From Erysipelotrichales bacterium (GTDB lineage: Bacteria; Bacillota_I; Bacilli_A; RFN20; CAG-826): a stretch of DNA of 37,509 nt. The stretch's first letter is position 1. Every line of letters starts with the position of its first letter. Positions 1-37,509 of the stretch are shown one piece after another. The position numbers were made by a program, and so were the translations under genes. The notes under the pieces were generated by a model. It saw only the letters and a program-made list of their open reading frames with translations. It searched no databases and had not been told where the DNA came from. Location of the stretch: NCBI GenBank assembly GCA_022508525.1, contig JAFLVA010000014.1, positions 1 through 37,509 on the forward strand, read 5' to 3'.

Positions 1-2
1 AA

Positions 3-131
3 AGATTTTATTTAGAAAATATTTATGATAAGATTGAAAAAAAATATGGTAGCATGAAAGACTTTTTAAAAGTAAAGGTTAATGTTACCGATGAGAAACT
101 CAAATTAATGCAGGATTTATTTTTAGAATAG
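3..131 (+). CDS. C-terminal end of a probable tyrosine-protein phosphatase (partial, 5' end outside window)
   Basis: An open frame enters from the left edge and ends at TAG 129-131, giving about 42 residues. The tail contains YGSMKDFLK followed by VTDEKLKLMQDLFLE. This resembles the C-terminus of Y_phosphatase3-type protein tyrosine/serine phosphatases, which commonly end in a YGSxxxYL...LGLTDEExxxLRxxYL pattern. The catalytic CxxxxxR loop would lie upstream, outside the window, so function cannot be confirmed. A strong hairpin begins at the stop codon. The family call rests only on the tail and is tentative. Confidence 0.45.
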   Translation, partial: RFYLENIYDKIEKKYGSMKDFLKVKVNVTDEKLKLMQDLFLE

Positions 132-158
132 AATTGGCATCTACATGGTGTCAATTCT
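130..158 (+). terminator. Hairpin after the phosphatase fragment, possible weak terminator
   Basis: A 12-bp stem (130-141 with 147-158, two G-T wobbles, loop TACAT) starts inside the stop codon of the upstream gene. It is followed by GTTAAATAATTCTTT rather than a clean T-run, so termination may be weak. It separates the phosphatase from the tRNA-His promoter. Confidence 0.4.
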
Positions 159-170
159 GTTAAATAATTC

Positions 171-199
171 TTTACATTTGTTGATAATATCGTTAAAAT
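171..199 (+). promoter_or_regulatory. Promoter of tRNA-His
   Basis: TTTACA (171-176) and TAAAAT (194-199) are separated by exactly 17 bases and lie about 10 bases before the tRNA. This is a good match to a sigma-A type promoter, so the tRNA is probably transcribed alone. Confidence 0.6.
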
Positions 200-209
200 A
201 ATTGAGTAT

Positions 210-286
210 GGCGGTTATGGTGAAGTGGTTAACACATCTGGCTGTGAACCAGACATTCGTCAGTTCGATTCTGATTAACCGCCCCA
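210..286 (+). tRNA. tRNA-His (GTG anticodon)
   Basis: A complete cloverleaf is visible. The acceptor stem is GCGGTTA (211-217) with TAACCGC (276-282), the D-stem GTG/CAC (220-222 with 233-235), and the anticodon stem TCTGG/CCAGA (237-241 with 249-253), with anticodon GTG at 244-246. The T-arm carries TTCGATT. The extra 5' G at 210 opposite C283 is the G-1:C73 identity pair characteristic of tRNA-His. CCA is encoded at 284-286. The gene stands alone, with its own promoter and terminator. Confidence 0.95.
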
Positions 287-298
287 TTGTGTGAATAA

Positions 299-322
299 AG
301 TCCGATTTTATCGGGCTTTTTT
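299..322 (+). terminator. Intrinsic terminator of tRNA-His
   Basis: Stem AGTCCGA (299-305) pairs with TCGGGCT (311-317), with one T-G wobble. The loop is TTTTA and a T-run follows to 322. It sits 13 bases after the encoded CCA. Confidence 0.8.
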
Positions 323-643
323 GATTTTTGTAAGAGAAATGTAAGGGATGGTAGAACTTAATTAGATAGTGAATCAATGAAAAATGTTTTGCACATTTTA
401 TTAATTCTGAGATAGATAAAGAAAATTTTGATTAACAATCTAACTTTCAAATAACGTATGATTAAATCGCATTTTTTTAATTGTTTTATTTAAAGTTGAT
501 GTTGTTTATAATAATTTAATTTAATTTATCATTTGAAAATGTTAAAATAAATAAAAGAAATAATGTTTCTTTTAAGTCAAAAAATTTTATCTATAATTAA
601 AGTTCAAATACTGAAGTAAGTTCATGCAGGAAGGTGAAAAAAT
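323..643. other. AT-rich intergenic region
   Basis: This 320-base stretch separates tRNA-His from the CotH-like gene. No convincing ORF or RNA fold is seen. TATAAT occurs at 507-512 and 592-597, but neither has a good -35 element at 16-18 bases. The 592-597 copy is the likelier start for the gene at 644 because it is near and is followed by the Shine-Dalgarno-like AGGAAGGTG around 628-636. Confidence 0.4.
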
Positions 644-3034
644 ATGAAGACAAAGAAAAGATTACTTTTTACAATATTATCAGTATTACTTTTAGGAAGT
701 TGTTCTATTAATTTAAATTTTTCTAGTGGAAGTGTTAATAGTTCTACTAGCACTTTGCCAAGTGATAGTTCATCAAATAGCACAAATCCTACTACACCAG
801 GAACAGGTTCTAATAGTGGTAATCAAAACAGTAATAGTAGCAGTATTGGAGATGACGACCCTCCAATGGATGATTTTCGTAAAATAAATACTCACGATGA
901 AGATCGTGAATATGCTTGTCCAACAAGTAAAAACGAATTGACATATCATGATTTATTTGACTTACACAATAAAGTAAATATCACAATAAATGTCTCAACT
1001 GCACAATTAATGAAATTACGTCAAGATTATAAAGATGAAAGTAAATATAAATCTGACATTTATAGAATTGCTGATAGTGTAAAAGTGGAAATTATAAGTT
1101 GTAATAAATCTTATTCTTTTGAATTTGAAGAAGTAGGAATTCGCTTAAAAGGAAATACATCGCGTACTTCTCCTGTTAATAGTCAAGGCGATTTGGTAAA
1201 TCCTGCACACTATAAATTATCATTCACTGAATTATTTGATGATAAATCAATCTATGGAAGTGACGCTAGAACTTATACTGACGCTGAACGCTTAGCTCGT
1301 GATGAAAGATCATTATTGGGATTAGAAAAACTAGATCTTAAATGGAATCGCTCTAATGACCGTACACACATTAAAGAAATATATTCATATGAAGTTTATC
1401 GAGCTAATGGAATTTTAACCCCATATGCATCACTTGCTAAAATAAAAATGGGCAAAGATAGTAAAACCTACGATTTAGGCGTTTATATGATGTTTGAAAC
1501 AATTGATAAAAAATTTATCAAACGTCATCTTGAAGAAGAACAAGAGTATTTCAATATGCAGAATTGGAAAGCTGAAAAGAATGGCACCAATGGTGTTGCA
1601 AATTCTAAATATGGTGACTTATATAAGGCAAGTTATGGCCATGGTGAAGGAGCAGGAGTTCCAGATATGACTTATGAGTCTTTCTCAGGCAAAAGAATAG
1701 GAGAAGAATCTGATAATGGGAATTATACTCCTGTATTTGACCGCAAATCAAATAAAGGCACGGATAATAACGTGCGCTTGAGAAATACTTTAAATACTCT
1801 CAATAATGGTAATTATTCGCAAATTGAGCAAGTTGTCGACCTTGAATATTTTGCTCGATATGAAGCAATTAGTTATTTAGTGGGAGATCCAGATGATATT
1901 CGCAATAACTACAATAACTACTATGTTTATATTCGAAGAACTGATGGAAAAATGATTATTATACCTTATGATCACGATCGTGTATTTGGAATTTGCCAAG
2001 ATTGGAATCCATCAGGAGATGGAATGAGAAGTGCTACAATGTATAGTGATAGAGCAATTGGTCATAATGGTGAAAAGCAACAAAATCCATTATATCTTAA
2101 AACTTTGTTAGCATCAGGAAACAATAAAGTTAAAACTGATTATAGCAATTATTGTAAGGCCTTAAAGATTTCTCGTTGGTTTACTAGTGAAAAATTTAAC
2201 AAGTATTTTAACTTAGCAGCTGCAAACTATGGCAATGATTATTACACTAGTTCAAATGGTGACTTACACCAAAATCAAATTGAATTTTCTTTAGGTGGCT
2301 ATGGAAATTATACATTTGAAGAATATGTCAGTGCTAAACTAAAACTTGTATCCATTGAAGATAAAAAACCAGATGAACCTGACGATGAAGACTTGGAGTT
2401 ATATCTTGTTGGTACTTTCAATGGTTGGACTGCTAGTAGTGATTATCGTTTTATTAAAAAATCTAAAGGTATTTACACTCTTGAAGTAATTGCCGATAGA
2501 ACATTTACTGATACGATTGAATTTAAAATTAATGATGGTAGTTGGTATGGAAAAATTGACTGGGGATTTGACGAAGATTTAAATATCGTTGATATGGGTC
2601 CTAATGGTGTAATTTCTGGAATATTATATGGATCATTAATTACTTTTGAATTAGATACAATTAATAGAAAACTATCGTATTCAATCGATGGATGGACGAT
2701 AGATCAGCCAAAACCAGATTATGATTCATATGAGTATTATTTTGCTTTTGCAGAAAATGATTGGCAAAATGCTCTTAATAAGAGTGAGTATAAATTTGAA
2801 AAGAGCGGAGAACATCAATTTACATATACTTTTGTAGCAAAAGAAAATTATGAACAACTTAAGTTTAAAGTAATGTGCTCAAATGGAATTATATATGGAA
2901 CAGACAATGAACAAACGTCTTTACTTGAATCAACAACTGCTCAAACATTTAAAGTCAATAATCTTATAGCAGGACAAAAAGTAGTGGTAAATGTAAATAC
3001 AGCTAATTTAAGGTTGTCTTGGACTCTACAATAG
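644..3034 (+). CDS. CotH-like lipoprotein with C-terminal starch-binding-like domains
   Basis: This is a secreted, membrane-anchored protein of 796 residues. A lipobox LLLGSC ends at Cys20, giving a type II signal peptide. A Ser/Thr/Asn-rich linker covers about 27-70. The CotH kinase-like core (about 100-480) shows GIRLKGN (165-171), LGVYMMFE (278-285), NNYYVY (424-429) and PYDHDRVFG (441-449). The last motif matches the W.PxDxDxxFG metal-binding and catalytic region of CotH proteins, which phosphorylate protein substrates in spore formers. From about 590 there is a domain starting YLVGTFNGW, like SusE/F or CBM starch-binding modules, then a second weaker repeat from about 700. The gene stands alone: AGGAAGGTG precedes the ATG and a terminator follows. 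Bacteria of this type often carry CotH homologues without sporulation, so the target is unknown. A role on surface proteins or glycans is inferred. Confidence 0.8.
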   Translation: MKTKKRLLFTILSVLLLGSCSINLNFSSGSVNSSTSTLPSDSSSNSTNPTTPGTGSNSGNQNSNSSSIGDDDPPMDDFRKINTHDEDREYACPTSKNELTYHDLFDLHNKVNITINVSTAQLMKLRQDYKDESKYKSDIYRIADSVKVEIISCNKSYSFEFEEVGIRLKGNTSRTSPVNSQGDLVNPAHYKLSFTELFDDKSIYGSDARTYTDAERLARDERSLLGLEKLDLKWNRSNDRTHIKEIYSYEVYRANGILTPYASLAKIKMGKDSKTYDLGVYMMFETIDKKFIKRHLEEEQEYFNMQNWKAEKNGTNGVANSKYGDLYKASYGHGEGAGVPDMTYESFSGKRIGEESDNGNYTPVFDRKSNKGTDNNVRLRNTLNTLNNGNYSQIEQVVDLEYFARYEAISYLVGDPDDIRNNYNNYYVYIRRTDGKMIIIPYDHDRVFGICQDWNPSGDGMRSATMYSDRAIGHNGEKQQNPLYLKTLLASGNNKVKTDYSNYCKALKISRWFTSEKFNKYFNLAAANYGNDYYTSSNGDLHQNQIEFSLGGYGNYTFEEYVSAKLKLVSIEDKKPDEPDDEDLELYLVGTFNGWTASSDYRFIKKSKGIYTLEVIADRTFTDTIEFKINDGSWYGKIDWGFDEDLNIVDMGPNGVISGILYGSLITFELDTINRKLSYSIDGWTIDQPKPDYDSYEYYFAFAENDWQNALNKSEYKFEKSGEHQFTYTFVAKENYEQLKFKVMCSNGIIYGTDNEQTSLLESTTAQTFKVNNLIAGQKVVVNVNTANLRLSWTLQ

Positions 3035-3055
3035 ATAAGTAGTTTTGCTAATTTT

Positions 3056-3079
3056 AAAAGTCCGATTTTTCGGACTTTT
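3056..3079 (+). terminator. Perfect hairpin terminator after the CotH-like gene
   Basis: A ten-base stem AAAAGTCCGA (3056-3065) and TCGGACTTTT (3070-3079) with loop TTTT. The A/T ends make it usable from either strand. The core GTCCGATTTT is the same as in the tRNA-His terminator. Confidence 0.85.
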
Positions 3080-3157
3080 ACATTTTATAATTTGTAGCAC
3101 TTCTAAAAGTTATAGAACGGTCTTTGCAATTTATTGAATTTTAGGAGTATTAATAAT

Positions 3158-3421
3158 ATGTTAGATGAGAAATGTATAAATTTATTACTTAGCGATGTAG
3201 ATAAAATTCATACAACTGAATTAGGCTATCAAAGAATTAGAAAAGTAATAAAACTATCCGACGCACAACTTATCAATTACATTAAAGATATTGTGAAAAA
3301 TAGTGAAACAATAATCACAAAAAGAGGTAAAAATTACTATATATATTTTGAAAATATGAGAATAACTATAAATTCATATAATTATTGTGTAATAACAGCG
3401 CATAGCATTGGAACAAAATAA
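3158..3421 (+). CDS. DUF3781 family protein
   Basis: A small protein of 87 residues from the ATG at 3158. AGGAG at 3143-3147 lies 10 bases upstream, which favours this ATG over the in-frame TTG at 3134. The sequence matches my memory of DUF3781: an early DKIHTTELGYQRI block, a middle helix-rich part, then GKNYYIYFENMRITINSYNY and ITAH near the end. The function of the family is unknown. There is no signal peptide or membrane segment. It lies in the same direction as mntP, but mntP has its own good promoter, so co-transcription need not be functional. Confidence 0.65.
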   Translation: MLDEKCINLLLSDVDKIHTTELGYQRIRKVIKLSDAQLINYIKDIVKNSETIITKRGKNYYIYFENMRITINSYNYCVITAHSIGTK

Positions 3422-3424
3422 TAT

Positions 3425-3452
3425 TTTGCATAAATATGAATTGTGATATAAT
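3425..3452 (+). promoter_or_regulatory. Extended -10 promoter of mntP
   Basis: TTTGCA (3425-3430) is followed after 16 bases by TATAAT (3447-3452), with TG at 3444-3445 making an extended -10 element. The resulting leader is only about 20 bases before the start codon, too short for the yybP-ykoY Mn riboswitch that often precedes mntP. Confidence 0.6.
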
Positions 3453-3481
3453 CATTTAGGCATTTGGAGGTATTATATTAA

Positions 3482-4048
3482 ATGAACTTTATTGATATAG
3501 CCTTAACAAGCATATCGATGTCAATTGACGCAATGACTGTCAACGCATCGAATGGGATTAGAGAAAAAAACATGCTAATAAGAAAGATGATTATCATCTC
3601 TCTTGTTTTTGGTATTTTTCAATTTATAATGCCTGTTATTGGTTATCTTATAGGTTCTACTTTTAAAGATGTTATTGAAAACATTCTTCCTTGGATTGCA
3701 TTTTCTCTCCTTACGATATTAAGTATTAAATCGCTTGTCGAATGGATCAAAGAAAGAAAGAAAAAAGAAGAAGTTGCTCCTAAAAAAATCTCACCTCTTG
3801 ATATCTTTGTTCAAGGTATTGCAACCAGCATTGATGCATTATGTATTGGTTTTGTTTATTTATCTCTTAATATTGGTGAGGCATTTATCGTTTTTGGAAT
3901 TATAGGTGTTACAACATTTATCTTGTCCTTTTTAACTGTGTTGTTTGCAAGACGATTATCAAAATATTTAGAAAACTGGGCAGGATTAATCGCTTCAATT
4001 GTTTTCCTAATTGTCGGTATTAAAATTTTACTTGAAGGAATACTTTAG
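3482..4048 (+). CDS. mntP: Manganese efflux pump MntP
   Basis: An inner-membrane protein of 188 residues with six predicted hydrophobic segments in two repeated halves, the DUF204/MntP layout. The two signature segments are SMSIDAMTV (Asp16) and ATSIDALCIG (Asp118). These Asp residues lie in membrane helices and are required for Mn(II) export in studied family members. A charged cytoplasmic loop with many Lys/Glu residues (about 88-104) joins the halves. Length is typical (about 185-190). GGAGG at 3466-3470 is the likely ribosome binding site. No Mn riboswitch or evident MntR box was recognised upstream. Confidence 0.85.
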   Translation: MNFIDIALTSISMSIDAMTVNASNGIREKNMLIRKMIIISLVFGIFQFIMPVIGYLIGSTFKDVIENILPWIAFSLLTILSIKSLVEWIKERKKKEEVAPKKISPLDIFVQGIATSIDALCIGFVYLSLNIGEAFIVFGIIGVTTFILSFLTVLFARRLSKYLENWAGLIASIVFLIVGIKILLEGIL

Positions 4049-4078
4049 TAATTTAATAGATGAAAAATATTAAAAACA

Positions 4079-4087
4079 TGTTAAAAT
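4079..4087 (+). promoter_or_regulatory. Extended -10 element for the VUT transporter leader
   Basis: TG at 4079-4080, one base, then TAAAAT at 4082-4087. No good -35 is seen 16-18 bases upstream, as tolerated with an extended -10. It would start RNA near 4094, just before the folded leader. Confidence 0.4.
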
Positions 4088-4098
4088 TATAAAAAAAT

Positions 4099-4150
4099 AA
4101 GCGAAGTTCGATCTCGAAATCCTCCGCTATACAAATTAAAACCAAGGAGG
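4099..4150 (+). promoter_or_regulatory. Structured leader able to sequester the Shine-Dalgarno; candidate preQ1-type riboswitch
   Basis: AGCG (4100-4103) can pair with CGCT (4125-4128). This encloses a small hairpin TTCG/CGAA (4107-4110 with 4115-4118). The leftover CCTC (4121-4124) is complementary to GAGG (4147-4150), the ribosome binding site of the next gene. The linker between them is A-rich. The outcome would be an H-type pseudoknot closing the translation start, the general architecture of preQ1-II and related riboswitches. The gene it controls is of the family that imports queuosine precursors. I cannot match a named preQ1 consensus base by base, so the class is uncertain. Confidence 0.4.
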
Positions 4151-4158
4151 CTTTTTTT

Positions 4159-4923
4159 ATGCAAAACAAATTAACGCTAATACAAAAAGCAAAAAATCAA
4201 TATGTCGAAACTAAAATATTAATGCGCTCAATTCCGTCTGTTGTTGTAGCGCTTTTTGTAATATCTGTAATTGCTATGAATATCTTAGCTAATAAAACTA
4301 TCATTAATGAATCTTGGATTGCAATTGATGGTGGTATTTTAATTTCTTGGCTTTCTTTTTTGTCTATGGATATTGTAACAAAGCACTATGGACCTAAAGC
4401 GGCGACAAGAATGTCAATATTTGCAACGCTTGTAAATTTGCTTGTATGTTTGATATTTTTTATTGTAAGTGTAATACCAACACCTAAAGATGATTATACA
4501 AGTTTTAATTCCATAATAGGTGGAACTTGGTTTGTATTGTTAAGTAGTACAATCGCATTTTTAAGTTCTGCTGTTATTAATAATTTTCTAAATTGGTCAA
4601 TAGGTAAAATATTTGTAAAAAATCCAGATGGGAAATTAGCGTATATGACAAGATCGTATGTTTCAACATTCGTTGGACAATTTTTTGATAATTTAATATT
4701 TGCAATATTTACTTTTATGATATTTGCTCCAATTTTTTGGGATGGATTTCGTTGGACTTTTATTCAATGTGTGATGTGTTCACTAACTGGAGCACTTTTA
4801 GAATTAATAATGGAAGTAATATTCTCACCATTTGGCTATAAATTGTGTAAAAAATGGAAAAAAGATAAAGTAGGAGAAGAATACTTTAATTATTTAAAAA
4901 GAATTAAATCGGAGGAAAAATAG
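4159..4923 (+). CDS. VUT family transporter, probable queuosine-precursor uptake
   Basis: An integral membrane protein of 254 residues with about six hydrophobic segments. It matches the VUT_1/YhhQ family: an early NKTIINESWIAIDGGILISW block, SFLSMDIVTKHYGPKAATR with the conserved acidic residue, and a late SYVSTFVGQFFDN segment. E. coli YhhQ transports preQ0 and preQ1, and the family is broadly linked to queuosine precursor salvage. GGAGG at 4146-4150 is 8 bases before the ATG and can be masked by upstream CCTCC, so uptake may be regulated by a folded leader. Its stop codon is one base before the next gene. The exact substrate is inferred from family membership. Confidence 0.75.
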   Translation: MQNKLTLIQKAKNQYVETKILMRSIPSVVVALFVISVIAMNILANKTIINESWIAIDGGILISWLSFLSMDIVTKHYGPKAATRMSIFATLVNLLVCLIFFIVSVIPTPKDDYTSFNSIIGGTWFVLLSSTIAFLSSAVINNFLNWSIGKIFVKNPDGKLAYMTRSYVSTFVGQFFDNLIFAIFTFMIFAPIFWDGFRWTFIQCVMCSLTGALLELIMEVIFSPFGYKLCKKWKKDKVGEEYFNYLKRIKSEEK

Positions 4924-4924
4924 T

Positions 4925-5593
4925 ATGAACGTATTAATAACAGGATCAAGTAATGGAATTGGATTATGTACGGCAGAAAAGTTTTTAAAAGAAGGCTTTG
5001 AAGTTTATGGGATTGATTTAGAAGTAGGAAAAATCAATAATGAACATTATCATCACTTTATTAGTGATATTTCTCATGCAAATACGTTACCTGATTTACC
5101 AGCTATGGATATAATTATTAATAACGCGGGAAAGCAAAATTCTTCTGATGATATAACAAATAATTTAAAAGGTACAATTAATGTAACAGAAAAATATGCA
5201 TTTCATCCTAATCTAAAGTCAATTCTGTTCAATGCCTCAGCTTCGGCTCACACTGGTTTTGAATTTCCAGAATATTCTGCATCAAAAGCAGGAATTATTG
5301 CATATATGAAAAATGTTGCGGTAAGAGTTAGTAAATTTGGTGCGACATGCAATTCAATTTCTTGTGGAGGAGTTATAACAAGTTTAAATAAACCAGTTAT
5401 TGATGATGAAAAACTTTGGCAAGAAATTATGAACGTTACTCCACTTAAAAAGTGGGCCACACCAAGTGAAATTGCAGAATGGATCTATTTTTTAACAGTA
5501 ATAAATAAATCCGCAACCGGCATAGATGTTTTAATTGATAATGGTGAAAGTAACTTAAATTGCACATTTGTTTGGCCGAATTTTAAGAAATAA
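4925..5593 (+). CDS. Short-chain dehydrogenase/reductase
   Basis: A cytoplasmic NAD(P)-dependent oxidoreductase of 222 residues. The nucleotide-binding motif is GSSNGIG (residues 7-13), followed by NNAG and the active-site YSASK with its upstream serine-rich ASASA segment. The C-terminal G-IDVLIDNG region is typical of SDRs. The substrate cannot be told. FabG-like automatic names would be misleading because it lies outside any fatty-acid cluster. The start is one base after the transporter stop, with GGAGG inside the transporter's 3' end, so the two are translationally coupled. A link between this SDR and the imported compound is possible but unproven. Confidence 0.75.
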   Translation: MNVLITGSSNGIGLCTAEKFLKEGFEVYGIDLEVGKINNEHYHHFISDISHANTLPDLPAMDIIINNAGKQNSSDDITNNLKGTINVTEKYAFHPNLKSILFNASASAHTGFEFPEYSASKAGIIAYMKNVAVRVSKFGATCNSISCGGVITSLNKPVIDDEKLWQEIMNVTPLKKWATPSEIAEWIYFLTVINKSATGIDVLIDNGESNLNCTFVWPNFKK

Positions 5594-5597
5594 ATAT

Positions 5598-5654
5598 AGC
5601 ATAAAATGTTTTTAAATAAAAAACAATTGTATAATTGTTTTTGTATGCTTTTTT
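5598..5654 (+). terminator. Terminator after the SDR gene
   Basis: The inner hairpin is perfect over ten bases, AAAAACAATT (5619-5628) with AATTGTTTTT (5633-5642), loop GTAT. An outer arm AGCATA near 5599-5604 can pair with TATGCT at 5644-5649, followed by a T-run. The inner loop and stem also contain TATAAT, so a weak promoter function cannot be excluded. Confidence 0.65.
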
Positions 5655-5684
5655 TGCTATCCTTTATATTAGGAGTTGATGATA

Positions 5685-7211
5685 ATGATTAAACAATTAT
5701 TTGCAAAATTTATTGAATCGTTAAAATCGATTTTGCCAATAACATTGTTAGTCATTATTTTAAATTTTACACCAATAATTAATTTGTCTAGTAAAGAAAT
5801 AATAGTGTTCTTAGTATCTGCTATATTTTTAATAATCGGCATGTCACTTTTTAATATTGGCGCTGAAATTGCTATGACTCCAATGGGAGAACAAGTTGGA
5901 ACTGGTTTAACAAAAACAAAAAGTTTATGGATTGTTTTACTTGTATGTTTTCTGCTTGGATTATTTATTACAATTGCAGAACCGGACTTAACTGTTTTGG
6001 CTGGTCAAGTAAAGGATGTTATAAATAGTTCATTATTAATTGCTACAGTCGGTGCAGGCGTTGGTTTGTTTCTTGTACTTGCAATTGTTCGAATTGTAGG
6101 AAGAACGCATCTTTCGATGGTATTAATGTATTCGTATTTAATTTTATTTGCCTTGGCATCTGTTGTTCTTGTAAGCGGAAATGAATCTTTAATTGCTTTA
6201 TCTTTTGATTCGGGTGGTGTAACAACTGGACCAATAACAGTTCCATTTATTATGGCTCTAGGTGTTGGAATTGCATCTGTATTAGGTGGAAAAAATAGCA
6301 ATGAAAATAGTTTTGGTATTGTTGCAATGTGTTCTGTAGGTTCAGTACTCGCTGTTTTGATATTAGGAATATTTATTAAGGGCGATATTAATTACACATT
6401 GCCAAGTTACACTCTTGAAGGAAATATTTTTCCATTCATATTAAATAATTTATTAACGACAATTAAAGACGTTTCTATCTCTTTAGGCTTAGTAGTGGTA
6501 TTCTTCTTTATTGTTCAAAGTATATGTTTAAAACTTCCAAGAAGAAAATTACTTAGAATAGGAATTGGTATAATATATACATATTTCGGATTAATCATAT
6601 TTTTAACTGCCGCAAACACAGGCTTTATTACTGTAGGATATAATTTAGGTGAACAACTAGCAAGAAGTAATAAAACTGTATTAATCATCGTAGCATTTAT
6701 AATTGGTTTGTTAGTCGTCTTAGCAGAACCTGCTGTTCATGTTTTAAATTCACAAGTTGAAAATTTAACTGAAGGACAAGTGAAAAAAAGTTCTGTTTTA
6801 ATTGCTTTGTCTGTTGGTGTTGGTGCATCAATCTGCCTATCAGTTGTGCGTATTATTTTTGATTTTAGTGTCTTATATTATTTGATTCCCGGTTATATTT
6901 TATCATTAGGTTTATCATTCTTTGTTCCGCGACTCTATACCGCAATTGCTTTTGACTCTGGCGGAGTTGCAAGTGGTCCAATGACTTCAACATTTATTTT
7001 GCCTTTTGCTATTGGAGCCTGTATGGTTTTACAAGGTGAAGAAAAGATTTTGCAAGATGCATTTGGAATTGTGGCAATGGTAGCGATGACGCCTTTAATT
7101 ACAATTCAATTACTAGGCTTTAGAGCAACTATGGCTTCAATTGTGAAAAAGAGAATTGCAATGCGTAGAATTGTCGAAGCTGATGATGAACAAATTATTG
7201 ACTTTATGTAG
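5685..7211 (+). CDS. DUF1538 family membrane protein (two DUF1538 units)
   Basis: A polytopic membrane protein of 508 residues from ATG 5685. AGGAG at 5671-5675 is 9 bases upstream, favouring this start over TTG 5676 or ATG 5679. It consists of two similar halves. Each has an N-terminal signature (IGAEIAMTPMGEQVG in the first; EPAVHVLNSQV is the second-half counterpart of EPDLTVLAGQV) and a loop AFDSGGVASGPMT (second half) matching SFDSGGVTTGPIT (first half). This is the DUF1538 pattern. The repeated FDSGG(V)xxGP loops suggest an inverted or tandem-repeat transporter, but no substrate is known to me. Two PII-like genes follow directly, a known association for the family, suggesting PII-type control of transport. 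Confidence 0.75.
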   Translation: MIKQLFAKFIESLKSILPITLLVIILNFTPIINLSSKEIIVFLVSAIFLIIGMSLFNIGAEIAMTPMGEQVGTGLTKTKSLWIVLLVCFLLGLFITIAEPDLTVLAGQVKDVINSSLLIATVGAGVGLFLVLAIVRIVGRTHLSMVLMYSYLILFALASVVLVSGNESLIALSFDSGGVTTGPITVPFIMALGVGIASVLGGKNSNENSFGIVAMCSVGSVLAVLILGIFIKGDINYTLPSYTLEGNIFPFILNNLLTTIKDVSISLGLVVVFFFIVQSICLKLPRRKLLRIGIGIIYTYFGLIIFLTAANTGFITVGYNLGEQLARSNKTVLIIVAFIIGLLVVLAEPAVHVLNSQVENLTEGQVKKSSVLIALSVGVGASICLSVVRIIFDFSVLYYLIPGYILSLGLSFFVPRLYTAIAFDSGGVASGPMTSTFILPFAIGACMVLQGEEKILQDAFGIVAMVAMTPLITIQLLGFRATMASIVKKRIAMRRIVEADDEQIIDFM

Positions 7212-7219
7212 GAGGGAAT

Positions 7220-7612
7220 ATGAAAGCTGAAAAAAAGAAAGTTGAAAAGAAAAAATATTCTGCTCCGATAAAATTAAAACTATTAATTACAATTGTGGAG
7301 CGTAGCAAAGCAGATTACTATGTTGATTTCTTGCAAGATTTTGAAGTAAATATGCAAATGATAACTTATGGATCTGGTACTGCAAATAGTGAAATGCTTA
7401 CTTATTTAGGTTTGCCTGATACGCAAAAAGCTGTTATTTTTTCAATAGTAAAAGAAGAAAAAATGTCTAAAATCAAAGAAAAATTACAAGAGAAATTTAA
7501 AAAGATTCGAAACGGAAAGGGAATTGCCTACACAATTTCATTGAGCAGTGTAATTGGCGTCGCAATTTACCAATTTATGTGTAATAACAAAATGAAAAAG
7601 GAGGAAAACTAA
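7220..7612 (+). CDS. PII-like protein, first copy
   Basis: A protein of 130 residues with a Lys-rich N-terminal extension (about 1-18) and then a ferredoxin-like PII fold: KLLITIVERSKADYYVDFL, a T-loop-like region YGSGTANSEM, and QKAVIFSIV. A C-terminal hydrophobic stretch follows before a short basic tail. It is divergent from classical GlnB and lacks the GARGGT-type T-loop seen in the second copy. AGGAGG lies immediately upstream and overlaps the DUF1538 stop. It is probably a trimeric sensor or a plug for the DUF1538 transporter by analogy with GlnK-AmtB. This is inference. Confidence 0.6.
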   Translation: MKAEKKKVEKKKYSAPIKLKLLITIVERSKADYYVDFLQDFEVNMQMITYGSGTANSEMLTYLGLPDTQKAVIFSIVKEEKMSKIKEKLQEKFKKIRNGKGIAYTISLSSVIGVAIYQFMCNNKMKKEEN

Positions 7613-7613
7613 T

Positions 7614-7955
7614 ATGCAATATGAAGTAGTGTTCTGTATTGTAAATAATGGCTTTAGCGAAGCTGTTATGGATGCAGCAAAAAGTTATGGTGCACGTGGT
7701 GGAACAGTTTTACGTGCTCGTGGAACTGCAAGCAAAGAAGCAGAAAAAATATTTAATATTTCTATACAAGCAGAAAAAGAAATTGTTATGATTATTATTC
7801 CTTCTGAAATTAAAGAAAATATTTTACATGCACTATACAAACAAGTTGGTTTAGATACACCTGGACAAGGTATTGCGTTCTGTCTACCTGTTGATGATGT
7901 AATTGGCTTAACACCTATAAAGGAGAATAAAACAAATGGAAAAGATAATTCTTGA
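7614..7955 (+). CDS. PII-like nitrogen-regulatory family protein, second copy
   Basis: A protein of 113 residues with a recognisable PII signature: VFCIVNNGFSEAVMDAAKSY, then GARGGTVLRARGT, which corresponds to the PII T-loop base and nucleotide-binding segment, and a late GQGIAFCLPVDDVIG. Classical uridylylation-site features are not evident. It starts one base after the first PII-like gene, with GGAGG upstream, and its last 20 bases overlap the nucleoside hydrolase gene, so all are one operon. It probably binds adenine nucleotides and adjusts the DUF1538 protein. The ligand is not shown by the sequence. Confidence 0.7.
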   Translation: MQYEVVFCIVNNGFSEAVMDAAKSYGARGGTVLRARGTASKEAEKIFNISIQAEKEIVMIIIPSEIKENILHALYKQVGLDTPGQGIAFCLPVDDVIGLTPIKENKTNGKDNS

Positions 7956-8868
7956 TTGTGATCCTGGACATGATGACGCTGTTGCTATTATGTTGGCAGG
8001 GAAAAACGAATCAATTAACCTTTTAGGTATTACTGTATCTTCAGGAAATCAAAGTATTGAAAAAACTACATTAAATGCTCTAAATATATGCCAATATCTT
8101 GATATTGATGTTCCTGTGGCTAAAGGTTGTTCGCATCCAATAATTAGAGAAGTGGAAGTATGCGAAGCGATACATGGAGAATCTGGATTAGATGGCTTTG
8201 AATTTCCTTGTCTTAAAAAAGAATTAGATTCTCGCCATGCTGTTCAATTTATAATTGACACACTTTTAAACGAAAAAGACAAAGTCACAATAGTAGTAAC
8301 AGGACCATTGACTAATCTAGCTATGGCCTTGCGCTTAGAACCAAAAATAATAGAAAAAATTAAACGAGTTGTTCTAATGGGTGGATCATATCAAATGGGT
8401 AACGTAACACCGGCAAGTGAATTTAATGTATTATGTGATCCTGAAGCTGCTCATATAGTTCTTAGTTCTAATCTAGCAATTTATATGATTACTTTAGATG
8501 TGACACGTAAAGTATTGTGCTACGACAAAATAGTTGAAAGAATGAAAAAAATAAATAATAAAGCTAGTGATTTGTTTGTTGCATTGATGAAAGTATTCAA
8601 CGAAAATCAACATAAGGTTTTTGGATATTTAGGTGCGCCACTTCATGATCCTGTAACAATAGCATTGATAATTGATGAAAGTTTAGTGCAATTTAAGCAC
8701 ACTAATACAGAAATTGATTTAAGCCATGGTAGCAGTTATGGAAGAACAAATTCTGATTTATTTGATTATTTAAAAAAAGAGAAAAATAGTTATGTATCAG
8801 TAGATATAGATGTCGAAAGATTTTGGGATATAGTGGAAACTAGCCTAAAAAAATATGAGGTAAAATAG
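7936..8868 (+). CDS. Inosine-uridine preferring nucleoside hydrolase family protein
   Basis: A cytoplasmic hydrolase of 310 residues that cleaves the N-glycosidic bond of ribonucleosides to ribose and base. The N-terminal Ca-binding motif DCDPGHDDA (residues 7-15) is intact. VTGPLTNLA and VLMGGSYQMGN follow in the usual order, and the active-site histidine segment GAPLHDPVTIA is present near 240. The length is typical of RihA/RihB/RihC. Specificity (purine or pyrimidine) cannot be settled. The start has AGGAG at 7921-7925 and lies inside the end of the PII-like gene. Its operon with PII-like proteins and a DUF1538 transporter raises the question of a nucleoside or base related substrate. Confidence 0.88.
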   Translation: MEKIILDCDPGHDDAVAIMLAGKNESINLLGITVSSGNQSIEKTTLNALNICQYLDIDVPVAKGCSHPIIREVEVCEAIHGESGLDGFEFPCLKKELDSRHAVQFIIDTLLNEKDKVTIVVTGPLTNLAMALRLEPKIIEKIKRVVLMGGSYQMGNVTPASEFNVLCDPEAAHIVLSSNLAIYMITLDVTRKVLCYDKIVERMKKINNKASDLFVALMKVFNENQHKVFGYLGAPLHDPVTIALIIDESLVQFKHTNTEIDLSHGSSYGRTNSDLFDYLKKEKNSYVSVDIDVERFWDIVETSLKKYEVK

Positions 8869-9432
8869 ATGAAAAAAAGAATAATCGCACTATTATCATT
8901 ATCAATTGTTGTGGGATTGGCCATTTTATTAGTTGGCATATTTGTCCATGCTACAGATATTGTATATGCAATTCTTATTTCTATGGGAATTATTACAATA
9001 ATCACAAATATTTTAAATATCGTATCAACAAAGGGCAAAAAAACATTTGAGCTAATTAATTCATTGATTGGAATTGTCCTAGGAATTTTAATAGTGGTAT
9101 TTCCATATAATTTTTTAAGTATTATCATCGCTATTTACTTTATAGTTATACCATTATTAAACATGTTTTATTTTAAAAATTTCATAACAGAACAGGATAT
9201 TATTAAATTAATATTTGGAATTCTCTTTTTTGTTTTTGCTCCATTTGTATTTGGGCTTGCTAATGCGGTTGTAAAAGTATTTTTAATTATAATTGGTACT
9301 ATAATAATTATTGGAGCCATAATTGGATTTATCATGCTATTTAAGTATCGTAATCTTTTTATCAAAGAAACAAAAAAGAATGAAAATGTTACGCATAAAG
9401 GAATAGATTTTGATTTTTCTGACAAAAAATAA
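8869..9432 (+). CDS. Small polytopic membrane protein, DUF308-like
   Basis: A protein of 187 residues with about six hydrophobic segments in short hairpins and a charged C-terminal tail (KETKKNENV...). The pattern of paired helices with short loops resembles the DUF308/HdeD family, but I do not see a decisive motif. The start codon directly follows the nucleoside hydrolase stop, so it is the last gene of the DUF1538 operon. Function is unknown. Confidence 0.5.
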   Translation: MKKRIIALLSLSIVVGLAILLVGIFVHATDIVYAILISMGIITIITNILNIVSTKGKKTFELINSLIGIVLGILIVVFPYNFLSIIIAIYFIVIPLLNMFYFKNFITEQDIIKLIFGILFFVFAPFVFGLANAVVKVFLIIIGTIIIIGAIIGFIMLFKYRNLFIKETKKNENVTHKGIDFDFSDKK

Positions 9433-9441
9433 TTAGTTAGC

Positions 9442-9479
9442 ATATTGTTCTTGAAACAATATAAAAAATGTATTACATT
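9442..9479 (+). promoter_or_regulatory. Palindrome and possible promoter before the ABC transporter
   Basis: ATATTGTT (9442-9449) and AACAATAT (9455-9462) form a perfect 8-base inverted repeat. It overlaps a potential -35 TTGAAA (9451-9456), which is 17 bases from TACATT (9474-9479). It could be an operator over the promoter, or a weak hairpin closing the upstream operon. No T-run follows. Confidence 0.35.
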
Positions 9480-9507
9480 TTTAGGTAAATGAAAGGAGTG
9501 TTTTACT

Positions 9508-12492
9508 ATGTTAACATTAAAAAATATTACTAAGGATTATTATCTTGGTAAGAAAAACACTAAAAATTATCAAATTGTTCATGCACTAAGAGATGTTTCA
9601 ATTAATTTCAGAAAGCATGAATTGGTTTCAATTTTAGGACAATCTGGATGTGGTAAGACAACTCTATTAAATATTATTGGTGGCCTTGATCAATATACTA
9701 GTGGAGATCTATTGATTAACAATATTTCTACAAAAGAATACATGGATCGTGATTGGGATAATTATCGTAACCATTCAATTGGTTTTATTTTTCAATCATA
9801 TAATTTGATTCCCCATCAAAGTGTTCTAGTTAATGTCGAGCTTGCTTTAACGCTTTCTGGTGTAAGTAGAGAAGAAAGAAAAAGACGTGCCATTGAGGCG
9901 TTAGAAAAGGTAGGACTGGGTGATAAAATTCACTCTAATCCTAATCAACTATCCGGCGGTCAAATGCAAAGAGTTGCAATTGCTCGTGCATTAGTCAATG
10001 ATCCTGAAATAATTCTTGCTGATGAGCCAACAGGTGCACTTGATTCAAAGACTAGTGTACAAATTATGGACATATTAAAAGAAATTTCTAGTGAAAAATT
10101 AATCATAATGGTCACGCATAATCCTGATTTAGCTAGAGAATATTCAACACGTATTATTGAACTATTCGACGGTAAAGTAATGTCAGATTCAAGACCATAT
10201 GAGCCAATTGATTGTTCGAATATTGAAAATATACTTGATCCGAATAAAAAGAACTTGCCAGATGGTAAATTAACAAATTTAATCAAACCTGATATGCTCT
10301 TAGAAGATGTTGTAGATATTTTAGGAAAACCTCAAAGAGTTGTAAAAGAAAACGATTTAGAAAAGGTTGAATTCGACTTGGCAGATGGTAAGAAATTGGT
10401 GATGTTTATAGGCAATAAAGTTAAACCAAACAAAAAAGTTGGAAAGAAGAAGACAAGAATGTCTTTCTTTACGGCGTTATCTCTTTCCATTAAAAATTTA
10501 CTTACAAAAAAAGCTCGAACAGCTTTAGTCTCTTTTGCAGGATCAATTGGTATTATTGGAATTGCACTGGTCTTATCTATGTCGAGTGGTTTTCAAAATT
10601 ATATTAACAAGATACAAGAAGAAACATTATCTACATATCCTATTAGCATTAATTCTCGAAATAGTGATATGTCTTCGCTATTAAATATGTTTGCAGAGCA
10701 AAGAGATTCTGATGTAAATCATGAATTTGATGCTGTATATTCTAATAACATATTCTCAAAAATAGTTCAATCAATTCAAGCATCAATCAAAAGTAACGAT
10801 CTAGCTACATTTAAGAAATTTTTAGAAACAGATGAAGAGGCAAAATCAATTATTGTCGATGGTAATATTGCTTATTCATATAATGTAGATTTGCAAATAT
10901 ACAAAGACGAAAATTCAACTGAGAAAGTAACTAACAATATTTTTGGAATGTCTAGTGGTTCTGATTCAATGATGATGGCCAACATGGATATTTGGTCACA
11001 AATGATTGATAATCGAGATCTTATTAATCGCCAATATGATGTCTTAGCTGGAGAAATGCCAACTAGTTATGATGAAATTGTTGTTATTCTTGATGATAAT
11101 AATGAAATTAATGATTTCGTTTTGTATGGATTAGGATTAATTAGTGAAGATGAATTTAATAATATTCGCGATAATCCAAATGTTAAACCAATTAAAATTA
11201 GCTACGAGACGATTTTAGAGCAAACATACATTATTTTACCAAGCGCATTCTATTATGAACTAGGGAATGATAATATTGCTCTTGATAAGAGAAGCAACGC
11301 AAACTATTTAAAAGAACAACTTTCTAGCAATAATGCTATAAAATTAAAAGTATCTGGCATTATTAAACCGAAAAGTGAAAATGTTGGTAAAGTTTTAAGT
11401 GGAGTCATTGGATATTCATCAGACTTAACACGTAATGTAATTTACAAAAATAATAATTCTCCAGTTGCAAGGTACCAAATGGAACATCCAGATATAAACG
11501 TTTTTACTGGACATAGATTTGAAGAAGATGAAACAATTTATACTCGCACAGATTTGATAAATTATTTTGCAAGTTTAATCAGTGATTCTGCAAATAATAT
11601 TTTCCAAAATAATTATGATTTTGCGCAATATATATATGATGGATTATGTCGTTGGGTTTTAATCAATTTCATTGAATCAAATGAACAATTTGAACAAGCA
11701 TTAATGTTATATTATATGACTTCTGATACAGGATTCTCAAGTTTTAAAGAGTTTGCAAGCTATTATAAATCTTTGCCTGTAGATTCAAGAGTCGATTTGC
11801 TTCGTGATAGTATTGATACAATACTCATAGGTTTTTATTCAAGTAATTTAGATGAAGTTAATGAACGAGCATCCTATGAAAATAATATTAATGAACTAGG
11901 AATTTGTGATGAAAATGTTCCAAGTCAAATTAATATCTATGCAACAGATTTTAAAAATAAAGAAGATATTGTTAGACTTATTGAAAAATACAATAAGCTT
12001 GCAGTTGATAATGGACACGAAGAAGAAAGTATTAGCTACACAGATTACGTTGGATTGCTTATGTCTAGTGTTTCTACAATTATTGATATCATTTCTACAG
12101 TATTAATTGTATTTGTTGGTATCTCGCTTGTTGTTTCTTCAATTATGATTGGGGTCATTACTTATATTTCTGTTCTAGAACGAATTAAAGAAATTGGTAT
12201 ATTAAGATCTATTGGTGCTTCTAAACAAGATATCAAGCGAGTATTTACAGCAGAAAGTGTTACAATTGGCTTCTTAGCAGGTGCGGTGGGAATATTAGTA
12301 ACATCACTGATATTAATTCCAGGAAATATTATTTTAAAATATCTAACAGATATTTCTCATCTAGCTAATTTACCAATTGTTGGTGCAATAATATTAATTT
12401 TGGTTTCAATCTTCATGACATTTGTTGCAGGTTTACTTCCTGCAAACTTGGCAAGTAAGAAAGATCCAGTTGTTGCTTTGAGAACAGAATAA
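9508..12492 (+). CDS. Fused ABC transporter ATPase and FtsX/MacB-type permease
   Basis: A membrane protein of 994 residues. The ATPase occupies 1-225, with Walker A GQSGCGKT (44-51), signature LSGGQMQRVAIARAL, Walker B IILADEPTGALD and the VTHNP switch. A soluble insert follows (about 235-310, containing LLEDVVDILGKPQRV). The permease has one membrane segment near 340-360, a very large extracellular region (about 365-840), and three C-terminal segments of FtsX type with ERIKEIGILRSIGAS and PANLASKKDPVVALR. This is the MacB/LolCDE/BceAB superfamily (mechanotransmission type), but with ATPase and permease reversed relative to separate-gene systems and only one permease. Likely roles are peptide, antibiotic or lipoprotein export or cell-wall related signalling. 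The substrate is unknown. It is monocistronic, with GGAG upstream and a terminator downstream. Confidence 0.85.
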   Translation: MLTLKNITKDYYLGKKNTKNYQIVHALRDVSINFRKHELVSILGQSGCGKTTLLNIIGGLDQYTSGDLLINNISTKEYMDRDWDNYRNHSIGFIFQSYNLIPHQSVLVNVELALTLSGVSREERKRRAIEALEKVGLGDKIHSNPNQLSGGQMQRVAIARALVNDPEIILADEPTGALDSKTSVQIMDILKEISSEKLIIMVTHNPDLAREYSTRIIELFDGKVMSDSRPYEPIDCSNIENILDPNKKNLPDGKLTNLIKPDMLLEDVVDILGKPQRVVKENDLEKVEFDLADGKKLVMFIGNKVKPNKKVGKKKTRMSFFTALSLSIKNLLTKKARTALVSFAGSIGIIGIALVLSMSSGFQNYINKIQEETLSTYPISINSRNSDMSSLLNMFAEQRDSDVNHEFDAVYSNNIFSKIVQSIQASIKSNDLATFKKFLETDEEAKSIIVDGNIAYSYNVDLQIYKDENSTEKVTNNIFGMSSGSDSMMMANMDIWSQMIDNRDLINRQYDVLAGEMPTSYDEIVVILDDNNEINDFVLYGLGLISEDEFNNIRDNPNVKPIKISYETILEQTYIILPSAFYYELGNDNIALDKRSNANYLKEQLSSNNAIKLKVSGIIKPKSENVGKVLSGVIGYSSDLTRNVIYKNNNSPVARYQMEHPDINVFTGHRFEEDETIYTRTDLINYFASLISDSANNIFQNNYDFAQYIYDGLCRWVLINFIESNEQFEQALMLYYMTSDTGFSSFKEFASYYKSLPVDSRVDLLRDSIDTILIGFYSSNLDEVNERASYENNINELGICDENVPSQINIYATDFKNKEDIVRLIEKYNKLAVDNGHEEESISYTDYVGLLMSSVSTIIDIISTVLIVFVGISLVVSSIMIGVITYISVLERIKEIGILRSIGASKQDIKRVFTAESVTIGFLAGAVGILVTSLILIPGNIILKYLTDISHLANLPIVGAIILILVSIFMTFVAGLLPANLASKKDPVVALRTE

Positions 12493-12495
12493 ACT

Positions 12496-12523
12496 AAAAA
12501 TGCATGTCATACATGCATTTTTT
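12496..12523. terminator. Bidirectional terminator between convergent genes
   Basis: A 12-base perfect stem AAAAATGCATGT (12496-12507) with ACATGCATTTTT (12511-12522), loop CAT. It ends in T-runs on either strand. The TGA stop of the minus-strand pseudouridine synthase lies at 12509-12507, in the stem edge and loop, so coding sequence and terminator overlap. Confidence 0.9.
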
Positions 12524-13346
12524 GTTTTAATATATTATTTTCTTTTTTAATGTTTAATAATTTCTTGCTTATCGGATGAACAAATATGAGATTATAGCAT
12601 TCAAGCTCTAAATCTTTGTTTTGGTCGTTGCCATACAATGAATCGCCGACAAGAGGATGTCCAATACTAGAAAAATGTACACGTATTTGATGGGTTCTTC
12701 CGGTTAATAAGTGTGCTTTAACAAGTGTGCAATTTTTGTCATAGCCGATTATTTCGTATTCAGTGACACTTTCTTTTCCATCGCTTGATATAATTCGTTT
12801 TTTCTTATCGTTAGGATCTTTTGAAATAGAAAGCTTTATACATCCATTTTCATTTATTATTCCCCGCACTTTTGCAACATAATATTTTTCAATATTTGTT
12901 TTCATCAAAAGATTATGGATATATTGATGTTTAGCGAAAATTACTAATCCTGATGTTTCATAATCAAGACGAGTAACGCAATGTATTTTAGACAAAATCT
13001 TATTTTTTAAGTAGTAATTTGCGACATCACTAGATAAATTATCATTATAGTGATTAATAGTAGGTATCGTAGCTTGATTTTTCCTTTTGCTTACAATAAG
13101 TAAATAATCATCTTCATATACAATATTTAAAGGGGAAGAAGAACAGCCATATGATTTATTTTCTTCTACGAGGTTAATAATCAAAACATCACCAATTTTA
13201 AGGTCAGTAGATGTTAATGGTTTATTATTAACTAAAATGTTTTCTTTATGACGATATAAATAATGGCTCAAATCATAGGAAAAACCAAAATCCATTAATG
13301 ATGAAATAAGATCATTATCTTTTTTTATACTGCAGACTACTTTCAT
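12507..13346 (-). CDS. RluA/RluD family pseudouridine synthase
   Basis: An RNA pseudouridine synthase of 279 residues. An S4-like N-terminal region (about 1-70, containing ILVNKPLTSTDLKIGDVL) precedes the catalytic domain. The catalytic motif is VTRLDYETSG with the active-site Asp in RLD. IVYEDDYLLIVSK and LLTGRTHQIRVHFSSIGHPLVGDSLYG are further RluA-family marks. The target (23S rRNA or tRNA) cannot be assigned. Its ATG overlaps the glmU stop by four bases (ATGA), so it is the last gene of the glmS-glmM-glmU operon. Functional linkage to UDP-GlcNAc synthesis is not implied. Confidence 0.88.
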   Translation of the reverse strand: MKVVCSIKKDNDLISSLMDFGFSYDLSHYLYRHKENILVNNKPLTSTDLKIGDVLIINLVEENKSYGCSSSPLNIVYEDDYLLIVSKRKNQATIPTINHYNDNLSSDVANYYLKNKILSKIHCVTRLDYETSGLVIFAKHQYIHNLLMKTNIEKYYVAKVRGIINENGCIKLSISKDPNDKKKRIISSDGKESVTEYEIIGYDKNCTLVKAHLLTGRTHQIRVHFSSIGHPLVGDSLYGNDQNKDLELECYNLIFVHPISKKLLNIKKENNILKQKMHV

Positions 13347-14707
13347 TTTTTACTTGTATATGGATATTTTCTAGCATAGTCTTCTTTAGTTACTTGACGA
13401 GTTCTAGCGATTGAGAATGCTTCATCAGGAATATCTTCAGTAATAGTAGATCCAGCAGCAATAAAAGCATTGTTACCTACTTTAATTGGTGCAATAAGGT
13501 TAGTGTTACATCCAATGAAAACATTATCACCAACAGTGGTTCTATGTTTATACTTTCCATCATAATTGACAGTTACACAGCCACAACCCCAGTTAACATT
13601 TTTACCACAATCTGTATCGCCTAAGTATGTAAGATGAGAAATTTTTGTTCCCTCAGCTACGATAGAATTTTTAATTTCGACAAAGTTTCCGATACGGCAA
13701 TTATTGTGAACTTCAGTGTGATTTCTTAAATGAGCGAATGGACCGACAGTTGTATTTTCTCCAACCTTTGAATCAGTTATAAGCGAATGTCTAATTTGTG
13801 CACCAGAAAAAATTTCAGAATTGTGCACTTCAGAATCAGGTCCAACAACTGCACCAGTATGAATAATAGATTTACCAGTTATAAATGTATTAGGATAAAT
13901 TGTTACTCCGGATTCAATAATAACTTCAGAAGAAATAGTTACAGTTTCTGGAGAAATAATATTAACACCATTCATCAAATGCTTTCTATTTGTGAATATT
14001 TTAATTTTGCTCTCAACTTTCGAAAGTGTATAGAAGTCATTTATATCTGAATATGAATCAGAGTTGTTAGAAGTATAAGTATAAACATCTAAACCGATTT
14101 TCTTTGCTATTTCAATAATAGTATTTAAATGGCATTTTCCCTGAGACATATAATTGAAAACGTGTTTTAAAGCTGCATTTTTAACTAGATAGATTCCAGT
14201 GTTTATTTCTTTAATGCTCAGCTCCTCATCACTAGCATCAAATGCTTCTTGAATTCGGGCGATTTGTCCATCTTGACGAACAATTCTACCATAATTTGAT
14301 GCATCTTCCATGAAAGTTGTAATTACGCCTAAATCAGCGTCTTTACCCATAATTATATCCATGAATGATACTAATTCATCTTTATCTAAAAGTGGTACAT
14401 CACATGGCAAAATTAAAGTATAACCTTCATCATCTTTGATTTCACCAAGTGCTGATCTTACAGCATCACCGGTTCCTAAATGTTGTTCTTGAAATACATA
14501 TTTGACTGAATCTCCAAAAATTGTAGAGAATGTGTCTTTGCTACTTGGATTAATGACAAGTAAGATTTCGTTTATTATTTCTTGATCAACAGCATCATAT
14601 ACATATTGAGCCATAGGTTTTTTCATAAGCAAATGTGCACATTTTGGTACATTTACCTTCATGCGTTTTCCTTCGCCTGCTGCAAGTAAAATAGCGTAAT
14701 TTTTCAT
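13343..14707 (-). CDS. glmU: Bifunctional UDP-GlcNAc pyrophosphorylase / GlcN-1-P acetyltransferase GlmU
   Basis: This makes UDP-GlcNAc from glucosamine-1-phosphate, acetyl-CoA and UTP in the cytoplasm, for peptidoglycan and wall polymers. The N-terminal uridylyltransferase shows LAAGEGKRM and the PKCAHLLMKKPM loop. The C-terminal left-handed beta-helix shows hexapeptide repeats, GPFAHLR, EIKNS, HLTYLGD, NYDGKYKHRT and GCNTNLIAP. I choose ATG 14707 (454 residues) because GGAGG at 14717-14721 is 9 bases upstream. The in-frame ATG six codons earlier would overlap glmM and has no such site. One base separates it from glmM. Confidence 0.95.
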   Translation of the reverse strand: MKNYAILLAAGEGKRMKVNVPKCAHLLMKKPMAQYVYDAVDQEIINEILLVINPSSKDTFSTIFGDSVKYVFQEQHLGTGDAVRSALGEIKDDEGYTLILPCDVPLLDKDELVSFMDIIMGKDADLGVITTFMEDASNYGRIVRQDGQIARIQEAFDASDEELSIKEINTGIYLVKNAALKHVFNYMSQGKCHLNTIIEIAKKIGLDVYTYTSNNSDSYSDINDFYTLSKVESKIKIFTNRKHLMNGVNIISPETVTISSEVIIESGVTIYPNTFITGKSIIHTGAVVGPDSEVHNSEIFSGAQIRHSLITDSKVGENTTVGPFAHLRNHTEVHNNCRIGNFVEIKNSIVAEGTKISHLTYLGDTDCGKNVNWGCGCVTVNYDGKYKHRTTVGDNVFIGCNTNLIAPIKVGNNAFIAAGSTITEDIPDEAFSIARTRQVTKEDYARKYPYTSKK

Positions 14708-14708
14708 G

Positions 14709-16019
14709 TTATTTAACCTCCGCATCTAAATTTTGTACTAGATTTACAAAGTTATTAATTGTTGTTTCAACAAGTTCTTTTGATTTTGCACAGCAAGAAA
14801 TTCTTAGTAAATTTTCTGTTCCACTTGCACGTATTACAAGTTGAATCTCATCTTTGTATTTATCTAAAATTTCTTTTACTTTATTTTGTATTCTTTCATC
14901 TTTGGCAATATTTTTATCTTTTACTTTTAAGTTCACTAATTTATCAGGCCAAATTTCTAACTCATTTGTCAACTCTTTTAATGATTTATTTGTCTCGCTC
15001 ATAATATTTAATATTGCAATAGCAGATAACATTCCATCACCAGTTGATAGATGGTGCAATTGAATGATATGACCAGAATTTTCGCCACCTACAACATAGT
15101 TATTATTTTGCATTTCTAATAAAACATTACGATCTCCAACACTTGTTAAAGAGACATCAATACCATTTTTCTTTAAAGAAGAAATAATTCCTAAGTTTGA
15201 CATGATAGTTAGGACAACCTTGTTATTGGTCAACAAATTATTTTCTTTTAAATGCTTTGCAATAATGAAAATTAATTCATCACCACTATGAAGATTACCA
15301 TCGCTATCTACAGCAAGCATTCTATCTCCGTCTCCATCAAATGCAAATCCAATGTCAAGTTTATTATCTTTTACCATACTAGATATATTTTCAATATGAG
15401 TTGAACCAACATTAAAGTTGATATTTCGTCCATTTGGTAGATTAGCAGTAACTGTTAAGTTTTTACTAGAATGTTTGAATATTTCTTCGCCAATTAAAGA
15501 AGTGGCACCATTAGCAAGATCAAGACCTATTTTTAAATTACAAGGATTAATTTTTGAAACAAGGAAATCAATGTAATTTTTGACAAATGAAGTATCTTCA
15601 ATAATTTCGCCATTATTGTTATCAATTATCGAATCGTCATGAGTATCAATATATTCTTCAATACTTAATTCATCTTCATCTTTGATTTTAACTCCATCAA
15701 AAAATATTTTAATACCGTTATCTTGATAAGGGTTATGTGAAGCAGTAATCATTACACCAATACATTTATCTAAAATCGTATTATAGCAAAGACCAGGCGT
15801 AGGTATTACGCCAATATCTATAACTTTTTTTCCAACGCTTTTTGCTCCTAAAGCAATTGCATCAGCAAGCATGTGGTTTGATTCTCTGGTATCATAGCCA
15901 ATAAGAACTTTATTACAATCTAAAAGACAGAGGCTTTTACCAACTTTTTTAGCAAGAGATTCAGTTAAAGTGACATAAGCTTCGCCACGTATTCCATCAG
16001 TTCCAAAATATTTCATCAT
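14709..16019 (-). CDS. glmM: Phosphoglucosamine mutase GlmM
   Basis: This converts glucosamine-6-phosphate to glucosamine-1-phosphate. It has 436 residues against about 445-450 in the family. The N-terminus KYFGTDGIRG, the active-site serine loop TASHNP (Ser94), the metal loop DGDGDR and the phosphate-binding RASGTE near the end are all present. Two tandem ATG codons are possible starts (16019, 16016). AGGAG at 16025-16029 is 5 and 8 bases away, so the second may be used. The ribosome binding site overlaps the glmS stop codon. It is the second gene of the glm operon. Confidence 0.95.
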   Translation of the reverse strand: MMKYFGTDGIRGEAYVTLTESLAKKVGKSLCLLDCNKVLIGYDTRESNHMLADAIALGAKSVGKKVIDIGVIPTPGLCYNTILDKCIGVMITASHNPYQDNGIKIFFDGVKIKDEDELSIEEYIDTHDDSIIDNNNGEIIEDTSFVKNYIDFLVSKINPCNLKIGLDLANGATSLIGEEIFKHSSKNLTVTANLPNGRNINFNVGSTHIENISSMVKDNKLDIGFAFDGDGDRMLAVDSDGNLHSGDELIFIIAKHLKENNLLTNNKVVLTIMSNLGIISSLKKNGIDVSLTSVGDRNVLLEMQNNNYVVGGENSGHIIQLHHLSTGDGMLSAIAILNIMSETNKSLKELTNELEIWPDKLVNLKVKDKNIAKDERIQNKVKEILDKYKDEIQLVIRASGTENLLRISCCAKSKELVETTINNFVNLVQNLDAEVK

Positions 16020-16027
16020 TGTATCTC

Positions 16028-17806
16028 CTATTCGACAGTAACAGATTTTGCAAGATTACGAGGTTTATCAATGTCATTTCCACGTAAAAGTGCAACATAA
16101 TAAGATAAATATTGTGAAGTCATAACACTTCCTAAAATTGATAAATCAGGATCAAAATCATCCATTACAAATGTATCAGTGCTAATAGCGTTTTCTTTTG
16201 TAACGAAAGAATATACAATAGCCTTTCGTGCTTTAACTTCTGAGAAGTTTCCTCTTATGGCAAGAGCAATGTCTTTATTACTGATAAATCCGAATACTGG
16301 AGTATTTTCTTCGATTAACGCAATTGGACCATGTTTTAACTCTCCGCCAGGGAAGGCTTCAGAATGTATGTAACTAATTTCTTTTAATTTAAGTGAACCT
16401 TCCATCGCTACAAAATAATCAAGTCCACGACCTAAAAAGAAAGCATTATGTGCATCTTTAACTTTATTTGCTATCTCTTTGATTTCATCTTTGCGTTCGA
16501 TGATGTTATTTAGCAAAATATTGTTATCTAATAACTTTTTAGATGCGTTATAATCATCAATAATTGCACTCTTTAATAGGTACAATAAAGAAACTTGTGC
16601 GTTATATGCTTTAGTAGATGCAACTGCAATTTCAACACCTGCGTATAAAAGTGCAGAATATGTTGCATCTCTTTCTAAAGTCGATCCTTTAGTGTTAGTA
16701 ATTGTAATAGTAGGATGAGTTTTAAATTCATTAATTTTTTTCAAACAGGTTATCACGTCTGCAGTTTCACCAGATTGTGATACTAAAATAAATATTTCAT
16801 CTTCATCAATAAATTTAGGAAAATATGCCCATTCAGAAGCAATATATACATTAGACATTTTTCCGATACTTTCCATATAATGCTTACCAATTAAAGATGC
16901 ATGGTAAGAAGTACCACAAGCAATAAATGAAACACATTTAGCGGTTTTAAGTTTTTCTATCATTTCTTCATTGAAACAATATTTGCCATTAATAAAATAG
17001 TTATCTATTAAGCGAGAAATGCAACTTGGAATTTCTTCAATCTCTTTGAGCATGTAATGAGGATAACCGCCTAAATCAATGTTTAATAGTTCGGCATTTC
17101 TTGTTGTATATTTTGCTTTTTGCTTTACACCATCTTGATAAATTTTAATGTCATGTTCGCCAATAATACCATATTGGTTATCAAGTATGTCAATAAATTT
17201 TACACATGTTTTAATCATTGGTAATGCATCAGATGCTAGATAATTAGTTTTATCACCAACACCAATTAGAAGTGGTGATTTTCTTTTGGCAAAATATAAA
17301 TTTTCACTATCGTTTTTAAAAATAATAGCAATTGCTAAAGATCCATGAATTATTTTAAGAGCATTATTGATTGCGTCTAGAACACTATTAGTTTTCTTAT
17401 ATTCGTCCTCAAGTACATTTGCTATTACTTCAGTGTCGGTGTCAGAATAAAATTCGTATCCCTTTTCTCTTAAACTATTCTTTATTTCTTGGAAGTTTTC
17501 AATTACACCATTATGTACAATAGTAAACAAGCCATCGTTACTTTTATGTGGGTGACAATTTCTTTTTGATGGAGCGCCATGTGTAGCCCATCTTGTGTGT
17601 CCAATTCCTAAACTAGTATTAATAAGCGAAGGAATTTCAGAATCTAATAAATGTACACGTCCAACAACGCGATAATTTTTAATTTCTTGATTTTCCATAA
17701 TGGCAATACCCGCAGAATCATAGCCACGATATTCCAAAGATTTTAATCCATTAAGTAAATAATTTCGAGAATCATGATTCCCAACAATTCCAACAATTCC
17801 ACACAT
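16028..17806 (-). CDS. glmS: Glutamine-fructose-6-phosphate aminotransferase GlmS
   Basis: This is the first enzyme of UDP-GlcNAc synthesis: fructose-6-phosphate plus glutamine to glucosamine-6-phosphate. It has 592 residues. Cys2 of MCGIVGIVG is the glutaminase nucleophile. LEYRGYDSAG, GHTRWATHG, the HNGVIEN loop, and two SIS sugar-isomerase domains (FIACGTSYHA, LVSQSGETADV, EVAVAS-like VEIAVASTKAY) follow. The C-terminus PRNLAKSVTVE is the conserved family end. AGGAGG lies 8 bases before the ATG. No glmS ribozyme is recognised in the short leader. Confidence 0.96.
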   Translation of the reverse strand: MCGIVGIVGNHDSRNYLLNGLKSLEYRGYDSAGIAIMENQEIKNYRVVGRVHLLDSEIPSLINTSLGIGHTRWATHGAPSKRNCHPHKSNDGLFTIVHNGVIENFQEIKNSLREKGYEFYSDTDTEVIANVLEDEYKKTNSVLDAINNALKIIHGSLAIAIIFKNDSENLYFAKRKSPLLIGVGDKTNYLASDALPMIKTCVKFIDILDNQYGIIGEHDIKIYQDGVKQKAKYTTRNAELLNIDLGGYPHYMLKEIEEIPSCISRLIDNYFINGKYCFNEEMIEKLKTAKCVSFIACGTSYHASLIGKHYMESIGKMSNVYIASEWAYFPKFIDEDEIFILVSQSGETADVITCLKKINEFKTHPTITITNTKGSTLERDATYSALLYAGVEIAVASTKAYNAQVSLLYLLKSAIIDDYNASKKLLDNNILLNNIIERKDEIKEIANKVKDAHNAFFLGRGLDYFVAMEGSLKLKEISYIHSEAFPGGELKHGPIALIEENTPVFGFISNKDIALAIRGNFSEVKARKAIVYSFVTKENAISTDTFVMDDFDPDLSILGSVMTSQYLSYYVALLRGNDIDKPRNLAKSVTVE

Positions 17807-17879
17807 TTTTTATTCCTCCTAAAAAAAGAACTCTATTTATAAATACTTTTAAATCTGTCTGGTGTGACAAAAACACAAT

Positions 17880-17908
17880 ATTTTAGCATTATAAATTAGT
17901 TCTATCAA
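17880..17908 (-). promoter_or_regulatory. Promoter of the glmSMU operon
   Basis: On the minus strand TTGATA (17908-17903), 17 bases, then TAAAAT (17885-17880), with TG one base before the -10. The start would be near 17873, giving a leader of about 66 bases. That leader has a small hairpin with TGTC/GACA arms (about 17854-17867) and the ribosome binding site. Confidence 0.65.
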
Positions 17909-18134
17909 TATAAATTTTAATTATTATATAATTAATATCTTAATAAATAATAGTTTTTATTCATAAGTTTTAGATTTCTTTAGTATTTCATATGTCTCAT
18001 ATTCCTTTTAGCAATATTAAAAAATTATTTATTTTTTTAATCATATAAAAAAAATAACTAAAAGGCAATATAACGTAAATAATTTAAAATTATAAATAAT
18101 TTTAAAAAAAATTAGACTTTTTTATTTTTTTAAC

Positions 18135-18163
18135 TTGATATAAAAAAAAGAAAATACTATCAT
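18135..18163 (+). promoter_or_regulatory. Promoter of the PAP2 phosphatase gene
   Basis: TTGATA (18135-18140), 17 bases, TATCAT (18158-18163). RNA would begin about 16 bases before the ATG. The rest of the 17909-18134 spacer between the divergent promoters is AT-rich with no ORF or fold recognised. Confidence 0.6.
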
Positions 18164-18185
18164 TATTTTGAAAGGAATGAATCAT

Positions 18186-19064
18186 ATGAAAAATAAAAAA
18201 TTCTTACTTCCATTTTCTATCGTGTTTGGAATTGTATTTATAATTTTTGTTCTTGGCTTATTCTTTGATCTTCAATTTGCCAAAGCAATCTATGATAGCG
18301 AGAATATATTTGCCAAAATAATGGCGGCAATTGGTGAAACACCAGCTTATGGTGGATTAGCTTTTATAGGTGGTGGTTTGATTGCTACTAACTTAAAAAG
18401 AGAAAACAAAGCTCTTAAGATTGCTTTCTTTGGTGTTGCAGCTTTATGTATTATAGGAGGCATTGTTCTATCGACAAGAGCTATGGCCTCACACAATGCA
18501 TTTAATATTGAAGATCAATGGTACTTTACTTTACCGTTTGCATTACTAATTGATGGAGCATTAGGTTATCTAGGATATCGTATATGCAAAAATTCCAAAA
18601 ACAAAGATACGCTTAAAATATTATTATTTATGTTAATTGTAATTGGTAGTGTTATCCTTATTGTTACAGTTTTAAAACACTTGTGGGGACGTCCAAGATA
18701 TCGTTGGCTAAATGAAAATGGTTTAGATAATTTCCGTAATTGGTGGCAAATTCACTCAGGCATTAAGGATGAGTTCCCACTTGTAGATAGTGATGAATTT
18801 AAATCTTGTCCATCTGGGCATACATCATCTGCGGCTACTGCCTTATTGTTAATGTATTTACCTCTAATTGATAAAAGGTTAAGAGGTAAAGAAACGTTGT
18901 TACTATTAATTGGTGCAGCTTGGGCAGGAGTAGTTGGATTCACACGACACATAATGGGTGCACATTTCTTAACAGACACTACATTTGGATATATGATTAC
19001 TATGATTATAATTTTTGTTATGAATTTGTTGTTCAATAAATTCAAAGACAAAATAAGAATCTAA
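18186..19064 (+). CDS. PAP2 family membrane phosphatase
   Basis: A membrane protein of 292 residues from ATG 18186. AAAGGA at 18171-18176 is 9 bases away, favouring this over TTG 18168 or ATG 18177. About six hydrophobic segments are seen. The three phosphatidic-acid phosphatase motifs are in order: KHLWGRPR (KxxxxxxRP type), CPSGHTSSA (PSGH) and TRHIMGAHFLTD (SRxxxxxHxxxD type). Members dephosphorylate undecaprenyl pyrophosphate, phosphatidic acid or PG-phosphate. Which applies here is open. It has its own promoter and terminator. Confidence 0.88.
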   Translation: MKNKKFLLPFSIVFGIVFIIFVLGLFFDLQFAKAIYDSENIFAKIMAAIGETPAYGGLAFIGGGLIATNLKRENKALKIAFFGVAALCIIGGIVLSTRAMASHNAFNIEDQWYFTLPFALLIDGALGYLGYRICKNSKNKDTLKILLFMLIVIGSVILIVTVLKHLWGRPRYRWLNENGLDNFRNWWQIHSGIKDEFPLVDSDEFKSCPSGHTSSAATALLLMYLPLIDKRLRGKETLLLLIGAAWAGVVGFTRHIMGAHFLTDTTFGYMITMIIIFVMNLLFNKFKDKIRI

Positions 19065-19092
19065 TCTCGTATTTAAGATTATAAGTTAACTT

Positions 19093-19120
19093 AGATGTCT
19101 ATCAATTAGACATCTTTTAT
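19093..19120 (+). terminator. Terminator after the PAP2 gene
   Basis: Nine-base stem AGATGTCTA (19093-19101) with TAGACATCT (19107-19115), loop TCAAT, followed by TTTATTTTT. Confidence 0.85.
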
Positions 19121-19170
19121 TTTTGTAATTATGGTTTATAATTTGTTTAGAATAAGAAAGGAGTGCAAAT

Positions 19171-21477
19171 ATGACAAATATTGAATTACTTGCACCAGCA
19201 GGGAATATAGACGCTTTAAAGGCTGCGATTAATAATGGTGCAAATGCAGTATATTTAGGGCTAAATAATTTTAATGCTCGCATGAAGGCGGATAATTTCA
19301 CGATTGATAATATTAGAAGTGTTGTCGAATTTGCTCACCTTTTTAATGTCAAGGTTTATTTAACAATCAATACAATTTTAAAAGATGAAGAAATCACTGA
19401 TTTTTTATATATGATAGATAAATGCGTGGAAGCTAAAGTAGACGCATATATTGTGCAAGACTTTGGTGCGGCATATTTACTAAAAAATCGCTATAAAGGT
19501 ATTTGTTTGCATGCATCTACTCAAATGGGAATACATAATTTATTAGGTGCAAAAGTAGCGGAAGATTTTGGATTTAAGAGAGTAATTTTATCGCGAGAAA
19601 CAACTCTAAAAGATATAAAAAGCATCAAAGAAAATACAAATTTGGAGATTGAATTTTTTGTTCAAGGCGCGCTATGTGTAAGCTTTTCTGGAAATTGCTA
19701 TATGTCTAGTTTCTTATCAAAAGAAAGTGGTAATAGAGGAAGATGCAAACAATATTGTAGACAAAAGTATATTGTTTCTGATGGCGAAAAAACACTTGAT
19801 AAGGGATATTATTTATCAGCAAAAGATCTAAGCCTTGCTAACGAACTACGGGCCTTAGTCAATGCAGGTGTTATGTCATTTAAAATTGAAGGAAGAATGC
19901 GTCGAGAAGGCTATGTCGCATTAGCAGTAAAAACTTATCGAAAGTTAATCGATGAAAATTATAGAAGAATAAATGAAGAAGAACAAAAAGATCTTCGTGT
20001 TGCTTTTTCTCGTGGTGAATTTAATAACTATGCATATTTAAATGGTAATAATGGAAATATTATTAATGAAAAAAACCAAAATCATTTAGGCGTCAAAATA
20101 GGAAAATTACTACATATAATGCCATTTAAAAATGATTTATACGAGTTAGAAATATATTCAAGTCATGAGTTATCGAGTGGTGATGGATTGAAATTCATCG
20201 ATGGAAACAAAGAAATTTCAAGTCTTGGCGTGGGAAATGTCATAAAAAAACGAAGCAATGTCTATACAATTTTTACTAAGCAGAAAATTTCAAAAATAAA
20301 TCTAGATGTTTATTTAACTCTTGATAAAAAACGTGAAGATGAGTGTTTAAATTTTTCTAAAAAACTTCCAGTAGACATAAAAATAAAGGCTTTAGAAGAA
20401 GAAAAGTTACAAATGTTTTTAGAGTGCAATGGAGTTAATGTAGACTATACATCAAATTTCATTTGTAAAAAAGCCATAAATCAAGTTACCTCACAAGATG
20501 AAATTATACGACAAGTCTCAAAGTTAAACGATACGGAATTTGCACCAAATAGTTTTGAAATATCACTAGACAAAGTATTTATTCCTAAAAGCATTCTTAA
20601 TGATTTAAGACGTGCAGGTTTTAAACTTTTAAAAGAATGTTTAATTAACGATTTTGAAAAAGAATATAATGTTGAAATTTTATTAGATAAGTTAGATCAT
20701 AGTTATGAATTTATAAATTATGGCGATGCACTTATCATTAACGAAGAAATAGATTTAAATTTACTCGACAAGAGTTATCAAGGACTTATTATTTATGCTC
20801 CTAATAATTATTATCCGCAATTGCACAATAAAATCGAGTATTTATTAAATTATTTTACTAAAGCAAAAATTGCTCTCAATCTTCCGTTAATCGCAACTAT
20901 ATCAGATTTAAATATTTTAGAAACAATAATTAAAAAACTTAAGAATGTTATTTTAGTGGCTAATAATATTTATGGCCTTGCTTTTTGTAAGTGTTATGAT
21001 GTAATTGCAAATTCTAGTTTAAATATTAATAACAGTTATGCCATTAAATTAATGAAAGAATTGGGCGTAAAAGCCGTTGTGTCTTCTATAGAGAGTAATA
21101 AAGAATTTCTTTTGAAGCATCCTGACTTATATTATTATTCCTTTGGGTATAATACTCTAATGAACTATGTCCATTGTCCTTTTAAAAGTGTTTACAAAAA
21201 AGAATGTAAAAATTGTGCATATCATGATTCTTTATCGTTTAAAGATGAATTCAACAATAGTACATACTCAATTAGAAGAATCAAAATTGAACGTTGTTAT
21301 TTTGAGCTTTTAAACTCTAATGCCATAAATGTATATAAAAAAATCAATAATCCGGGAATTATTGATTTAAGAAATGTCAAAAAAATAACTACACTTTTAG
21401 AAATGCTGGAAAACCAAAGAAGTTGTAACGTAGAAGACAAAGAAACAACAGGTTTGTTTTTGAAATTTATAGACTAG
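19171..21477 (+). CDS. Long U32 family protein, RlhA-like RNA hydroxylase homologue
   Basis: A protein of 768 residues. The U32 core (about 1-280) starts IELLAPAGN and contains the family signature around FFVQGALCVSFSGNC. Four Cys at 169, 176, 192 and 196 are spaced as the putative iron-sulfur ligands. It continues with KIEGRMR, then the VAFSRGEFNNYAYLNG segment. A long C-terminal part of DUF3656 type ends with a CPFK...C..C cluster and YSIRR. This matches E. coli RlhA (YdcP), which makes 5-hydroxycytidine in 23S rRNA, more than the short TrhP/YrrO form. Family names such as collagenase or peptidase are historical. It has GGAG upstream and ends 8 bases from the convergent chorismate mutase. 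The RNA target is inferred. Confidence 0.82.
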   Translation: MTNIELLAPAGNIDALKAAINNGANAVYLGLNNFNARMKADNFTIDNIRSVVEFAHLFNVKVYLTINTILKDEEITDFLYMIDKCVEAKVDAYIVQDFGAAYLLKNRYKGICLHASTQMGIHNLLGAKVAEDFGFKRVILSRETTLKDIKSIKENTNLEIEFFVQGALCVSFSGNCYMSSFLSKESGNRGRCKQYCRQKYIVSDGEKTLDKGYYLSAKDLSLANELRALVNAGVMSFKIEGRMRREGYVALAVKTYRKLIDENYRRINEEEQKDLRVAFSRGEFNNYAYLNGNNGNIINEKNQNHLGVKIGKLLHIMPFKNDLYELEIYSSHELSSGDGLKFIDGNKEISSLGVGNVIKKRSNVYTIFTKQKISKINLDVYLTLDKKREDECLNFSKKLPVDIKIKALEEEKLQMFLECNGVNVDYTSNFICKKAINQVTSQDEIIRQVSKLNDTEFAPNSFEISLDKVFIPKSILNDLRRAGFKLLKECLINDFEKEYNVEILLDKLDHSYEFINYGDALIINEEIDLNLLDKSYQGLIIYAPNNYYPQLHNKIEYLLNYFTKAKIALNLPLIATISDLNILETIIKKLKNVILVANNIYGLAFCKCYDVIANSSLNINNSYAIKLMKELGVKAVVSSIESNKEFLLKHPDLYYYSFGYNTLMNYVHCPFKSVYKKECKNCAYHDSLSFKDEFNNSTYSIRRIKIERCYFELLNSNAINVYKKINNPGIIDLRNVKKITTLLEMLENQRSCNVEDKETTGLFLKFID

Positions 21478-21485
21478 TAGCAATG

Positions 21486-21767
21486 TTATCTAAAGTTTGT
21501 TTTTATCAAGTCTTCTTGATATTTTTTGCTTGCTTTAATTAAAGCGTTGTTTACTGGTTCATAATAATTTTTTACAATATGTATAGGATGATTTTCTATT
21601 TTTGATTTAATCTCTTTTTCACGTTCTTTATTTGTAATTTTTATATTATTATCATATTTTATTTTCGCGATTTTTTCAGCAATTTGCATACGTAATACAA
21701 ATAATTCCATTAATTTAGAATCTATTTCATCGATTTCTTTTCTTAAAATTTTTAATTCGTTTTCCAT
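21486..21767 (-). CDS. Chorismate mutase, AroQ class (monofunctional)
   Basis: This converts chorismate to prephenate. It has 93 residues, all helical, with the AroQ-class pattern: LRKEIDEIDSKLMELFVLRM gives Arg9 and Arg26, a Lys in AEKIAKIK, a NKEREKEI segment, and SKKYQ near the C-terminus supplying the Ser/Gln pair. It is not fused to prephenate dehydratase, prephenate dehydrogenase or DAHP synthase, so its product is free prephenate. It diverges from the aroB-led operon across a 130-base region and converges on the RlhA-like gene. TATAAT preceded by TGA at 21790-21785 (minus strand) is its likely promoter. GGTGA serves as ribosome binding site. Confidence 0.85.
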   Translation of the reverse strand: MENELKILRKEIDEIDSKLMELFVLRMQIAEKIAKIKYDNNIKITNKEREKEIKSKIENHPIHIVKNYYEPVNNALIKASKKYQEDLIKTNFR

Positions 21768-21784
21768 ATTTAATCACCAAATTG

Positions 21785-21793
21785 ATTATATCA
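21785..21793 (-). promoter_or_regulatory. Extended -10 of chorismate mutase
   Basis: On the minus strand TGATATAAT: TG, one base, TATAAT (21790-21785). No clear -35 is seen. It faces away from the aro operon promoter about 40 bases further right. Confidence 0.45.
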
Positions 21794-21829
21794 TACTTCA
21801 TAATTTAAGGCTAAATATAGTTGCTTGAG

Positions 21830-21858
21830 TTGAAGATTATAGTAGTTTATTTTATAAT
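21830..21858 (+). promoter_or_regulatory. Promoter of the shikimate/U32 operon
   Basis: TTGAAG (21830-21835), 17 bases, TATAAT (21853-21858). The predicted RNA start near 21865 is about 33 bases before the aroB start chosen here. No T-box, tyrosine or tryptophan operator-like element was recognised in the short leader. Confidence 0.65.
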
Positions 21859-21897
21859 ATTAAAATAATGAATTATTTTAAGAGTGAGGTGACTAGT

Positions 21898-22878
21898 ATG
21901 ATTATTAATTTATTTGCAGAAAACGGCAGATATCAAGCCATATTAAAAAAAGGTATTTTTAATCATCTCAATAGTTATCTTGACTTCAACAAAAAGATTC
22001 TTTTTATCATAGATGAAAATGTTAGTGAAAAATTTTATAAAAAGTTTACCAGTAATGGAATTGTATATAAATTTATAGCTTTAGAAAAAAACAAGTCAAT
22101 TGAGACTGTAATGGAAATTATTGAAATATTGAACAATAATAATTTCTCTCGCGATGACTACATTGTGTCAATTGGGGGCGGAATCACTTCAGATGTTGCA
22201 GGATTTGCTTCATCAATATACAAAAGAGGTATTAAATGGATATCAATTCCGACTACAACTCTTGCAATGATTGATGCTTCAGTAGGTGGCAAAACCGGGA
22301 TTAACTATCAAAACGCTAAAAATCAAATTGGTAATTTTTATTTTCCAGAGAAAGTGTTGATAGATGTTAATGTTTTAAAAACATTAGATAAAAGAAATTT
22401 TAATAATGGACTTTGCGAAGCAATAAAGATAGGAATAACGCTTGAAAAATCAATTTTAGATTTAATGATTGATCCTTATACTAATTTAATGAAGATTATT
22501 GAAAAATCTATAAAAGCTAAAAATAAAATAGTCAAACTAGATATAAGAGACTATAATGCTCGACATGTGTTAAATTTTGGTCATACAATAGGGCATGCTT
22601 TAGAAATGGTCGATAATGATTTATTGCATGGTGAAGCAATATTAATTGGAATGCACTATGTTTCTTCTTTTAAAGTGAAAAAAATTATTAGAAACTATAT
22701 GGTTCAATTTGATATTTCAGATAGATTTTATGATTTTAATCAATTAATTCCTTATCTTTTGCAAGATAAAAAAATCGAAGCAAATAAATTTAAAATTGTA
22801 TTAGCCAATGATATTCTTGATTATACAATTAAAGATATGGACTTAGATGAATTAAAATCAATTTATGAAAGAAGGTAA
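21898..22878 (+). CDS. aroB: 3-dehydroquinate synthase
   Basis: Second step of the shikimate pathway: DAHP to 3-dehydroquinate, needing NAD and a divalent metal. I take ATG 21898 (326 residues) because GAGGTG lies just upstream, rather than ATG 21868. Family motifs are intact: GGGITSDVAGFASS, PTTTLAMIDASVGGKTGIN, then the metal-binding histidines in LNFGHTIGHALE and LLHGEAILIGM. It is slightly shorter than the usual 350-360 residues. First gene of a tightly packed seven-gene operon; the next start is 3 bases after its stop. Confidence 0.93.
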   Translation: MIINLFAENGRYQAILKKGIFNHLNSYLDFNKKILFIIDENVSEKFYKKFTSNGIVYKFIALEKNKSIETVMEIIEILNNNNFSRDDYIVSIGGGITSDVAGFASSIYKRGIKWISIPTTTLAMIDASVGGKTGINYQNAKNQIGNFYFPEKVLIDVNVLKTLDKRNFNNGLCEAIKIGITLEKSILDLMIDPYTNLMKIIEKSIKAKNKIVKLDIRDYNARHVLNFGHTIGHALEMVDNDLLHGEAILIGMHYVSSFKVKKIIRNYMVQFDISDRFYDFNQLIPYLLQDKKIEANKFKIVLANDILDYTIKDMDLDELKSIYERR

Positions 22879-22881
22879 ATT

Positions 22882-23868
22882 ATGGGAAGTGTACTAGGAA
22901 AGAATATCACATTAACTATATTCGGTGAATCTCATGGAAAAGTAGTAGGAGCAACACTTGCTGGTTTGCCTTCAGGAATTAAAATTGACGAAAATTTTAT
23001 TAATTCACAAATGATGAAACGTAAGGCAGTTGGTGGATTAACTACTCCACGTATTGAAGATGATAAAGTTAAATTTATAAGTGGAGTGAAAGATGGATTT
23101 TCAAACGGAAACCCATTAACAGTAATTATTGAAAATAATGATTATGATGATAGAGAATATATAAATAAAATTGCTCGACCATCTCATAGTGATTTCGTAA
23201 CGTTTATGCGTCATAAAGAATACGGAGAAAGAAGAGGTGGCGGATTTTCATCTGGTCGTTTAACTGCACCAATTGTGGCATTAGGTGCAATTGTCATATC
23301 AATACTTGAAAGCAAAAATATTCATATATCTTCCTCAATTAATAAAAAAGTATTAGATAAAATAGATGAGGTTAGGAAAGATGGAAATTCAATTGGCGCT
23401 GAAGTAACAACTATTATAAGTGGAGTTGATATCGGTATTGGTGAGCCAATGTTTGATTCTATGGAAAGTGTTTTTGCTCATGCAATATTTTCTATACCTG
23501 GTGTAAAAGGTGTGTCTTTTGGACTTGGTTTTAAATATGATGAGGCATTGGGTAGTGAAGTCAATGATCAATTTATCATTAAAAATGATAAGGTTACCAC
23601 CAAAACAAACAATAGCGGTGGTATAGATGGTGGCATGACAAATGGTAATGACATAGTAATTCATACTGTTTTCAAACCAACTCCATCAATTGCAATGACG
23701 CAAAATGCATTAAACTTAGAAACAATGAGAATTGAAGAATATAAAATTGAAGGACGTCACGATGCATGTATAGCACTTCGTGGTCAAGTAGTTGTGGATA
23801 GTATACTTGCAATATCGTTATTTGATATGCTTGTGGAATTTTATGGAAAAAGGTATTTTAGCAAATGA
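22882..23868 (+). CDS. aroC: Chorismate synthase
   Basis: Last step to chorismate: EPSP to chorismate with reduced FMN. It has 328 residues, shorter than the usual 350-390. FGESHG at the start, RPSHSDF, then the RRGGGFSSGRLTAP block (in place of the common GRSSARET form) and the late GRHDACI block are all present. The GGGxxSGRLTAP variant occurs in other anaerobic Firmicutes. AAGAAGG lies before its ATG. Its stop overlaps the start of the aroE::aroK fusion as ATGA. Confidence 0.93.
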   Translation: MGSVLGKNITLTIFGESHGKVVGATLAGLPSGIKIDENFINSQMMKRKAVGGLTTPRIEDDKVKFISGVKDGFSNGNPLTVIIENNDYDDREYINKIARPSHSDFVTFMRHKEYGERRGGGFSSGRLTAPIVALGAIVISILESKNIHISSSINKKVLDKIDEVRKDGNSIGAEVTTIISGVDIGIGEPMFDSMESVFAHAIFSIPGVKGVSFGLGFKYDEALGSEVNDQFIIKNDKVTTKTNNSGGIDGGMTNGNDIVIHTVFKPTPSIAMTQNALNLETMRIEEYKIEGRHDACIALRGQVVVDSILAISLFDMLVEFYGKRYFSK

Positions 23869-25109
23869 GATACGGTTTAATTGGTAATAATGTAAATAAT
23901 AGTTTTTCTAAATACATTCATCATTTATTTAATAATGACGATTATTTTTTATTATCTGTTAATAAAAAGAAACTTCAAAATATTTTATTATCTAAAAAAT
24001 TTCGTGGACTAAATATTACAAAACCTTACAAAAAAGAAGTAATCCAATATTTGGATAAATTAGATAATATTGCTAGTAAAACAAATTCTGTAAATACAAT
24101 TATAAATAAAGATGGTTTATTAATTGGTTATAATACTGATTATGATGGTTTACGCTATTTATTTGAAAAAAATGGAATTGATATTACTGGAAAAAACATT
24201 GCTATTTTAGGAAGTGGCGGAGTAAGTTCTACAGTTGAGTGTATAGCAAAAGAATTAAATGCAAAAAACATTTATAGGATCAGTCGTAAGCCTAAACAAG
24301 ATTACATAACTTATAAAGAATTAGAAGGTAAAAACGTTGAAATAATTATCAATGCTACTCCGCGCGGGATGAGTGAAAATTCATTTCGCCCGTTAGTAAA
24401 TTTAAAAAGAATAATTGGTTTAGAAGCTGTTATTGATTTGATATATAATCCACTAAACACGTTTTTACTACAAGAAGCAAAAAAATTAAATGTTAAGGCC
24501 ATTAACGGACTAGATATGCTAATTGAACAAGCAAGGCTAGCAGAAGAATTATTTCAAAATACCAATATCAGTAAAGATAAAAACGTAATAATTTATCAAA
24601 AGATTCTAGATAAAAACTTAAATATCGCATTTATTGGTATGCCGTATTCAGGAAAGTCCACTATTGCCTACAATTTATCACAGCTATTAAATAAAGATTT
24701 TATCGATTTGGATATGCTTATTGAGGCAAGCACTAATCTTGAAATTAAAGATTTTATAAATAGACATGGTGAAAAGGAATTTCGAAAAGAAGAGTATAAA
24801 ATGCTAAAACTGCTTTCCTTTCAAAATGGTGAGATAATATCATGTGGTGGCGGTGTAGTTTTGAATAATTTAAATATGTCATTTTTGATGCAAAATTCTA
24901 TTGTTGTTTATTTAAAACGCGATATTAAATTGATAGAATTTGATGATAGTAGACCACTAGCATCAAATGAAAAAAGTTATCTAGAGTTATTAAAAAAGAG
25001 AGAAAAGCTTTATGAAAAATATGCTGATATTACGGTTGAAAACAATAAAACAGTTGAAGAAGTAGTTTTAGAAATTGCGAGGAAATATTATGAAATTTTT
25101 AGTAATTAA
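23865..25109 (+). CDS. aroE/aroK: Bifunctional shikimate dehydrogenase / shikimate kinase fusion
   Basis: A protein of 414 residues doing two consecutive steps: 3-dehydroshikimate to shikimate, then shikimate 3-phosphate. Residues 1-235 are AroE: substrate-binding Ser13 and Ser15, NITKPYK with catalytic Lys56, GYNTDYDG with Asp92, and the nucleotide loop GSGG (116-119). Residues 250-414 are AroK: Walker A GMPYSGKST (258-266), FIDLD near 280-283, the FRKEE segment, CGGGVV and SRPLA. Both active sites look complete. No linker domain is apparent, and no frameshift separates the halves. Its last 20 bases overlap the dehydroquinase gene. Confidence 0.92.
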   Translation: MRYGLIGNNVNNSFSKYIHHLFNNDDYFLLSVNKKKLQNILLSKKFRGLNITKPYKKEVIQYLDKLDNIASKTNSVNTIINKDGLLIGYNTDYDGLRYLFEKNGIDITGKNIAILGSGGVSSTVECIAKELNAKNIYRISRKPKQDYITYKELEGKNVEIIINATPRGMSENSFRPLVNLKRIIGLEAVIDLIYNPLNTFLLQEAKKLNVKAINGLDMLIEQARLAEELFQNTNISKDKNVIIYQKILDKNLNIAFIGMPYSGKSTIAYNLSQLLNKDFIDLDMLIEASTNLEIKDFINRHGEKEFRKEEYKMLKLLSFQNGEIISCGGGVVLNNLNMSFLMQNSIVVYLKRDIKLIEFDDSRPLASNEKSYLELLKKREKLYEKYADITVENNKTVEEVVLEIARKYYEIFSN

Positions 25110-25524
25110 TGGTGTCAATTTAAATATGCTAGGTATTAGAGAAAAAGATGTATATGGAAATAGGTCATATGATGATTTATGTAATTATATAAAAGAAATT
25201 GCTAGCGAAGAAAAAGTCGACTTAGATATTTTCTTTTCCAATTTCGAAGGTGAAATCGTGGAAAAGATTCAAAACTCATATGCAGTGTATGATGGTATTA
25301 TTATAAATCCAGGTGCATATGCACATTATTCCATTGCTATTCTTGACGCTCTTAGATCAGTTAATTTGCCTACTATTGAAGTACATCTTACTGATGTAAT
25401 GAATAGGGAAAACTATCGAAGAGTTTTAATTACAAGTGAGGCTTGTTTTTTAACTATAATGGGCAAAGGTTTTGAAGGATATAAAGAAGCTATTATAAAA
25501 ATGAAACAAAAGTTAGGTGAGTAA
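25090..25524 (+). CDS. aroQ: Type II 3-dehydroquinate dehydratase
   Basis: Third pathway step: 3-dehydroquinate to 3-dehydroshikimate. It has 145 residues from ATG 25090, with AGGA upstream; the in-frame TTG at 25075 has no support. NGVNLNMLG (usually NGPNLN), REKDVYG with the active-site Tyr, INPGAYAHYS, EVHLTDV with the catalytic His, and NYRR are in the expected order. Type II enzymes form dodecamers and are unrelated to the type I AroD fold. The overlap with the upstream fusion implies translational coupling. Confidence 0.92.
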   Translation: MKFLVINGVNLNMLGIREKDVYGNRSYDDLCNYIKEIASEEKVDLDIFFSNFEGEIVEKIQNSYAVYDGIIINPGAYAHYSIAILDALRSVNLPTIEVHLTDVMNRENYRRVLITSEACFLTIMGKGFEGYKEAIIKMKQKLGE

Positions 25525-25525
25525 G

Positions 25526-26491
25526 ATGAAAATTTATTTGAATAAAACTTGTGACTTAAGTGAAATAAAACATAATCTTGATGCGCATAATGTATTTTTT
25601 GATATCCACGAAATAGATGAAAAACTTGTATTATTTATTGATGATTTGGATTTTCAAAGAGTAAATAAAATAATTAATGCTGAGTTTATTGAAGATATAA
25701 TGCCAATCTATGATTTAAAATTAACTTTACGATTACATCATCCTGAAGATACAATTATAAAAGTTAAAAATTGCCAAATTGGTGGAAATAAAAAAGTTGT
25801 TATTGCTGGACCATGTGCTGTAGAAGACGAAAATACTATGCGACTTATTGGACAAAAAGCAAAAAAATGTGGTGTTAATGTTTTAAGAGGTGGTGCATTT
25901 AAACCACGCACTAATCCTTATTCATTCCAAGGATTATATGAACATGGACTCAGCATTCTTAAAAATATTGGTGACGAATTTGATTTGCCTATTATATCTG
26001 AAATAACAGATATTGATTATTTGGATAAATTTATCGAATGTGTGGACATTATTCAAGTAGGAGCAAGAAATATGCAGAATTTTGCCCTTTTAGAAAAACT
26101 AGGCAAAGTCAATAAACCAATTCTTTTAAAAAGAGGATTTAACAACACCATTGAAGAATTGTTATGTTCTGCTGAATATATTATGAAAAATGGAAATGAA
26201 CAAGTTATCCTTTGTGAACGAGGAATACGAACACCATTAAGTTACACGAGAAGTACACTTGATTTAAGTTCAGTCGCTATATTAAAAGAAGTAACGCACT
26301 TACCAGTTATTGTCGATCCATCACATGGAACTGGCAAAAGAAAATTAATTTTGCCGATGTCAAAAGCATCGTTTAGTGTTGGGGCAGATGGAGTCTTACT
26401 AGAAGCTCACATTTCTCCTAATAAAGCAATGTCAGATTCTGAACAAACAATTTCTTTTGAAGAAGTAGAAAAAATAATAAAGAGTATTTAA
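25526..26491 (+). CDS. aroF: 3-deoxy-7-phosphoheptulonate (DAHP) synthase
   Basis: First step: phosphoenolpyruvate plus erythrose-4-phosphate to DAHP. It has 321 residues from ATG 25526, with AGGTGA 5 bases upstream; GTG 25517 is a less likely start. An N-terminal ferredoxin-like domain (about 1-75) precedes the barrel, the layout of the Thermotoga/Bacillus type in which this domain gives feedback control. The barrel has VVIAGPCAVE, LRGGAFKPRTNPYSFQG, QVGARNMQNF, LLKRG, LCERGIRT and VDPSHGTGKR. No chorismate mutase domain is fused. One base separates it from the previous stop. Confidence 0.93.
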   Translation: MKIYLNKTCDLSEIKHNLDAHNVFFDIHEIDEKLVLFIDDLDFQRVNKIINAEFIEDIMPIYDLKLTLRLHHPEDTIIKVKNCQIGGNKKVVIAGPCAVEDENTMRLIGQKAKKCGVNVLRGGAFKPRTNPYSFQGLYEHGLSILKNIGDEFDLPIISEITDIDYLDKFIECVDIIQVGARNMQNFALLEKLGKVNKPILLKRGFNNTIEELLCSAEYIMKNGNEQVILCERGIRTPLSYTRSTLDLSSVAILKEVTHLPVIVDPSHGTGKRKLILPMSKASFSVGADGVLLEAHISPNKAMSDSEQTISFEEVEKIIKSI

Positions 26492-26493
26492 TT

Positions 26494-28590
26494 ATGAATA
26501 TCAAAATTCAAAATAATGAACTTAAAGATAACAAAATAATTTCTTTACCGGGAAGTAAAAGTATTACTATCCGTGCTTTATTTTGTGCATTTTTGGCTGA
26601 CTCATCATCTACAATTATTAATTCATCAATTTGCGAAGATGTTTTGGCCACGATCGATGTACTTAATAAATTAGGTGGAAGAATTACTAGAAAAGGAAAT
26701 AAAATAATCGTAAATAAAAGAATCGAAATTGATAAAAATAGATTTAAAATTAATGTTAAATCCTCAGCAACTCTTTTAAGATTTATCATTCCTTTGTTTT
26801 TAGTTCTCTTTCCTAATAAAGAATTGACTATATTAATGAATCGTGATTTATATCTTAGACCACTTGATGGCTTTAATAGACTCTTTGAAGAAAATGAGAT
26901 ATATACGAAAAATGAAGATGGAAAACTTATCATATGTGGTGAACTTAAAAATGATGAAATAACAATTGATGGTGGTAAATCTTCACAATTTATTTCTGGA
27001 ATGCTAATTGCACTTTCAAAAAGAAATGTTGATACTCATTTGAAAATTACTGATGCACATAATTCTAAAGGCTATATTGACATGACAGTTAAAGTGATGG
27101 AACAATTTAACATCAAGTGTGATTTGGATTTTATTAGAGGAAATCAAATATTTAATGGAAAAGAAGTTGTTGTAGAACCAGATTATTCTAATGCAGCTTT
27201 ATTTTTTGCACTTGCATTAAAAAAAGAAAAAACTACATTTAAAAACATCAAAAATAATTCAATACAACCAGATGCAAAAATTCTTAACTTATTAAAAGAT
27301 GTTGGTGCTAATATTGAAAAGCAAGATGATACTTTAATAATTTATAAATCGACTTTACAAGGATTTAATTTAGACCTTAATAATTGCATTGATCTTGCTC
27401 CAATGCTATTTGCATTATCAACACAAGCTAAGGAGAAAAGCGTTTTTAAAGGCTTGAAACGATTAGAATATAAAGAATCTAATCGCCTTTTAGAAACTAT
27501 TAAAATCTTTGATATATTGAAAGTAAAGTACGATTATAGTGAAGATACATTAATTGTATTTCCTTCAAACATCGCATCAAATGATTTGATACAATGCCCA
27601 AAAGATCATCGAATGATTCATGCACTTATTTATTTAGCAAGTGTGAATGATAACGAAATTGAACTAGTAGATGTTGAGTCGTTATTTAAATCGGATTTAA
27701 ATATTTTAGACAATTTAAATTCGTTAATTGATATTACATATCATAAGCCGCAAGTTTTAATATCTGTTAAATCTCTTGATGATTTGAAAATCAAAGCTGA
27801 TGGATATGTTATGGGATATAATAAATTTACGCTTTTTGCTGCAAATTATTTTAGCTTTAAGGATATAAAAACCGCGGCAAAAGAAAAAAAAGTTTTTGTC
27901 TTACTTAATGCTCTCATTCATCAAAATAAATTAAATGAATTTAAAAAAGAAATTGATAAGTTATGTGAATTGAATGTTTGCTTTATTTTTCAAGATGTTG
28001 GCGCTCTTCAATATTTGAAAACAAAAATAGATTCCAGTCGCATAATTTTTAATCCATATACTCTAATTTGCCAGCAAGATGAACTGGAAGCATATCTATT
28101 AAATTCCGATGTTACATTCGGAATAAGTAATGAAATTACTTTATTTGATACTTATAAGACTTTAAGAAGCGGAAAAGGATTTTTGCTTGCATTTGGCTAT
28201 GCACCAATGTATCAAAGTTATCGAAAAGTATTATCACTATATGAAAATTACATTGGACGCAATTTTAGAAGAGATGATTTACTATTGAAAGAAGATACTA
28301 GAAATGAATTTTATCATGTCACTGAAAATAAATACGGGACTGTAATTTTTAGACCATATATTATTTCATATTTAGAAAATATGTCTCACATTTTGAATGC
28401 AAAGTACTTGTTTTTAGATTCTAATTTTATTGATGGACATAAATTTAAAAAAGTAATTGCTCTACTATATAAAATACTTGATAACAAAATTGATGAGAAA
28501 AAAGTAAAAGAGTATTTGCTAAAACTAAATTTAAATATTGAAGATGGATTTAAATATCAAGATTCAATCTATAAGGAGAAGTCGCTATGA
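26494..28590 (+). CDS. aroA: EPSP synthase fused to a U32 (TrhP1/YrrN-like) domain
   Basis: A protein of 698 residues with two parts. Residues 1-415 are EPSP synthase: LPGSKSITIRAL (18-29), SSATLLRF (90-97), GGKSSQFISGM (160-170), PDYSNAALFFA (229-239), RLEYKESNRL (323-332) and KDHRMIHAL (370-378). Residues about 417-698 are not EPSP synthase. They resemble the first subunit of the B. subtilis U32 pair (YrrN, called TrhP1): VLISVKSLDDLKIKADGYVMG, FSFKDIKTAAKEKKVFVLLNALIH, GISNEITLFDTY, and PMYQSYRKVLS at 571-581. The position of YrrN's lone Cys is Pro571. The four U32 Cys are absent, so this domain is probably a structural or RNA-binding partner. The gene overlaps the downstream U32 start by four bases. 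Confidence 0.85.
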   Translation: MNIKIQNNELKDNKIISLPGSKSITIRALFCAFLADSSSTIINSSICEDVLATIDVLNKLGGRITRKGNKIIVNKRIEIDKNRFKINVKSSATLLRFIIPLFLVLFPNKELTILMNRDLYLRPLDGFNRLFEENEIYTKNEDGKLIICGELKNDEITIDGGKSSQFISGMLIALSKRNVDTHLKITDAHNSKGYIDMTVKVMEQFNIKCDLDFIRGNQIFNGKEVVVEPDYSNAALFFALALKKEKTTFKNIKNNSIQPDAKILNLLKDVGANIEKQDDTLIIYKSTLQGFNLDLNNCIDLAPMLFALSTQAKEKSVFKGLKRLEYKESNRLLETIKIFDILKVKYDYSEDTLIVFPSNIASNDLIQCPKDHRMIHALIYLASVNDNEIELVDVESLFKSDLNILDNLNSLIDITYHKPQVLISVKSLDDLKIKADGYVMGYNKFTLFAANYFSFKDIKTAAKEKKVFVLLNALIHQNKLNEFKKEIDKLCELNVCFIFQDVGALQYLKTKIDSSRIIFNPYTLICQQDELEAYLLNSDVTFGISNEITLFDTYKTLRSGKGFLLAFGYAPMYQSYRKVLSLYENYIGRNFRRDDLLLKEDTRNEFYHVTENKYGTVIFRPYIISYLENMSHILNAKYLFLDSNFIDGHKFKKVIALLYKILDNKIDEKKVKEYLLKLNLNIEDGFKYQDSIYKEKSL

Positions 28591-29789
28591 AGAAAATTGA
28601 ATTATTAGCACCGGCTGGTGACTTAGATCGTCTTAAATTAGCGCTTTTATATGGTGCAGATGCTGTTTATATTGGTGGAAAAGAAATGTCGCTTCGTTCA
28701 CATGCTTCAAACTTTACAATTGAAGATATTAAAGAAGGTGTAGAATTTGCGCATAATTTAAATAAAAAAGTTTATATAACTTGCAATATGGTTATGCATA
28801 ATGAAGACAAAAAAAACGCATTAAATTATCTTCAGGAACTTAAAAAATGTAAAGTAGATGGTATTATTACTTCCTCACTTGATTTAATTAACCTTAACAA
28901 TCAATTTGTAGGAAATGAAATGCATATTTCCACACAACTTTCGACGTTAAACACTGAAGCTATTAAATTCTATCAAAACTATAAAGTAACGAGAGTTGTT
29001 TTAGGAAGAGAATGTTCTTTAAAAGAGATTAAAGATATATGTGCAAATACACCAGTAGAGATTGAGGTATTTATTCATGGCGGTATGTGTTCATCATATT
29101 CGGGGAAATGCATGCTATCTAATGTTATGACATTAAGAGATGCTAATCGTGGAGGATGTGCTCATTCTTGTCGCTGGAAATATTACTTGTATGAATGGAA
29201 AAATAGATTAAATAAGAAAAATGAATACTTTGCTATGTCGAGCAAGGATTTATGTGCTTTAAAAGATATACCAAAGTTAATTAAAGCCGGAGTAGCCTCG
29301 CTTAAAATTGAAGGTAGAATGAAGTCATACAATTATTTATGTGCAATTATATCAGCATATCGCAAATGTATTGATGACTATTACGATAATAAAAAACTTA
29401 ATTACAAATATTATTATGATTTAATGTCATATGGTGAAAATCGTGTAACTGGCCAGGGATTCCTTCATGGGGAAGTTACTATAAATGAACAGTTATTTAC
29501 ATTGAATGAAGAGTTCAAAAATGCTGGAGATTTTATTGGCATTGTTCGCTCCTATGATAAAGAACTAAAAATTGCAAATGTTGAAATAAAAAACAAAATT
29601 CTTAGTGACTGCGAGTATATAAAACTATCTCCTAGACATAAACCAAAAAAATTTAAAATTCAAAAGATGTATTTTGAAAATAACGAAGTTAATGTTTTTA
29701 CAGTTGCAAATAAAATAGTGCAAATTAAAACAAAAGAAATGTTTAAGCCATACGATATAATTCATGCAAAGAGAGAAGAAAAACGCTAG
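28587..29789 (+). CDS. U32 family tRNA hydroxylase homologue (TrhP2/YrrO-like)
   Basis: A protein of 400 residues. It starts IELLAPAGDLDRLK and has the U32 signature VFIHGGMCSSYSGKC. Four Cys at 168, 175, 191 and 195 match the putative iron-sulfur ligands. KIEGRMKS and a C-terminal beta-barrel-like domain (about 310-400) follow. E. coli TrhP and B. subtilis TrhP1/TrhP2 (YrrN/YrrO) hydroxylate U34 of tRNAs to 5-hydroxyuridine, and TrhP activity has been tied to prephenate. GGAG precedes the ATG, which overlaps the aroA-U32 stop. No trmR (YrrM) methyltransferase is adjacent. Function is inferred from homology and from its fused partner upstream. Confidence 0.85.
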   Translation: MKKIELLAPAGDLDRLKLALLYGADAVYIGGKEMSLRSHASNFTIEDIKEGVEFAHNLNKKVYITCNMVMHNEDKKNALNYLQELKKCKVDGIITSSLDLINLNNQFVGNEMHISTQLSTLNTEAIKFYQNYKVTRVVLGRECSLKEIKDICANTPVEIEVFIHGGMCSSYSGKCMLSNVMTLRDANRGGCAHSCRWKYYLYEWKNRLNKKNEYFAMSSKDLCALKDIPKLIKAGVASLKIEGRMKSYNYLCAIISAYRKCIDDYYDNKKLNYKYYYDLMSYGENRVTGQGFLHGEVTINEQLFTLNEEFKNAGDFIGIVRSYDKELKIANVEIKNKILSDCEYIKLSPRHKPKKFKIQKMYFENNEVNVFTVANKIVQIKTKEMFKPYDIIHAKREEKR

Positions 29790-29805
29790 AATATCTAGCG
29801 TTTTT
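29779..29805. terminator. Bidirectional terminator at the end of the aro/U32 operon
   Basis: Perfect 12-base stem AAAAACGCTAGA (29779-29790) with TCTAGCGTTTTT (29794-29805), loop ATA. The plus-strand U32 stop (TAG 29787-29789) lies in the left arm and the minus-strand mutM::coaE stop (29797-29795) in the right arm. Confidence 0.9.
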
Positions 29806-31201
29806 GTTTTAGAATTTTTTCAATAATTTCTTTTAATTCCAATTTTAATTCTTCGATAGTGATATTTGAACTAGTTATAAAATCCATCTTATCAATGTTT
29901 TCATCAAAGCCGTTATTCTTATTTAATTCAAGATAATTTTTAATATCTTCGACATGGCGTTTTTTGAGATTTTCAATTTGTTTTTCATTGCTGATATCGA
30001 TGCCAATTATATAATCGCACATGTAATCCATATGAGAAGTAAATAGTAGAGGAACTTCAATAAAAACAAATTCTGTTTTTGAAGAATTAATGAAATCTAA
30101 TAATTTTGCTTCTACTAATGGATGAATCACGCTTTCTAAATAGATTTTCTTCTTTTCATCAGCAAGAATTATTTCTTTTAAAACATGCTTATCAACTACA
30201 TCATCTTTTATTGCTTGAACAAAACGGCGTTTCAGTTTTTGAATAACTTCAGGTTCGGAATATAAAGAATTTACAATATCATCACTTGAAATAACATCAT
30301 ATCCAAGTTCTTTAAAATAATTTAAAGCGGTAGTTTTACCGGACGCAATTTTACCAACTATTCCAACTACCTTTTTGTTATAAGATGGCTTTTGGCATCT
30401 TGGGCAATAAGTAGTACCTCGCCCTCCAACAGTTATCTTTTTTAATTGGTAATTGCAGACAGGACATGTGGAGCCTTTTTTTCCGTAAACTAATAATTCA
30501 TTCTGAAATTTTCCATCTACACCACGGGCGGCATGATATGATTTTACAGTTGATCCACCTAGCTTAATTGCTTTATTCAAAACAATAACTGCTTTATCAA
30601 CAATACTTTGAATCTGTTTGTCGTCTAAATATTTAGATGGTGTTAAAGGATTTAACTTGCATCTAAACAAGACTTCATCAGCGTATATATTTCCAAGTCC
30701 TGAAATAATTGTCTGATCCATAATAGAGACTTTTATTGGAATATTGGTATTTAACTTTTCTTTTAGTAAACTAATATCTTTAATATCAAAAGGTTCTTGA
30801 CCAAGTTTTGCAATCATCTTTTCAGATTCTAAATCTTTGGCTTTTATTAACTTCATAATACCAAAGCAACGTGTATCATCATAGGAAATACGCTTTCCGT
30901 CATTTAAGGTGAAAATCACACGTGCATGAGCGCTTTTAGATTCATTGCCATATAGTTCAATATACTTTCCTTCCATTCTCAAATGTGATATTAAAACATA
31001 ATCATCGCTAAGGTAAAAAAGTAAATATTTACCCTTTCTTTTAATATCTAAAAATGTTTTATCTTTTAAAACTTTGGCGAATTCGTCTAGAGGTGACAAA
31101 ATCATTTTGGGATATAAAATTTCGACATTTTTAATAGTTTTATTGACAAGAATTGGCGTTAAAATTCTTTTAACAGTTTCAACTTCTGGTAATTCTGGCA
31201 T
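29795..31201 (-). CDS. mutM/coaE: Formamidopyrimidine-DNA glycosylase fused to dephospho-CoA kinase
   Basis: A protein of 468 residues from ATG 31201. That start gives MPELPEVE, required because Pro2 and Glu3 are catalytic in MutM. An upstream in-frame start would bury Pro2, and GGTGA lies at the right distance. MutM (1-272) shows RKGKYL with Lys58, GLGNIYADEVLF and a C-terminal zinc finger with Cys246, 249, 266 and 269. It removes 8-oxoguanine. After a junction at about 273-276 comes CoaE: P-loop GKIASGKT (283-290), SSDD near 305-308, HPLVEAK and VEDIK. It phosphorylates dephospho-CoA. mutM and coaE are separate neighbours in streptococci and relatives; here they form one frame. Last gene of the dnaE-polA operon. 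Confidence 0.92.
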   Translation of the reverse strand: MPELPEVETVKRILTPILVNKTIKNVEILYPKMILSPLDEFAKVLKDKTFLDIKRKGKYLLFYLSDDYVLISHLRMEGKYIELYGNESKSAHARVIFTLNDGKRISYDDTRCFGIMKLIKAKDLESEKMIAKLGQEPFDIKDISLLKEKLNTNIPIKVSIMDQTIISGLGNIYADEVLFRCKLNPLTPSKYLDDKQIQSIVDKAVIVLNKAIKLGGSTVKSYHAARGVDGKFQNELLVYGKKGSTCPVCNYQLKKITVGGRGTTYCPRCQKPSYNKKVVGIVGKIASGKTTALNYFKELGYDVISSDDIVNSLYSEPEVIQKLKRRFVQAIKDDVVDKHVLKEIILADEKKKIYLESVIHPLVEAKLLDFINSSKTEFVFIEVPLLFTSHMDYMCDYIIGIDISNEKQIENLKKRHVEDIKNYLELNKNNGFDENIDKMDFITSSNITIEELKLELKEIIEKILKQKR

Positions 31202-31209
31202 AACTTCAC

Positions 31210-33810
31210 CTACTTTGCATCGTACCAAGTTTTGGCATAGCTTCCATCAACTTTTAGTTTAGCTGGAAGTTTTGGATATACTTGCTCCATTAAATATTTG
31301 ATTTTTTCACTAACAATATCAAGTTCATCTCGAGGAACCTTAAATATCAATTCGTCGTGAATTTGTAAAACAAGCTTTGTTTTAAAGTTGTTCTCGACAA
31401 GCATTTTATCAATATTAACCATTGCCATTTTAATTAAATCTGCAGCTGTACCTTGAATTGGAGCATTAGTAGCAGCGCGTTTGGCGAATTCTCGTGTTTG
31501 ATAATTTTGATCATGAATTTCTCTTAGATATCTAATTCTTCCAAATACTGTTTTGACATATCCATCTTTTTCAGCATTAGTAATAATATTAGTCATAAAG
31601 TATTTAATTTCTGGATATGACTCATAGAAACTTTTAATTATTTCTCTCGCTTCAAAAGCTGGAATATCTAATTGCTCCGATAATCCCCAATCTGAAATAC
31701 CATATACAATACCAAAGTTTACAGCTTTAGCTTTTCTTCGATCGGCACTAGTAACTGATTCTTTATGGAAAACGTATTTAGCAGTGGCCTCATGGATATC
31801 TTCATCGTTGTTGAATGCATCAATTAATTTCGTACAGTTACATAGTGAGGCTAGGACACGTAATTCGACTTGTGAATAGTCGAAGGATAAAATGTAGTCG
31901 TCACTATCATAGAAGAATGCTTTACGAATTGATTTACCTTCTTCATCACGAACAGAAATGTTTTGTAAGTTTGGGTTAGAAGAAGATAATCTTCCTGTTG
32001 TCGTTTCTGCTTGATTAAATTTTGGATGAAGTTTTCCATCGCTATGAATATGCACAAGTAAACCATCAATATAGGTGGAAGTCAGTTTTGCATATTTTCG
32101 ATATTCAAGAATTAGAGGTATTACAGGATGCTTATCAACAACTTTTTTTAAAACATCTATTGAAGTTGAAAATTTCTTATCGCCTTCAAATACTCCAAGT
32201 TTTACAAGTAATTCAGAAATTTGTTTTGGCGAAGCAATATTAAATCTTTCTCCAGCAATATCATAGATTCTATTTTCTAATTCGCATTGTTTATCACGGA
32301 ATGTTTGACCAATTTCTTTTAATTGTTTAGCATCCAATGGGAAACCTTCTATTTCCATTTTTGCTAAAACGTTAGATAATGGTAATTCGATATTTTGGTA
32401 TAAGTCAAATAAATCAAGATCTTTTATTTGTCTTTCAGCTTCATCTTTTATACGCAAAGCATTATAGGCGATTTCACATGTCCTTTTAATTGTTTTTGAA
32501 TTATCACTAAAAAGACTGAGATTTTCTTCTTCAAGTCTTGTTAAAGAAATCGAGAAGAAATTAAATACGGCATCTATATTACTGTTTAGTGATGAATCAA
32601 TGATATAAGAGGCAATTAAAGCATCAAAGCATCCGCCAGAAAGATTAAATCCAAATCTTGATAAGGCGACTTTGTTTGCTTTAAAATCATAACAACATTT
32701 TTTGATTTCATCGCTATTTAGCATATCTTTAAGCTTTTCATCATTTTTTGCATTTTCGCTTGAAATATAATAAATATTATTAGAAGTGGCAATAGAAATA
32801 CCCTCGATATGGCTGTTGTAATAATCCGTTTCATCGTAATTAAGTGCAAGGCCAATAATTTTATCTTCAAAATGTGGAATTTGTGTCACTTCTAAGTATT
32901 TTACCTCTGTGTAGGTATTTGTTGATTTAATAAATTTTTGATTCATTTTATTCATAAGAGTTTTTAAATCATATTTTTTACAAAACTCTGAAAGTCTATT
33001 AAAATCATAGCCTTCATAAATTGTATCATCAAGACTAAAAGGTAATGTTAGATCGATTTTAATTTGTGCTAAATGTTTGCATAGTTTTCCTGATTCTTGA
33101 TTCTCAATGATAGATGTATAAATTTTTCCTGGACGATTTTTTGCTTCTTCAATAATGTTTTCTAGATTGTCTAGTTCATTAAGTAATTTGACCGCAGTCT
33201 TTTGACCTATGCCAGGTATTCCTTTTAAGTTATCCGAAGAATCACCCATTAATCCTTTATAGTCAGGAATTTGTTCTGGACGGAGGCCCATTTCATTCAT
33301 GAGTGTTTCTTCATCCATAACTTTTATATCACTTAATCCCTTCTTAATGAGATTTACTTTAATGTGTTTATCAATGAGTTGCAAAAAGTCTTTGTCAGAA
33401 GTATAAATTGTAACTTCATATCCTTCACTTTGAGCAAGTTTGGCAGCTGTACCAGCGATATCATCACCTTCAAAACCTTCTAGTTCATAAGTATATATTC
33501 CCAGCACTGAAAGTAATTCACGCGCAATTGGCATTTGAATGATAAGTTCTTGATCGACTGGTTTACGATTTGCTTTATATGTGTCTAGTTCTTGATGACG
33601 GAATGTTTTTTTACCAGTATCAAAAACGACAAGTAATCTTTCCTCACCTTTAAAACCATTTACAATACGAGATAGCATATTTGAAAATGCAAAAATAGCA
33701 TTAGTAGGTGTGCCATCTTTAGCACGCATTAAAGGAGCGGTAGGATTAAATGTTGCAAAATATGCACGAAATAATAGGGAATTTCCATCTACAATAATTA
33801 TTTTTTTCAT
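31210..33810 (-). CDS. polA: DNA polymerase I
   Basis: A protein of 866 residues for Okazaki-fragment processing and repair. The 5'-3' exonuclease domain (1-290) has IIVDGNSLLFRAYF, ELEGFEGDDIAGT, TSDKDFLQL and GIPGIGQKTA. The middle 3'-5' exonuclease-like domain lacks the catalytic DxE: the exo I region reads LALNYDETDYY, so proofreading is probably absent, as in B. subtilis PolA. The polymerase domain has DYSQVELR, RRKAKAVNFGIVYG and QIHDEL. GGAGG is 7 bases before the ATG. The gene follows dnaE after 2 bases, and its stop overlaps the mutM ribosome binding site. Confidence 0.95.
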   Translation of the reverse strand: MKKIIIVDGNSLLFRAYFATFNPTAPLMRAKDGTPTNAIFAFSNMLSRIVNGFKGEERLLVVFDTGKKTFRHQELDTYKANRKPVDQELIIQMPIARELLSVLGIYTYELEGFEGDDIAGTAAKLAQSEGYEVTIYTSDKDFLQLIDKHIKVNLIKKGLSDIKVMDEETLMNEMGLRPEQIPDYKGLMGDSSDNLKGIPGIGQKTAVKLLNELDNLENIIEEAKNRPGKIYTSIIENQESGKLCKHLAQIKIDLTLPFSLDDTIYEGYDFNRLSEFCKKYDLKTLMNKMNQKFIKSTNTYTEVKYLEVTQIPHFEDKIIGLALNYDETDYYNSHIEGISIATSNNIYYISSENAKNDEKLKDMLNSDEIKKCCYDFKANKVALSRFGFNLSGGCFDALIASYIIDSSLNSNIDAVFNFFSISLTRLEEENLSLFSDNSKTIKRTCEIAYNALRIKDEAERQIKDLDLFDLYQNIELPLSNVLAKMEIEGFPLDAKQLKEIGQTFRDKQCELENRIYDIAGERFNIASPKQISELLVKLGVFEGDKKFSTSIDVLKKVVDKHPVIPLILEYRKYAKLTSTYIDGLLVHIHSDGKLHPKFNQAETTTGRLSSSNPNLQNISVRDEEGKSIRKAFFYDSDDYILSFDYSQVELRVLASLCNCTKLIDAFNNDEDIHEATAKYVFHKESVTSADRRKAKAVNFGIVYGISDWGLSEQLDIPAFEAREIIKSFYESYPEIKYFMTNIITNAEKDGYVKTVFGRIRYLREIHDQNYQTREFAKRAATNAPIQGTAADLIKMAMVNIDKMLVENNFKTKLVLQIHDELIFKVPRDELDIVSEKIKYLMEQVYPKLPAKLKVDGSYAKTWYDAK

Positions 33811-33812
33811 AT

Positions 33813-36806
33813 CTATTCCTCCAGCTTTTTGATTTCTTCAGCAATAAATGATTTATTATCTTTGTGATCAAAGTAACCTTTGATAATTAACACACTGTTT
33901 GCGGTCAATATGGACCAATATTTTTCATATTCGCGAGGGAAAACTATTACTTCAATGTCATCATTTTCATCGCTACATGATAAGTAAGCCATTTGAGTCC
34001 CTTTCTTTGTTTTTATTGTTTTTGCTTTTAAAAGTAAAACGCCAATTTTACAAGATTGATTTAATTTTTTTGCTTCATTGACTGAAATGGCATTGTTTCT
34101 CATTAACAAATCTTTTTTATAGCGAAGCGGAGAAGAAGAAATCATAATTCCAAGTGTTTCATATTCTTTATTCAAATCAAATATATGATCAGAATCTTTC
34201 TTAACTAATTCGAAATGTAAACCAAAATCACTATTAGTTAGTAAACTCACATCGAGAGTAGAGTTGAAAGACGCTTGATTTAATGCGTTATTAATTGAAG
34301 CTCGAAGCGTTGCGCGATTTGCAAATTCATCTAAAGCTCCTGCATCAATAAGATGCATAATCACTGTTTCAGTAATTCCTTGCTTGTAAAGACGTGTAAC
34401 AAAATCAAAGAAATCAATAAATTGACCTCTACTTTCTCTTTCAATAATTATTGTTTCAACAATTTTAGATTGTATTCCACGAATTGCATTTAATGGGAAA
34501 AGTAACTTGTTATCTACTACTTTGAAAGAATTAGTAGATAAATTTATATTTGGAAGAAGAAGTTCAATTCCTTGTGATTTTATTTCCCGTAAATATTCAT
34601 TCATCTTATCACTTGTAAATCCTGATTCGTGTTCTAAAATAATTGAATAAAATTCTAGAGGATAATGTGCTTTTAAATAAGCCATTTGTAAACATATATA
34701 GGCATAAGAAATTGAATGAGCTTTATTAAAACCATAAGATGCGAATTTAACTATAGTTTCAAAAACATCTTCAGCATCTTTTTTAGCATAGCCATTTTTT
34801 ATTGATCCATTAATGAAATCATCTTTGATGGCATCCATCTTGCTTAAATCTTTTTTAGATATTGAACGTCTGAAGTTATCAGCTTCTGCCAAAGACAAAC
34901 CAGCCATATCGGTTGCAATTTTAATGATTTGCTCTTGATATATAATTATTCCATAAGTGGAAGATAAAATTTCTTCTAATTTGCTATTTAAATAAGTTAC
35001 TTTTTCTTTGCCTTCTTTTCTTAAAGCATATGTTGGAATATTACCAATCGGTCCTGGTCTAAATAGTGCAATTAAAGCTGCGACATCATTAAAACTTGAT
35101 GGCTTTAAAATATCAATGGATTTTTTCATTCCTGATGATTCTAATTGGAAAATGCCCATTGTGTAATTATCACGGATAATATTAATTGCCTTCTCATCAT
35201 CATATGGAAGAAAATAAGGATTTAAATTAACTGTTGGTTTTAAACAGATTTCTTTAATCATTGTTAAGTTTCGTAGCGCAAGTAAATCCATTTTTAAGAA
35301 TCCTTGCTCTTCAAGATAAGTCATTTCATATTGGGTAATTAAATTCCCATCTATATCTTTTAAAACAGGTAAAACATTTTCTATATTATCGTTATTTAAA
35401 ATGACACCAGCAGCGTGAATACTAGATTGACGAATTAACCCTTCAATTTTGCTTGCTAAGCGCACTATGTTCAAATAATGTGGCTCCTTATCCAAAAGAT
35501 TTTTAAATACAGTATTAGTTTGGTAACTCTTTTTAAAAGAAGTAGTAAAAGTCCCAAGTGCTTTACTTAAATAATTGATTTCAAAGTTATCAATATTAAA
35601 AACTCTTCCAATATCGCGAAGTGCTTGCTTTGCACCAATAGTTTGGAAAGTTACAATATTTGCAACTTTTTCTTTTCCATATTTCTCTTTTAAATAATTA
35701 ACAATTGATTCTCGTTTAATATCTTCAAAGTCAATATCGATATCTGGCATTGTTTTTCGGCTTGGATTCAAAAAACGTTCAAAAAACAATTCGTGTTTAA
35801 TTGGATCTGGAGTTGTAATATTCAAGGCAAATGATACCAAAGAACCAGCAGCAGAACCACGTCCAGGACCAACTAAAATGTCATGTGTTTTTGCGTATTT
35901 AACATAATCTTCAACAATTAAAAAATAATTGTTGTAACCCATTTTATCAATTATATCTAGCTCATAATCTAAACGAGATAAATAAACTTCATTTTTTTCT
36001 AATTCTTTTTCTTTTAAACCTTCTAAACAGTGTAAACGTAAAAGATTTTTAGAAGAATTATCTTCAGTAAATTTTAATAAATTACCGCGAATTTTTGCAA
36101 ATTCAAAAGATATTTCTTGAATTAGAATAGAAAAATCGGTAATTGGTAGATCTTTAAAGATCAACTCAATCTCTTCGTTTTTCTTTAAATACATTTCGCC
36201 ATTCTTTTTTTGATAATCAAGGGTGGAGTTATTTCTTATTGCATCGACAATATCTAGTACAATCGCATCTTCGGGATTTAAATATTTAATATGTGGAAAT
36301 GCAACTAATTTATAAGCACTAGATAATTCTAAAATATAAGAAAGCATCTCGTTTTTTTCTGATTCATTATAAATCTCAATACCTATATATACATTATCAA
36401 AATCTTGATTTAACCTTTTTATAGACGCTAATGAATTATTAAAATTTGATGAATTAATTGAAATAATAAATATTAATCCTTCTTGATGACTTTTCAAAAA
36501 GTCATAAGATAATTCGTTTGTTTGCAAATAATTAGATATTTTAATCAAGTTTAAATATCCGGATTCATTTTTAATATATATTGTCACATTAAAGCGACCT
36601 AAAACAATATCCATTCCAAAGAGAGGAGTTATATCATTTAACTTTGCGTAATTAGAAAAAATTGGAAAGCCAAATAAAACGTTTAAATCTGAAATGCCTA
36701 AATACTTTAATTTGTTTTTCTTAGCAAATGAAAAATACTTTTCCATAGTTAATCCGGAATTAAGGAAACTATATTCGCTATAAACATGCATCGGAACAAA
36801 GTACAT
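33813..36806 (-). CDS. dnaE: DNA polymerase III alpha subunit, DnaE type
   Basis: Replicative or lagging-strand polymerase of 997 residues from ATG 36806. GGTGA is 6 bases before this codon; the ATG at 36812 directly abuts it. The N-terminal PHP domain starts VPMHVYSEYSFLNS and has lost several metal ligands of active PHP domains, for example LGISDLNVLFG in place of the usual H-rich form. The catalytic core shows GPGRGSAAGSL and PDIDIDFED with the paired Asp residues, then FQTIGAKQALRDIGR and QSSIHAAGV. A tandem HhH region and OB-fold domain close the protein. At about 1000 residues it is shorter than typical DnaE (1050-1160). It heads the dnaE-polA-mutM::coaE operon. Confidence 0.93.
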   Translation of the reverse strand: MYFVPMHVYSEYSFLNSGLTMEKYFSFAKKNKLKYLGISDLNVLFGFPIFSNYAKLNDITPLFGMDIVLGRFNVTIYIKNESGYLNLIKISNYLQTNELSYDFLKSHQEGLIFIISINSSNFNNSLASIKRLNQDFDNVYIGIEIYNESEKNEMLSYILELSSAYKLVAFPHIKYLNPEDAIVLDIVDAIRNNSTLDYQKKNGEMYLKKNEEIELIFKDLPITDFSILIQEISFEFAKIRGNLLKFTEDNSSKNLLRLHCLEGLKEKELEKNEVYLSRLDYELDIIDKMGYNNYFLIVEDYVKYAKTHDILVGPGRGSAAGSLVSFALNITTPDPIKHELFFERFLNPSRKTMPDIDIDFEDIKRESIVNYLKEKYGKEKVANIVTFQTIGAKQALRDIGRVFNIDNFEINYLSKALGTFTTSFKKSYQTNTVFKNLLDKEPHYLNIVRLASKIEGLIRQSSIHAAGVILNNDNIENVLPVLKDIDGNLITQYEMTYLEEQGFLKMDLLALRNLTMIKEICLKPTVNLNPYFLPYDDEKAINIIRDNYTMGIFQLESSGMKKSIDILKPSSFNDVAALIALFRPGPIGNIPTYALRKEGKEKVTYLNSKLEEILSSTYGIIIYQEQIIKIATDMAGLSLAEADNFRRSISKKDLSKMDAIKDDFINGSIKNGYAKKDAEDVFETIVKFASYGFNKAHSISYAYICLQMAYLKAHYPLEFYSIILEHESGFTSDKMNEYLREIKSQGIELLLPNINLSTNSFKVVDNKLLFPLNAIRGIQSKIVETIIIERESRGQFIDFFDFVTRLYKQGITETVIMHLIDAGALDEFANRATLRASINNALNQASFNSTLDVSLLTNSDFGLHFELVKKDSDHIFDLNKEYETLGIMISSSPLRYKKDLLMRNNAISVNEAKKLNQSCKIGVLLLKAKTIKTKKGTQMAYLSCSDENDDIEVIVFPREYEKYWSILTANSVLIIKGYFDHKDNKSFIAEEIKKLEE

Positions 36807-36828
36807 TTTCATTCACCTTCATTTATTA

Positions 36829-36857
36829 ATTTTATCTTTTTTAGACGTGTTAATCAA
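36829..36857 (-). promoter_or_regulatory. Promoter of the dnaE-polA-mutM::coaE operon
   Basis: On the minus strand TTGATT (36857-36852), 17 bases, TAAAAT (36834-36829). The start would be near 36822, placing GGTGA and the ATG just downstream. Confidence 0.65.
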
Positions 36858-36885
36858 TTAATAAATATTTTAATATTTAAATGTG

Positions 36886-36920
36886 TTGTAATTATGATGT
36901 AATTTTAATTATAATTACAA
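36886..36920. repeat. Ten-base inverted repeat in the dnaE/licD spacer
   Basis: TTGTAATTAT (36886-36895) and ATAATTACAA (36911-36920), separated by 15 AT-rich bases. It is upstream of both divergent genes. It could be an operator or a chance AT palindrome. Confidence 0.4.
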
Positions 36921-37020
36921 TGAAAACAAAATTGTTTTCTGGAATATTTATATATGTTGATTATCTTCAAAAGCAAAAATGCGTATCAGCAATTTGTCAA
37001 TTAAAGGATGATAAATAACA

Positions 37021-37059
37021 TAGTGCATTATTGTAAAGTCACTCAAATAGTGCAATAAT
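37021..37059. repeat. Short repeats before the licD gene
   Basis: TAGTGCA occurs at 37021-37027 and 37048-37054 as a direct repeat. ATTATTG (37027-37033) and CAATAAT (37053-37059) form an inverted repeat. They lie upstream of the possible licD promoter and may be a regulator site. The rest of 36921-37120 shows no ORF. Confidence 0.35.
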
Positions 37060-37095
37060 TAAACCGGAAGTTAAAAACTTCGATTTATTAATGAT

Positions 37096-37104
37096 TGTTA
37101 TAAA
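37096..37104 (+). promoter_or_regulatory. Possible extended -10 of licD
   Basis: TG (37096-37097), one base, TATAAA (37099-37104). No good -35 is seen. RNA would start just before AGGA at 37111-37114. Confidence 0.35.
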
Positions 37105-37121
37105 AGTTGTAGGATTAAATT

Positions 37122-37509
37122 ATGAATGAATTACAAGAAAAAGAGTTAGATTTATTAAAAGAATTTGTCGAATTTTGCGAGATGCATAATCTCAAATATT
37201 TTCTTTTTGCTGGAACACTTTTAGGTGCTATTAGACATTCTGGCTTTATCCCTTGGGATGATGATGTTGATGTAGCCATGCCAAGACCTGATTACGACAA
37301 ATTTTGTGAACTAGCTAGTAAGCATTTTACTGGTGATACGTTTTTTCAATCATTTAATACTGATAAACGTTATCCGTATATTTTTTCAAAGTTAAGAAAC
37401 TCTAACACAACATTTGTAGAAGCGGTTTATAAACATGTACCAATGAATCATGGAGTTTATATTGATATCTTTCCTCTTGATGGAATATCAAAAAAACCAA
37501 AGCCAAAGA
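37122..37509 (+). CDS. LicD family nucleotidyltransferase-fold phosphotransferase (partial, 3' end outside window)
   Basis: The first 129 residues are visible. The family hallmark AGTLLGAIRHSGFIPWDDDVD is obvious; the DDDVD acidic residues are the metal-binding site of the nucleotidyltransferase fold. MPRPDYDKF and GVYIDIFPLDG follow. LicD proteins transfer phosphorylcholine or another sugar-linked phospho-group onto teichoic acids or capsule and surface polysaccharides. The acceptor cannot be judged from this part. AGGA at 37111-37114 is 7 bases before ATG 37122. The gene probably begins a surface-polysaccharide region to the right. Confidence 0.85.
   Translation, partial: MNELQEKELDLLKEFVEFCEMHNLKYFLFAGTLLGAIRHSGFIPWDDDVDVAMPRPDYDKFCELASKHFTGDTFFQSFNTDKRYPYIFSKLRNSNTTFVEAVYKHVPMNHGVYIDIFPLDGISKKPKPK

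Follow-up and report, generated by a model that had tools for sequence, protein, structure and literature searches.

Why should the gene of a shikimate-pathway enzyme run in frame into a domain of an RNA-modifying oxidase? The question is raised by a 37,509-nucleotide stretch of DNA from an Erysipelotrichales bacterium (hereafter the window), in which one open reading frame at 26494-28590 on the plus strand, here called aroA::yrrN, remains open across 698 codons. A sequence-only reading of the window had proposed that EPSP synthase is fused here to a YrrN-like U32 domain, and this is borne out by domain matches and by the presence of the fused frame in all four genomes of the genus. The fused gene and its partner comprise the following features.

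26494..27741, plus strand: EPSP synthase (AroA) half, residues 1-416, supported by PF00275, an invariant active-site set and Foldseek
27742..28590, plus strand: YrrN-like Cys-less U32 half, residues 417-698, supported by Pfam, relatives, profile-profile comparison and AlphaFold2
28573..28578, plus strand: ribosome-binding site of yrrO, AAGGAG, read from the sequence within the end of the fusion gene
28587..29789, plus strand: YrrO-like U32 protein with a C-terminal U32 domain and the full Cys set (PF01136, PF16325)

Pfam analysis of the fusion protein placed EPSP_synthase (PF00275) at residues 14-400 (5e-54), and a Foldseek search with the AroA half retrieved EPSP synthases at 2e-35. The NCBI model TIGR01356 also matched this half (1.6e-68), but at 231 bits, below its 287-bit cut-off, and the bifunctional aroA-fusion models of NCBIfam matched only the AroA part. 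Alignment of the four fusions revealed that K22, S23, R27, R122, S163-Q165 (SSQ163-165) and D300 are invariant, as are K327-E328, R331, D371-H372-R373 and K399; we take these to be the active-site positions, following E. coli AroA and the alignments. The AroA half is accordingly annotated as a predicted EPSP synthase with its active-site set retained. In the fused genomes its end leads almost without linker into the first YrrN strand, and neither a stop nor a plausible internal start was found at the junction. Separate production of YrrN from an internal start was rejected, since none of the four genomes has, close to the junction, an in-frame start preceded by a ribosome-binding site. An AlphaFold2 model of the whole fusion has a pTM of 0.72, and how its halves are oriented to each other is uncertain.

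The identity of the second half is carried mainly by comparison with relatives. The C-terminal part matches stand-alone YrrN-like proteins of 288-300 aa at 7e-20 to 3e-13, the best of these being a direct match of the YrrN half to the stand-alone protein of a sister genus (G012). Compared profile against profile, the four fused domains align with ten stand-alone YrrN proteins at 8.5e-33 over 274 columns (hhalign), and with YrrO proteins at 4e-6 (165 columns). Homology to stand-alone YrrN extends along the whole length of the YrrN half, which conserves D85, T107, G152, R161, E184 and R187. Elsewhere in the order, stand-alone YrrN relatives of about 280-300 aa share 20-30% identity with this half and lie directly before a Cys4 U32 gene; in the genus itself YrrN does not stand alone, being joined to AroA. 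The Pfam match that the sequence-only reading had anticipated was obtained, but stayed marginal: Peptidase_U32 matches residues 417-698 alone just below threshold (1.4e-4), and residues 481-669 of the full-length fusion at 0.0018. The anticipated barrel is present in the AlphaFold2 model of the YrrN domain alone, a beta/alpha barrel with a pTM of 0.88. Foldseek with this model gave weak TIM-barrel matches (best 1e-3), and a sequence search of solved structures found no notable match for the U32 half, so the fold supports a barrel while the U32 assignment rests on sequence. On this basis, residues 417-698 are assigned as a YrrN-type, Cys-less U32 domain, as had been claimed from the layout of the protein. 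The claim that this half lacks the U32 Cys set is likewise upheld, none of the four Cys being present in the alignment. The spacing CX6CX15CX3C is absent both from the fused half and from 28 of 28 YrrN proteins found across the class, showing that the absence is a trait of the YrrN family and not decay after fusion. A Cys4 U32 gene adjoins 27 of these 28.

The reading frame that follows, yrrO (400 aa), starts inside the end of aroA::yrrN with an overlap of 4 bases, and its product matches PF01136 at 6.3e-72 and PF16325 at 8e-12. The Cys set predicted for it is complete (C168, C175, C191 and C195, in the spacing CX6CX15CX3C), and these columns are invariant. By analogy with work in B. subtilis and E. 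coli, YrrO would hydroxylate U34 with prephenate.

The genome behind the window is a draft, in which an assembly or sequencing artefact could join two genes. A search for the fusion in other genomes found it in 4/4 genomes of the genus, as a frame of 695-698 aa in an identical gene order. The other three are public MAGs from separate projects (HAN092, Lapin-011 bin74 and RUG131), and their fused proteins share 54-68% full-length identity with that of the window. Since the same fused frame recurs in four independent assemblies, it is not a sequencing error, and an artefact at the junction was rejected, with only a negligible probability left to it. Within the genus, identities are 49-63% for the AroA halves, 62-75% for YrrN and 72-86% for YrrO; conservation of the AroA half is roughly on a par with that of the other aro enzymes, and YrrN and YrrO match or exceed it. 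Among the YrrN matches listed for 395 sampled genomes of the class, a frame of >600 aa was seen as a top match only in the two sampled members of the genus, and the listed matches outside the genus are stand-alone, which speaks against a fusion widespread in the class. In the sister genus G012, aroA, yrrN and yrrO are unfused and the end of aroA overlaps the start of yrrN (ATGA), an arrangement that resembles a pre-fusion state. The RlhA-like gene, chorismate mutase gene and aro genes are arranged there in the same order as in the window, spread over two contigs.

The fusion lies at the end of a cluster with the order RlhA-like gene, chorismate mutase (CM), aroB, aroC, aroE-K, aroQ, DAHPS, aroA::yrrN and yrrO, which is the same in the three other genomes of the genus. 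The genes upstream of the fusion are listed below.

19171..21477, plus strand: RlhA-like protein (U32 + DUF3656, 768 aa); Pfam U32 1.6e-69, DUF3656 1.7e-15
21486..21767, minus strand: monofunctional chorismate mutase (AroQ class, ~93 aa); CM_2 PF01817 1.3e-15
21868..22878, plus strand: aroB, 3-dehydroquinate synthase; TIGR01357 9.8e-81
22882..23868, plus strand: aroC, chorismate synthase; TIGR00033 4.6e-91
23865..25109, plus strand: aroE-aroK fusion (shikimate dehydrogenase + shikimate kinase); NCBIfam, residues 3-242 and 253-409
25075..25524, plus strand: aroQ, type II 3-dehydroquinate dehydratase; PRK05395 6.3e-53
25517..26491, plus strand: DAHP synthase; PRK08673 3.6e-119

A single 11-kb stretch therefore encodes every step from PEP and erythrose-4-phosphate to prephenate, together with two U32 systems of the prephenate type. 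The RlhA-like protein carries the Cys set CX6CX15CX3C, and none of the RlhA models in NCBIfam matched it; by analogy, its gene encodes a putative 23S rRNA C2501 hydroxylase. The chorismate mutase gene, which went unmentioned in the sequence-only reading, sits between the RlhA-like gene, with which it is convergent, and aroB. The best match of its product to NCBIfam chorismate mutase models (1.2e-14) is under their curated cut-offs, and its active-site Arg/Lys/Arg-Glu positions are common to the genus in the alignment. The true start of aroQ is probably about 5 codons downstream of the annotated one. Some further features of the window were observed alongside. In all four genomes of the genus aroC has a deletion of ~37 middle residues and retains both catalytic His regions, and a gene of similar length to the aroE-aroK fusion was seen in aro clusters across the order. 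Beyond yrrO, positions 29795-31228 on the minus strand encode MutM (formamidopyrimidine-DNA glycosylase) fused to CoaE (dephospho-CoA kinase), likewise in the other three genomes of the genus. At the window start lies a CotH-kinase-like protein of 796 aa (644-3034, plus strand), and a DUF1538 membrane protein, two PII-like regulators and a nucleoside hydrolase follow one another at 5676-8868 (plus strand).

What the prephenate is made for was approached through the genes that could consume it. Profile searches detected prephenate dehydratase (PDT) and prephenate dehydrogenase (PDH) in 0/4 genomes of the genus; the two occur together above cut-off in 5/58 relatives, none of them in the genus. 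Chorismate_bind, the family of TrpE, PabB and isochorismate synthase, was found in 0/58 relatives. Menaquinone synthesis through MqnA was rejected as a chorismate sink, as MqnA is absent from the genus. These absences rest on profile searches of MAGs that are 89-96% complete; at completeness values of 92, 89, 96 and 95% for the four genomes, one gene would be missing from all of them by chance in about 2 cases in 100,000. The combination of aroC and CM without PDT/PDH recurs in 12/58 relatives from six genera, and U32 is present in 12/12 of these, compared with 8/41 relatives without aroC (Fisher p = 4.7e-7). Collapsed by genus, the counts are 6/6 and 8/39 (p = 3.7e-4); apart from this collapse, the tests ignore the tree. 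Among CM-bearing genomes 18/19 have U32, and the single exception (G049) has a CM-PDT fusion (pheA) and tyrA. Conversely, six relatives have U32 without aroC or CM_2 (G034, G041, G043, G046, G048 and G053; L084-L091), indicating that U32 can occur without this prephenate supply or uses another source there. No DASS homologues were found near the examined U32 genes of U32-positive, CM-negative genomes.

Because neither a Phe/Tyr branch nor any other recognised chorismate user was found, we read the pathway up to prephenate as largely a supply for RNA hydroxylation, with the fusion as the extreme form of this dedication, and the shikimate pathway of the genus appears to be retained mainly to feed RNA modification. 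In the proposed scheme, DAHPS, AroB, AroQ, AroE-K, AroA and AroC would produce chorismate, which the small chorismate mutase would convert to prephenate. Its consumers would be the two Fe-S U32 oxidases of the cluster, with the YrrN/YrrO heterodimer forming ho5U34 in tRNA and the RlhA-like enzyme forming ho5C in 23S rRNA. AroA::YrrN would act as an EPSP synthase through its N-terminal half and pair with Fe-S-bearing YrrO through its C-terminal half, the fusion having presumably arisen when an overlapping ATGA aroA/yrrN pair was brought in frame. The enzyme activities, the pairing of fused YrrN with YrrO and the use of prephenate as substrate are inferred by analogy. TrmR was rejected as the terminal methyltransferase, as Methyltransf_3 (the TrmR family) has no match in the genus, and the final tRNA product may consequently be ho5U rather than mo5U. 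Taken as a dedicated prephenate-for-RNA cluster with a bifunctional AroA::YrrN derived from an overlapping gene pair, the locus has what we regard as its probable explanation. The functional, Rosetta-stone link that the sequence-only reading drew from the fusion is strengthened by the CM and RlhA-like genes in the cluster, the unfused adjacency in G012 and the missing Phe/Tyr branch.

A second arrangement in the order bears on the same link. Two relatives (G013 and G028) have CM and lack aroC, and in both CM shares an operon with a TrhP-like U32 gene and an anion transporter of the DASS/CitMHS type. The transporter was found in 23/245 genomes of the order (G013, G028 and 21 further; L098-L120), which belong to five genera of the same family as the window's source, and the absence of aroC was examined in G013 and G028 only. 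U32 adjoins it in 23/23, and so does CM in 22/22 with a contig reaching far enough; at two of these loci the U32 gene is more distant and on the opposite strand. The simplest reading, a guess from gene context, is that chorismate, a dicarboxylate, is imported, converted to prephenate and used by U32, making the operon a candidate chorismate-scavenging module. No described bacterial chorismate importer was found in the literature searched, and the DASS transporter is nominated as a candidate. A broader proposal, that in these apparently genome-reduced gut Bacilli the whole shikimate pathway is an RNA-hydroxylation supply anchored via AroA::YrrN while sister lineages import chorismate through DASS instead, is put forward tentatively, with the odds somewhat against it.

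The role of the join itself is less clear than the link between the genes. There is an even chance that the overlapping aroA and yrrN came in frame by accident, the gene link being real and the tether meaningless beyond co-translation. The ATGA overlap in G012 is convertible to a fusion by one indel, the join is nearly linkerless, and the neighbouring pairs aroE-aroK and mutM-coaE are also fused in these genomes. An in-frame neutral fusion of overlapping genes explains the origin of aroA::yrrN. Against neutrality, the fusion was kept even as identity between the AroA halves dropped to 49-63%, and an internal start re-evolved in 0/4 genomes; persistence by itself is no proof of a benefit from the tether, be it fixed stoichiometry, co-expression or channelling. 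A neutral origin is compatible with a dedicated pathway and denies only a role for the join. That the tether keeps AroA at YrrN/YrrO, and by way of AroA also AroC and chorismate mutase, delivering scarce prephenate locally, seems unlikely to us: the join does link a pathway enzyme covalently to one subunit of the prephenate user within the same cluster, but AroA acts two enzymatic steps upstream of prephenate, and AroC and CM, the better candidates for channelling, are unfused.

A different objection is that Phe and Tyr are made through unrecognised enzymes and the proximity of U32 is incidental. The searches covered the PDT and PDH profiles, with AroH-type chorismate mutase and periplasmic-type cyclohexadienyl dehydratase outside them, and cyclohexadienyl dehydratase is known from other bacteria (PMC10520331). 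However, where relatives retain the Phe/Tyr branch, canonical pheA and tyrA lie within the aro operon or next to it, the branch is missing from 12 genomes in 6 genera, and the linkage of CM with U32 persists even where the shikimate pathway is gone. We regard this objection as unlikely, and retain a cluster dedicated to RNA modification as the preferred reading.

In B. subtilis, yrrN and yrrO are both required for about half of mo5U34 (Sakai 2019, PMC6599085). The same study showed that TrhP requires prephenate in E. coli and that TrhP and RlhA are prephenate-dependent (PMC6599085). The U32 oxidases are Cys4 Fe-S proteins with CX6CX15CX3C spacing, YrrN/YrrO being a heterodimer (PMC11574389). 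YrrO is TrhP1 and YrrN is TrhP2 in Sakai 2019 (PMC6599085), and the names are reversed (YrrN = TrhP1, YrrO = TrhP2) in PMC7408541 and PMC11574389, so YrrN/YrrO are the safer names. Like the B. subtilis pair, the genes described here are in tandem, a Cys-less U32 followed directly by a Cys4 U32 with a C-terminal U32 domain. Here, however, YrrN is the C-terminal half of an AroA fusion, the genes lie in an aro cluster whereas those of B. subtilis lie beside trmR (yrrM), and the genus has no match to the TrmR family. The Glu and the four Cys of the U32 motif are common to the YrrO-like protein and E. coli TrhP (YegQ), but TrhP is a single protein without a YrrN partner, and no link between it and aro genes is known. 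The 768-aa neighbour has the U32 + DUF3656 layout and Cys4 motif of E. coli RlhA (YdcP), the 23S rRNA C2501 hydroxylase; the neighbour, a putative rRNA hydroxylase, differs in clustering with chorismate mutase and aro genes. EPSP synthase is also joined to another enzyme in AroA-cytidylate kinase, TyrA-AroA and AROM, none of which joins AroA to an RNA-modification subunit. No report of an aroA-yrrN fusion or a prephenate-dead-end pathway was found in the literature searched, which excluded most subscription journals. Each part is known; neither the join nor a pathway dedicated in this way is described in the literature found.

It is through genetics in E. coli that U32 RNA hydroxylases became known to depend on prephenate, but in E. 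coli prephenate is mainly an amino-acid precursor, whereas here the pathway appears to have no recognised use except RNA modification. If this is true, RNA hydroxylation repays the cost of an entire pathway in these cells, and their one apparent sink for prephenate would make them a natural setting in which to study U32 chemistry. A further prediction is that glyphosate, or another inhibitor of EPSP synthase, would hit RNA modification in these bacteria, rather than act via amino-acid starvation.
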